Under the pieces are notes generated by a model. The model did not search any database and was not told the DNA's origin. It was given only the letters and a program-made list of their open reading frames with translations. Below, one piece after another: positions 1 through 38,135 of a stretch of DNA of 38,135 nt. Made by a program: the position numbers and the translations under genes. The DNA comes from Candidatus Krumholzibacteriota bacterium. Lineage in GTDB: Bacteria > Krumholzibacteriota > Krumholzibacteriia > Krumholzibacteriales > Krumholzibacteriaceae. The stretch's first letter is position 1. Each line of letters begins with the position of its first letter. Location of the stretch: NCBI GenBank assembly GCA_016926065.1, contig JAFGPI010000006.1, forward strand, positions 1 through 38,135, in the 5' to 3' direction.

Positions 1-91
1 CGGATTCCGTTACTGGAGCCGGGGGGGCGGTCCGTATTATCTCCGGCGTTGGGCCCGCCGCCCTATTCCGGTACCGGGACCCGGGGGCCGG

Positions 92-466
92 TCAACCGGA
101 AAAGAGCAGGGTGAAATCCCCGATCCCTATGCGGTCGCCGTTCCTTAAGATGCAACGGTGAATCTCTTTCCCGTTGATGCTGGTTCCGTGACGGCTGTTC
201 AGGTCTTCCAGGATATAATTATCCCCGCTGCGGGATATTATGGCGTGTTCTTCCGAGACGAAGGAGTGATCCAGGCAGATATCACAGCTTATGTCACTCC
301 CCAGAGAGATTTTCAATTTTTCCAGGGAAATTTTCAAACCGGCGAAGCAACCGTTGGTGATGGTCAGGGTGGCTTTTGATGTCCGGGAGTGGTTTTTTGA
401 CCGGAGACGGGGATTTTTCGATTCCTTACGGCGGTGATCTTTTTTGTGCTTGATCGTGGATGTCAT
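92..466 (-). CDS. Small FHA-domain protein with basic N-terminal tail
   Basis: The 124-residue product has a lysine/arginine-rich tail (about residues 1-35) followed by one forkhead-associated domain. FHA domains bind phosphothreonine peptides. The usual FHA marks are visible: a GSD turn after strand 3, the SxxHA element (VSEEHAIISR), and an N-terminal-to-loop LNSRHGTSINGK followed by LRNGDRIGIGDF. The start at 466 is preferred to the longer frame at 496 because AAGGTG lies just upstream of that ATG. There is no signal peptide or membrane segment, so it should be cytoplasmic. It lies 162 bp beyond the exosortase/PrsKR operon but has its own sigma-54-type promoter, which suggests co-regulation. 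It may be an adaptor for a Ser/Thr kinase or phosphatase; the PP2C gene at 17760 is the only candidate partner in the window. The fold is fairly sure; the partner is unknown. Confidence 0.85.
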   Translation of the reverse strand: MTSTIKHKKDHRRKESKNPRLRSKNHSRTSKATLTITNGCFAGLKISLEKLKISLGSDISCDICLDHSFVSEEHAIISRSGDNYILEDLNSRHGTSINGKEIHRCILRNGDRIGIGDFTLLFSG

Positions 467-527
467 TATTTCACCTTCCCTTTTCGGGTAAGCCAATGAA
501 TTTATCGGGTGTTATCTGGAGGTCTAG

Positions 528-542
528 GCAAATATTGTACCA
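528..542 (-). promoter_or_regulatory. Sigma-54 promoter of the FHA gene
   Basis: Reading the minus strand, TGGTAC-AATAT-TTGC matches the sigma-54 consensus TGGCAC-N5-TTGC with one change (T for C at the fourth base). The -24 GG is at 541-540 and the -12 GC at 529-528, the same 12-base spacing as at the two other sigma-54 sites in this window. Transcription would start near 516, about 50 bases before the ATG at 466. The same bases can be read as an extended -10 (TGGTACAAT), but no -35 accompanies it. Confidence 0.7.
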
Positions 543-600
543 TTTTGAAAAAATCCGCCTGGGGATGAGGGGTGATGGGTTTATATGAGAAGGCCTCTTG

Positions 601-616
601 CCTCCGGGACCGGAGG
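601..616. repeat. GC-rich inverted repeat upstream of the FHA promoter
   Basis: CCTCCG and CGGAGG form perfect 6-bp arms around a 4-base centre. The centre is 68 bp upstream of the -24 GG of the FHA sigma-54 promoter, near -92 from the expected start, a normal position for an enhancer-binding protein site. It is also 13 bp downstream of the stop of the lipoprotein gene at 629, so it could be a transcription-stop hairpin. No T-run follows it on the minus strand, which weakens the terminator reading. Confidence 0.45.
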
Positions 617-628
617 AGAAATTCAACT

Positions 629-1366
629 TCATCCGCCCCTGAGATATTTTATCTCCAGGCGGGGACCGAGGGTGGAATCCCCCGCTTCGCGCAGGTAAAT
701 TTCCCGGAAGGCTTCCTCCCCGGCGGCCGCGGACTTGATCAGCACCCCGTGGTTGGTCGCTGGATCATTCAGCCACCGTCGTATCAAGCCGGTGGAAATA
801 TTGAAGGTGATGACGGAATCTTCGTCCACGGTGCATTCGTCAAGGGGGGGAGAAAGGTAATCGCCTCCCTCGGTGAGCCAGGGCACGATACCGTCGGTCG
901 CGTACCAGGAGGCTCCCGCCGCCAGTCCGCCTAATCCTTCCACCCAGGATCCGGGCACGATAACCGGCACCACCGTCTCAAAGAGCCGGAAAGTGGCCGT
1001 ACCGGCTCCCCCCGGCTTTATCCGCAGGGACAGGCGGGCCTGCAGCACCACCGAGCAGTCGGTGATAAAAGTGATATCGGATCTAACGAGCAGTCTTCTT
1101 TCATAGTAATGGCCTTCCCGGAAAATCGTGCCCAGGGTGTCCTCTTGGTTGATACCGAAATTACCATTCCGGGTGATCCAGTAGGGGGATTCCTTGATCA
1201 CGGCGTCCCGGGTTCCGGCATAACCGGGAAAGGGGGCGATCCAATCTTGAAAGGCGACCCTGACCGTATCGGGCGCGGGGAGAAGGATGCGCTGCTTTTC
1301 ATCGCATCCTCCGGCTCCCAGCAGCAGGATGACCGGGAAGATAATATAAGGATATGCCCTTTTCAT
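629..1366 (-). CDS. DNRLRE-type (CBM96-like) lipoprotein
   Basis: The 245-residue product begins with a lipoprotein signal peptide ending at Cys21 (lipobox GAGGC), so it should be membrane anchored outside the cytoplasm. The rest resembles the DNRLRE/TGF-propeptide-like beta-sandwich domain: a WVEG segment, GASWYATDG, a region ending IRRWLNDPATNHGVLIKS, and a closing GPRLEIKYL strand. Such domains occur in surface and carbohydrate-binding proteins. The ATG overlaps the prsR stop by four bases (ATGA), making it the last gene of the exosortase operon. A cell-surface polysaccharide-binding role is plausible but inferred. The lipoprotein call is firm; the domain call is from pattern recognition only. 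Confidence 0.75.
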   Translation of the reverse strand: MKRAYPYIIFPVILLLGAGGCDEKQRILLPAPDTVRVAFQDWIAPFPGYAGTRDAVIKESPYWITRNGNFGINQEDTLGTIFREGHYYERRLLVRSDITFITDCSVVLQARLSLRIKPGGAGTATFRLFETVVPVIVPGSWVEGLGGLAAGASWYATDGIVPWLTEGGDYLSPPLDECTVDEDSVITFNISTGLIRRWLNDPATNHGVLIKSAAAGEEAFREIYLREAGDSTLGPRLEIKYLRGG

Positions 1367-2796
1367 TTTTTATTTTTGGGGGCCCTGAAGTCCTCGGGAT
1401 CGATTTGGTGCTTCTTCATTAGATCGTGCAGGGTGGGTCGGCTGACGCCCAGTTCCTGGGCCGCGGCCGAAACGTTGCCGGAATGGCGGAGCAGGGCGTT
1501 GTTGAGCAAACGGTTTTCCATTCCCTCCCGGGCTTCCTTTAGGGTGATGCCGGCGGTCGGGACAGAGGCACCCGCCTTTCCCTCCGCTCCGGCAAACCGC
1601 TCCTCCGCGCCCTCCGCCGGTGAGGGTAGATCCATGTCCGGGGGCTGTATCATCTTGCCCCGGCTCATTATCACCCCGCGCTTCACGCGGTTTTCAAGCT
1701 CCCGGACGTTACCGGGCCAGGAATAATTGTACAGGGTCTCCAGGGCCGCCTGGCTGAATCCCCGGACGTTCCGGGAATACTCCCGGTTGTAATGATGCAG
1801 AAAGTGCGTGGAGAGCAGAAGGATATCATCGTGACGCTGCTGGAGCGGGGGCAGGGGGATGCTGATGGTGTTGATCCGGTAATAAAGGTCCTCGCGAAAA
1901 GAACGGTCCTCCAGCATGGAAGCGAGATCCCGGTTGGTGGCGGCGATGATACGCACGTCGAGTTGGATCGGTTCCCGGCCTCCCACCCGTTCGATGACCT
2001 GATCCTGAAGAAACCGCAGGATCTTTACCTGCAGGGATGGAGGCAGCTCTCCGATTTCATCCAGAAACAGCGTTCCCCCGTCGGCCACTTCAAATTTGCC
2101 GGGGCGGGAAGCGTGCGCGCCGGTGAAACTTCCCTTTTCGTGTCCGAACAGCTCGCTTTCCAGGAGATTCTCCGGAATGGCCCCGCAGTTGATGGGGATG
2201 AAGGCTTTGTTTTGCCGGGGGCTGATCTTGTGTATGGCTCTGGCGATCAGCTCCTTGCCGGTGCCGCTTTCCCCCGTGATCAGCACGGAAACGTCAGTGG
2301 GGGCCACTTTCTTGACGGTTTCGAATATTTCCAGCATCGCCTCAGAGGTGGCGATGATACCCTCGAATTCGCGACCCCGATGGCCTTTCTTCTTCAGCCG
2401 GGAGATTTCCGATTCCAGCGACCGGATATAGGATGCCCTGCGCAGGATGGTGCGGAGTTCGTCGATGGCGACCGGTTTGGTGTAAAAATCGAGGGCTCCC
2501 CGCTCGATCGCCGTGAGGGCGTTTTCCTTGTCATCATGTCCGGTGATCACGATTACTTTCAGGGCGGGATCTATTTGCAGGGCCGATTCCAGGATCCGAA
2601 ATCCTTCCAGGTTGGCGGGGTCGCCTGTCAGGGACAGGTCCAGGATCATCAATTCGGGAGATTTGGTTTTCAGGGCGCCGATCGCTTCCTCGGCCGTTTG
2701 AGCGGTTATCACCTTGAAATCGTTTTTAAACGCCCACTGGAACTGTTTTAAAATAGCTTCTTCGTCATCAACCAGAAGCAAGGTGGTGGTGGTCAA
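1363..2796 (-). CDS. prsR: PrsR, sigma-54-dependent response regulator of the PEP-CTERM system
   Basis: The 477-residue protein has a receiver domain (about 1-125, acceptor Asp53 in LMILDLSLTG, and the family-typical VITGHDDKENAL ... GALDFYTKP). An AAA+ sigma-54 activation domain follows, with Walker A GESGTGKE, Walker B GGTLFLDEIGE, and the sigma-54 contact loop written GSFTGA instead of GAFTGA. A C-terminal Fis-type helix-turn-helix (SAAAQELGVSRPTLHDL) ends the protein. Phosphorylated by PrsK, it should activate sigma-54 RNA polymerase at PEP-CTERM and exosortase promoters. The start is a TTG at 2796 with GAAGGGA seven bases upstream. It lies 15 bp after prsK and overlaps the next lipoprotein gene. 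Three sigma-54 promoters in this window are its likely targets, including that of its own operon. rpoN itself is not in the window. Confidence 0.93.
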   Translation of the reverse strand: MTTTTLLLVDDEEAILKQFQWAFKNDFKVITAQTAEEAIGALKTKSPELMILDLSLTGDPANLEGFRILESALQIDPALKVIVITGHDDKENALTAIERGALDFYTKPVAIDELRTILRRASYIRSLESEISRLKKKGHRGREFEGIIATSEAMLEIFETVKKVAPTDVSVLITGESGTGKELIARAIHKISPRQNKAFIPINCGAIPENLLESELFGHEKGSFTGAHASRPGKFEVADGGTLFLDEIGELPPSLQVKILRFLQDQVIERVGGREPIQLDVRIIAATNRDLASMLEDRSFREDLYYRINTISIPLPPLQQRHDDILLLSTHFLHHYNREYSRNVRGFSQAALETLYNYSWPGNVRELENRVKRGVIMSRGKMIQPPDMDLPSPAEGAEERFAGAEGKAGASVPTAGITLKEAREGMENRLLNNALLRHSGNVSAAAQELGVSRPTLHDLMKKHQIDPEDFRAPKNKK

Positions 2797-2811
2797 TGGC
2801 GATCCCTTCTT

Positions 2812-5070
2812 TTATCCGGCCGGGCTGCCTGGAAACAAAACCCGGACATCGGCTCCCTCGCCCGGGCGGTTCCCGATACTGATCGATCCTCCATGCGCCT
2901 CAACCAGAGATTTACATAAAACCAGGCCGATGCCAAGACCGTTTTTCTTGGTGCTGCAAAAAGGCTTGAAAAGATGGTTATCCAGGTAAACCGGATCGAA
3001 ACCTTCTCCGGAATCGGAAACGGTAATGGAGAAGCCGGAATTATTTATTTCTTCCAAGGCGACCGAAATCTTTCCCCCGCTCCCGCAGGCCTCCAGGGCG
3101 TTGAGAACCAGGTTCTCCAACACCCGTTTAAGGGCCAGGGGGTCCGCGGTGGCGGTGATCTCATGCTCCGCCGTTACCACCAGATCGATTTTTTTCGCTC
3201 CCGCGTATTTTTTCAGGCCCAGGGCGGTTTCCAGGAGCAGCGCGTTCACCGGTACCTTGGTGGTGGATAGGGTGACCGGTCCCTGGTGGATGCGGAGCGA
3301 ATCAATCAACCGGCGCATCTTTTCGACCGACCGGTTGAGGGTGGTCACGGCGTCCCGCTGGAATTCGGCGTCCTGTATGTTATCCCGGGCGTTTTCCGCG
3401 GTGAGCGATAACATCCCCAGGGTATTCTTGAGATCGTGAATCACGTAGGCGGAAAAACGGTGGAAAGATTCCATTTGCCTCGATTCCAGGAATCTCTCCT
3501 CCATCAGTAGATTTTCCAGCGTCAGCATGGCCTGATCGGCGATGGTGGCCAGGAACTCCCGGTCTTCGTAAGAAAAAGGCGTGTCGATGTCTTTCCCGCC
3601 CAGGGCGATCAATCCGCGAAGTTCCTCCCCGTGGCTCAAAAAGGCCAGGGCGTTGATCCAGCCCAGTCTCCCCTGGGGGGCGGAAGGTTTTTCCTTCCCG
3701 GCGGAGGCGCGGAGCCTGTCCGGACGCGGCCTCTTGAATGTGACCACCGGGGATCCGGCGTAGTAATCGAGCAAGGCGCGGATCTCTCCGGCGTCCCGCT
3801 CCTCCTCGGCCACCCCGTAGCTGGAGGATTTCCCCCCTCCGGTGTCGACCCAGATGATTCCTTTTCGCACCAACATCGTTTCACAGAGGGAACTGATGGT
3901 GTTGGAGAGGAATTCCTCGATGGTCGAACTGGAAGCCATCAGCCGGGCGTAATGCCTCCACTCCTTGCGGTAATTGTACCTGCCCGGGTAGAAGTTTTCG
4001 TTGATAAAGCGCCGCAGCCGCCGCCGGGATTTTCCCGAGATGCCGGCGGCCAGAAGCAGGAAAATAATAAAGATTCCCAGCACCCAGAGCGCGAAACGAT
4101 CATAGGGCATGCCCGCCAGGGTGGAGATATAGGAGATCAGCGAAACCGCCAGGAGGTAGAGTCCGGCGATGGTGATGGTGATCACCGAGGCCTTCCCTTT
4201 CCGGTACGAACGGAATTGCACTTCGAAGAGGGGATAGCGGAAAAGCGCGTAGAGAAAAGAGACGGAAAACAGGATAAGCCCGCAGGAGTGAAGGGCCAGA
4301 AAATTCCGATCGATATGGGAGAGGGAGAGGCTACGGCTGATGACGATGAAATTGATCACGGAAGCGGAAATTATACCCAGCAGAGGATACTTGAGAGTGA
4401 CTTTTCCCGGTATGGTGGCAGCCCGGTAGGTGTTTTCGAAGGAATGGAGGATAAACACGTTGGAAAGGAGAAGGAATACCCCCAGAAGCTTGCCCGCCGC
4501 CGCGATGCTCAGCCCCCAGAACTGGTTGTCGTCGGTAAAGTGAATCCGCCCGGCCACCCAGCTGAGGGGGATAAAGAACGCGCCGGCGGTAAGCAGCAAC
4601 GTGAGTACCACCATGCCGTTCAGATTTCCGCGGGAAACCGCCCTCCCTTTTCTGCCGGACAGGAAGAGGAAGAGGCAAAGGATTAAAGGAGGGAGCAATA
4701 TGATCCCGTACGTAAACAACCGGAGGAGCGCGGCCGCGGCCAGCAGTATGGTGAGGCCGGCCAGATGCAGCGGGAAGGGGCGCGCGGGCGCTCTTTCATT
4801 CGCCCGGGAAAAAAGGGAGAAGAAGGAGAGGGCGTAGCCGGGTAACAGGATGGCGCAAAATACGATCACCCGCAGCCAGGACAGGGCCTCCTGGGGGGTG
4901 GCGGAAACGAGCATAAGGCCCTGAGCGCTCTCCAGAATTCCCAGCACCACGGAGGAAAGAAAAAAGAGTGCGGCCGGGGGATGGAATTTCCCCCGCAGCA
5001 GGCAACCCAGGACCAGGAAGGCCAGTAGTCCCGCCGCCGCCCAAGAAAAAAATGAAGGGAAATTGATCAT
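2812..5070 (-). CDS. prsK: PrsK, PEP-CTERM system membrane histidine kinase
   Basis: The 752-residue product has about ten hydrophobic segments in its first 320 residues, then a GAF-like domain, then a kinase core. The phosphorylated His is residue 545 in FSAYVIHDLKNTLGMLSL, the distinctive PrsK H-box. The N box is VLENLVLNALEACGSGG, and the ATP-binding G boxes are DSGEGFDP and GLGIGL. It should autophosphorylate and pass phosphate to PrsR encoded just downstream (15 bp). The start at 5070 is chosen because this ATG overlaps the stop of the TPR gene (ATGA) and opens directly into the first membrane helix; the 25 extra upstream codons of the open frame would lie inside the preceding gene. The signal sensed is unknown. 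Confidence 0.93.
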   Translation of the reverse strand: MINFPSFFSWAAAGLLAFLVLGCLLRGKFHPPAALFFLSSVVLGILESAQGLMLVSATPQEALSWLRVIVFCAILLPGYALSFFSLFSRANERAPARPFPLHLAGLTILLAAAALLRLFTYGIILLPPLILCLFLFLSGRKGRAVSRGNLNGMVVLTLLLTAGAFFIPLSWVAGRIHFTDDNQFWGLSIAAAGKLLGVFLLLSNVFILHSFENTYRAATIPGKVTLKYPLLGIISASVINFIVISRSLSLSHIDRNFLALHSCGLILFSVSFLYALFRYPLFEVQFRSYRKGKASVITITIAGLYLLAVSLISYISTLAGMPYDRFALWVLGIFIIFLLLAAGISGKSRRRLRRFINENFYPGRYNYRKEWRHYARLMASSSTIEEFLSNTISSLCETMLVRKGIIWVDTGGGKSSSYGVAEEERDAGEIRALLDYYAGSPVVTFKRPRPDRLRASAGKEKPSAPQGRLGWINALAFLSHGEELRGLIALGGKDIDTPFSYEDREFLATIADQAMLTLENLLMEERFLESRQMESFHRFSAYVIHDLKNTLGMLSLTAENARDNIQDAEFQRDAVTTLNRSVEKMRRLIDSLRIHQGPVTLSTTKVPVNALLLETALGLKKYAGAKKIDLVVTAEHEITATADPLALKRVLENLVLNALEACGSGGKISVALEEINNSGFSITVSDSGEGFDPVYLDNHLFKPFCSTKKNGLGIGLVLCKSLVEAHGGSISIGNRPGEGADVRVLFPGSPAG

Positions 5071-6560
5071 CTCAAATCCTGTATCCTGCGGTATTCCTTT
5101 TCCGCCGCCCGGGCCAGGTCGGTGTTCGGATATTTTTCCATGCACCGCCGCAGGGTCTGGGCCGCTTGTTCCAGGTCCTTAATTTCCTTTTCGTAGATGG
5201 AGGCGGCCATCAGGTAGTTTTCCCCGAATTTGCTGTATTCGGGGAACTTATCCGGCAGGGTAAGGAGCAATGCTATCGCTTCCGGCCATTTTCCCTGCTC
5301 CACGTACGCTCTCACGTAATATTCCGCCGCCATGATTTGGATGCTGGCGGAGTATTGGTTGGAAGATAGCTTCTTATAGTATGCTATGGCCTGGTCGTAA
5401 GAGGCGTCGGCCGCCGCCTTTTCCCCCTGGTCCCGGAAATGGTTGGCTATGCGCAGGGGGGATTCCAGGGCGGGCAGGGAACCGGGATAGTTGGCGTATA
5501 TGGATTTGTAAAGCAGGGAGGCCTCCAGCCAGTTTCCCCGGGCTTCCGCGATCTGGGCCAGTTGCCATTCGGCCTCGGCCGATTCCTTGGGTTTGGATTT
5601 GAATTCATCCACGATCTTTCGAAAGATTCTTTCCGCCTGGTCGTACTCCTTCCGCCGCATGTGGATCCCTCCGGCGGTAAGCCGGGCGGTCAACGATTCG
5701 TCCGCTTCCGGGTAGTCGGTGCTGATGCGGGAGAGGATCTCCAGCGCCCGGAGGGGGCGGCCGTAACCATCCTGCTCTATTTTCGCCTCCAGAAAGAGCA
5801 GGGAAGGCATATCGGAGGGGCCACCGTAAAGGTCTTTGAGCTCGCCGATGAGATTCAAAGCCCGGTCCCATTCCTTCTTCTGCAGGTAGACCGTGACCAG
5901 GTTGTACCGGTTCGCTTTCCGCGTTTCTTCCTCCAGGGCGGAATCGATTATAAGCAGAAAGATATTCTCGGCCTCCCGCAGGTAGCGGAGCTTTTCCTCC
6001 TTCCGTCCCGCCGCGGATTCGATTTCGGCCAATCGCAAGGGAACCAGTGGATAGCGGGAATTCATCCCCGCCGTCCACAGGACCTTATCCCGGCTGAGAA
6101 ACTCCTCCATGAATTTTCCGTAGAGGGAGCGGGCCCGCGGAATATCTCCTGTTTCCTGAGAGATGAAGGCGGCCGACCAGAGGGCGTTCGCTCTCGCTTC
6201 CGGAATGTTCCCGGCCCGGTGGTAGGCCTGGATGAAGTCTTCCCGGGCCGCGGCGAACATTCCGGTGCGGAATTCAAGTTCGGCCAGCTCCATTAAGGCC
6301 GATACCATCAGCATTTCCATACCCTCGATGCTGTCGGCGGAAGCGCCGTAATCGCTGATGACGCGGCGATAGGAGTTCAGGACCTCGTCCAGAAACTCGG
6401 AGTTACCCGTGGTCAGGATCATTTCATTGTTCATCTTCCGCGCTTTGAAGAGCGCCTTTTCCGCCGAGTAGCGTTTTTTCTGGCTGCTTTCGGTGCATCC
6501 CCCTATCAGGGGCAAGATTATGAGCGCTGCGGGCAGCAAGGTTTTAATTATCGATTTCAT
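5067..6560 (-). CDS. TPR-repeat lipoprotein of the exosortase operon
   Basis: The 497-residue protein starts with a lipoprotein signal (MKSIIKTLLPAALIILPLIGGC, Cys22). It then consists almost wholly of tetratricopeptide-like helical hairpins, with repeated patterns such as A..LY..I...YP.S and AE.IFRKIVDEFKSKPKESAEAEWQLAQIAEARGNW, resembling the BamD/YbgF class of TPR. It should be a periplasmic or outer-membrane-facing scaffold. It sits between the 6-TM protein (17-bp overlap) and prsK (4-bp overlap), so co-translation is likely. PrsT, the TPR lipoprotein known from PEP-CTERM loci, is much longer (about 900 residues). This protein may play an analogous part, but I do not equate them. Confidence 0.8.
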   Translation of the reverse strand: MKSIIKTLLPAALIILPLIGGCTESSQKKRYSAEKALFKARKMNNEMILTTGNSEFLDEVLNSYRRVISDYGASADSIEGMEMLMVSALMELAELEFRTGMFAAAREDFIQAYHRAGNIPEARANALWSAAFISQETGDIPRARSLYGKFMEEFLSRDKVLWTAGMNSRYPLVPLRLAEIESAAGRKEEKLRYLREAENIFLLIIDSALEEETRKANRYNLVTVYLQKKEWDRALNLIGELKDLYGGPSDMPSLLFLEAKIEQDGYGRPLRALEILSRISTDYPEADESLTARLTAGGIHMRRKEYDQAERIFRKIVDEFKSKPKESAEAEWQLAQIAEARGNWLEASLLYKSIYANYPGSLPALESPLRIANHFRDQGEKAAADASYDQAIAYYKKLSSNQYSASIQIMAAEYYVRAYVEQGKWPEAIALLLTLPDKFPEYSKFGENYLMAASIYEKEIKDLEQAAQTLRRCMEKYPNTDLARAAEKEYRRIQDLR

Positions 6561-7485
6561 CCATCGTTCTCCCTTGACTGGCTGGATTCCGGATGATTTT
6601 TCCGCCCGCTAAGGGGCGGCCTGTCTTTTTTTGACGTATAAATGCGATCGTCGCTCCGGCGGTGATTAAATATGTCGAGATCAGTCTCATGATCTCTCCG
6701 ATAACGTGAATATGGATCATAAACTCGGGGGAGAGCCGCAAAGATATGATTTCCGCTTTATAGTTCAAGAGCATCGTGGGAATGGTCAGCACAAAGGGCA
6801 GGCCCACCAGGAGCAAGGTTTTTAAAAAGGAGCTCCAGGCCAGGATAAAGCTTTTACCGATCGCCTGGCTGAAAGAGCTTCCCCGCAGGAGTATAAAGGG
6901 CAGGGCATAGAGAAAGAGAGCCTGCATCACCAATCCCAAAAGTATTCCCAGGGCGATAATTCCTTTTCCGGCCGCTCCCTCGAAGGAGGCGGACAGAGCG
7001 CGGGTGAGGGTGATGACGGCGAAGATACAGCAGGAAGCCAGCAGGGAGGTTATCACCAAGTGCGGATAACGTTTGAGGGAGTGCTTGAAGCTCCCCCCCA
7101 CCGAAACCGGATTTTCCCGGAAGGCCGCGGCGACCAGCAGGATGATGGCTCCCTGAAATATAACGTGCACCAGGATATCCGACAGGATATCGAATCTGCC
7201 CAGTACGGCCTGCATGAGGATCAAGTGTTCGGGAAAATGACTCAAACGTTCTCCCGTGAGGCCGGGCCACAGGGCGGCCCAGAACCTATTCAGGGGGCTG
7301 TGGATGCAGAGCAAATAGCAAGTCATAACTCCAATCTGGAGAAGGAAGTACAGGCCGGAGGGCAGGATCAATCGGATATCGTGAAGCAGTGTCAGGGATG
7401 TTTGAAAAGCCCGAAAGGCCGAACGGGCGTTGGTGGGAAGGTCGAAGCGGGGATCGCCGGAAGTTCTGTCCGCTGTATAACCCAT
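6544..7485 (-). CDS. Six-helix inner-membrane protein of the exosortase operon
   Basis: The 313-residue protein has a short cytoplasmic N-terminus (about 40 residues), then roughly six hydrophobic segments (near 38-60, 95-125, 140-165, 175-200, 215-240 and 260-285) and a basic C-terminal tail. It has no signal peptide and no catalytic motif I recognise. The general look recalls YciC/DUF975-like integral membrane proteins, but I cannot place it in a family. It starts 6 bp after the epsI stop and its end overlaps the TPR lipoprotein gene by 17 bp, so it belongs to the operon. A role as a membrane partner of exosortase sorting or of polysaccharide export is inference from position only. Confidence 0.75.
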   Translation of the reverse strand: MGYTADRTSGDPRFDLPTNARSAFRAFQTSLTLLHDIRLILPSGLYFLLQIGVMTCYLLCIHSPLNRFWAALWPGLTGERLSHFPEHLILMQAVLGRFDILSDILVHVIFQGAIILLVAAAFRENPVSVGGSFKHSLKRYPHLVITSLLASCCIFAVITLTRALSASFEGAAGKGIIALGILLGLVMQALFLYALPFILLRGSSFSQAIGKSFILAWSSFLKTLLLVGLPFVLTIPTMLLNYKAEIISLRLSPEFMIHIHVIGEIMRLISTYLITAGATIAFIRQKKTGRPLAGGKIIRNPASQGRTMDEIDN

Positions 7486-7491
7486 GCGCTA

Positions 7492-8160
7492 TCAACCTTT
7501 CTCCTGGAAGGGGGGGGATTCCGGGGCCAGGGCCGCCTGGATGGCGGGGGATAAAGTTTCGATGAAACGGATCAGGTCTTGCCGGGCCCGGCCGGAGCCG
7601 CCCGCGGGGATTCCGGTGGAAAAGCGGATGAAGGTGGCGGCCGGAGAACGGGCCAAGATGTTGCTTTTCATCTGCCGCCATTTCAAGCTGAATTCATCGT
7701 GAATCGTCTCTCCGTTCATGTCGAACCAGTAGAACACCAGCCGGCGTTCCTTCCCGTCCGTAATGGTTATCTCTTTAACCCGCGCCTCCCTGCTTCCCAG
7801 CCTAATCCGGGGAGAGCCTTCGGCCAGTATATCCCAGCCCGATCCGGGATAGCAATGCTTGGGTGAGTGGATCTGTGAATTTTCTTGGGGGGAGGCGAAA
7901 TATCCCAGGAACAGTTCGATCGGTCCCGCCTGGTTCCGGTAGGAACGCGCCAGGGTGGCGTCGGCCCCCAGCAGGCGCAGGGAGGCCGGCTCCAGGTATT
8001 CATCCCGGGAGGAATACCCGCCTATCTCCCGGGGGATCAGAGCCAGGTCCGGGGATGGTGGTTTCATCATCGATCGGTCGCGCAGCGCGTGGACGTATCC
8101 GGTCAGCAGGGAGAGAACTACCAGCAGGAGCACCAATCTTTTTATCTCTATTTTTTCCAT
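7492..8160 (-). CDS. epsI: EpsI, exosortase-associated protein
   Basis: The 222-residue protein has one N-terminal membrane helix (about 6-25) and an exported domain with the EpsI signature IHSPKHCYPGSGWDILAEG, followed by VFYWFDMNGETIHDEFSLKW. EpsI is regularly encoded beside, or fused to, exosortases of PEP-CTERM systems and is thought to work with them in surface-protein sorting or exopolysaccharide production; its exact reaction is not established. The ATG at 8160 with GGGGA eight bases upstream is preferred over the frame's earlier start at 8178. It overlaps the end of the exosortase gene by 13 bp, indicating translational coupling. Confidence 0.93.
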   Translation of the reverse strand: MEKIEIKRLVLLLVVLSLLTGYVHALRDRSMMKPPSPDLALIPREIGGYSSRDEYLEPASLRLLGADATLARSYRNQAGPIELFLGYFASPQENSQIHSPKHCYPGSGWDILAEGSPRIRLGSREARVKEITITDGKERRLVFYWFDMNGETIHDEFSLKWRQMKSNILARSPAATFIRFSTGIPAGGSGRARQDLIRFIETLSPAIQAALAPESPPFQEKG

Positions 8161-8999
8161 CTCAGTATCCCCACGCACAATAACAGTAATAGAAATCCGG
8201 AGAGGAAAACGATTAAGCCCGAGATTTCATGTAGGATTCCGTCGGCGAATTCGGGTCCGATGGCGTAGGCCCCCAGGGCGGTGGATACCAGCCGCACGGT
8301 GTTGGCCGCTATGGCCGCGGGAACGGCGCAAGCGGCCAGGATCAGCCTTCTCCGGGTGGAAAGTGCCGAGAAGGCCGCGAATATCAAGGCCAGGGTGAAC
8401 ATGGTCATCAGGGAACGCAATCCGCTGCAGGCGGCCACCACCTCCAGGGTGTAACCGGGGAGCAGTAAGATATTTCCCTTGCGGATTACACTTACCCGGA
8501 GAATCTCCAAAAGGCCGGCGCTTAACTGGGCGCTCAGTATCTGCAGGGGAAAGGTGATTTTGTAATATATGATATAGGGCAGGGGGATCATCAGCAGCAA
8601 AAAGAGCAGGGGGAAGGCGGATTTCCGCGTAAATTCGCTTCCCCGGAGAAAGAGGGTCGTGCCCAGAATAAGGAGCGGCAGGGAGAGTCTGCTGGTGAAG
8701 AGTTCGGAAGCGGCGGTTCCCCCGATCAACAATCCGGCGGACAGGAAGATGATCGCCAATCCCACCAGGGTTCCCCCCCGGCGGGGTATGGTCCCCAGGG
8801 AGGCGCGTATCCTCCAGAGCATATATAGAGAAACCAGGGGGATCAGGACGCAGTACCGGTAATTGGCGTCTTCCACGTACTGGACGATCAAACCGGCCAG
8901 TACCGGATAGTACAGCAGCGCCAGCAGGGCGCACCCCGAGGCAAGCAAAATTATTCTCAACTTGGGATGCGCGCGGGGGATAGCTTCGGTGATGAGCAA
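8148..8999 (-). CDS. xrtA: Exosortase (XrtA-like transpeptidase)
   Basis: This polytopic membrane enzyme (about eight helices, 283 residues from the chosen start) has the exosortase catalytic set. The nucleophile is Cys191 in VVAACSGLRSL, Arg lies in NTVRLVS, and His in ILHEISG. It should cleave PEP-CTERM proteins near their C-terminal motif and transfer them to a surface anchor. The frame is open from 9068, with an ATG at 9035. I prefer the TTG at 8999 because a strong ribosome site (GGAGAAGGAAGG) precedes it, while neither upstream start has one and the predicted transcript itself begins near 9068. Adjacent epsI, prsK and prsR support the A-type assignment, but the exact subclass needs a profile search. 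It is the first gene of a seven-gene operon. Confidence 0.92.
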   Translation of the reverse strand: MLITEAIPRAHPKLRIILLASGCALLALLYYPVLAGLIVQYVEDANYRYCVLIPLVSLYMLWRIRASLGTIPRRGGTLVGLAIIFLSAGLLIGGTAASELFTSRLSLPLLILGTTLFLRGSEFTRKSAFPLLFLLLMIPLPYIIYYKITFPLQILSAQLSAGLLEILRVSVIRKGNILLLPGYTLEVVAACSGLRSLMTMFTLALIFAAFSALSTRRRLILAACAVPAAIAANTVRLVSTALGAYAIGPEFADGILHEISGLIVFLSGFLLLLLCVGILRWKK

Positions 9000-9079
9000 A
9001 ATCCTTCCTTCTCCCGATAAGAAAATAGGCAACATTTTGCATATAGCGGGTTTTATTAATTTTAACAAGGGTTATAACA

Positions 9080-9094
9080 GCAAGAGGGGTGCCA
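9080..9094 (-). promoter_or_regulatory. Sigma-54 promoter of the exosortase operon
   Basis: On the minus strand TGGCAC-CCCTC-TTGC is a perfect match to the -24/-12 consensus TGGCAC-N5-TTGC. The -24 GG is at 9093-9092 and the -12 GC at 9081-9080. The start would be near 9068, giving a leader of about 70 bases to the TTG start at 8999. Because prsK and prsR lie in this operon, the promoter implies positive autoregulation. Confidence 0.85.
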
Positions 9095-9145
9095 GAAAAA
9101 GCGGGCGCCGCTACGACACCCGCCGGTGAGGTCTTATTCTCCATC

Positions 9146-9169
9146 GGCCCCGGTTTTCCGTCGGGGGCC
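9146..9169. repeat. GC-rich inverted repeat upstream of the exosortase promoter
   Basis: GGCCCC and GGGGCC arms flank a 12-base centre. The midpoint is 65 bp upstream of the -24 GG, about -89 from the expected start. It also lies 30 bp after the stop of the PEP-CTERM gene, so it may be that gene's transcription-end hairpin; no T-run follows it on the minus strand. Its distance agrees with the repeats at 601 and 10053. Confidence 0.45.
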
Positions 9170-9198
9170 TACTTACCGGAAGCTTCTCTTCTCCGGGG

Positions 9199-9915
9199 CT
9201 ACTTTTTCCTCCTCAGTAGGGGAGCTATACCCAGTAGTCCCAGGCCCAGCAGGCTCAGGGTGCCGGGTTCCGGGGTGGCGAAGTATGACGAATCATGGTC
9301 ATAGGTGCTGGAATAGGTGCGTCCGTTCCTATCGACGCCGATGGCGTCGAAGTGCGCCCAGTCAAAGCCGCTGACCACCACATCGAGCAGGATTTCATCG
9401 CCCCAGCCGGGCTCGGTGATCTGACCGTGATCGTAATGCCACGCGTTCTGCTGGCTGTTGTCTATCCGACCGATATCCTGAAAATTATATTTTCCGAAAA
9501 TCGAGGGACGGGTGAGGGGGATCAGCCAGGAAGGATTGGTGCCCTCCGGCCGGGCATCGAAGAAATTGGTGAAGCTATTTATCTGCACCCCGTTGATCCA
9601 CACCGTCCCGGACTGTCTTAGGGGAACGCTGATGGCCACGTAGCAATCCATATAGTCATAGCTGGGGGCGCTGGTGCCGGTCAGGAAATTAACGCTACCG
9701 CCGCCGGTGGCTGCTTGCGTCGATCCCCAGTAACCCACCACCTTGAGATCGAAGTTGCGTTGGTTGGCGATCCAAGAGCGGCTGTCGAGATAGTTGTAAT
9801 TGTATTCATATCTTGAATTTACTATATATGTCTGCAATCGGGGAACAGCCAGGGCTGATCCGGCAAAGAACAACGCCAGCAAAACCGCCAGATCTAAGAT
9901 AAGAAGCTTCTTCAT
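9199..9915 (-). CDS. PEP-CTERM sorting-domain protein
   Basis: The 238-residue product has a signal peptide (cleavage expected after GSALA, near residue 23), an exported beta-rich domain, and a textbook PEP-CTERM tail. The tail consists of ATPEPGTLSLLGLGLLG, a short hydrophobic helix and the basic end LLRRKK. It is the expected substrate of the exosortase encoded just downstream. The body (SWIANQRNFDLKVVGYWG ... YVAISVPL) resembles the choice-of-anchor N group, but that is tentative. GGGAGGAAATA precedes the ATG. A perfect sigma-54 promoter lies upstream, so expression should depend on PrsR. The gene lies between the secreted basic protein and the exosortase operon, all on one strand but in separate transcription units. 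Confidence 0.92.
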   Translation of the reverse strand: MKKLLILDLAVLLALFFAGSALAVPRLQTYIVNSRYEYNYNYLDSRSWIANQRNFDLKVVGYWGSTQAATGGGSVNFLTGTSAPSYDYMDCYVAISVPLRQSGTVWINGVQINSFTNFFDARPEGTNPSWLIPLTRPSIFGKYNFQDIGRIDNSQQNAWHYDHGQITEPGWGDEILLDVVVSGFDWAHFDAIGVDRNGRTYSSTYDHDSSYFATPEPGTLSLLGLGLLGIAPLLRRKK

Positions 9916-9982
9916 TATTTCCTCCCGGGTGTCGGGTTATTTATTAGATAGATAACAAATTTAATTTCTGTCCAAATATATC

Positions 9983-9997
9983 GCAATCGGCGTGCCA
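9983..9997 (-). promoter_or_regulatory. Sigma-54 promoter of the PEP-CTERM gene
   Basis: Minus-strand TGGCAC-GCCGA-TTGC is a perfect -24/-12 element; the -24 GG is at 9996-9995 and the -12 GC at 9984-9983. The start is expected near 9971, about 55 bases before the ATG at 9915. The 10010-10045 stretch upstream is AT-rich and contains a small inverted repeat (ATTGT-TTC-ACAAT, 10019-10031), which could help bending between an enhancer and the promoter. Confidence 0.88.
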
Positions 9998-10045
9998 GCA
10001 GGGGCCAAACGTTAACATATTGTTTCACAATGTATTATAAATAAA

Positions 10046-10070
10046 CGCTGTTGGGGGATATCCCCCAGCG
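10046..10070. repeat. Inverted repeat upstream of the PEP-CTERM promoter (candidate PrsR site)
   Basis: The core GGGGGATATCCCCC (10053-10066) is a perfect 14-bp palindrome, and outer bases CGCT/AGCG extend it across a 3-base bulge. Its centre is 64 bp upstream of the -24 GG, about -88 from the expected start. Unlike the other two repeats, it is not next to a gene end: the upstream gene stops at 10248 and already has a clear terminator at 10167-10195. A regulatory site is therefore the better reading here. Confidence 0.55.
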
Positions 10071-10166
10071 GCAAAAGTGTAAAGAATTTCGACATTATCG
10101 GCGAAATGGAGCTGTTCCCGTCTATCCCCGGGCGCCCTGGTTTGAATAGGGTAGCCGCGGTAAGAT

Positions 10167-10195
10167 AAAAAAGCGGAGGACCTGGGGCCCTCCGC
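10167..10195 (-). terminator. Intrinsic terminator of the secreted basic protein gene
   Basis: On the minus strand GCGGAGG and CCTCCGC form a perfect 7-bp stem around a 9-base loop, followed at once by six Ts. It lies 53 bp after the stop at 10248. It separates that gene from the sigma-54-driven PEP-CTERM gene downstream. Confidence 0.85.
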
Positions 10196-10247
10196 CTTGA
10201 TTCGAACCGGTTGCACGGATTAACGCGATATCGATCGGGAACGGTCA

Positions 10248-10811
10248 TTATCTGGTCGCCCGGCGCCGGAGCCTGGTGGCGCTGCGCGAGAGCGAGGAAG
10301 TTCTACTGCGGAGCTTGGCATTACTAAACCGGGTGCCCATATGGGGACTGCGCCGGGAGTAGCTTCTGACAAATGAACCTTTGCGGTGGAACTTGTTGGC
10401 GTTTTGTGACAGGCTTCCCTTTCCCAAAAAGTTCAGCCTGACCCGGGAGGGGCTATCCTGCACCGACAGGCCGCGGGAAGGTCTGCCCCGCGGGTTGGTG
10501 GTCTTGGGCAATAAAGCGGGATTTCCCCTCTGGGTGAAGGTAGGATTCAATCCCTGCCGGATTCCTTTTTTCCACCTGGTTATGGGGGCCGCGGTTCCGG
10601 CGGGTCCCAAGGGATGATTCGCGATCCGGGAGATCCGGGAGGAGGCCGGGGATTTCACCTTTACCACCTTTTGCCAGCGCCGGTCCAAGTCCCGGCTCTG
10701 CTTCAGCGCCCAGGCCGAAAAATCCTTCTTCTCGCTCGCGTAGGCTCGGTTAGGGAAGGTCAGGGAAGTAATGAATATCAATACCATTACCAGGACGGTT
10801 AAAAAACGCAT
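10248..10811 (-). CDS. Small secreted arginine/serine-rich basic protein
   Basis: The 187-residue product starts with a clear signal peptide (MRFLTVLVMVLIFITSL ... AYA, cut before SEKKD near residue 26). The mature part is strongly basic, rich in Arg, Ser, Asn and Pro, has no Cys, and ends in an Arg-rich segment (SRSATRLRRRATR). It looks poorly ordered. There is no PEP-CTERM, T9SS tail or lipobox. I recognise no family. The start at 10811 places GGGGA seven bases upstream; the open frame reaches 10868 without better support. It is transcribed from a strong sigma-70-type promoter and ended by a terminator, so it is a single-gene unit. A polyanion-binding role, for example with exopolysaccharide or extracellular DNA, would fit the charge but is speculation. 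Confidence 0.72.
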   Translation of the reverse strand: MRFLTVLVMVLIFITSLTFPNRAYASEKKDFSAWALKQSRDLDRRWQKVVKVKSPASSRISRIANHPLGPAGTAAPITRWKKGIRQGLNPTFTQRGNPALLPKTTNPRGRPSRGLSVQDSPSRVRLNFLGKGSLSQNANKFHRKGSFVRSYSRRSPHMGTRFSNAKLRSRTSSLSRSATRLRRRATR

Positions 10812-10921
10812 CTTCATTTCCCCATTCAATGTAATTGATAAAATAATAACCGGATTTAGAGAAACCACATTTTGTTACGCAGAGGGAAGAAGAGGAGAGA
10901 ATCTTCTTGTTTACAGCATCG

Positions 10922-10950
10922 ATTGTATCATAACATGATTCACCTGTCAA
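10922..10950 (-). promoter_or_regulatory. Sigma-70-type promoter of the secreted basic protein gene
   Basis: On the minus strand a perfect -35 TTGACA (10950-10945) is followed by a 17-base spacer and TACAAT (10927-10922). The start would be near 10914, giving a leader of about 100 bases. This housekeeping-type element contrasts with the sigma-54 promoter of the next gene downstream. Confidence 0.85.
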
Positions 10951-11034
10951 GCCCGGTACCCGAATTAAATGTGTTTGGTGCTACTGGTGGAGGTAAAAAA
11001 TCTTTCCTCGGTATCAACTATCCGGGAGCCCCTC

Positions 11035-12126
11035 ATGAAAAAGAAGAGGAGGATACTGCTGGTCGGACCGTTGCCTCCTCCCATCGGCGGAGATACGGTG
11101 TCCACCTATAATCTCCTTCACAGCCGCTACTGGAAAGAAGAAGGCTGCCTCCTGCGCGCCGTCAACGTGACCGGTGAAAACAGGTTGAAATTGCCGGAAG
11201 ACCGGCTGACGGGGGAGCACTGGGGACGGGGGCTGAGGATTTTTTTGCGGGTGGCCCGCCGGTTGCCGGGATCGGATATAGTGCTTCTGTGGGCGAACGC
11301 CCGTTTTATCTATACCGCCGGACTGCCCATTATTCTTCTGTCCCGGTTGCTGCGTCGCCCCGTGATCGTGAAGCCTTTTGGCACTTACCTGGTACAGCGG
11401 TTTCCCGAAATGAGCCGGCCTTTCAAAGCGTTCCTCCGGGCCGTGCTTTCCCGGTGCGAGAGGGTTCTTCCCCAAACCCTGGCCCTGAAGGAGGCATTTC
11501 TGGGCGAGATCAGATTGCCGGAATCAAAAGTCACCTGGTTTCCCAATTTTCTGACCGACGAGTCGTTTGCGGTTCTCCGGCAGCGGAAAACCTTTACCGG
11601 ACGGTGCGTCTTTATAGGGCAGATCAAGAGAGAAAAAGGCATATTTGATATCATTGAAGGATTGCGGAACCGGCCTGAGCTTTCCTGCGACTTTTTCGGA
11701 CCGATAATCAAACGGGATGAGCCCTCCTTTTTCCGGGCCCTCTCCGGCGCCGACAACTGCTCCTACCGCGGTGTGCTGAAACCCCAGGAAGTAATTAATA
11801 TTATGGCAGGTTACGACGTTTTTCTCTTTCCCACCTATCATCCCGGAGAAGGGTACCCGGCGGCCATTCTACAGGCCTTCGCGGTGGGGGTTCCGGTGGT
11901 CGCCTCCGCTTGGACATCGGTGCCCGATCTGGTGGAAGACGGAGTCAGGGGTTTGCTGGTGCCGGTAAAATCGCCCTCCAGCATAGCCGCGGCGGTGAGC
12001 CGATTGGGCTCCGATCCGGTACTCTATGGCTCGATCGTGGAAAGGGCCGGAGCTTACGTGCAAGCGTTTTCGGAAAAAGCGGTAGTCCGGGATCTGTTGA
12101 TCGGGGATATCCTGGCCCGGTTTTAA
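11035..12126 (+). CDS. Family-4-type glycosyltransferase
   Basis: The 363-residue protein has the two-domain GT-B layout. The N-terminal domain opens with ILLVGPLPPPIGGDTVST, a glycine-rich acceptor-side loop. The C-terminal nucleotide-sugar domain contains FIGQIKREKGIFDII and the GT4 active-site segment FLFPTYHPGEGYPAAILQAF, then GVPVVAS. It should transfer a sugar from a nucleotide donor to a lipid-linked or growing glycan on the cytoplasmic face. The start at 11035 (MKKKRR) is chosen over the open frame from 10969: GGGAG lies seven bases upstream and the Rossmann strand starts at once. It is divergent from the secreted basic protein gene. Donor and acceptor are unknown. Confidence 0.88.
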   Translation: MKKKRRILLVGPLPPPIGGDTVSTYNLLHSRYWKEEGCLLRAVNVTGENRLKLPEDRLTGEHWGRGLRIFLRVARRLPGSDIVLLWANARFIYTAGLPIILLSRLLRRPVIVKPFGTYLVQRFPEMSRPFKAFLRAVLSRCERVLPQTLALKEAFLGEIRLPESKVTWFPNFLTDESFAVLRQRKTFTGRCVFIGQIKREKGIFDIIEGLRNRPELSCDFFGPIIKRDEPSFFRALSGADNCSYRGVLKPQEVINIMAGYDVFLFPTYHPGEGYPAAILQAFAVGVPVVASAWTSVPDLVEDGVRGLLVPVKSPSSIAAAVSRLGSDPVLYGSIVERAGAYVQAFSEKAVVRDLLIGDILARF

Positions 12127-12204
12127 GCCTGTCCAGGTGACCGCCGGGTGCGGGAGGAGAACGGGCGTTCTTTGCCGCCAGGCCTGAATCCGCGCCCGGA
12201 ATAA

Positions 12205-12233
12205 CTTGACCCGGGCAAAAAATAGCGATAAAT
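12205..12233 (+). promoter_or_regulatory. Candidate sigma-70 promoter in the 12127-12591 gap
   Basis: TTGACC (12205-12210), a 17-base spacer and TAAATT (12228-12233) resemble a sigma-70 promoter, with a likely start near 12240. No coding frame begins soon after it. It could drive a small RNA ending at the hairpin at 12376-12412, or a long leader for the glycosyltransferase at 12592. Confidence 0.5.
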
Positions 12234-12239
12234 TATATA

Positions 12240-12412
12240 CGCCCTCTCGATGGCGGGAAACTGTTATCCCTGGGTGTCCCCTGGATTTGAGAATATTGGG
12301 ATGGATCTTAGGAATGCCCATTAATTTACAGGCAAGACTATTTGATATCTGATATATGCACTTTATTATAACGGTAAAGCCGCCGGTTGATATTCACCGG
12401 CTTTGCTGTTTT
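12240..12412 (+). ncRNA. Possible small RNA or structured leader of unknown class
   Basis: This is the central part of a 465-bp gene-free interval. It is bounded by a promoter-like element and a terminator-like hairpin, and I see no plausible protein in it. It is AT-richer than its surroundings. Short complementary arms (CGCC/GGCG near 12241-12256, and AAAGCC/GGCTTT at the end) suggest folding. Pieces such as ACAGGCAAGAC and ACGGTAAAGCC faintly recall cyclic-di-GMP-I riboswitch segments, but the expected tetraloop helix between them is absent. I therefore do not assign that class. Confidence 0.3.
12376..12412 (+). terminator. Terminator-like hairpin
   Basis: AAAGCC (12376-12381) and GGCTTT (12399-12404) pair. 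A 3-base bulge and an inner GGT/ACC complete a 9-bp stem, and TTTGCTGTTTT follows. This is a reasonable but imperfect intrinsic terminator on the plus strand. Confidence 0.5.
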
Positions 12413-12519
12413 AGGAGTAAGGCCGGTGCTTGACGGGGAGTATCTCCAGCGCTTAAGGTGGTTTTTTAGGGATGAAAGGGTAATATAAACCGCGGCGCTA
12501 TTTTAAATTTAATTTTAAG

Positions 12520-12548
12520 TTGATTTGATCCGGATAAAGCCTTAAAAT
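12520..12548 (+). promoter_or_regulatory. Promoter of the PEP-CTERM-associated glycosyltransferase
   Basis: TTGATT (12520-12525), 17 bases, then TAAAAT (12543-12548), with a start near 12555 and about 36 bases of leader before the ATG at 12592. The surrounding 12480-12560 is strongly AT-rich. I saw no sigma-54 element here. Confidence 0.6.
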
Positions 12549-12591
12549 ACGTGATTTCAGAATCAGAGCGGAATAAGAGGTTTGAATTACT

Positions 12592-13809
12592 ATGCGAATT
12601 CTTTTTCTTACCGCCCGCTTACCCTTTCCCCCCATCGGAGGGGATAAGCTAAGGGCCTTTAATTTTATTAAGTATCTGGCCCGCCATCATGATGTGGATT
12701 TGATCTCTTTCATATCGGATCAGGATGAGATTGATAATATTTCGGAATATTCTCCCCTAGTCGGTCAGTGCCATACGGTGAAGCTTTCCAAAAAGAGGTC
12801 ATATTTTAATTCTTTTTGCGGATTATTCTCCTCCCTTCCCCTGCAGATTAAGTATTATTCGTCGGCCAAGATGCAGCAGGTCATTTCGCGCCAATTAAAG
12901 ACCTGGGAATATGATTTGATTTTCGTGCATCTTTTCAGAATGGCGGAATTCGTGAAGGATTACGACCAGGTTCCCAAGCTGCTGGATTTAACGGACGCCC
13001 TGTCCCTCAACTACGAGCGTTCCGAAAAATTCATGAGGGGGGCTTCCTATCTGCTCAATTTCATCGAGAAGAAAAGGGTCTTCCGGTACGAATCCGATAT
13101 TATCGAGCATTTTGACAAAAACATATTTGTTTCCCCGGTGGATAAGAATTACTTCACGCATTTTGACAATCATGAGAACGTGGATGTGATTCCCAACGGC
13201 GTGGACGTTAATTATTTTCAGTATTTCAACCAGCCTCCCGATTTCAACAAGTTGGTTTTCCTGGGTAACATGAGGACTTTCCCCAACGCCGATGCGGTGG
13301 TTTATTTCGTCGAGAAAATCATGCCCCTGGTAAGAAAAGAAAAACCGGATATCAGCCTCTATATAGTAGGCTCCGAACCGACCCGCAAGGTTAAGAAATG
13401 CATTCATAAAAAGAACATTTTCGTGACCGGTTCGGTGGACGACGTGCGGCCCTATCTGCAGCAGGCCGCGGTCTCGGTTTGCCCCATGCGCACCGGCGCC
13501 GGAGTAAAAAACAAGATTCTCGAATCGATGGCGGTGGGCACCCCGGTGGTAAGTACCACGCGGGGCGCGGAAGGACTGGAAACCGCGCCGGGTGAGAATA
13601 TCGTCATCTCGGATTCCGCCGAGCAATTCGCCGGAGAGATAATAAAGTTGCTGGAGAACCGGGTTTTTCATAAGAAGATATCCCTCAACGGCCGTAAGCT
13701 GGTCGAAGAAAGGTATACCTGGAACCGGGCGCTTGGCAAGATCGATCAGATGATAGACGATTTCAGCGGACATGAGCCGAAGATCGAGCTGGTCAAAGAA
13801 ACCGTCTAA
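12592..13809 (+). CDS. PEP-CTERM/exopolysaccharide-associated glycosyltransferase (TIGR03087-type)
   Basis: The 405-residue GT-B protein opens with MRILFLTARLPFPPIGGDKL and RAFNFIKYLARHHDVDLISF. This is the characteristic start of the sugar transferase family found beside exosortase loci (TIGR03087, Stp1). Later motifs are FVSPVDKNYF, DVIPNGVDVNYF, LVFLGNMRTFPNADAV, and the donor-site segment PMRTGAGVKNKILESMAVGT. It probably adds a sugar during synthesis of the exopolysaccharide that accompanies PEP-CTERM proteins. AAGAGG precedes the ATG. The first part of the gene is clearly AT-richer than its neighbours (hand counts of 37-45% GC per 60 bases in 12661-12840), hinting at a separate origin. 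Confidence 0.88.
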   Translation: MRILFLTARLPFPPIGGDKLRAFNFIKYLARHHDVDLISFISDQDEIDNISEYSPLVGQCHTVKLSKKRSYFNSFCGLFSSLPLQIKYYSSAKMQQVISRQLKTWEYDLIFVHLFRMAEFVKDYDQVPKLLDLTDALSLNYERSEKFMRGASYLLNFIEKKRVFRYESDIIEHFDKNIFVSPVDKNYFTHFDNHENVDVIPNGVDVNYFQYFNQPPDFNKLVFLGNMRTFPNADAVVYFVEKIMPLVRKEKPDISLYIVGSEPTRKVKKCIHKKNIFVTGSVDDVRPYLQQAAVSVCPMRTGAGVKNKILESMAVGTPVVSTTRGAEGLETAPGENIVISDSAEQFAGEIIKLLENRVFHKKISLNGRKLVEERYTWNRALGKIDQMIDDFSGHEPKIELVKETV

Positions 13810-14267
13810 TCGATCGCTCCGGGAATATATCCTCAATCCTTGAATTCCTTATTTATTCTTACTGCTTCCGGGAAGCGGGCCGCATGGCCGGGCAGGCAAT
13901 CCCCTGGAAATGGACTGGATGAAAGAGCCTGCGCCCCCTATTTATGAAATTGAGGGGAAAGACCAACCGCGCTTTTTCTCCATCTCCGCTTCTTGCCTCT
14001 ATACCGGAATAGCCGGTTGACAAAACGCAGATAATCTGGCATAATCGCCTTCCAGCGATCATTTAATTAGCATTTTTCGCGGACATTGATCACATCCGGC
14101 AAATGTTGGAACCGAAAAGCGATCTCTATTGAAGGCCGCTAACGTTTTGAGTCGGCGGGGAAAGGTTTAAGTTCCCGTTTTGGGGTCATTCCCGGGATCG
14201 TCTCATTTCCCGCCCTTGAGTTAATGTTCATAACGGCTATCCAGGCGCATGAGATAAGGAGGTCAAG
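13810..14267. other. Gene-free interval before the C25 peptidase
   Basis: This 458-bp stretch holds no plausible gene. Near its start is a small odd palindrome (GCTTCC-G-GGAAGC, about 13862-13874) without a T-run. It also contains a good sigma-70-type promoter (14017-14045) and a leader of about 215 bases with no riboswitch class that I recognise. AAGGAGG lies just before the ATG at 14268. Confidence 0.6.
14017..14045 (+). promoter_or_regulatory. Sigma-70-type promoter of the C25 peptidase gene
   Basis: A perfect -35 TTGACA (14017-14022), a 17-base spacer and CATAAT (14040-14045) form a good promoter. The start would be near 14052, leaving an unusually long leader of about 215 bases. Confidence 0.75.
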
Positions 14268-17200
14268 ATGACTAGAAGGTCACTGGCGATAATACCGTTG
14301 GCGATGTTATGCCTGTACACGGCAGCGTTCGCCGATACCCGGAATATCGCCCTCACTTTCGATCAGGATTCGCTGGTTTTCAGCCAGGTAGTGGACGGCC
14401 TCGATACCTTCGACGTGGTGGAGTACCGGGGGTACATTTTTACTACCCTGATCGGGGAGCCCCAGCTGCCCCAGGGTAACATCCATGTGCTGGTGGACAC
14501 CGGGGCGGTAATAATCGATTCGGTGGTGGTGACCTATTTCGACACCGATACCCTTCCCGGCAAATATTACCTCTGGCCCGTGCAACCGCCCGATAGCACC
14601 CCCGGAACCGGTCCGGAGATCGATTTCACCAAACCGGACCCCCGGGTCTATGGCTCCACCGCCGCCTACCCGGAGGATTTGCTGGATTACGCTCACCAGG
14701 GATACCTGGCGGGAACTTGCCTGGCCGGAATGCTGGCTCATCCCCTGCAATATCTTCCGGACGATAGTCTGTTGATCTTTCACAACAGTGTCGATTTTAC
14801 CGTTTATTACCACCAGGGAGGGGTAGCCCCCGCTCTTTTCGCCTGGAGGTCTGATTTGATTAAATGGCTTATCGAGTGGTTGCTTAGCAAGCTGGTGATC
14901 AATCCGGGGGATATGGTTCCCGATCCCCGCTACGCCGGGGAATTCGACTATGTGATAATAACCAACGAAACCCTCAGTCCCAATTTTCAAAAGTTGATAG
15001 AATGGAAGACCAAGAAGGGCGTCAATGCCTTCATTAAAACCACCAACGAGATAATTGTCGAGTACACCGGTGACGACGATCAGGAGAAAATCCGGAATTA
15101 CATCATTGACGCCTACCGTGCCGGAGTGAGCTGGTTCCTGCTGGGAGGGGATGTGAGCGTGATCCCGGAGAGGGAGTGTCACCTGGATATATTCGGCTTA
15201 TCGGTCGATATCCCCTGCGATCTCTACTATTCCGATCTGGATGGCGATTGGGACGGCGACGGAGATGGCGTGTACGGAGAGCCGGACGATGGTGTCGATA
15301 TGTATCCGGATGTTTTCGTGGGCCGGGCCCCGGTGGAGACGGCGGCGGAGGTGAACGTTTTCGTCAACAAGGTGGTGGATTATGAGAGGTGGCCGCCGCT
15401 GACCGATTATCCGCTGGAGATGCTGATGATGGGATTCGACCTGGACACCAGGACCTTTTCCGAGGAAACCAAGGATTATATCGACACCCACTGCGTGCCG
15501 GCCCGCTTCGATCCGATCACCAAGCGGTATGAAGGAGTCACCAAGCAGTCCTGCCTGGACGCGCTGGATGACGGTCATAACCTGGTCAATCACTCGGGCC
15601 ACTGCAATTACAGTGTGATGGGAACCTCGGGCGGTAACCTCACCCTCACCGATGTCGACAATCTGGTGAACGGCGACCGCCAGTCGGTTCTTTATTCGGT
15701 GGGCTGCATGGCGGCCGGATTCGACTGGAGCGGGGGAGATTGCATCGCGGAGCATTTTCTCCAGAATGCGGGTGGGGGCGCGGTGGCCTTCGTGGGCAAT
15801 TCCCGCTACGGGCTCTATACTTCCGGAGAAAACCCCTGGATCAGCCGCTCGGCGGCTTACGATATAAGTTATTTCAAATCCCTGCTGGCCCACCGGGTGG
15901 TCCACAGCGGCCAGACCCTGGCGCGCTCCAAGACCGAATATGTGATCACCGCCGGATCGGATGATGCCTACAGATTCACCATGTACGCCCTCAACCTGCT
16001 CGGTGATCCGGAGATGCCGATCTGGACCGATGATTTTAATACCTTCGACGTAACCGAGCAAACCCTGCAGGTGCCGGTGGGAGTGGGGACCTCCTTCCAG
16101 ATTGCGGTGGATGATCAGGGAGGCTCTCCGGTAAACGATGCCTTTGTCTGCCTCTCGGGGTGCGGGGTGTACGAGACCGGATTTACCAATGGTTCGGGAC
16201 AATTTTCCCGGACCGTAAATCCCACCGGCTACGGACACATCAGCGTTACCATCACCAAGCCGGACTTCCTGCCCTACGTCAGTTACTCCAAGGCCTGCAA
16301 CGGTTATGAGGATGTTATCATACGGGATTGCGTGGGGGATGACGGCCGGATGCCCTCCTGGGACGTAAACCATAACGACAAGTACGAATATGGAGATCCC
16401 GACCGGGGTTACTGGAACAGCCCCGATATCCTGATCGATAACGATCTCGACGGCATCCCGGGGGAGCCGGGAGAGGATAGCCCCGTACCGGGTAAGATCA
16501 ATCACGTCTATGCCTACGTCAAGAATATCGGAACCGCCGCCGCCACGGCGGTAACGGTGGAGTTCTGGTGGGCCGATTACGGATTGGGAAGCCCGGTGTG
16601 GGGAGAGGATTTTCACCTTATCGGTTCCTACGTGATCCCTTACCTGGGGGTGGGAGAAACCGACACCGCCCATTGGGTGACTTGGGATGTTTCCCTGGGC
16701 CAGCCCCGGCACACCTGTATCTGGGTGACCATATATTGCGCCACCGATCCCATAGTAAGGCACAATGCCGGCTGGGAAAACAACATCGGCTGGAGGAATT
16801 ACGCCATTGAGACCCTGACCGAGACGGGAGGAGGGGATTATGAGGTGGTGGTGGATTTCAAGGTCTGCAATCCGGATAGCGTGCACGGACACGACGTTTG
16901 CTTCGGCCTGCACCTCGAGGATTGGCCCGGCTGGTCCCTGGAGGTGAGCTCGGCGGATCCCGATTTCACTCAGCTTGGCTCCACCGAGTTCCTATTCGCT
17001 TCGGTCGATCCCGGAGAGAGAAAGGATGCCCAACTCACCGTTACCGCTGCGGCGGGAACGGAAAACGATTCCGGGATAGTGCATCTGGCCGGCACCATCG
17101 AGGGTGAGCCGATCGTGGGAGCGTCCCTGGAGATACTACCTCCCTCGATCACCGGGGTGGATGATTCTCATCCCCAGGGCAAGATCCCCGCAGTCAGCTC

Positions 17201-17453
17201 CCTGGCTCAGAACTATCCCAATCCGTTCAATCCCGTGACCCAGATCAAATACCAACTGGCGCGCGATTGCCACGTAAGGCTGGAGGTTTTCAACATCCTG
17301 GGGCAGAAGGTGGCAATCCTGGTTGACGAGCGGCAGGAAGCGGGTTACAAAACGATTAGCTGGAACGCCGGTTCACTGTCCAGCGGGATCTATTTCTACC
17401 GCCTGCGGGCCGGGGATTTCCGACAAACCCGTAAGATGGTATTGCTGAAGTAA
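14268..17453 (+). CDS. Secreted gingipain-like C25 peptidase with T9SS-type sorting domain
   Basis: The 1061-residue protein has a signal peptide (cut after AAFA, about residue 22), a propeptide-like region to about 215, and a C25 catalytic domain. The likely catalytic His is residue 445 in VNHSGHCNY, and the nucleophile is Cys480 in LYSVGCMAAGF, followed by AEHFLQNAGGGAVAFVGNSR. Then come Ig/CARDB-like beta domains (about 600-960). The last 80 residues form a Por-type C-terminal sorting domain: NYPNPFNPVTQIKYQL, VRLEVFNILGQKV, LSSGIYFYRLRAG and a final MVLLK. It should be a cysteine endopeptidase passed through the outer membrane and attached outside. AAGGAGG precedes the ATG. No T9SS machinery gene is in the window. 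Confidence 0.92.
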   Translation: MTRRSLAIIPLAMLCLYTAAFADTRNIALTFDQDSLVFSQVVDGLDTFDVVEYRGYIFTTLIGEPQLPQGNIHVLVDTGAVIIDSVVVTYFDTDTLPGKYYLWPVQPPDSTPGTGPEIDFTKPDPRVYGSTAAYPEDLLDYAHQGYLAGTCLAGMLAHPLQYLPDDSLLIFHNSVDFTVYYHQGGVAPALFAWRSDLIKWLIEWLLSKLVINPGDMVPDPRYAGEFDYVIITNETLSPNFQKLIEWKTKKGVNAFIKTTNEIIVEYTGDDDQEKIRNYIIDAYRAGVSWFLLGGDVSVIPERECHLDIFGLSVDIPCDLYYSDLDGDWDGDGDGVYGEPDDGVDMYPDVFVGRAPVETAAEVNVFVNKVVDYERWPPLTDYPLEMLMMGFDLDTRTFSEETKDYIDTHCVPARFDPITKRYEGVTKQSCLDALDDGHNLVNHSGHCNYSVMGTSGGNLTLTDVDNLVNGDRQSVLYSVGCMAAGFDWSGGDCIAEHFLQNAGGGAVAFVGNSRYGLYTSGENPWISRSAAYDISYFKSLLAHRVVHSGQTLARSKTEYVITAGSDDAYRFTMYALNLLGDPEMPIWTDDFNTFDVTEQTLQVPVGVGTSFQIAVDDQGGSPVNDAFVCLSGCGVYETGFTNGSGQFSRTVNPTGYGHISVTITKPDFLPYVSYSKACNGYEDVIIRDCVGDDGRMPSWDVNHNDKYEYGDPDRGYWNSPDILIDNDLDGIPGEPGEDSPVPGKINHVYAYVKNIGTAAATAVTVEFWWADYGLGSPVWGEDFHLIGSYVIPYLGVGETDTAHWVTWDVSLGQPRHTCIWVTIYCATDPIVRHNAGWENNIGWRNYAIETLTETGGGDYEVVVDFKVCNPDSVHGHDVCFGLHLEDWPGWSLEVSSADPDFTQLGSTEFLFASVDPGERKDAQLTVTAAAGTENDSGIVHLAGTIEGEPIVGASLEILPPSITGVDDSHPQGKIPAVSSLAQNYPNPFNPVTQIKYQLARDCHVRLEVFNILGQKVAILVDERQEAGYKTISWNAGSLSSGIYFYRLRAGDFRQTRKMVLLK

Positions 17454-17759
17454 TTCGAGGGCTGCAACCGGATCAAAGGCGTCCGGTAGGTGCCTCTCTG
17501 GATTTAAACCGGCTTTATGCAGCCCGTCCGTCCCAGTTGTTGGAGACTGAGGATACACCCCGGGCAGCTCTTGGCCGCGGGGCCCCGCCGGCCTCCCCGC
17601 GTTGCGCCGGGTAGATACTTACGGCCGGTTTTATAAAAGGTGCTTAAAATAATCGCCCCCTTATGGTATAAAGCGAAGTTGAAACGCCCGGGGGCGGATT
17701 TTCCGCGGCCGGGACGGATTTATACATTAGACGCGCGCTCGGGCGGACGGATAGTATGC
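17454..17759. other. Intergenic region upstream of the PP2C phosphatase
   Basis: This 306-bp region contains several GC-rich imperfect inverted repeats (17560-17635) without a T-run, then the promoter at 17644-17672. The open frame of the next gene extends back to 17640, but its first 40 codons lack a ribosome site and overlap the promoter, so I treat them as leader. Confidence 0.55.
17644..17672 (+). promoter_or_regulatory. Promoter of the PP2C phosphatase gene
   Basis: TTAAAA (17644-17649), 17 bases and TATAAA (17667-17672), with an extended -10 (TGGTATAAA). The start would be near 17679, about 80 bases before the ATG at 17760. Confidence 0.6.
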
Positions 17760-20276
17760 ATGACGAATAAAATTTTATCCCGGCTGGTCATTATTCTCGG
17801 TTTCCTGTTGCTGGCGATCTCCCTCCTGTTCTACACGCAGGAGACCTTGCGCACCCTGAATTGGAAGTCCACCGGGAATATGGAGAGCGATATCTCCCTG
17901 GGCCCGGATTACGAAATGGTATTTTCCCGGATCGACACCCTGGATTTTGCCTCCTCTCCCTATCCGGCCCGGGGTGATACGTTGATCCAGCTCGCCGATT
18001 CACTGGCCACCCTCACTTTTTTGCTGGAAGAGCTGCATACTCATCACCCGGGATATGAAATCCCCCTCGCTTACCGGCATGGGGACGACACCCTGCGTAC
18101 GGTGGTGGTGGCCAGGGAGGTAACTTCCTTCGATTTTATCTCCATGGCGGTGTTGCATCTACTCCGGGTGCTGACCGGATTGCTCTTCATCGGAGTGGGG
18201 CTGTGGGCGAACGTCAGGAGGCCGGAATCGGGAGCGGTCAGGGCCCTGGCCATGTTCTGTTTCTCCATGGCGGCCTTGATGGCGGCCGCCATCAACATGG
18301 GCATTCATAGTGTCGAGACCTTCGAGATACCTTACGTGGAATTTATCCAGAGGATACTGCGCTGGCCGGTACTGTTCGTGGGGGCTTTCTGGCTGAACCT
18401 CCAGCTGCTCTTTCCCCAACCGCGGAAGTTCGTGAAAAACCATCCCCTGTCCGCCTACCTGCTCTGCTACCTCTTGCCCTTCCTGGTATTGATCGTGTCC
18501 TTCCTTCACTACCTGCTAATCTTTGCCATAGTGACGCCCGCTATGATAGTTCTGCAGCTGCTCGCCGGTTTCATTCTGCTGGGAACTTACAACCGGAGTA
18601 CGCGGGACAATCTGCAGCGCAGGCAAACCAGGCTGGTTCTGTGGGGAACGGGAAGCGGATTGTCCGGAATGGTGATTTTTATTCTGCTCGCCACGCTGGC
18701 CCGGGGATGGTTATCCCGGCAGTCGGAAACACTCGTAATGGGGATAATCATCCTGGTCTTTCTGGGCCTTCTGCTCTCTCCCCTTTCCTTCGCCTACGCC
18801 TTCGGGCGTTACCGCCTGCTGGAGGTGGAGGGAAAGATAAAGCGGGGTACCCGCTACGCGGTGGTGACGGTCTTTCTGCTGGCCGCCTTTTTCGCTCTGG
18901 TATTTTTTATCAGCGAAGCGCTGCTCAGCCGGGTAAATGTCGGGAGCCGGGCGTTGCTGCCCACCGCCACCCTGCTGATGGCCATCGGTTTCACTCCGGC
19001 CCAAAGAAGGATCCAGAACCTGCTGGAAAGGAAGATATATCCGGAACGCAGTCGGTTGAAGCAGATGCTGAAAGATTTTCTCTCCAGCGCCCTGGTGATA
19101 TCGGAAAAGCACGCGTTCTGGATCGGACTGGAAGGCCAATTCCGCGAGGCCCTGAAGGTCGAACTGGTCTATCCCGTGCTGCGGGTCAAGGCCCAGGAGA
19201 GCTTGCAGCACTGGAGCGGGGAGGATACTCCATTTGAGAGGGAGAGTCCTTTCAGCCAGGCCCTGTTCGGATTGCAGAACCGTCCCTTGATGGTCGACGA
19301 GATTCTGGCCGGGGATAAGATAGCCATCGCTCCCCCGGAAAGGAAATGGCTGACCGATAAAAAGATAGCCCTGGTGCTGCCGCTGGTCAGCCGGGGAAAA
19401 TTGATCGGATTCCTGGCCCTGGGGCATAAGACCGATCGAAACGATTTCGAGAGCGCCGACATAGAGCTGCTCGGTTCCCTTTCCTTCCAGGTGGCGATGG
19501 CCAGCGAGAATATCGTGCTGCTGGAAGAGAACCTGGAAAAGCAAAGAATGGAGGATGAGCTCAACATGGCCCGCACGGTGCAGGAAGGCCTCCTCCCCCG
19601 GGTAATTCCCCAAACCCCCGGCCTGGAGGTGGCGGGAAAGAGCGAATCCTGCCTGGAGATCGCGGGCGACTACTATGACGTGATAAATCTAGACGACCGG
19701 CGCACCGTCCTGGCCATCGGAGATGTTTCGGGCAAGGGGGCGGGAGCGGCCCTGCTCATGTCCAACCTGCAGGCTTCCATCCGCACCGCGGTGAGGATCG
19801 GTTCCGACCTGAAAACGATAGTGGGCCAGATCAACGATCTGATCTTCCACAACACCCAGGCCCATCAGTTCATCACTTTTTTCGTGGGGATATTTGATAA
19901 AAGGAGTATGACCTTCAGCTACGTTAACGCCGGGCACAATCCCCCCCTGGTGATCGGCCGGGACGGCCGGATCACCCGGCTGGTGTGCGGTGGATTGATC
20001 CTGGGCGCCATGGCGGAGATCGCGTACCAGCTGGATACGGTGAAGCTGCCAGGCGGCGACCTGATATTCCTCTATACCGACGGGCTCAGCGAGGCCATAA
20101 ATCCCCGGGAAGAAATGTTTGCCGAAGCGGGAGTGGAGAGGTTCCTGCTGGCCCACCGGGAGCTTTCTCCCGTGCGCCTGCTGGAAGAGCTGGAAGCGGA
20201 GATAAACAGGTTCGTGGAGGGAAAGCGGCTGGAGGACGATCTCACCCTGCTGGCGGTGAGGGTTCTGGATGGTTAG
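17760..20276 (+). CDS. Membrane-bound PP2C (SpoIIE/RsbU-type) protein phosphatase
   Basis: The 838-residue protein has an N-terminal membrane helix (about 8-25) and an exported loop to about 125. A block of six to eight helices follows (about 125-400), then a GAF-like domain (about 430-600), a short coiled linker and a C-terminal SpoIIE phosphatase domain. Metal-site motifs are intact: EIAGDYYDV, AIGDVSGKGAGAALLMS, LIFLYTDGLSEA and LEDDLTLLAVRV. Such enzymes dephosphorylate Ser/Thr on anti-sigma antagonists or similar partners, usually in response to a signal sensed by the N-terminal part. No anti-sigma or antagonist gene is adjacent. The start at 17760 opens directly into the first helix. 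The flippase gene follows after 113 bp without a terminator, so they may be co-transcribed. Confidence 0.9.
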   Translation: MTNKILSRLVIILGFLLLAISLLFYTQETLRTLNWKSTGNMESDISLGPDYEMVFSRIDTLDFASSPYPARGDTLIQLADSLATLTFLLEELHTHHPGYEIPLAYRHGDDTLRTVVVAREVTSFDFISMAVLHLLRVLTGLLFIGVGLWANVRRPESGAVRALAMFCFSMAALMAAAINMGIHSVETFEIPYVEFIQRILRWPVLFVGAFWLNLQLLFPQPRKFVKNHPLSAYLLCYLLPFLVLIVSFLHYLLIFAIVTPAMIVLQLLAGFILLGTYNRSTRDNLQRRQTRLVLWGTGSGLSGMVIFILLATLARGWLSRQSETLVMGIIILVFLGLLLSPLSFAYAFGRYRLLEVEGKIKRGTRYAVVTVFLLAAFFALVFFISEALLSRVNVGSRALLPTATLLMAIGFTPAQRRIQNLLERKIYPERSRLKQMLKDFLSSALVISEKHAFWIGLEGQFREALKVELVYPVLRVKAQESLQHWSGEDTPFERESPFSQALFGLQNRPLMVDEILAGDKIAIAPPERKWLTDKKIALVLPLVSRGKLIGFLALGHKTDRNDFESADIELLGSLSFQVAMASENIVLLEENLEKQRMEDELNMARTVQEGLLPRVIPQTPGLEVAGKSESCLEIAGDYYDVINLDDRRTVLAIGDVSGKGAGAALLMSNLQASIRTAVRIGSDLKTIVGQINDLIFHNTQAHQFITFFVGIFDKRSMTFSYVNAGHNPPLVIGRDGRITRLVCGGLILGAMAEIAYQLDTVKLPGGDLIFLYTDGLSEAINPREEMFAEAGVERFLLAHRELSPVRLLEELEAEINRFVEGKRLEDDLTLLAVRVLDG

Positions 20277-20389
20277 GCGATCCGGTTTTCTCTCCGCCTG
20301 GGCGGTGTCCGGTGAGGGGAGGCCGGTGGATTATCTTGCCCCGGTGGGAAAGGCCCTGATCGGAGGGCGGGGCGGACCGGTCGTTAATT

Positions 20390-21826
20390 ATGAAGCTAAT
20401 AAAAAATTCAATAGTCTACAGTATCGTGCTGATCCTGAAAAACGGCATCGGATTCCTCCTTCTCCCCCTCTACACGGTCTATCTTACCACCGCCGAATAC
20501 GGCATGGTAAGCCTTATAACCTCCCTGGTTCAGTTCGTGAGTATTTTCGTCCTCCTCTCCTTAAACGGCGCCGGGATGAGGTACCACTATGAGTTCAAGC
20601 ACCAGCTTGAAAAACGGCGCACGCTGTGGGGCACGGTTTACTCCACGGTCCTGTTGAACGCGATTCTGTTCGCCCTGATATTCAGCCTGGGGCACAGGTA
20701 CCTGCTGGAGCCTTTCCTGGGCAATATCCCTTTCTATCCCTACCTGCTGGCCGGTATCCTGACCTGTGTTTTCCAGGCCGGTTACCAGATTTATCAAACC
20801 TATCTCAAGGCCGAACAACTGGGAAAGGACTCCGGGATTCTGGACCTGAGCCATTTCCTCTTCAACCTGGTGCTGACCGTGGTGCTGGTGGTGGCCTTTG
20901 ATTTGAAGGTGATGGGGGTGATTTTCGCCCTGCTGATCGCCAACGCGGTCTTCGGTCTCATTTCCTTCCTGATGTTCCGCTCGAAAATCAAGCTGGGAAT
21001 CGACCGCCGGCAGCTCGGCGTCAGCCTCAGGTATTCCCTGCCCCTTCTGCCCCATGCCCTGGCCGGATGGATGATGACCCTCATCGACCGGATTTTTTTG
21101 AATAACCTGGCGGATATATCGGAGGTGGGCATCTATACCATCGGATTCCAGGTGGCCAACATAATACATGTTTTTATGGTGACGATCAATCAGGCGTACA
21201 GTCCCTGGTTTTTCGAGAAGAGTACCGAGGGGGAGGAGGGGAGAAAGAAGATCCGGGAGTACGCGGAGGTTTTCGTGCTCTTCTTCTCGGTGGTGGGCTT
21301 GGGATGCGTCTACTTCTCCCCGGAAGTCCTCCGGTTGATCACCACCAAAAGTTATCACGCCGGCTGGGTGGTGACTCCTTTCCTGGTTTACGCTTTTGTG
21401 TCCCGCAGCGTCTATTACATGGTGATCGGTCCGGTATTTCTTAAAAGGACCTCGCTGGTGTCGATTATCACCTTCTCCGGGGCCTTGCTGAACACGGGGT
21501 TAAACGCCTTGCTGGTGGGACCCTATGGAAAGGTGGGCGCCGCGGTGGCGAGTTTGATCGCCATGTTCGTTACCAGCGTGATGGCGGTGATTCTCTCCCG
21601 GAAGGTTAACGATTTCGGGTACCGCTGGGGCCGGATGTATCTATTCGTCCTGGGGGGATTCGCCCTTTCCCTGGTGGTGTTCCTGTCCGGCTCCCTGGGC
21701 GCGTTCCAGGTGGCGCTGCTGAAGATCGCGATCATGCTGGTGATCCTGACCGTGCTTTATATTATATACGCGCGGCGGCTGAAAGGCATCTATTTGATAT
21801 GGAGGGATAGAGGAGCGGAGGGCTGA
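20390..21826 (+). CDS. Polysaccharide/oligosaccharide flippase (Wzx/MATE-like)
   Basis: The 478-residue protein consists of about twelve to fourteen membrane helices. It starts with the pattern usual for the polysaccharide transport family: a short basic N-terminus, an uninterrupted first helix, PLYTVYLTTAEYG and FVLLSLNGAGMRYHYE. It should turn lipid-linked oligosaccharide units from the cytoplasmic to the outer face of the inner membrane. There is no good ribosome-binding sequence before the ATG. It is followed by a glycosyltransferase and the relic of an SGNH hydrolase, an arrangement typical of surface glycan loci. No Wzy polymerase was found in the window. Confidence 0.88.
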   Translation: MKLIKNSIVYSIVLILKNGIGFLLLPLYTVYLTTAEYGMVSLITSLVQFVSIFVLLSLNGAGMRYHYEFKHQLEKRRTLWGTVYSTVLLNAILFALIFSLGHRYLLEPFLGNIPFYPYLLAGILTCVFQAGYQIYQTYLKAEQLGKDSGILDLSHFLFNLVLTVVLVVAFDLKVMGVIFALLIANAVFGLISFLMFRSKIKLGIDRRQLGVSLRYSLPLLPHALAGWMMTLIDRIFLNNLADISEVGIYTIGFQVANIIHVFMVTINQAYSPWFFEKSTEGEEGRKKIREYAEVFVLFFSVVGLGCVYFSPEVLRLITTKSYHAGWVVTPFLVYAFVSRSVYYMVIGPVFLKRTSLVSIITFSGALLNTGLNALLVGPYGKVGAAVASLIAMFVTSVMAVILSRKVNDFGYRWGRMYLFVLGGFALSLVVFLSGSLGAFQVALLKIAIMLVILTVLYIIYARRLKGIYLIWRDRGAEG

Positions 21827-21907
21827 GCGCCCTTCCGGGGAGAGGGGCGTGGTGAACGCTCTCCCGGCGGAAAAAAGTAATCGGCGCGAAAATATTCGCC
21901 CCTGGCC

Positions 21908-22981
21908 ATGATGGATAAAAAGAAGATAAGAATACTATTCTTCGCCAATGCCAACACCTCCCGCATGGTGCCCCAGGACCTTAACGCCAGGGATATAACA
22001 GCCCGCCTGGGCGAGCCCTTCGATATCTATATTTTCAATCACGGAGAGGGGGAGGTGGATCCCAAGTGCGTGAAGGAAAACGTCACTCTCATCGACCGGA
22101 ACGGCAGGGGAGGAGCGCTGAGGGCCCTGTATTACATTTTTCTTAAAAGGATGGATTATCATTTCTATATCCGTTCCTATCAGAATCGATCTTACTGGTG
22201 GGTAAAGAGGTTGTGTCTGAATAGAGCCAAGACCGTCCATCATGTAGAGATCATCCTGCCCTATCCGGCGGGCGAGGCCTACCGCAGGAGAGCGCGCCGC
22301 AACGCCCTCAATTCCGACTATGTCTTCGGTCTGACCGATATGATCATAGAGACCGTTAGACGGGAATTCGGCATAGCGGAGGTGGGCAAGATCCCGGTCG
22401 GCGTGGACACGGAAATATTCCGTCCCCGGGAGGTGGAAAGAGAGAATGACCGCCCGCGGGTCATCTGCGTGGGAACGCTCTCGGAGCGAAAGCGCCCGCT
22501 GTTTTTCGTGGAAACCGCGGCCCGTTTTCCCGGGGCCGATTTTCTGTGGGTGGGCGCGGGAAAACTGCGGGAGGAAGTTTTACAAACGGCCCGGAAGGGA
22601 AAGGTCGATAATTTCCGGCTTTTATCCCCCCTCCCCCACCCGGAGCTGTCCCGGGAGATGAATCGATCCGACATCCTGTTTCTGCCCTCCCGACACGAGG
22701 GCCTGCCCAAGGTGGTGCTGGAAGGGATGGCCTGCGGCCTGCCCGCCATCGCCTACGGCGATTACCGTCCGGAGCACGTTCAGAACGGCATATCCGGATA
22801 TATCGTGGCGAGCGATGAAGAGGCCCGGGAAAAGCTGGACCTGCTGCTGGCCGACCGGGAGCTGCGGATCAAGCTGGGGCGGGCAGCCGTGGAAAGGGCG
22901 CGCTATTTCAGCTGGGACAGGGTGGCGCGGGCGTGGAGTGAATTTCTCCTCAGCGGGAGATATCCGGACGATTTCCGTTAG
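21908..22981 (+). CDS. Family-4-type glycosyltransferase
   Basis: The 357-residue GT-B protein has an N-terminal domain starting KKIRILFFANANTSRM. The donor-binding domain has IPVGVDTEIFRP, VICVGTLSERKRPLFFVE, FLWVGAGKL and the GT4 motif FLPSRHEGLPKVVLEGMACG, with both glutamates of the E-x7-E type present. It should transfer a hexose-type sugar to the glycan exported by the neighbouring flippase. Two ATGs in tandem (21908, 21911) could start it; neither has a clear ribosome site, so coupling to the upstream gene (81-bp gap) is possible. Confidence 0.88.
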   Translation: MMDKKKIRILFFANANTSRMVPQDLNARDITARLGEPFDIYIFNHGEGEVDPKCVKENVTLIDRNGRGGALRALYYIFLKRMDYHFYIRSYQNRSYWWVKRLCLNRAKTVHHVEIILPYPAGEAYRRRARRNALNSDYVFGLTDMIIETVRREFGIAEVGKIPVGVDTEIFRPREVERENDRPRVICVGTLSERKRPLFFVETAARFPGADFLWVGAGKLREEVLQTARKGKVDNFRLLSPLPHPELSREMNRSDILFLPSRHEGLPKVVLEGMACGLPAIAYGDYRPEHVQNGISGYIVASDEEAREKLDLLLADRELRIKLGRAAVERARYFSWDRVARAWSEFLLSGRYPDDFR

Positions 22982-23024
22982 GGTCTGTTCGGATACCGGG
23001 CGCGTGATGGGTTCGGTCGGTTGT

Positions 23025-23038
23025 CGCCCGCGCGGGCG
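23025..23038. repeat. Perfect 14-bp GC palindrome
   Basis: CGCCCGCGCGGGCG lies between the glycosyltransferase stop and the SGNH relic. It could be a hairpin at the transcript end, but no T-run follows and the next ribosome site starts within a few bases. No other function can be read from it. Confidence 0.35.
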
Positions 23039-23056
23039 GATCTCCAGGAAGGGATC

Positions 23057-23507
23057 ATGGTCAAGAGAGACCCCAAGCTCGGGCATTCATTGATGCTTTC
23101 ATTGCTGGCGGTACTGTTCGTGCTGCTGCTGTTGGAGATGGGATTGCGGATCGCCTTTATGGGAGATTCCTTTACCACGGGTAACGGAGTGGCCATGGAT
23201 AAGACCTTTCCCCGCCTGCTGGAATCCAGCCTTTCCTAACGGGAGGGCGTTCCGGTGGAGACCTTGAACTTCGGGATCTGGGGCTCCGGAACCACAGATG
23301 GGGGGGAAGAACGTGCCCCGGCATTTCGATCTGGATATCCCCAACCGGATCTTGTCCCGGTGTTTGGAAGGTATCGATTTTATCGATCTGACCGAGGATT
23401 ACCGGGGCTACGATCCCCGGGAGATCTTCTATTTAGAAGGCCATTTCACCGAGCGGGGCCACCGGCTGGCGACCCGGGTGCTGACCGACAAATTGAAGTT
23501 GGAGTGA
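23057..23507 (+). pseudogene. Decayed SGNH/GDSL hydrolase gene
   Basis: Three separated pieces of an SGNH hydrolase remain in order. Piece 1 (23057-23236) has a ribosome site (GGAAGGGA), a membrane helix and the nucleophile block MGDSFTTGNGVAMDKTFPRL. It is ended by TAA at 23237. Piece 2 continues in the same frame after the stop: VPVETLNFGIWGSGTTD, the second conserved block. Piece 3, in another frame from about 23300 to 23507, gives the C-terminal block with CLEGIDFIDLTEDYRG and EGHFTERGHRLATRVL. The whole spans 150 codons, whereas membrane-anchored relatives have about 350-400. There are thus at least three lesions: missing residues between the helix and GDSF, a nonsense codon, and a large deletion with frameshift. 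Intact relatives modify glycans, for example by removing or adding acetyl groups, which fits this locus. Confidence 0.8.
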
Positions 23508-23518
23508 TGATCACCCGC

Positions 23519-26500
23519 TTATTCCCGCGCCGACTTGTCGGGATATTCCGGGGGCGGAGGAATCTCGACCGGCTCCTCTTTTATCTTCTCTTTCAGGTAT
23601 TGCAAGGCCGCCTCCAGTTGCGCGTCCTTTCCCCGGAAGGTTTCATGGGGAAGGTTGTCGACCACTATGTCGGGTTCCACTCCGTGACCCTCGATCAGCC
23701 ACTCACCTTCCGGACCATAGACGCCGATCTCGGCGGCGGAGGCTATGCCCCGGTCCACCAGCCAGTTTCCGAAAGACAGCCATATCTCACCGCCCCAGGT
23801 ACGGGTGCCGATGACCTTACCCAGTTCCAGGCGGCGGAAGCCTTCGGCGAAGGCCTCGCCGTCGGAGGCGGTCCTTTCGTTGCACAGAACCACCATGTGG
23901 CCGCGGAAGGCGTAATGCATGTTCCAGAAAGGCTTACCCACCCGGGGTTTCCAGTAGAACCAGACCCGGCGCAACAATTTTTCCAGTATCCAGCTGTCGA
24001 TACTCCCTCCCCGGTTGTGACGGACATCGATTATCAATCCCTTCCGGTTGAATACCGGATAAAAATTCTCCATCCATTCGCTGAAGTCCTCCCCGCCCAT
24101 GGCGCGCAGGTGCACGTAGCCGATCTCCCCCCGGCCTTTTTCCTCCACCTCTTTTCGCTTCCGGTATTCCCACTCGTTATAGCGCAGATTCGATTCCGCG
24201 CCGGGAGTCACCGGCTTGACGATAGCGTCGAACGGCTCCTTGCTTTCTTGCGAGATCAGGGTGAGCAGCACCTGCTTTCCCGCCTGGTTCTTAAGCAGCA
24301 CGGCCGGATCTGCGATGCCGCTCAGGGGGATACCGTTAAGGGCCGTTATGACATCCCCCTCGCTTATGTTGGTGCCCGGTTCCGCCAGGGGTGGGCGGCG
24401 GCCGGGAAAGTCGGGATCGAATTCGAAGATATGCTCGATGCGGAAGCCTTTATTTTTATCGTCCCGGACCAGTTCCGCGCCCAGCCTTCCCTGGCTGATA
24501 TCATCCTCACCGCTGCGCCGGTCCCCTCCCCAAACGAACGTATGCAGGGCGGACAACTCGCCCACCATATGGGCGATAAGATCGTTCAGTTCCTCCCGGT
24601 CGGTGATCCTATCCACGTAGGGGAGATATCTCTTCAGGACGGCGTCGTAATCGGCCCCGTGCATATTTTTGTCATAAAAGTAGTCGCGTTCCAGGCGCCA
24701 GGCCTCCCCGAACATCTGCCGCCATTCGTCGCGCGGCTTCAAGGAAAAAGACCAGCCACCCAGGGGGACCCGCTGCTTCTCCAGCTTGGAGGGGGCCGCG
24801 TCGGAGGCCGTGAACACGTAGATATCGTTGCTCTTGCGGACCATCAGCTTCTTTCCTTCCCGCGAAAGTTCGTACTCTCCCACGTCGGCGAGCAAGGTCT
24901 TGACCTCGATATCCTTGTTCTTGATTTCCAGCGCCTGCAGGGTCCTTTTCCTTTGCAGGGAGATCTCCCGCTCCACGAAGAAGAGGTATTTATCATTGAC
25001 CGCCAGGTCGGTATAATCTCCGGGATCGACCGGCACCTCGATGATCCTGCTCTGTATCCCCTCCAGTTCGATTGCCACCTTGATCTTTTCTTTCTCTCCG
25101 CCGGAATCCTTTTTGTCTTTTTTATCCTTTTTATCCTCCGCGGCGCTTTTTTCCCGGGCTTTTTTCTCCTTCCCGGCCAGGTACACCTCGTCCTCGGGCA
25201 GGAAGGGCGATCTTTCCCCGGGCATCAGGGGCAGCGCGTATATGCGGGTGGTTTTATCGAAGAACGGTTCGGGTTGCCGGGCTCCCCAGGGACTGCGGAC
25301 CAGGCTCACGAAGTGCCGGTCGGAAAGGAAATACAGCCACTTGCCGCAGGGGCTCCAGGCGGGGCTCCAGCTGTCGAAGCGGTCGCTGGTGACGGCCGTG
25401 ATCTCACCCTTATCCAGATTGTACAGCTTGATCTGTGAAAAAGAGTTATCCGCATCCTGCACGTAGGCCAGCCATTTGCCGTCCGGCGACCAGGTGAGGT
25501 TGGAGAAATTGGAGGTTTCCGAAGCGGCGATCTTCTTGGTTCTATTCCGGGCCAGATCATGAATCCATAATTGATAATCCTTGTCCCTGAAGGCTATCAG
25601 CTTGCCGTCGGGGGAGGGGATGCCCGGATAGCGGAATACCCGAGCGTTGGCGGTCAGGGCCCGTCCCTCACCCACTCCGTTGGCCGGAATTTCATGGAAT
25701 TCCAGCTCTCCGCTCTCGTCGGAGAGCAGGAGCAGATTCTTTCCGTCCGGCAGGAAGGCGGCGTTCCGGTAGCGTACCCCGTTTTTGCGCGTTACCCGCA
25801 CCAGCCTGCCTTCCTCCACCGGCGCCACGAATACTTGGCCCCGGGAGGTTAAGGCCACCCGGTCGCCGTCGGGAGAGAGGTGCGCCGAGGTAAGGTACTG
25901 CTGGGGGTTCTTGATCCAGCGTTCGCGGGTCTGGTCGAAGTCGGAGGCCAGGGTGACGGGGATTTCACGGTCCTCCCGGCTGGAGATATCGTAGAGATAG
26001 AGGTCGGCCACCAGTTGGTAGACGATTTTCCCCTTATGCAGACAGGGGGAGCTTACGTCCAATCCCTTATGAAAGGTGAGCTGCCGCGGATCGCCGCCGT
26101 CCGCTTCCATAGACCACAGGTTCATGGTGCCGTCCCGGTCGCTGACGAAATAAAGCCGACCTTCCCACCACATCGGATCCTTGCTGGTTCCGGGATAGTC
26201 GGAGGTGAGAGGAACAGCTTCCGCGCTCCCTTTGGCATACTTCCACAGATTCTGGGCCGTGCCCCCCCGGTAGCGTTTGGTGTGGCTTCCCTGGAAGGCC
26301 AGGCGGGTGAAAAATAGGGTCCGCCCCTGCGGATCGAAGCTTCCGTCACTGGCCTGGCTCAGGGGATAAAGTTCCCGGGAGTTGTTTTTTATATCCAGGA
26401 GGACCAGCTGCGTGTTGGGAAGGGTGGAATAGCTCGAGGTGCTGTAGATAAGTTTTCCCTCCGGGGTCCATCCCACTACCTGGGCGTTTCTTCCCTCGAA

Positions 26501-26815
26501 GGTTTTTCTCTGGGGTAGGCCCCCGTCCAGTGGCATGACATAGACCTCGGTGGGGCCTTCATACTGGGCCGAAAAGGCCAGCCGGGAACCATCGGGGGAG
26601 ATTGCCGGATACGATTCCACCCCGTGATGGGTGGTCAGACGCTGGGCCACGCTTCCCTCGAGCGTTACCCTCCAGAGATCCCCCTCGGCGGTGAAGATAA
26701 CCGTGTTTTCGTGGATGGCCGGATAACGGTAATATCCCATTTTCCCCTGTGCCAGGGCCCGCGCCTGAAGAGTAAGTGGGATAACAATAATCAGCAGAAA
26801 GAGGATACGTCTCAT
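23519..26815 (-). CDS. Exported tricorn-type protease
   Basis: The 1098-residue protein begins with a signal peptide (MRRILFLLIIVIPL ... ALAQ). Two beta-propellers follow, with typical blade motifs such as SPDGSRLAFSA, SPDGKWLAYV and WSPCGKWLYFLSD. A Lys/Asp-rich linker (KKDKKDKKDSGGEKEK, about residues 560-590) separates these from a helical bundle with the likely catalytic His (GELSALHTFVWGGD), a PDZ domain (GDVITALNGIPL), and the S41-like core with the nucleophile Ser984 in NERTASDGEAF. Tricorn proteases trim peptides of about six to twelve residues; the propellers act as a gate and exit. The start at 26815 has AGGAG eight bases upstream. The signal peptide places it in the periplasm. Its 3' end lies 11 bp from the SGNH relic, in convergent orientation. 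Confidence 0.93.
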   Translation of the reverse strand: MRRILFLLIIVIPLTLQARALAQGKMGYYRYPAIHENTVIFTAEGDLWRVTLEGSVAQRLTTHHGVESYPAISPDGSRLAFSAQYEGPTEVYVMPLDGGLPQRKTFEGRNAQVVGWTPEGKLIYSTSSYSTLPNTQLVLLDIKNNSRELYPLSQASDGSFDPQGRTLFFTRLAFQGSHTKRYRGGTAQNLWKYAKGSAEAVPLTSDYPGTSKDPMWWEGRLYFVSDRDGTMNLWSMEADGGDPRQLTFHKGLDVSSPCLHKGKIVYQLVADLYLYDISSREDREIPVTLASDFDQTRERWIKNPQQYLTSAHLSPDGDRVALTSRGQVFVAPVEEGRLVRVTRKNGVRYRNAAFLPDGKNLLLLSDESGELEFHEIPANGVGEGRALTANARVFRYPGIPSPDGKLIAFRDKDYQLWIHDLARNRTKKIAASETSNFSNLTWSPDGKWLAYVQDADNSFSQIKLYNLDKGEITAVTSDRFDSWSPAWSPCGKWLYFLSDRHFVSLVRSPWGARQPEPFFDKTTRIYALPLMPGERSPFLPEDEVYLAGKEKKAREKSAAEDKKDKKDKKDSGGEKEKIKVAIELEGIQSRIIEVPVDPGDYTDLAVNDKYLFFVEREISLQRKRTLQALEIKNKDIEVKTLLADVGEYELSREGKKLMVRKSNDIYVFTASDAAPSKLEKQRVPLGGWSFSLKPRDEWRQMFGEAWRLERDYFYDKNMHGADYDAVLKRYLPYVDRITDREELNDLIAHMVGELSALHTFVWGGDRRSGEDDISQGRLGAELVRDDKNKGFRIEHIFEFDPDFPGRRPPLAEPGTNISEGDVITALNGIPLSGIADPAVLLKNQAGKQVLLTLISQESKEPFDAIVKPVTPGAESNLRYNEWEYRKRKEVEEKGRGEIGYVHLRAMGGEDFSEWMENFYPVFNRKGLIIDVRHNRGGSIDSWILEKLLRRVWFYWKPRVGKPFWNMHYAFRGHMVVLCNERTASDGEAFAEGFRRLELGKVIGTRTWGGEIWLSFGNWLVDRGIASAAEIGVYGPEGEWLIEGHGVEPDIVVDNLPHETFRGKDAQLEAALQYLKEKIKEEPVEIPPPPEYPDKSARE

Positions 26816-26972
26816 GGAGGGACTCCTTTTTTTCCTCACTGGTCATGCTGGCCACGGTCGCCGATTTTCTTCTCCGGGCCCGTTGGGAGCGGGAGCGGTT
26901 CGGGTTCGGAGCGGGTCGGCAGTGACCAAGCTCAATTATAGTGTGGAGCCGGCCGGGAGCGGCCAGGCTCGT

Positions 26973-27905
26973 TCACGGCCGGGAACGGGCCAGGCGAAAT
27001 CCTCCCCAACTGAACGTCAGGTCAGGTTTCCCTTTGCCCCGGCTGGCCACGCATTCCTGGTAGACCGGGCATCCGAAGCCGACGTCGCGACAGGAATGCA
27101 TTTCCCCTCGCGCGGGCCCGGTGGGATTCCGGACGGGGCTGTATTGGTAATAATCCTCACCGTACCGGTCCCAGCACCACTCATAGACATTCCCGCTTAT
27201 ATCGTGCACTCCCAGTTCATTGGGGGCGAAATGGCCTGCCGGTGAAGTGCAGGCATAGCCGTCGTCGTATCCTTCCCAGTACTTTTTTACCCCCCATTCC
27301 CTCCGGGCCGCTTCGTCTTTGGTGTTTCCGGCCGGGCGCCCGTTTATATAGGGCTCCCCGTCCCCCCAGGCATATTTAATCCTTTTTCCCCGGCTCCGGG
27401 CCATATATTCCCATTCCGCCTCGGTGGGGAGCCGGTAGCCGTCGGCGCCGAAGTCGCACCGTACGGAATCCCCCTCTCCACTGTAGCAGGGGGATAAACC
27501 TTCTTTTTCGCTGCGCCAGTTGCAGTACGCTATGGCGTCCAACCAGCTCACGCAAACCACCGGATGGCTGTCGTCCTGCGCGAAGCCGACCTTCTTCCAG
27601 CAGGCGCCGGGTATCTTTTCCACCTTATCCCCGGCGAAATCCGAGGCCCAGCCTTTTTCTTCCGCCGTGGTCACGTATCCGGTGGCCTTGATGAATTCCC
27701 TGAACTCTCGCACCGTCAGCTCGGTCTTTCCGATATAGAAAGGATCAAGCTCCACGTTATGCACCGGTCTCTCGTCATCGTCCCCTCCCGGGTAACTATT
27801 TCCCATTTCAAAACCGCCCCCTTCCACCAAGATGAAATCGGGGGAGGACGATCCGCAACCAACCAGCAGAAAAAGGGATATCAGCTGTAAGAGCAGGATT
27901 TTCAT
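26973..27905 (-). CDS. SUMF1/FGE-sulfatase-fold lipoprotein
   Basis: The 310-residue product has a lipoprotein signal (MKILLLQLISLFLLVGC, Cys17) and then a C-type-lectin-like SUMF1 domain: FILVEGGGFEMGN, DERPVHNVELDPFYIGKTELTVREF, HPVVCVSWLDAIAYCNW, YRLPTEAEWEYMAR, ELGVHDISGNVYEWCWD and SWGGFRLAR. True formylglycine-generating enzymes carry a Cys pair near the end after an RGGS element. Here that element is replaced by ARGEMHSCRDVGFGC, with different Cys spacing, so sulfatase activation is doubtful. No sulfatase gene is nearby. AGGGAG before the ATG at 27905 supports that start over 27941. It is upstream of, and co-directional with, the tricorn gene (157-bp gap). Confidence 0.88.
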   Translation of the reverse strand: MKILLLQLISLFLLVGCGSSSPDFILVEGGGFEMGNSYPGGDDDERPVHNVELDPFYIGKTELTVREFREFIKATGYVTTAEEKGWASDFAGDKVEKIPGACWKKVGFAQDDSHPVVCVSWLDAIAYCNWRSEKEGLSPCYSGEGDSVRCDFGADGYRLPTEAEWEYMARSRGKRIKYAWGDGEPYINGRPAGNTKDEAARREWGVKKYWEGYDDGYACTSPAGHFAPNELGVHDISGNVYEWCWDRYGEDYYQYSPVRNPTGPARGEMHSCRDVGFGCPVYQECVASRGKGKPDLTFSWGGFRLARSRP

Positions 27906-28222
27906 AACGGTCTCCCTATGGGGATGAATCCGATCCGGCATACATACCAGTTATACGATGAATAATCCTTCCGGTTCCATTGCTTTTTTCGCCGGGCCGG
28001 GATTATGCATTCTCTATTTCAAAAATGTGATTCTCCCCTCACTAAGGGATTGATAATAAGGGCTTCATCCCCTAGCCTGGAGTGGTGACCAGGCTTTATA
28101 GCCCGGCGCGGAGCACCGCCGGCCCGCGGGGGGGATCGGGAAGTACCGGGGGAGATAAGGGAAGAATGCCCGCGAAAGCAAGCCGGTGCTCCAGGAAGTG
28201 GTATCAACGAAGGAGATGAAAA
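27906..28222. other. Divergent intergenic region (SUMF1 gene / M28 peptidase)
   Basis: This 317-bp region lies between divergently transcribed genes and must hold promoters for both. I see no convincing -35/-10 pair for either. The clearest structure is the inverted repeat at 28074-28095. GAAGGAGATG lies just before the M28 start at 28223. Confidence 0.5.
28074..28095. repeat. Inverted repeat in the divergent region
   Basis: AGCCTGG (28074-28080) and CCAGGCT (28089-28095) are perfect 7-bp arms around 8 bases, followed by TTTATA. It is 128 bp before the M28 start and could be a protein-binding site or an RNA hairpin. The sequence alone does not decide. Confidence 0.4.
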
Positions 28223-29818
28223 ATGTTCCGGATGATCGCCTTGCTCGTGATGTTATTAATCCCGCAGGTTTTTTCCGCCTGCGCGCCCCGGAAGGATACA
28301 TCCCGGAAGGATGAGGAGGGGCCGCTCCTTTCCCGGCAGGAGATGCAGAGCGTGGTCGAGTTTCTGAGCCTGGATCTGCTGGAAGGACGGGCGCCGGGAA
28401 CCAGGGGAGGCGAGCTGGCGGAGCATTACGTGAAGAGCGCTTACAAGCTGCTCGATATCGCTCCGTACGGGGGTGACTATTTTCAGGATTTCACCCTGAA
28501 AGGGTATACCCTCCGTGAGTGTGACCTGGAGCTGGACGGGATCCCATGCTCCCTGGGGGAGGACGTGGTCGGAAACTATCCCCGGGACGAAAAGAGTTTC
28601 TCCCTGGAAAAAGAGGCGGTTTTCGCCGGATTTGGAATAGTCTCCCCTGATTGGTCCTGGAACGATTACCGGGACGTTTCGGTAAAGGATAAAATCGTGA
28701 TCGTACGGGTGAACGAACCGGGGGGCGAGGACCCCGGCCTCTTCGAAGGCCCGGCCCTTACCTATTACGGGAGATGGTCCTACAAGATTGAGGAGGCGGC
28801 CCGCCAGGGAGCCAAGGGTATCCTGCTCATCCATACCGATCGGTCCGCCGGTTACGGATGGCACGTGGTGCGTAACTCCTGGGGCGGGGAGGAGCTGTAC
28901 CTGGAATCGGCCCTGGAAAATAATCTGGCCTTTCGCGGCTGGATACGGGAGGAAAAGCTGCGCCGGGTGCTCCGGGCCCGGGGGATATCCCTGGACGATC
29001 TTTACGCCCGCTCGAACGGCCGCGATTTCCGGCCGGTGGACCTGGGAGTAACGGTAAACCTGGCCGGCCGGAACGAGTTTCGCTCTTTCCGGACCCGGAA
29101 CGTGGTAGGGTATATACCCGGCTCGGATCCCGATTTGAAAGAGCGGGCGGTTCTGCTCAGCGCCCATATAGATCATCTGGGGATGGATACCACCCTCTCC
29201 GGCGATCAAATCTACAACGGCGCCATCGACAACGGCTCGGCGGTCGCCTCCCTGGTCATGACCGCCAAGATCCTGAAGGAACGCCAAAGCCGGCTCCGCT
29301 ACTCGGTGATCGTGCTGGCCTGCCAGGCGGAGGAATCGGGACTGCTCGGCTCGAGCTACTTTGCCGGGAGTATCTCTCCGGAGAAGGTGGTGGCCAACAT
29401 AAACTTCGAATCCACCCCGGTGTGGGAAAGGACGGGCGACATCATGGCCATCGGGGCCCGCTATTCCACCCTGGAGGATATCCTAAAGGAAATACTGCGG
29501 GAGCAAAACCTGGATTATTCCTATTTCTCCATGCACGAACAGGGTTTCTTCTACCGTTCCGATCAGTTCAGCTTCGCCCGCCGGGGCATCCCCTCCCTCT
29601 GGATCTCCGCGGGGGAGGATTATGCCGGCGGAGAGAACCATATAAGGGATTTTTTCCAGGGCGACTACCATACCGTCAGGGATGAATACGATCCGGCCTG
29701 GAAAATGGAGGGCACCCTGCAAACCATACGGATCACGGTCCTCCTGACGGAATATATAAATCAGCGCCTCCCGGTGATTGAGTGGAAAGGCAAGATGACC
29801 TTCCCGGTGGAGAAATAG
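28223..29818 (+). CDS. Exported M28-family zinc aminopeptidase
   Basis: The 531-residue protein has a signal ending FSAC (Cys19; probable lipoprotein, lipobox slightly atypical), an N-terminal cap and a protease-associated (PA) insert (about 110-270). The M28 catalytic domain has zinc ligands in LLSAHIDHLG (His315), YNGAIDNGSAVAS and CQAEESGLLGSSYF, and ends with GDYHTVRDEYD. The usual NxD metal segment reads NINFEST, so a Glu or shifted residue may serve there. It should release N-terminal amino acids from peptides outside the cytoplasm. AAGGAG is well placed before the ATG. The beta-propeller gene follows after 15 bp, so they form an operon. With the tricorn protease opposite, the pair could carry peptides down to amino acids. 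Confidence 0.92.
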   Translation: MFRMIALLVMLLIPQVFSACAPRKDTSRKDEEGPLLSRQEMQSVVEFLSLDLLEGRAPGTRGGELAEHYVKSAYKLLDIAPYGGDYFQDFTLKGYTLRECDLELDGIPCSLGEDVVGNYPRDEKSFSLEKEAVFAGFGIVSPDWSWNDYRDVSVKDKIVIVRVNEPGGEDPGLFEGPALTYYGRWSYKIEEAARQGAKGILLIHTDRSAGYGWHVVRNSWGGEELYLESALENNLAFRGWIREEKLRRVLRARGISLDDLYARSNGRDFRPVDLGVTVNLAGRNEFRSFRTRNVVGYIPGSDPDLKERAVLLSAHIDHLGMDTTLSGDQIYNGAIDNGSAVASLVMTAKILKERQSRLRYSVIVLACQAEESGLLGSSYFAGSISPEKVVANINFESTPVWERTGDIMAIGARYSTLEDILKEILREQNLDYSYFSMHEQGFFYRSDQFSFARRGIPSLWISAGEDYAGGENHIRDFFQGDYHTVRDEYDPAWKMEGTLQTIRITVLLTEYINQRLPVIEWKGKMTFPVEK

Positions 29819-29833
29819 AGAGAGGATGGGGAT

Positions 29834-32161
29834 ATGATCAGAAAATGGCTGTTCTGGGTATTGCTTTTAACCGTGGCATTCCGGGCCCGGGCCGAAGTGG
29901 ATGTCACCCGGGTCGATTTCCTGAAGGGCCCGGGAGTGGAGGTAAACGGGGCGGGGCCCTTGCTGGTAATGATGGATAACCAGCGCCAGCAATTAATCGC
30001 GGCCAATACGCTGAGTTCGTCCCTCACCTTTGTCGACTGCCACACCGGGTCGGTGAAGAATGTTCCCCTGGGGGGCCGGGCCCTGCAGCACCTGAAAGCG
30101 GAGGCGATGACCTTCAGCACCCGCACCGGCACGGTGTACCTTATCGGGATCCGCTGTTTCCATATCGCTGACCGTTCCGTGGGATCTCCGCTGACCGTTC
30201 CCACCGGGGAACAGTATGAATCTATAGCCGTGGATGAGGCTACCGGAAACGTGTTTCTGGCCGGCCGGGAGAGCAAACACCTGGCCTTCTACCAGGCTTC
30301 CTCGGGGAAATTGAAAAAGCTCCGCTGGCTGGATAAAGAGGAGCAACTGGTCAATCTCAACGCCACCCCGCCGCCCCCCATCCGGAAGGTAATAGCGGAC
30401 AGGGACCTGGGCATAATCGCGGCCGTGGACGGTATCGAACCGTCCCTCTATCTATTCAGGGGGAAAGACGGAAAGCTGGTTTCCTCCCGGCCCCTGGCCC
30501 TCGCCGCCGGCGGGAGGTGGCACCTGGCCGGATACAACCGGGAAAAGCACTTCCTTTACCTGGTAACCGAAACGGCGGAAAGAAAGGTAACGGCGGCGGC
30601 CCGGATCGATATCCAGGGGGGGGACGACAGGATCGTGCCCCTCCCCGGTTTCACCGAAGGGGTGGGCATGATATACAATCATCTCCGGGATGAGGTTTAT
30701 ATTCCCTACGACAACCATGCCTCCGTGCACGTGGCCGGATTCGCGGGAGAGGGAAGTCTGGAGGAGATCATGATACCGGCCTACGGTAATGACGCCTCCG
30801 CCCTGGACGCGGAGAACGATATCCTCTATGTGGGTAGCTGGGCCCACGGCGAGGTGGATGTTATCGATCTGGAGGGCCGAGAGCTGCGCGAAAGGATCAC
30901 CGGATTGGGAATCATCCCCCACATGTTCACCATGGCCTATGATCCCCAGGGTGGGTTGATCTATTTTCCCCAGGGAGCCACCGCCGTTAACGGCACCTTC
31001 GGAGCCGCCCTTAATACCCTGGATCCGGCCGCCGGGAGGACCGGTAAGATCCGCACCGGCTGGGCGCCGGTCGATCTGATCGAGATCGAATCGCGGGGAT
31101 CCTTTCTGGTCTTCAACTCGGAAGATCAGTTCGCCGAGGTATTCCCCGACGGCACCTACCGCGTTCACGATCTGCCCTACGATTACCCGCTGCGGGCCGA
31201 GCGCTCTCCCCGGGGGGACGTCTATCTCTCCTACGGTCCCCATCAATCGTACTGGCCCACCGTTTACATCTGGGCGGCCAAGAACGGGATCCTGACCATC
31301 GCGGCGGACGATCTCGGTTTTTATGACCGCAGAATCCCCCGCCAGGCCATGCAGCTGGTGGTGGATGACAAGGGGGCGCTTTACTTCACCCAGAACAACT
31401 GGGGGAAGGAAGAGCAGTTCCTGGGGGTCCTGCGGGACCAGGTGCGCCTTTTCGAACCGGGCCAACGGCTGACCCTGGCCGACGAGGTAAACCGGGAGAC
31501 CACCCAGCGGATTTTGAAGTACGACCGTGAAGCGGGCCGCATCTACCTGGTCCGGGTGGGGGAGAGCGACGATCTTCCCAGCATCCTGCAGGTGATCGAT
31601 CCCGACAGCAGCCGGGTGGTGCGCCGGGTCGAGGTGGGCCTGGCGGCTGCCGACCTGGTCTTCGACCGGGAGAAGATCTACGTCTCCAATTTCGATTCCA
31701 AGAGCGTGTCCGTGGTGAATAAGACCGATGGCGGCGTGGAAGAAATCAAGACCGGCCTGAATCCTCTCGTGCTCTGCCGCTACGGGGCTGACGTCTACCT
31801 GATAAACCACGGGGGCAACACCCTGCAGAGATTGACCGGAAGGGGGGGAACCTACGAGATCCCCTGGAAGGGAAATCCCGACAACCTGTTTACCTGGAGG
31901 GAGGATCTGCTGATCACCTCCCATAGCGAAAAGGCCCTTATCATCTCCCGCTTCGATCCCGGGAAAGGGAAGTTCGAGCTGCTGCACCGGGAAGAGTATC
32001 CCTTTGGTGACACCAGTTTCGATTCCGGCAATGTTTCCTTCTATCTGCGCGGCCAGTTCGGCGACGCCCTCTTCACCCTCACCCGGGGAAAGGAAGGAAG
32101 TGGAGAAAGGTTCTGGATCACCGACTTCTTATCCGGTAAACTGTTCATCCTCAGTCCCTGA
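29834..32161 (+). CDS. Secreted beta-propeller protein of unknown function
   Basis: The 775-residue protein has a signal peptide (about residues 1-20, cut after ARA). The rest reads as repeated four-strand blades of the YncE/NHL type, for example ALDAENDILYVGSWAHGEVDVIDL and VSNFDSKSVSVVNKTDGGV, probably two propellers. There is no catalytic motif, membrane anchor, PEP-CTERM or T9SS tail. GGATGGGGAT precedes the ATG, which lies 15 bp after the M28 gene. It may be a binding or scaffold subunit for the peptidase, comparable to the propellers inside tricorn proteases; that is inference from the operon. Confidence 0.8.
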   Translation: MIRKWLFWVLLLTVAFRARAEVDVTRVDFLKGPGVEVNGAGPLLVMMDNQRQQLIAANTLSSSLTFVDCHTGSVKNVPLGGRALQHLKAEAMTFSTRTGTVYLIGIRCFHIADRSVGSPLTVPTGEQYESIAVDEATGNVFLAGRESKHLAFYQASSGKLKKLRWLDKEEQLVNLNATPPPPIRKVIADRDLGIIAAVDGIEPSLYLFRGKDGKLVSSRPLALAAGGRWHLAGYNREKHFLYLVTETAERKVTAAARIDIQGGDDRIVPLPGFTEGVGMIYNHLRDEVYIPYDNHASVHVAGFAGEGSLEEIMIPAYGNDASALDAENDILYVGSWAHGEVDVIDLEGRELRERITGLGIIPHMFTMAYDPQGGLIYFPQGATAVNGTFGAALNTLDPAAGRTGKIRTGWAPVDLIEIESRGSFLVFNSEDQFAEVFPDGTYRVHDLPYDYPLRAERSPRGDVYLSYGPHQSYWPTVYIWAAKNGILTIAADDLGFYDRRIPRQAMQLVVDDKGALYFTQNNWGKEEQFLGVLRDQVRLFEPGQRLTLADEVNRETTQRILKYDREAGRIYLVRVGESDDLPSILQVIDPDSSRVVRRVEVGLAAADLVFDREKIYVSNFDSKSVSVVNKTDGGVEEIKTGLNPLVLCRYGADVYLINHGGNTLQRLTGRGGTYEIPWKGNPDNLFTWREDLLITSHSEKALIISRFDPGKGKFELLHREEYPFGDTSFDSGNVSFYLRGQFGDALFTLTRGKEGSGERFWITDFLSGKLFILSP

Positions 32162-32194
32162 TAGGGATGTCATCCTGAATCTCTGATAGGGATG
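32145..32194 (+). repeat. Tandem 25-bp duplication across a stop codon
   Basis: Copies at 32145-32169 and 32170-32194 agree at 22 of 25 positions and share the identical 12-base end CTGATAGGGATG. The first copy contains the last codons and TGA of the beta-propeller gene, so the duplication placed a second copy of the gene end in the intergenic space. Confidence 0.85.
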
Positions 32195-32223
32195 AATAAT
32201 TGGGTTGCCGGGGATCAAAGGAG

Positions 32224-32251
32224 TTGCGAAACGGGATTTGTAGGCTATAAT
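32224..32251 (+). promoter_or_regulatory. Promoter of the small secreted protein gene
   Basis: TTGCGA (32224-32229), 16 bases and a perfect TATAAT (32246-32251). The start would be near 32258, giving about 55 bases of leader. This suggests that the 32313 gene is transcribed on its own as well as by read-through. Confidence 0.7.
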
Positions 32252-32312
32252 CGTAAATGTGGAACGATTCCGCGGTTCGGTGTTGAATGGAATTAAGACA
32301 GGAGGAGCGATT

Positions 32313-32855
32313 ATGAAAAAGACAATCGTCCCCGTGATTCTGATGCTGGTTGCCGTATGTCTGGCGCAGGCCCTCATGCCTTCCCCGCTGTGCGCCGAGA
32401 AGTATGAAAAGCTCTATGAGCTTTTCGGGGATATCAAGGGCTGGAAGGCCAAGGATCCGGAGGGTATGGCCATGGAAATGCCCGGGATGAAGATGATCCA
32501 GGCCACCCGGACCTACTCCCAGGGCGAGCAGGAGCTCAGCGCCGTGATATTGATCGGCAACGCCGCCGCGGCGGCGGGAGCCCTGGCCTCCCCCGGGACC
32601 GCCTCGGGAGAGATGAAATTCGAATCGTCCGAAAGCAAGGCCGAAGCCCGGGAGATCGACGGATTCATGGTTCACACCCTGCACGACAAGAAGGAAAAAT
32701 CGGGCGCCGTCACGGTGGTGCTGGAGATGGGCGAGGGGCAGGACCAGGCCGTGTTCATGCTGTCCTACGAGGGTCTCAGCGACGAGGAAGGTCTCAAGCT
32801 CGCCCAGGGATTCGACTGGAAAAAGATGAAGAAAATGGTCAAATCGCTCGAATGA
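32313..32855 (+). CDS. Small secreted protein of unknown function
   Basis: The 180-residue protein has a signal peptide (cut after PSPLCA, near residue 28). It then forms an alpha/beta domain with a Met-rich stretch (EGMAMEMPGMKMIQATRTYS), an Ala-rich helix (GNAAAAAGALAS), and a Lys-rich C-terminal end. The pattern W-x-A ... R-x-Y followed by alternating beta strands is seen in some conserved exported proteins, but I recognise no named family. GGAGGAGCGATT before the ATG decides the start over 32259. It has its own promoter and a terminator follows, so it is a single-gene unit at the end of the M28 operon. Confidence 0.75.
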   Translation: MKKTIVPVILMLVAVCLAQALMPSPLCAEKYEKLYELFGDIKGWKAKDPEGMAMEMPGMKMIQATRTYSQGEQELSAVILIGNAAAAAGALASPGTASGEMKFESSESKAEAREIDGFMVHTLHDKKEKSGAVTVVLEMGEGQDQAVFMLSYEGLSDEEGLKLAQGFDWKKMKKMVKSLE

Positions 32856-32919
32856 CGGCGGGCTGAGCCACCTGGTTTTTGGGTAAGAGTAAGAGAAATT
32901 AAGTTACAGAGAAATTCGA

Positions 32920-32945
32920 GGGGGGAAGGGACTGCTTCCCCCTTT
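32920..32945 (+). terminator. Intrinsic terminator after the small secreted protein gene
   Basis: GGGGGAAG (32921-32928) and CTTCCCCC (32935-32942) form a perfect 8-bp stem with a 6-base loop, followed by only a short T-run (TTTA). It lies 65 bp after the stop at 32855. Confidence 0.75.
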
Positions 32946-33049
32946 ATGCAAGCAGGTCCCGCTCCATCCCGCGTTAAGATTTCAGGGATAAATTATTTGC
33001 CCCGGCAGGGACCGCCTATTATTTTTATAAGGTAAGCGCGAAGCAGTCA

Positions 33050-33058
33050 TGATATAAT
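33050..33058 (+). promoter_or_regulatory. Extended -10 promoter of the T9SS-tail protein gene
   Basis: TGATATAAT is a perfect extended -10 (TGnTATAAT). No good -35 stands 17 bases upstream. The start would be near 33065. Confidence 0.6.
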
Positions 33059-33178
33059 TAATAATAAATCCCCACCGGAAGGCAGGAAGTAACGCGTCCC
33101 GACGTTGGTTGCTGGTTTACCGGCGGATGCTTCCATGCAAAATGTGCCTGACGATATCTGGGGATAGGAGGTTCAAGT

Positions 33179-35530
33179 ATGTCTTCGCGAAAGAGTTTGG
33201 CTGCCGGATCACTGCTGACGATCGCCCTGATGATATTTCTAACCGGAGGGCCGCGGGCCCGGGATTATTCCTCGGTGGTTCCGGCCAAGGGCGGTGATTC
33301 CCCCTCCCGGGTTTTCGTGCTGGACGGTAGCGGCACTCATAACGTGGGGCAGTTGCAGATGCATACCGGCAACTGGGGAGTATTCGGTTCTTTCCCGGGC
33401 TCTTCCTGGCCGACCGCGGCCTTCCCCTCGGCCCAATGGCCAGCCAACAGCGGAGTCGAGTACCTTTTCATCTCCGGCCTGTGGGTGGGCGCCCGCAAGG
33501 GTGGTATTCCCTCGGTTTCGACTTCCGCCTATGAGATAGAGTTTCGCCCCACCGATAGTCCGGAGGACCGGTTTTACCATGCGGTCAAGGGGGATCAAAA
33601 TGGCATCCGGCTGCCATATCCCGGGGCGGATGACGATGGTGACGGAGCGATCGATGAGGATTACCTGGATGGCTATGATAACGACGGCGACGGATTGATC
33701 GACGAGGATTTCGCCGCAATTTCCGATCAGATGTTCAGCTGCTGGTTTACCGACGACCAGCCGGGGGCTTCCGAGCAGTATGAGGAGCATCAACCGCTGC
33801 ACCTGCTGGTCAGGCAGGAGAGCTATCAGTGGAAGCACGATTGCTTTGATGACTTCGTGGGAATAAAATTTACCATTACCAATACCGGAACTGAGGTTTT
33901 GGAAGATATCTATATCGGATTGATGGTGGACGGGGATGCCGGTTCCCGAACCACGCCGAAGTACTGGGAGGATGACGGCGCCGGCAGGTGGGCGGGCACC
34001 GTATGTACCGAATTGGGTCCCGCCTCTGTGGATATGGCCTACACCTATGACTTTGACGGGGATGGGGGGCTGACGCCCGGATATCTGGGATTTTTAATAC
34101 TGGGGCATACCATAGATCCATTGGGATTGGTGGCGCCCAAACAGGTGGGAACGACCTTTTTCAAGATCTTTGAGGGTTCGGATCAACCTTACGAAAACGG
34201 AGGAGATCCCACCAACGATTTTGAGCGGTATGAGGTAATGTCCAGGAGGCAGATTGACCGGAACAAGGGCCTGCCCGGAGACTACCGGGTGCTGGTCGGC
34301 ACGGGTCCCTTCGCCCAGCTTCCGCCGGGCGGATCGATGGTGTTTTACGGGGGATTCGTGGCCGGATTGGGACTGGACGGGCTCATCCATAACGCCGCCC
34401 ACGCGCAGAGGCTGTTCGACGGTTTGTGGTTCGATCTCGACGACGATCCCCAGACCGGTGTCGACCGGCGAGAGACCCCGGTGACGGGGCCCGCCTCGGG
34501 AGTGGTGATCGACGAGTGCCGTCCCGAATATAGCGATCCGATCTATGTTCCCGCCCGCACCACCGTCTGGATCAACGCCGATTGCGCGAGGGAGGACCGG
34601 TTCGCCGATGAATGTGGATACGAAGAAGAGGACAGCCTGGTCTACTGGACCGGGGTGGCCGGAGGGGAATCCCAGGTTCACTGGATACTGGAAAGACCGG
34701 AACCGCCACCGCCCCCACCGCCTCCTGATACCTTGGGTTACCTGGACATCCGGCCCGGATCGTGTCCCAATCCGTTCAATCTAAATCTGTTCAGGAAGTG
34801 GGGACACTGCTGGTGTAATCACGGGAAAAAGGCCAAGCTGCCCGTGGCGATACTGGGCGGCGAGGATTTCGACGTGCGCCAGATAGATATTTCTACCGTC
34901 AGGTTGGAAGGAGTGGCGCCGGAGTTCCACCAGCACTGGAAACACTGTAAGTGCTGGAAGTACTGCAAATACAAATATGAGGATGTTTCCCAGCCGGCCG
35001 AGGGTGGGGAAGAATGCGCCTGTACCACCGCGGGGCCGGATGGCTATCTCGATCTGAAGCTGAAATTCAGCAGCCTTAAGCTGGCCCGGGCCTTGCGGGA
35101 GGGGGGAATTCCCGAACCGGGCGAGACGCGGAAACTGACCCTTACCGGAAAGCTTCTCGATGGCACCGAATTCGAGGCCAGCGATTGCGTGATCTTCGTG
35201 GGGGGAGGTTCCCATTTCGGCCAAGACGATGAGGACGATGAGGATGAGGGAGAAGAGGAAAAGGGACAGCGGCCGATATTGGAGCCGGCTTATCCCAATC
35301 CGTTCAACCCGGTAACCACCATAGCCTTTTATCTCCCCGAGAATCAACGGGTGCGGCTGGAGATATTCGACGTTTCCGGGAGGCTGGTGAAGGTGCTGAT
35401 AGACGGGGAAAGGCCCGCGGGGGACAACGCCTTACAGTGGGACGCCCGCGGATTGCAGAGCGGGATATATTTCTACCGCTTGAGATGCGCCGATTTCGAG
35501 GAAAGCAAGAAGATCATTCTTTTGAGATAA
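33179..35530 (+). CDS. Large secreted protein with T9SS-type sorting domain and Cys/His/Trp-rich insert
   Basis: The 783-residue product has a signal peptide (about residues 1-28) and an N-terminal beta-rich domain. It has two calcium-binding TSP3-like loops (DDDGDGAIDED, 151-161; DNDGDGLIDED, 167-177), a proline linker (PEPPPPPPPPD), and a domain beginning LDIRPGSCPNPFN that ends with LDGTEFEASDCVIF. Two metal-binding-looking segments are set into this domain: WGHCWCNHGKK from residue 541 and HQHWKHCKCWKYCKYKYED from residue 584. An acidic stretch follows, then a Por-type C-terminal sorting domain (AYPNPFNPVTTIAFYL, VRLEIFDVSGRLV, LQSGIYFYRLRCA, IILLR). AGGAGG before the ATG is strong. It should be exported and surface-attached; its activity is unknown. 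It is monocistronic by context. Confidence 0.88.
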   Translation: MSSRKSLAAGSLLTIALMIFLTGGPRARDYSSVVPAKGGDSPSRVFVLDGSGTHNVGQLQMHTGNWGVFGSFPGSSWPTAAFPSAQWPANSGVEYLFISGLWVGARKGGIPSVSTSAYEIEFRPTDSPEDRFYHAVKGDQNGIRLPYPGADDDGDGAIDEDYLDGYDNDGDGLIDEDFAAISDQMFSCWFTDDQPGASEQYEEHQPLHLLVRQESYQWKHDCFDDFVGIKFTITNTGTEVLEDIYIGLMVDGDAGSRTTPKYWEDDGAGRWAGTVCTELGPASVDMAYTYDFDGDGGLTPGYLGFLILGHTIDPLGLVAPKQVGTTFFKIFEGSDQPYENGGDPTNDFERYEVMSRRQIDRNKGLPGDYRVLVGTGPFAQLPPGGSMVFYGGFVAGLGLDGLIHNAAHAQRLFDGLWFDLDDDPQTGVDRRETPVTGPASGVVIDECRPEYSDPIYVPARTTVWINADCAREDRFADECGYEEEDSLVYWTGVAGGESQVHWILERPEPPPPPPPPDTLGYLDIRPGSCPNPFNLNLFRKWGHCWCNHGKKAKLPVAILGGEDFDVRQIDISTVRLEGVAPEFHQHWKHCKCWKYCKYKYEDVSQPAEGGEECACTTAGPDGYLDLKLKFSSLKLARALREGGIPEPGETRKLTLTGKLLDGTEFEASDCVIFVGGGSHFGQDDEDDEDEGEEEKGQRPILEPAYPNPFNPVTTIAFYLPENQRVRLEIFDVSGRLVKVLIDGERPAGDNALQWDARGLQSGIYFYRLRCADFEESKKIILLR

Positions 35531-35607
35531 GGCGTGTCTCTTTCGGGTGAGTAGGATTAAGGGAAGACCCGGTTGCCTGGTTAGTACATCTCTCTTTTGA
35601 TGCAAGA

Positions 35608-35624
35608 GGGTATTAAAAATACCC
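35608..35624. repeat. Inverted repeat GGGTATT-AAA-AATACCC
   Basis: These are perfect 7-bp arms with a 3-base centre, 78 bp after the stop of the T9SS-tail gene. It may be a weak transcription-stop hairpin, although no T-run follows, or a regulatory site. Confidence 0.45.
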
Positions 35625-35758
35625 GGTTGCTGAGTTGTTAGAGACTTGGCGGCCGGGTTTTCGCTATCTATACTTGCTTGACCTGATTGCATAGTTTTGC
35701 TAGTTTCCCAGGTGAGATTTTTATGTTTTCATTTGGTTTAACGAATCCGAAGTATTAA

Positions 35759-35787
35759 TTTAAGTCTTTATAAATGATGTATATATA
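35759..35787 (+). promoter_or_regulatory. Candidate promoter of the phosphohexomutase gene
   Basis: TTTAAG (35759-35764), 17 bases and TATATA (35782-35787) in an AT-rich stretch; the start would be near 35794, about 70 bases before the ATG. The match is moderate. Confidence 0.45.
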
Positions 35788-35862
35788 GCAGGTGATCATA
35801 TTTTCCGGGGAAGGGAACGGTTCGCCGCGGAAGAGATACAAATACTACCAGAAAGGATACAG

Positions 35863-38135
35863 ATGAGTGCCGGTAATATCGAATTGAGCCTGGAGAAGGC
35901 CGCCCAGGGGATTTCCCTTTACCTGGACGATGCCCTGGCCGCCGGGAGGATCGACAGACAGCTGTACGAAGATGCCAGAAAGAACACCTATGCCAACCTG
36001 GAGCGATGGCTCCGCGATCCCACTATCGACCGGGTCTCGACCAGGTTGAAAAAGGGGATCACCGACGCCGTCGAAAAAGAGCAGTGGGAAAAGTTGGTCA
36101 ATGCCTTCCGGCAGACGGTAAGGTTCGGAACGGGCGGGATACGGGGTATGATGGGAGCCGACAAGGAAGCCATCCAAAAGATGAGGGACGAGGGGATAGA
36201 TACCGATATCCTCAAGGGTCCCAATACGATAAATGACCTGGTCTTTTTATTGACCTCCGCCGGGGTGGCGAAGTTTGGAAAGCCCAAGGAATTCGAAAAG
36301 ATAGTGATCGGGTATGACAGCCGCATCCGGGGTTTCGATTTCGCCCGCACGGTGGCCGAGCTTTTTCTGGCTTACGGCTATACCGTCTATTTCTTCGACG
36401 CGCCCTGCCCCTATCCGGAAGTTACCTTTGCCATTCCCCACCGGACGGTGAAGGCGGACATGGGGGTATTGATTTCCGCCAGCCATAACGATTACCGTTA
36501 TAACGGGTACAAGCTCTCCTGCGCCAACGGATCCCAGTTCGATCCCGAGGAGAGGGATGAGATGTACGAACAGTATATACGGCACGCTCGGCCGGAGGAC
36601 ATCAAGCTCCTCTCTTTCCGGGAAGCGGAAGAGGGAAAGCTATGGTTCCTGGGGGGGGACTCTCCGGTAGGGGGATTTGATTACGCGGGCAAGGAAAAAT
36701 ATATCATCAACATGCACCGGGAGCACCTGAATCATGTCAAGTCGTTCCTGCTCATGGACGATCTGGCCGAGCGTCAGAAGGCCTCATCCAGCCCCCTCAA
36801 CATCGCCTTCTGCGCCTTCCACGGCGTGGGATATATAGCCGTTCCCAGGCTGCTGGGCGAGGTGGGATTCACCGATGTAAAATCGGTCAACGGGAATAAA
36901 AGCGGTTGGGGATTGAATGAGCTCAACGGGCTCTTTCCCGCCTTCTGCTCCGATCCGGGACGGGAGCAACAGCCCGATCCGGGCGATCCCCGGGCGGCCA
37001 GGATAGCGGTGGAGGCCTTCCGGGAGGATTATCCGGATCAGTTCCAGAACGTGGATATCCTCATCGGCACCGATCCCGATGCCGATCGCTGCGGGGTGGT
37101 GGTGAAGGTGCCCCCGGAGCAGCGAGATATATACGGAGACGATTACGTCCTTCTCCCCGCCGATGATATGTGGACCCTGGTGCTCTGGTACCGGCTGCAC
37201 CAGGAAATCGAGAAGCAGGGCCGGGTGCGGGACGCGGATAAGAAATTTATCGTCCTCTCCCATACCACTTCGGACAGCATCACCTTCCTGGCCCGGAAGT
37301 TCGGGATCGGGATCATCAAGACCTGGGTCGGATTCGCCGCCCTGGCCGCCGCCACCCGGGACGCCTGGGACGGCAAGCACCTGGATTTGCTGGAGCTCAA
37401 GGAGGGCCGGGATGATAACTACCGGGAGGTTTGCCATCCTTTCGTGCTGTCGTGCGAAGGCATGGAATCGAAGCAGCGGTCGATAAATATCGCCGCCATG
37501 GAACAGAGTAACGGCTTTTCCATACTGGGAGGCCCGCCGCCCGATCTGCGTTCGCTGGGCACGGGAGGCCACGTGCGCGACAAGGACGGCACCTTTGCCG
37601 CCCTGCTGATCGCGGAAATCGCCGCCTGGGCCAAGGATAACGGCTCTTCCATCATCGAGCTGCTCGACCGGCATGTGTATCTCGATCCCGATATCGGGCT
37701 CTTCATGACCTTTTACGAGCCCGATCCCCTGGACGGCGAGTACCCCGGGATCGAGGGGGACCGCTTGAAAAAGATGTTCCTGCGCCGGGCCCTGGGGTAT
37801 TACCAGCTGGCCCTGGCCGGGGATCTGGAGATCGGCGGCAGGAAGGTCAAGTCGGCCGTGATCTACCGCACCGGAAAATACGATGTCATCTATCCGCGCA
37901 CCCACGACTTCAGTTTTCCGGACGAGGGAGTGAGGTTCTTCTTCGACGAGGAAAAACTCAATCACCTGACGGTCAGGCCCTCGGGAACCGGAAACTCGTT
38001 GCGCTTCCATATTCAGCTTCACGAAGTTCCCGCGGCGGAGAACCTCCTGCGGGTGAAGGCGACCCTGCGCCGGGACGGCAGGAGGATCATGGATTCCCTC
38101 CGGGAAATGTTGCGCGCGCCCCGGGGAGAGGTCGC
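35863..38135 (+). CDS. Phosphoglucomutase/phosphomannomutase family protein (3' end cut off)
   Basis: The frame is open from the ATG at 35863 (GAAAGGA five bases upstream) to the window edge, giving at least 757 residues. All four marks of the alpha-D-phosphohexomutase family are present in order: the phosphoserine loop LISASHNDYRYNGYK (Ser207), the metal-binding loop DPDADR (404-409), the sugar-binding loop EQSNG (from 547), and the phosphate-binding loop RPSGTGN (from 705). It should interconvert hexose 1- and 6-phosphates, feeding nucleotide-sugar and polysaccharide synthesis. Usual family members have 450-600 residues, so this one has an extended N-terminus (about 100 residues before the core) and internal additions. 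Which sugar it prefers cannot be told from sequence. It has no signal peptide and is cytoplasmic. Confidence 0.9.
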   Translation, partial: MSAGNIELSLEKAAQGISLYLDDALAAGRIDRQLYEDARKNTYANLERWLRDPTIDRVSTRLKKGITDAVEKEQWEKLVNAFRQTVRFGTGGIRGMMGADKEAIQKMRDEGIDTDILKGPNTINDLVFLLTSAGVAKFGKPKEFEKIVIGYDSRIRGFDFARTVAELFLAYGYTVYFFDAPCPYPEVTFAIPHRTVKADMGVLISASHNDYRYNGYKLSCANGSQFDPEERDEMYEQYIRHARPEDIKLLSFREAEEGKLWFLGGDSPVGGFDYAGKEKYIINMHREHLNHVKSFLLMDDLAERQKASSSPLNIAFCAFHGVGYIAVPRLLGEVGFTDVKSVNGNKSGWGLNELNGLFPAFCSDPGREQQPDPGDPRAARIAVEAFREDYPDQFQNVDILIGTDPDADRCGVVVKVPPEQRDIYGDDYVLLPADDMWTLVLWYRLHQEIEKQGRVRDADKKFIVLSHTTSDSITFLARKFGIGIIKTWVGFAALAAATRDAWDGKHLDLLELKEGRDDNYREVCHPFVLSCEGMESKQRSINIAAMEQSNGFSILGGPPPDLRSLGTGGHVRDKDGTFAALLIAEIAAWAKDNGSSIIELLDRHVYLDPDIGLFMTFYEPDPLDGEYPGIEGDRLKKMFLRRALGYYQLALAGDLEIGGRKVKSAVIYRTGKYDVIYPRTHDFSFPDEGVRFFFDEEKLNHLTVRPSGTGNSLRFHIQLHEVPAAENLLRVKATLRRDGRRIMDSLREMLRAPRGEV

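Follow-up and report, generated by a model that had tools for sequence, protein, structure and literature searches.

We propose that the exosortase locus of an uncultured Candidatus Krumholzibacteriota bacterium is a one-substrate system in which PrsR, acting from an upstream activator box (box 1), would drive sigma-54-dependent transcription of a single PEP-CTERM gene, the exosortase-prsKR operon would be under conditional feedback, and the gene of an FHA-domain protein would be served by another activator. Taken jointly, we give this reading a probability of about 0.82. The original prediction, made on the same stretch of DNA (38,135 nucleotides, hereafter the window), placed all three promoters in a self-regulating PrsR regulon; in our reading only one of them is a well-supported target, another is a possible target and the third is unrelated.

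The gene identities, like the elements and their spacing, linkage and conservation, come from the sequence itself. Profile searches upheld the gene names given earlier: PrsR, PrsK and the exosortase score above the model cut-offs (PrsK marginally; Table 1) and the PEP-CTERM protein matches PF07589. PrsR combines receiver, AAA+ and Fis-type domains. The exosortase fell below the cut-off of the exosortase A (XrtA) model (TIGR03109, 174 bits for a cut-off of 208), and the TPR protein found in PrsT's place gave no match to the PrsT model TIGR02917, while matching TIGR02795 and other TPR models. The operon probably ends with the gene of the DNRLRE-like lipoprotein. The T9SS-type proteins attributed to the lineage were borne out, the window encoding T9SS sorting tails and the genome SprA. 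The genome also encodes RpoN (PF04552, E 2e-64 at C165, by profile search), so that the objection foreseen in the original prediction, an absence of rpoN, does not arise.

Table 1. Genes and predicted regulatory elements of the locus (window coordinates).
Feature	Position	Strand	Sequence	Assignment or basis
FHA-domain protein	92..466	-		probable start ATG 466; listed ORF start 496
Sigma-54 -24/-12 element, FHA gene	528..542	-	TGGTACAATATTTGC	pattern match and conservation
DNRLRE-like lipoprotein	629..1366	-		overlaps prsR
PrsR, sigma-54 activator	1363..2796	-		TIGR02915, 568 bits (cut-off 502.6)
PrsK, sensor kinase	2812..5145	-		TIGR02916, 303.1 bits (cut-off 300, marginal)
TPR lipoprotein	5067..6560	-		in PrsT's place
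Membrane protein	6544..7485	-		without family; conserved in locus
EpsI	7492..8178	-		TIGR02914/DUF3485, 114 bits (cut-off 43)
Exosortase	8148..8999	-		TIGR02602, 178 bits (cut-off 105.6)
Possible sigma-70-like promoter	9040..9068	-	TTGTTA-17-TATATG	just downstream of -12; suggestive only
Sigma-54 -24/-12 element, exosortase-prsKR operon	9080..9094	-	TGGCACCCCTCTTGC	pattern match and conservation
Predicted terminator of PEP-CTERM gene	9095..9125	-		-19.5 kcal/mol hairpin, then TTTTT
PEP-CTERM protein, choice-of-anchor N type	9199..9915	-		PF07589
Inverted box 2	9930..9946	+	TGTCGGGTTATTTATTA	between promoter and ribosome-binding site
Sigma-54 -24/-12 element, PEP-CTERM gene	9983..9997	-	TGGCACGCCGATTGC	pattern match and conservation
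Palindrome	10052..10067		TGGGGGATATCCCCCA	sequence; between box 1 and promoter
Activator box 1, predicted PrsR site	10078..10094	-	TGTCGAAATTCTTTACA	Haft-2006 motif-1 type

The pattern TGGYACN5TTGC matches exactly four times in the window, always on the minus strand, for a chance expectation of 0.12 and a maximum of one match in 100 shuffles. Three of the matches are the -24/-12 elements originally described, found where they had been placed; the fourth (4596-4610), absent from that description, was rejected as a promoter because it falls in coding sequence, that of prsK, and is not conserved in relatives. Promoters and boxes were sought genome-wide by pattern searches, which are independent of our sigma-54 scoring matrix, an approximate one based on the published consensus. 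Footprinting across about 20 Ca. Krumholzibacteriota relatives tells the three promoters apart.

At the PEP-CTERM promoter, the C of the -12 element lies 67 bp from the start codon (ATG 9915, as read from the sequence) and box 1 precedes the -24 element by 80 bp. Box 1 shows zero mismatches to the 17-nt consensus used here, the published motif 1 having been compared by description, and is the sole zero-mismatch TGTCGN6TTTACA in the 3-Mb genome. Box and -24/-12 element, conserved across the order, recur 79-83 bp apart at every readable leading PEP-CTERM promoter of the relatives, without exception save the inner genes of tandem PEP-CTERM arrays. A search of the class recovered this composite in 14 of 78 genomes, and in zero with the reversed pattern; in G016 and G017 the second copy stands before an unlinked PEP-CTERM paralog, and the PEP-CTERM genes of G012 carry it as well. 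This part of the original prediction thus stands, box and -24/-12 element being conserved, unlinked paralogs included: the PEP-CTERM gene is probably a PrsR/sigma-54 target, with its own promoter and with PrsR activating from box 1. Since the genome encodes about 20 sigma-54 activators, the choice of PrsR as the probable binder of box 1 rests on homology and co-occurrence. The term regulon overstates the case because no other PEP-CTERM gene was detected in the genome, and the expectation that -24/-12 elements concentrate before PEP-CTERM genes cannot hold here. Between box 1 and the promoter, the GGG...CCCA of the palindrome is moderately conserved in relatives. A hairpin and T run also follow the PEP-CTERM gene in the four relatives folded; in the window, the T run lies directly against the exosortase operon's -24 element.

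The exosortase-EpsI-TPR-prsK-prsR operon has a separate -24/-12 element directly after this terminator, 81 bp (-12 C to start codon, read from the sequence) from a probable TTG start at 8999, which lies behind GGAAGG and was assigned from relatives and the ribosome-binding site; the listed ORF start, 9068, coincides with the predicted +1. Of 21 loci, 13 (this one included) have the element intact; in 4 its -12 GC has become GT and in 4 it is missing, damage or loss having occurred in about three separate groups. No activator box was found within 350 bp of the exosortase promoter, L065 alone excepted, which has a perfect box 15 bp before it; the favoured model does not require that box. The sigma-70-like element just downstream of the -12 is not significant alone (shuffle p 0.35), as holds for most single sequences. 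Similar elements occur in many relatives, also those devoid of the sigma-54 site, and a pattern test gave 14/21 vs 0.9 in shuffles, although this test was designed after the alignment and missed the window itself; a sigma-70 promoter before the operon is therefore suggestive only.

With no nearby box (except in L065) and perhaps an overlapping sigma-70-like promoter, positive feedback on prsKR is possible but unproven. Sigma-54 activators are able to act over about 1 kb, and PrsR might, from the same boxes, activate both the PEP-CTERM gene and, 0.8-1.0 kb away, the exosortase-prsKR operon, but not the FHA gene. We put this reduced loop at slightly below even odds: the retention of the exosortase element in the majority of loci and the direct coupling of box and operon promoter in L065 speak for it, but the -12 or the whole element has been repeatedly lost while the PEP-CTERM promoter was kept, and the sigma-70-like element may suffice. 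In the model that we favour, activation of the boxless operon element may come from the boxes that lie about 0.8-1.0 kb upstream, which would make the feedback conditional, and the basal PrsKR needed by the switch may be made from the sigma-70-like promoter.

The PEP-CTERM promoter is also flanked on its downstream side by an inverted box (box 2). In 21 of 21 PEP-CTERM promoters, the best reverse match to the box falls at +49 to +52, counted from -24, forward matches scoring near or below zero, and its offset to the ATG is far more variable than its offset to the promoter. The window copy is weak (8/11 key positions, shuffle p 0.034); copies in relatives are stronger, and four promoters (L054, L059, L124, L135) have a perfect 11/11 match. 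Given this inverted box just downstream of the promoter, PrsR probably binds there too, and would then either bridge the two boxes, with the promoter between them, or restrain output. That the opposed boxes, about 148 bp apart, form a built-in gate, with PrsR at both looping the promoter, is a tentative proposal with the odds somewhat against it. The separation is nearly constant, but its permutation p is 0.11 with position-weight offsets (0.047 with a cruder locator, which misplaced L069); we did not accept this constancy as proof of looping, and regard it as a suggestive hint only. A length of 148 bp is close to 14 helical turns, that is, the same DNA face. The downstream element could instead function in the leader RNA, serve as a -10 hexamer or bind a different regulator, all the more so as box 2 ends in TATAAT in many relatives and its window copy is weak. 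We consider this improbable, because no matching -35 is conserved, the position is tied to the promoter rather than to the start codon, and four promoters match the box perfectly.

By contrast with the PEP-CTERM promoter, the promoter of the FHA gene (start ATG 466, 62 bp from the -12 C as read from the sequence) does not support the original prediction. All 23 orthologs keep this sigma-54 promoter, none of them with an activator box within 420 bp, and it persists where the FHA gene is unlinked from the exosortase locus and in genomes devoid of exosortase, PEP-CTERM or full-score PrsR. We judge it a real promoter that would lie outside the PrsR regulon and be served by another activator. Direct activation of all three promoters by PrsR, with a positive loop on prsKR, is accordingly hard to sustain and in our view very unlikely: each of the three elements is real and conserved, that of the exosortase operon is intact in most loci and L065 has its adjacent perfect box, but the boxless FHA promoter persists without the rest of the system, and the exosortase promoter lacks a nearby box in loci other than L065 and has been damaged or lost in several groups.

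Across the 3-Mb genome, the bare pattern is weak, since it gives 16 matches vs 11 with a reversed-pattern control. Four of the 16 sit within 1.3% of the genome; the others lie in front of pilM, of lipoprotein genes, of a glycosyltransferase gene and of an lptC gene situated some 2.5 kb upstream of rpoN. These counts notwithstanding, a chance origin of the -24/-12 elements has a negligible probability (it is rejected at the PEP-CTERM and FHA promoters and unlikely at that of the exosortase operon), as the element is kept at orthologous positions despite divergence of the surrounding DNA and, by hand tally, 33 of 35 matches in 20 relative loci precede the same three genes.

The PEP-CTERM site described by Haft et al. 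in 2006 consists of motif 1 (17 nt ending in TTTACA), a spacer of 32-92 nt, the sigma-54 motif 2 (-24/-12) and a start about 71 nt (23-221) farther on; such PrsR-box/sigma-54 sites match the PrsK/PrsR/PrsT profile in Proteobacteria (PMC1569441). The PEP-CTERM promoter has the same build, with a 17-nt box ending in TTTACA, an in-range spacer (80 nt), a -24/-12 element and about 70 bp (67 nt) to the ATG, and the locus likewise encodes a TIGR02915 PrsR and a TIGR02916 PrsK; this architecture was found neither at exosortase-operon promoters, save in L065, nor at FHA promoters. Unlike the 2006 site, the one studied here has a nearly fixed 80-bp spacer and, on the downstream side of the promoter, a second box in inverted orientation; genomes usually have a single substrate, a TIGR02917 PrsT is lacking, and the host belongs to the Krumholzibacteriota, whereas the site was confined to Proteobacteria among the genomes then studied (PMC1569441). 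In Aquincola tertiaricarbonis, primer extension and an rpoN mutant established that pepA is RpoN1-dependent, with a mapped start (PMC9850573). That PEP-CTERM gene similarly has a -24/-12 element (TGGCAC/CTGCTT), a predicted enhancer upstream, a 3' terminator and a TPR gene nearby, but the downstream prsT is not sigma-54 dependent, whereas most relatives here have a sigma-54 element before the downstream operon (PMC9850573). Desulfovibrio vulgaris DVUA0057 (PrsR) is also a PrsR-family sigma-54 regulator, five predicted PEP-CTERM targets being enriched in DAP-chip; it differs in having several PEP-CTERM targets, and no binding motif was validated in that study (PMC3333781). The D. vulgaris exosortase locus (plasmid collection), the sole proteobacterial locus retrieved, showed no box 2-like element locally.

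Proteobacteria were already known to use the PrsR/sigma-54 logic; what is new is the lineage and the flanking pair of boxes, of which the inverted copy was previously unreported. PrsR/sigma-54 control of exosortase substrates would thus extend from the Proteobacteria of 2006 to a distant phylum with T9SS, and the separation of the FHA promoter guards against a wrong regulon assignment. Because the Krumholzibacteriota lineage has one to three exosortase substrates per genome, exosortase, regulator and target could be studied as one small unit, in which the flanking box pair offers a clear, testable prediction on the activator's mode of action.

The three minus-strand -24/-12 elements of the original prediction, which lie before the PEP-CTERM gene, the exosortase-prsKR operon and the FHA gene, were confirmed: TGGYACN5TTGC has four minus-strand matches in the window, versus 0.12 expected. 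The fourth match was discarded: it sits within the protein-coding part of prsK, and the relatives have nothing equivalent. Throughout the source genome (3.02 Mb, 93.7% complete), the pattern occurs 16 times, versus 11 for its reversed form. The genome contains rpoN, whose absence would have counted against sigma-54 control, and encodes about 20 sigma-54 activators; a single PEP-CTERM gene is detectable in it, with either of two models. Elsewhere in the genome, one match (L006) lies 127 bp upstream of pilM, and further matches are found before genes for an Omp85-type protein, a second FHA protein (L003) and lipoproteins. Yet another (L013) is found ahead of an lptC gene, which lies about 2.5 kb upstream of rpoN and has an lptB-like frame after it; sigma-54 may control rpoN itself.

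Relatives were picked by an exosortase search within the same class, which found an exosortase in 28 of 80 genomes; the named relatives are Candidatus Krumholzibacteriota, one being labelled Latescibacterota. Within contig reach, twenty loci share the order PEP-CTERM gene, exosortase, EpsI, membrane protein, TPR protein, PrsK and PrsR, and DNRLRE and FHA genes often come next after PrsR. Since the exosortases of these relatives are only about 55-66% identical, short intergenic DNA elements are informative where they are conserved. One class genome (G077, 86% complete) encodes a PrsR above cut-off (565 bits), and a search of it for an exosortase and a PEP-CTERM gene found neither despite this PrsR.

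Control of PEP-CTERM genes by sigma-54 and PrsR was inferred in 2006 (PMC1569441). In that work, motif 1 is a 17-nt sequence ending in TTTACA, followed by a spacer of 32-92 nt and the -24/-12 element (PMC1569441). As described there, it is matched by TGTCGAAATTCTTTACA, upstream of the PEP-CTERM promoter of the window, a predicted PrsR site (box 1) and the source genome's one exact match to the box. In the relatives, every leading PEP-CTERM promoter that could be read has a TGTCGRNATTYTTTACA-like box, placed 79-83 bp ahead of its -24 element; the box can be missing at the inner genes of tandem PEP-CTERM arrays (L063, L062). Of 78 class genomes, 14 contain the composite pattern of box and -24/-12 element, and none contains the reversed control. 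The composite is present at the PEP-CTERM genes of G012. G016 and G017 each have one extra composite site, located before a PEP-CTERM paralog on another contig; in G016, a third paralog combines the box with a weaker -12. Because the box is found at paralogs on other contigs, its signal tracks the PEP-CTERM gene and not the locus. At an outgroup PEP-CTERM gene (L166, in G001), TGTCGGAAACCGTTACA is located about 52 bp before GGGTATGCGGCTTGC, which suggests that the box logic reaches beyond the relatives, with a different spacing. A palindrome, TGGGGGATATCCCCCA, lies 10 bp after box 1 in the window, and GGG...CCCA palindromes resembling it are found in most relatives.

The PEP-CTERM promoters also carry an inverted copy of the box (box 2) downstream of the -24/-12 element. 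In all 21 box-bearing promoters, the reverse strand matches the box best at +49 to +52, counted from the -24 element, with forward-strand matches in the same comparison scoring near or below zero. Relative to the -24 element, the start codon lies at a far more variable distance (about 70-93) than box 2 does. The copy is perfect at four promoters (L054, L059, L124 and L135) and weak in the window. The two boxes are 148 bp apart in most promoters, and a test for compensating shifts in their positions was not significant. We know of no earlier report of such an inverted box. The only such mention in Haft et al. is that motif 1 is sometimes repeated, with the repeat before the spacer (PMC1569441).

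A positive loop on prsKR, also part of the original prediction, fared less well. The exosortase-prsKR element, TGGCAYCCCTCTTGC, directly follows the predicted PEP-CTERM terminator in the window. Of 21 loci, 13 keep the element intact; its -12 GC is changed to GT in four (L054, L055, L057, L061), and it is missing in another four (L063, L064, L068, L069). No box was found near this promoter across the loci examined, except at L065, where a perfect one lies 15 bp upstream of the element. Just downstream of the element is a sigma-70-like sequence, poorly supported in single sequences, which recurs even where the sigma-54 site is lost. Because of this damage or loss, the lack of a box outside L065 and the recurring sigma-70-like sequence, positive feedback on prsKR is only possible, and would apparently be dispensable in several relatives.

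Membership of the FHA gene in the PrsR regulon was not borne out. All 23 orthologs found in the class search are preceded by a -24/-12 element, including those of G015, G033, G029 and G027 (the last two incomplete), in which no exosortase, PEP-CTERM gene or PrsR at the family cut-off was found, and no box was detected at any of the 23 promoters. In G014, whose genome is a single contig, 1.1 Mb separates the FHA gene from the locus. The FHA sigma-54 promoter is real and, judging from these sequence comparisons, most likely responds to an activator other than PrsR.

The exosortase does coexist with T9SS-type proteins, as proposed: the window encodes two proteins with TIGR04183 tails, and the genome encodes SprA. 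The exosortase of the locus scores below the XrtA cut-off, although an XrtA-associated glycosyltransferase adjoins it.

Coordinates of the features discussed
Feature	Location	Strand	Remarks
Box 1	window 10078-10094
Palindrome	window 10052-10067
Box 2	window 9930-9946
PEP-CTERM/XrtA-associated glycosyltransferase	window 12592-13809	+	TIGR03087, 327 bits, cut-off 317; adjoins locus
T9SS type A sorting tail protein	window 14268-17453	+	TIGR04183; PorU-like peptidase region
Second T9SS type A sorting tail protein	window 33179-35530	+	TIGR04183
SprA	G000:C57:8233-12855		source genome
-24/-12 match L006	G000:C112:9701-9715		source genome
-24/-12 match L013	G000:C165:20801-20815		source genome
PrsR of G077	G077:C208:5114-6511

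In Aquincola, RpoN dependence of a PEP-CTERM gene has been demonstrated and its transcript start mapped (PMC9850573), and in Desulfovibrio a PrsR enriched its predicted PEP-CTERM targets (PMC3333781). Our literature search found no paper naming Krumholzibacteriota together with PEP-CTERM or sigma-54. Relative to the known PrsR/sigma-54 system, what is new here is the phylum, the restriction to mostly one substrate, the nearly fixed spacing and the second, inverted box.
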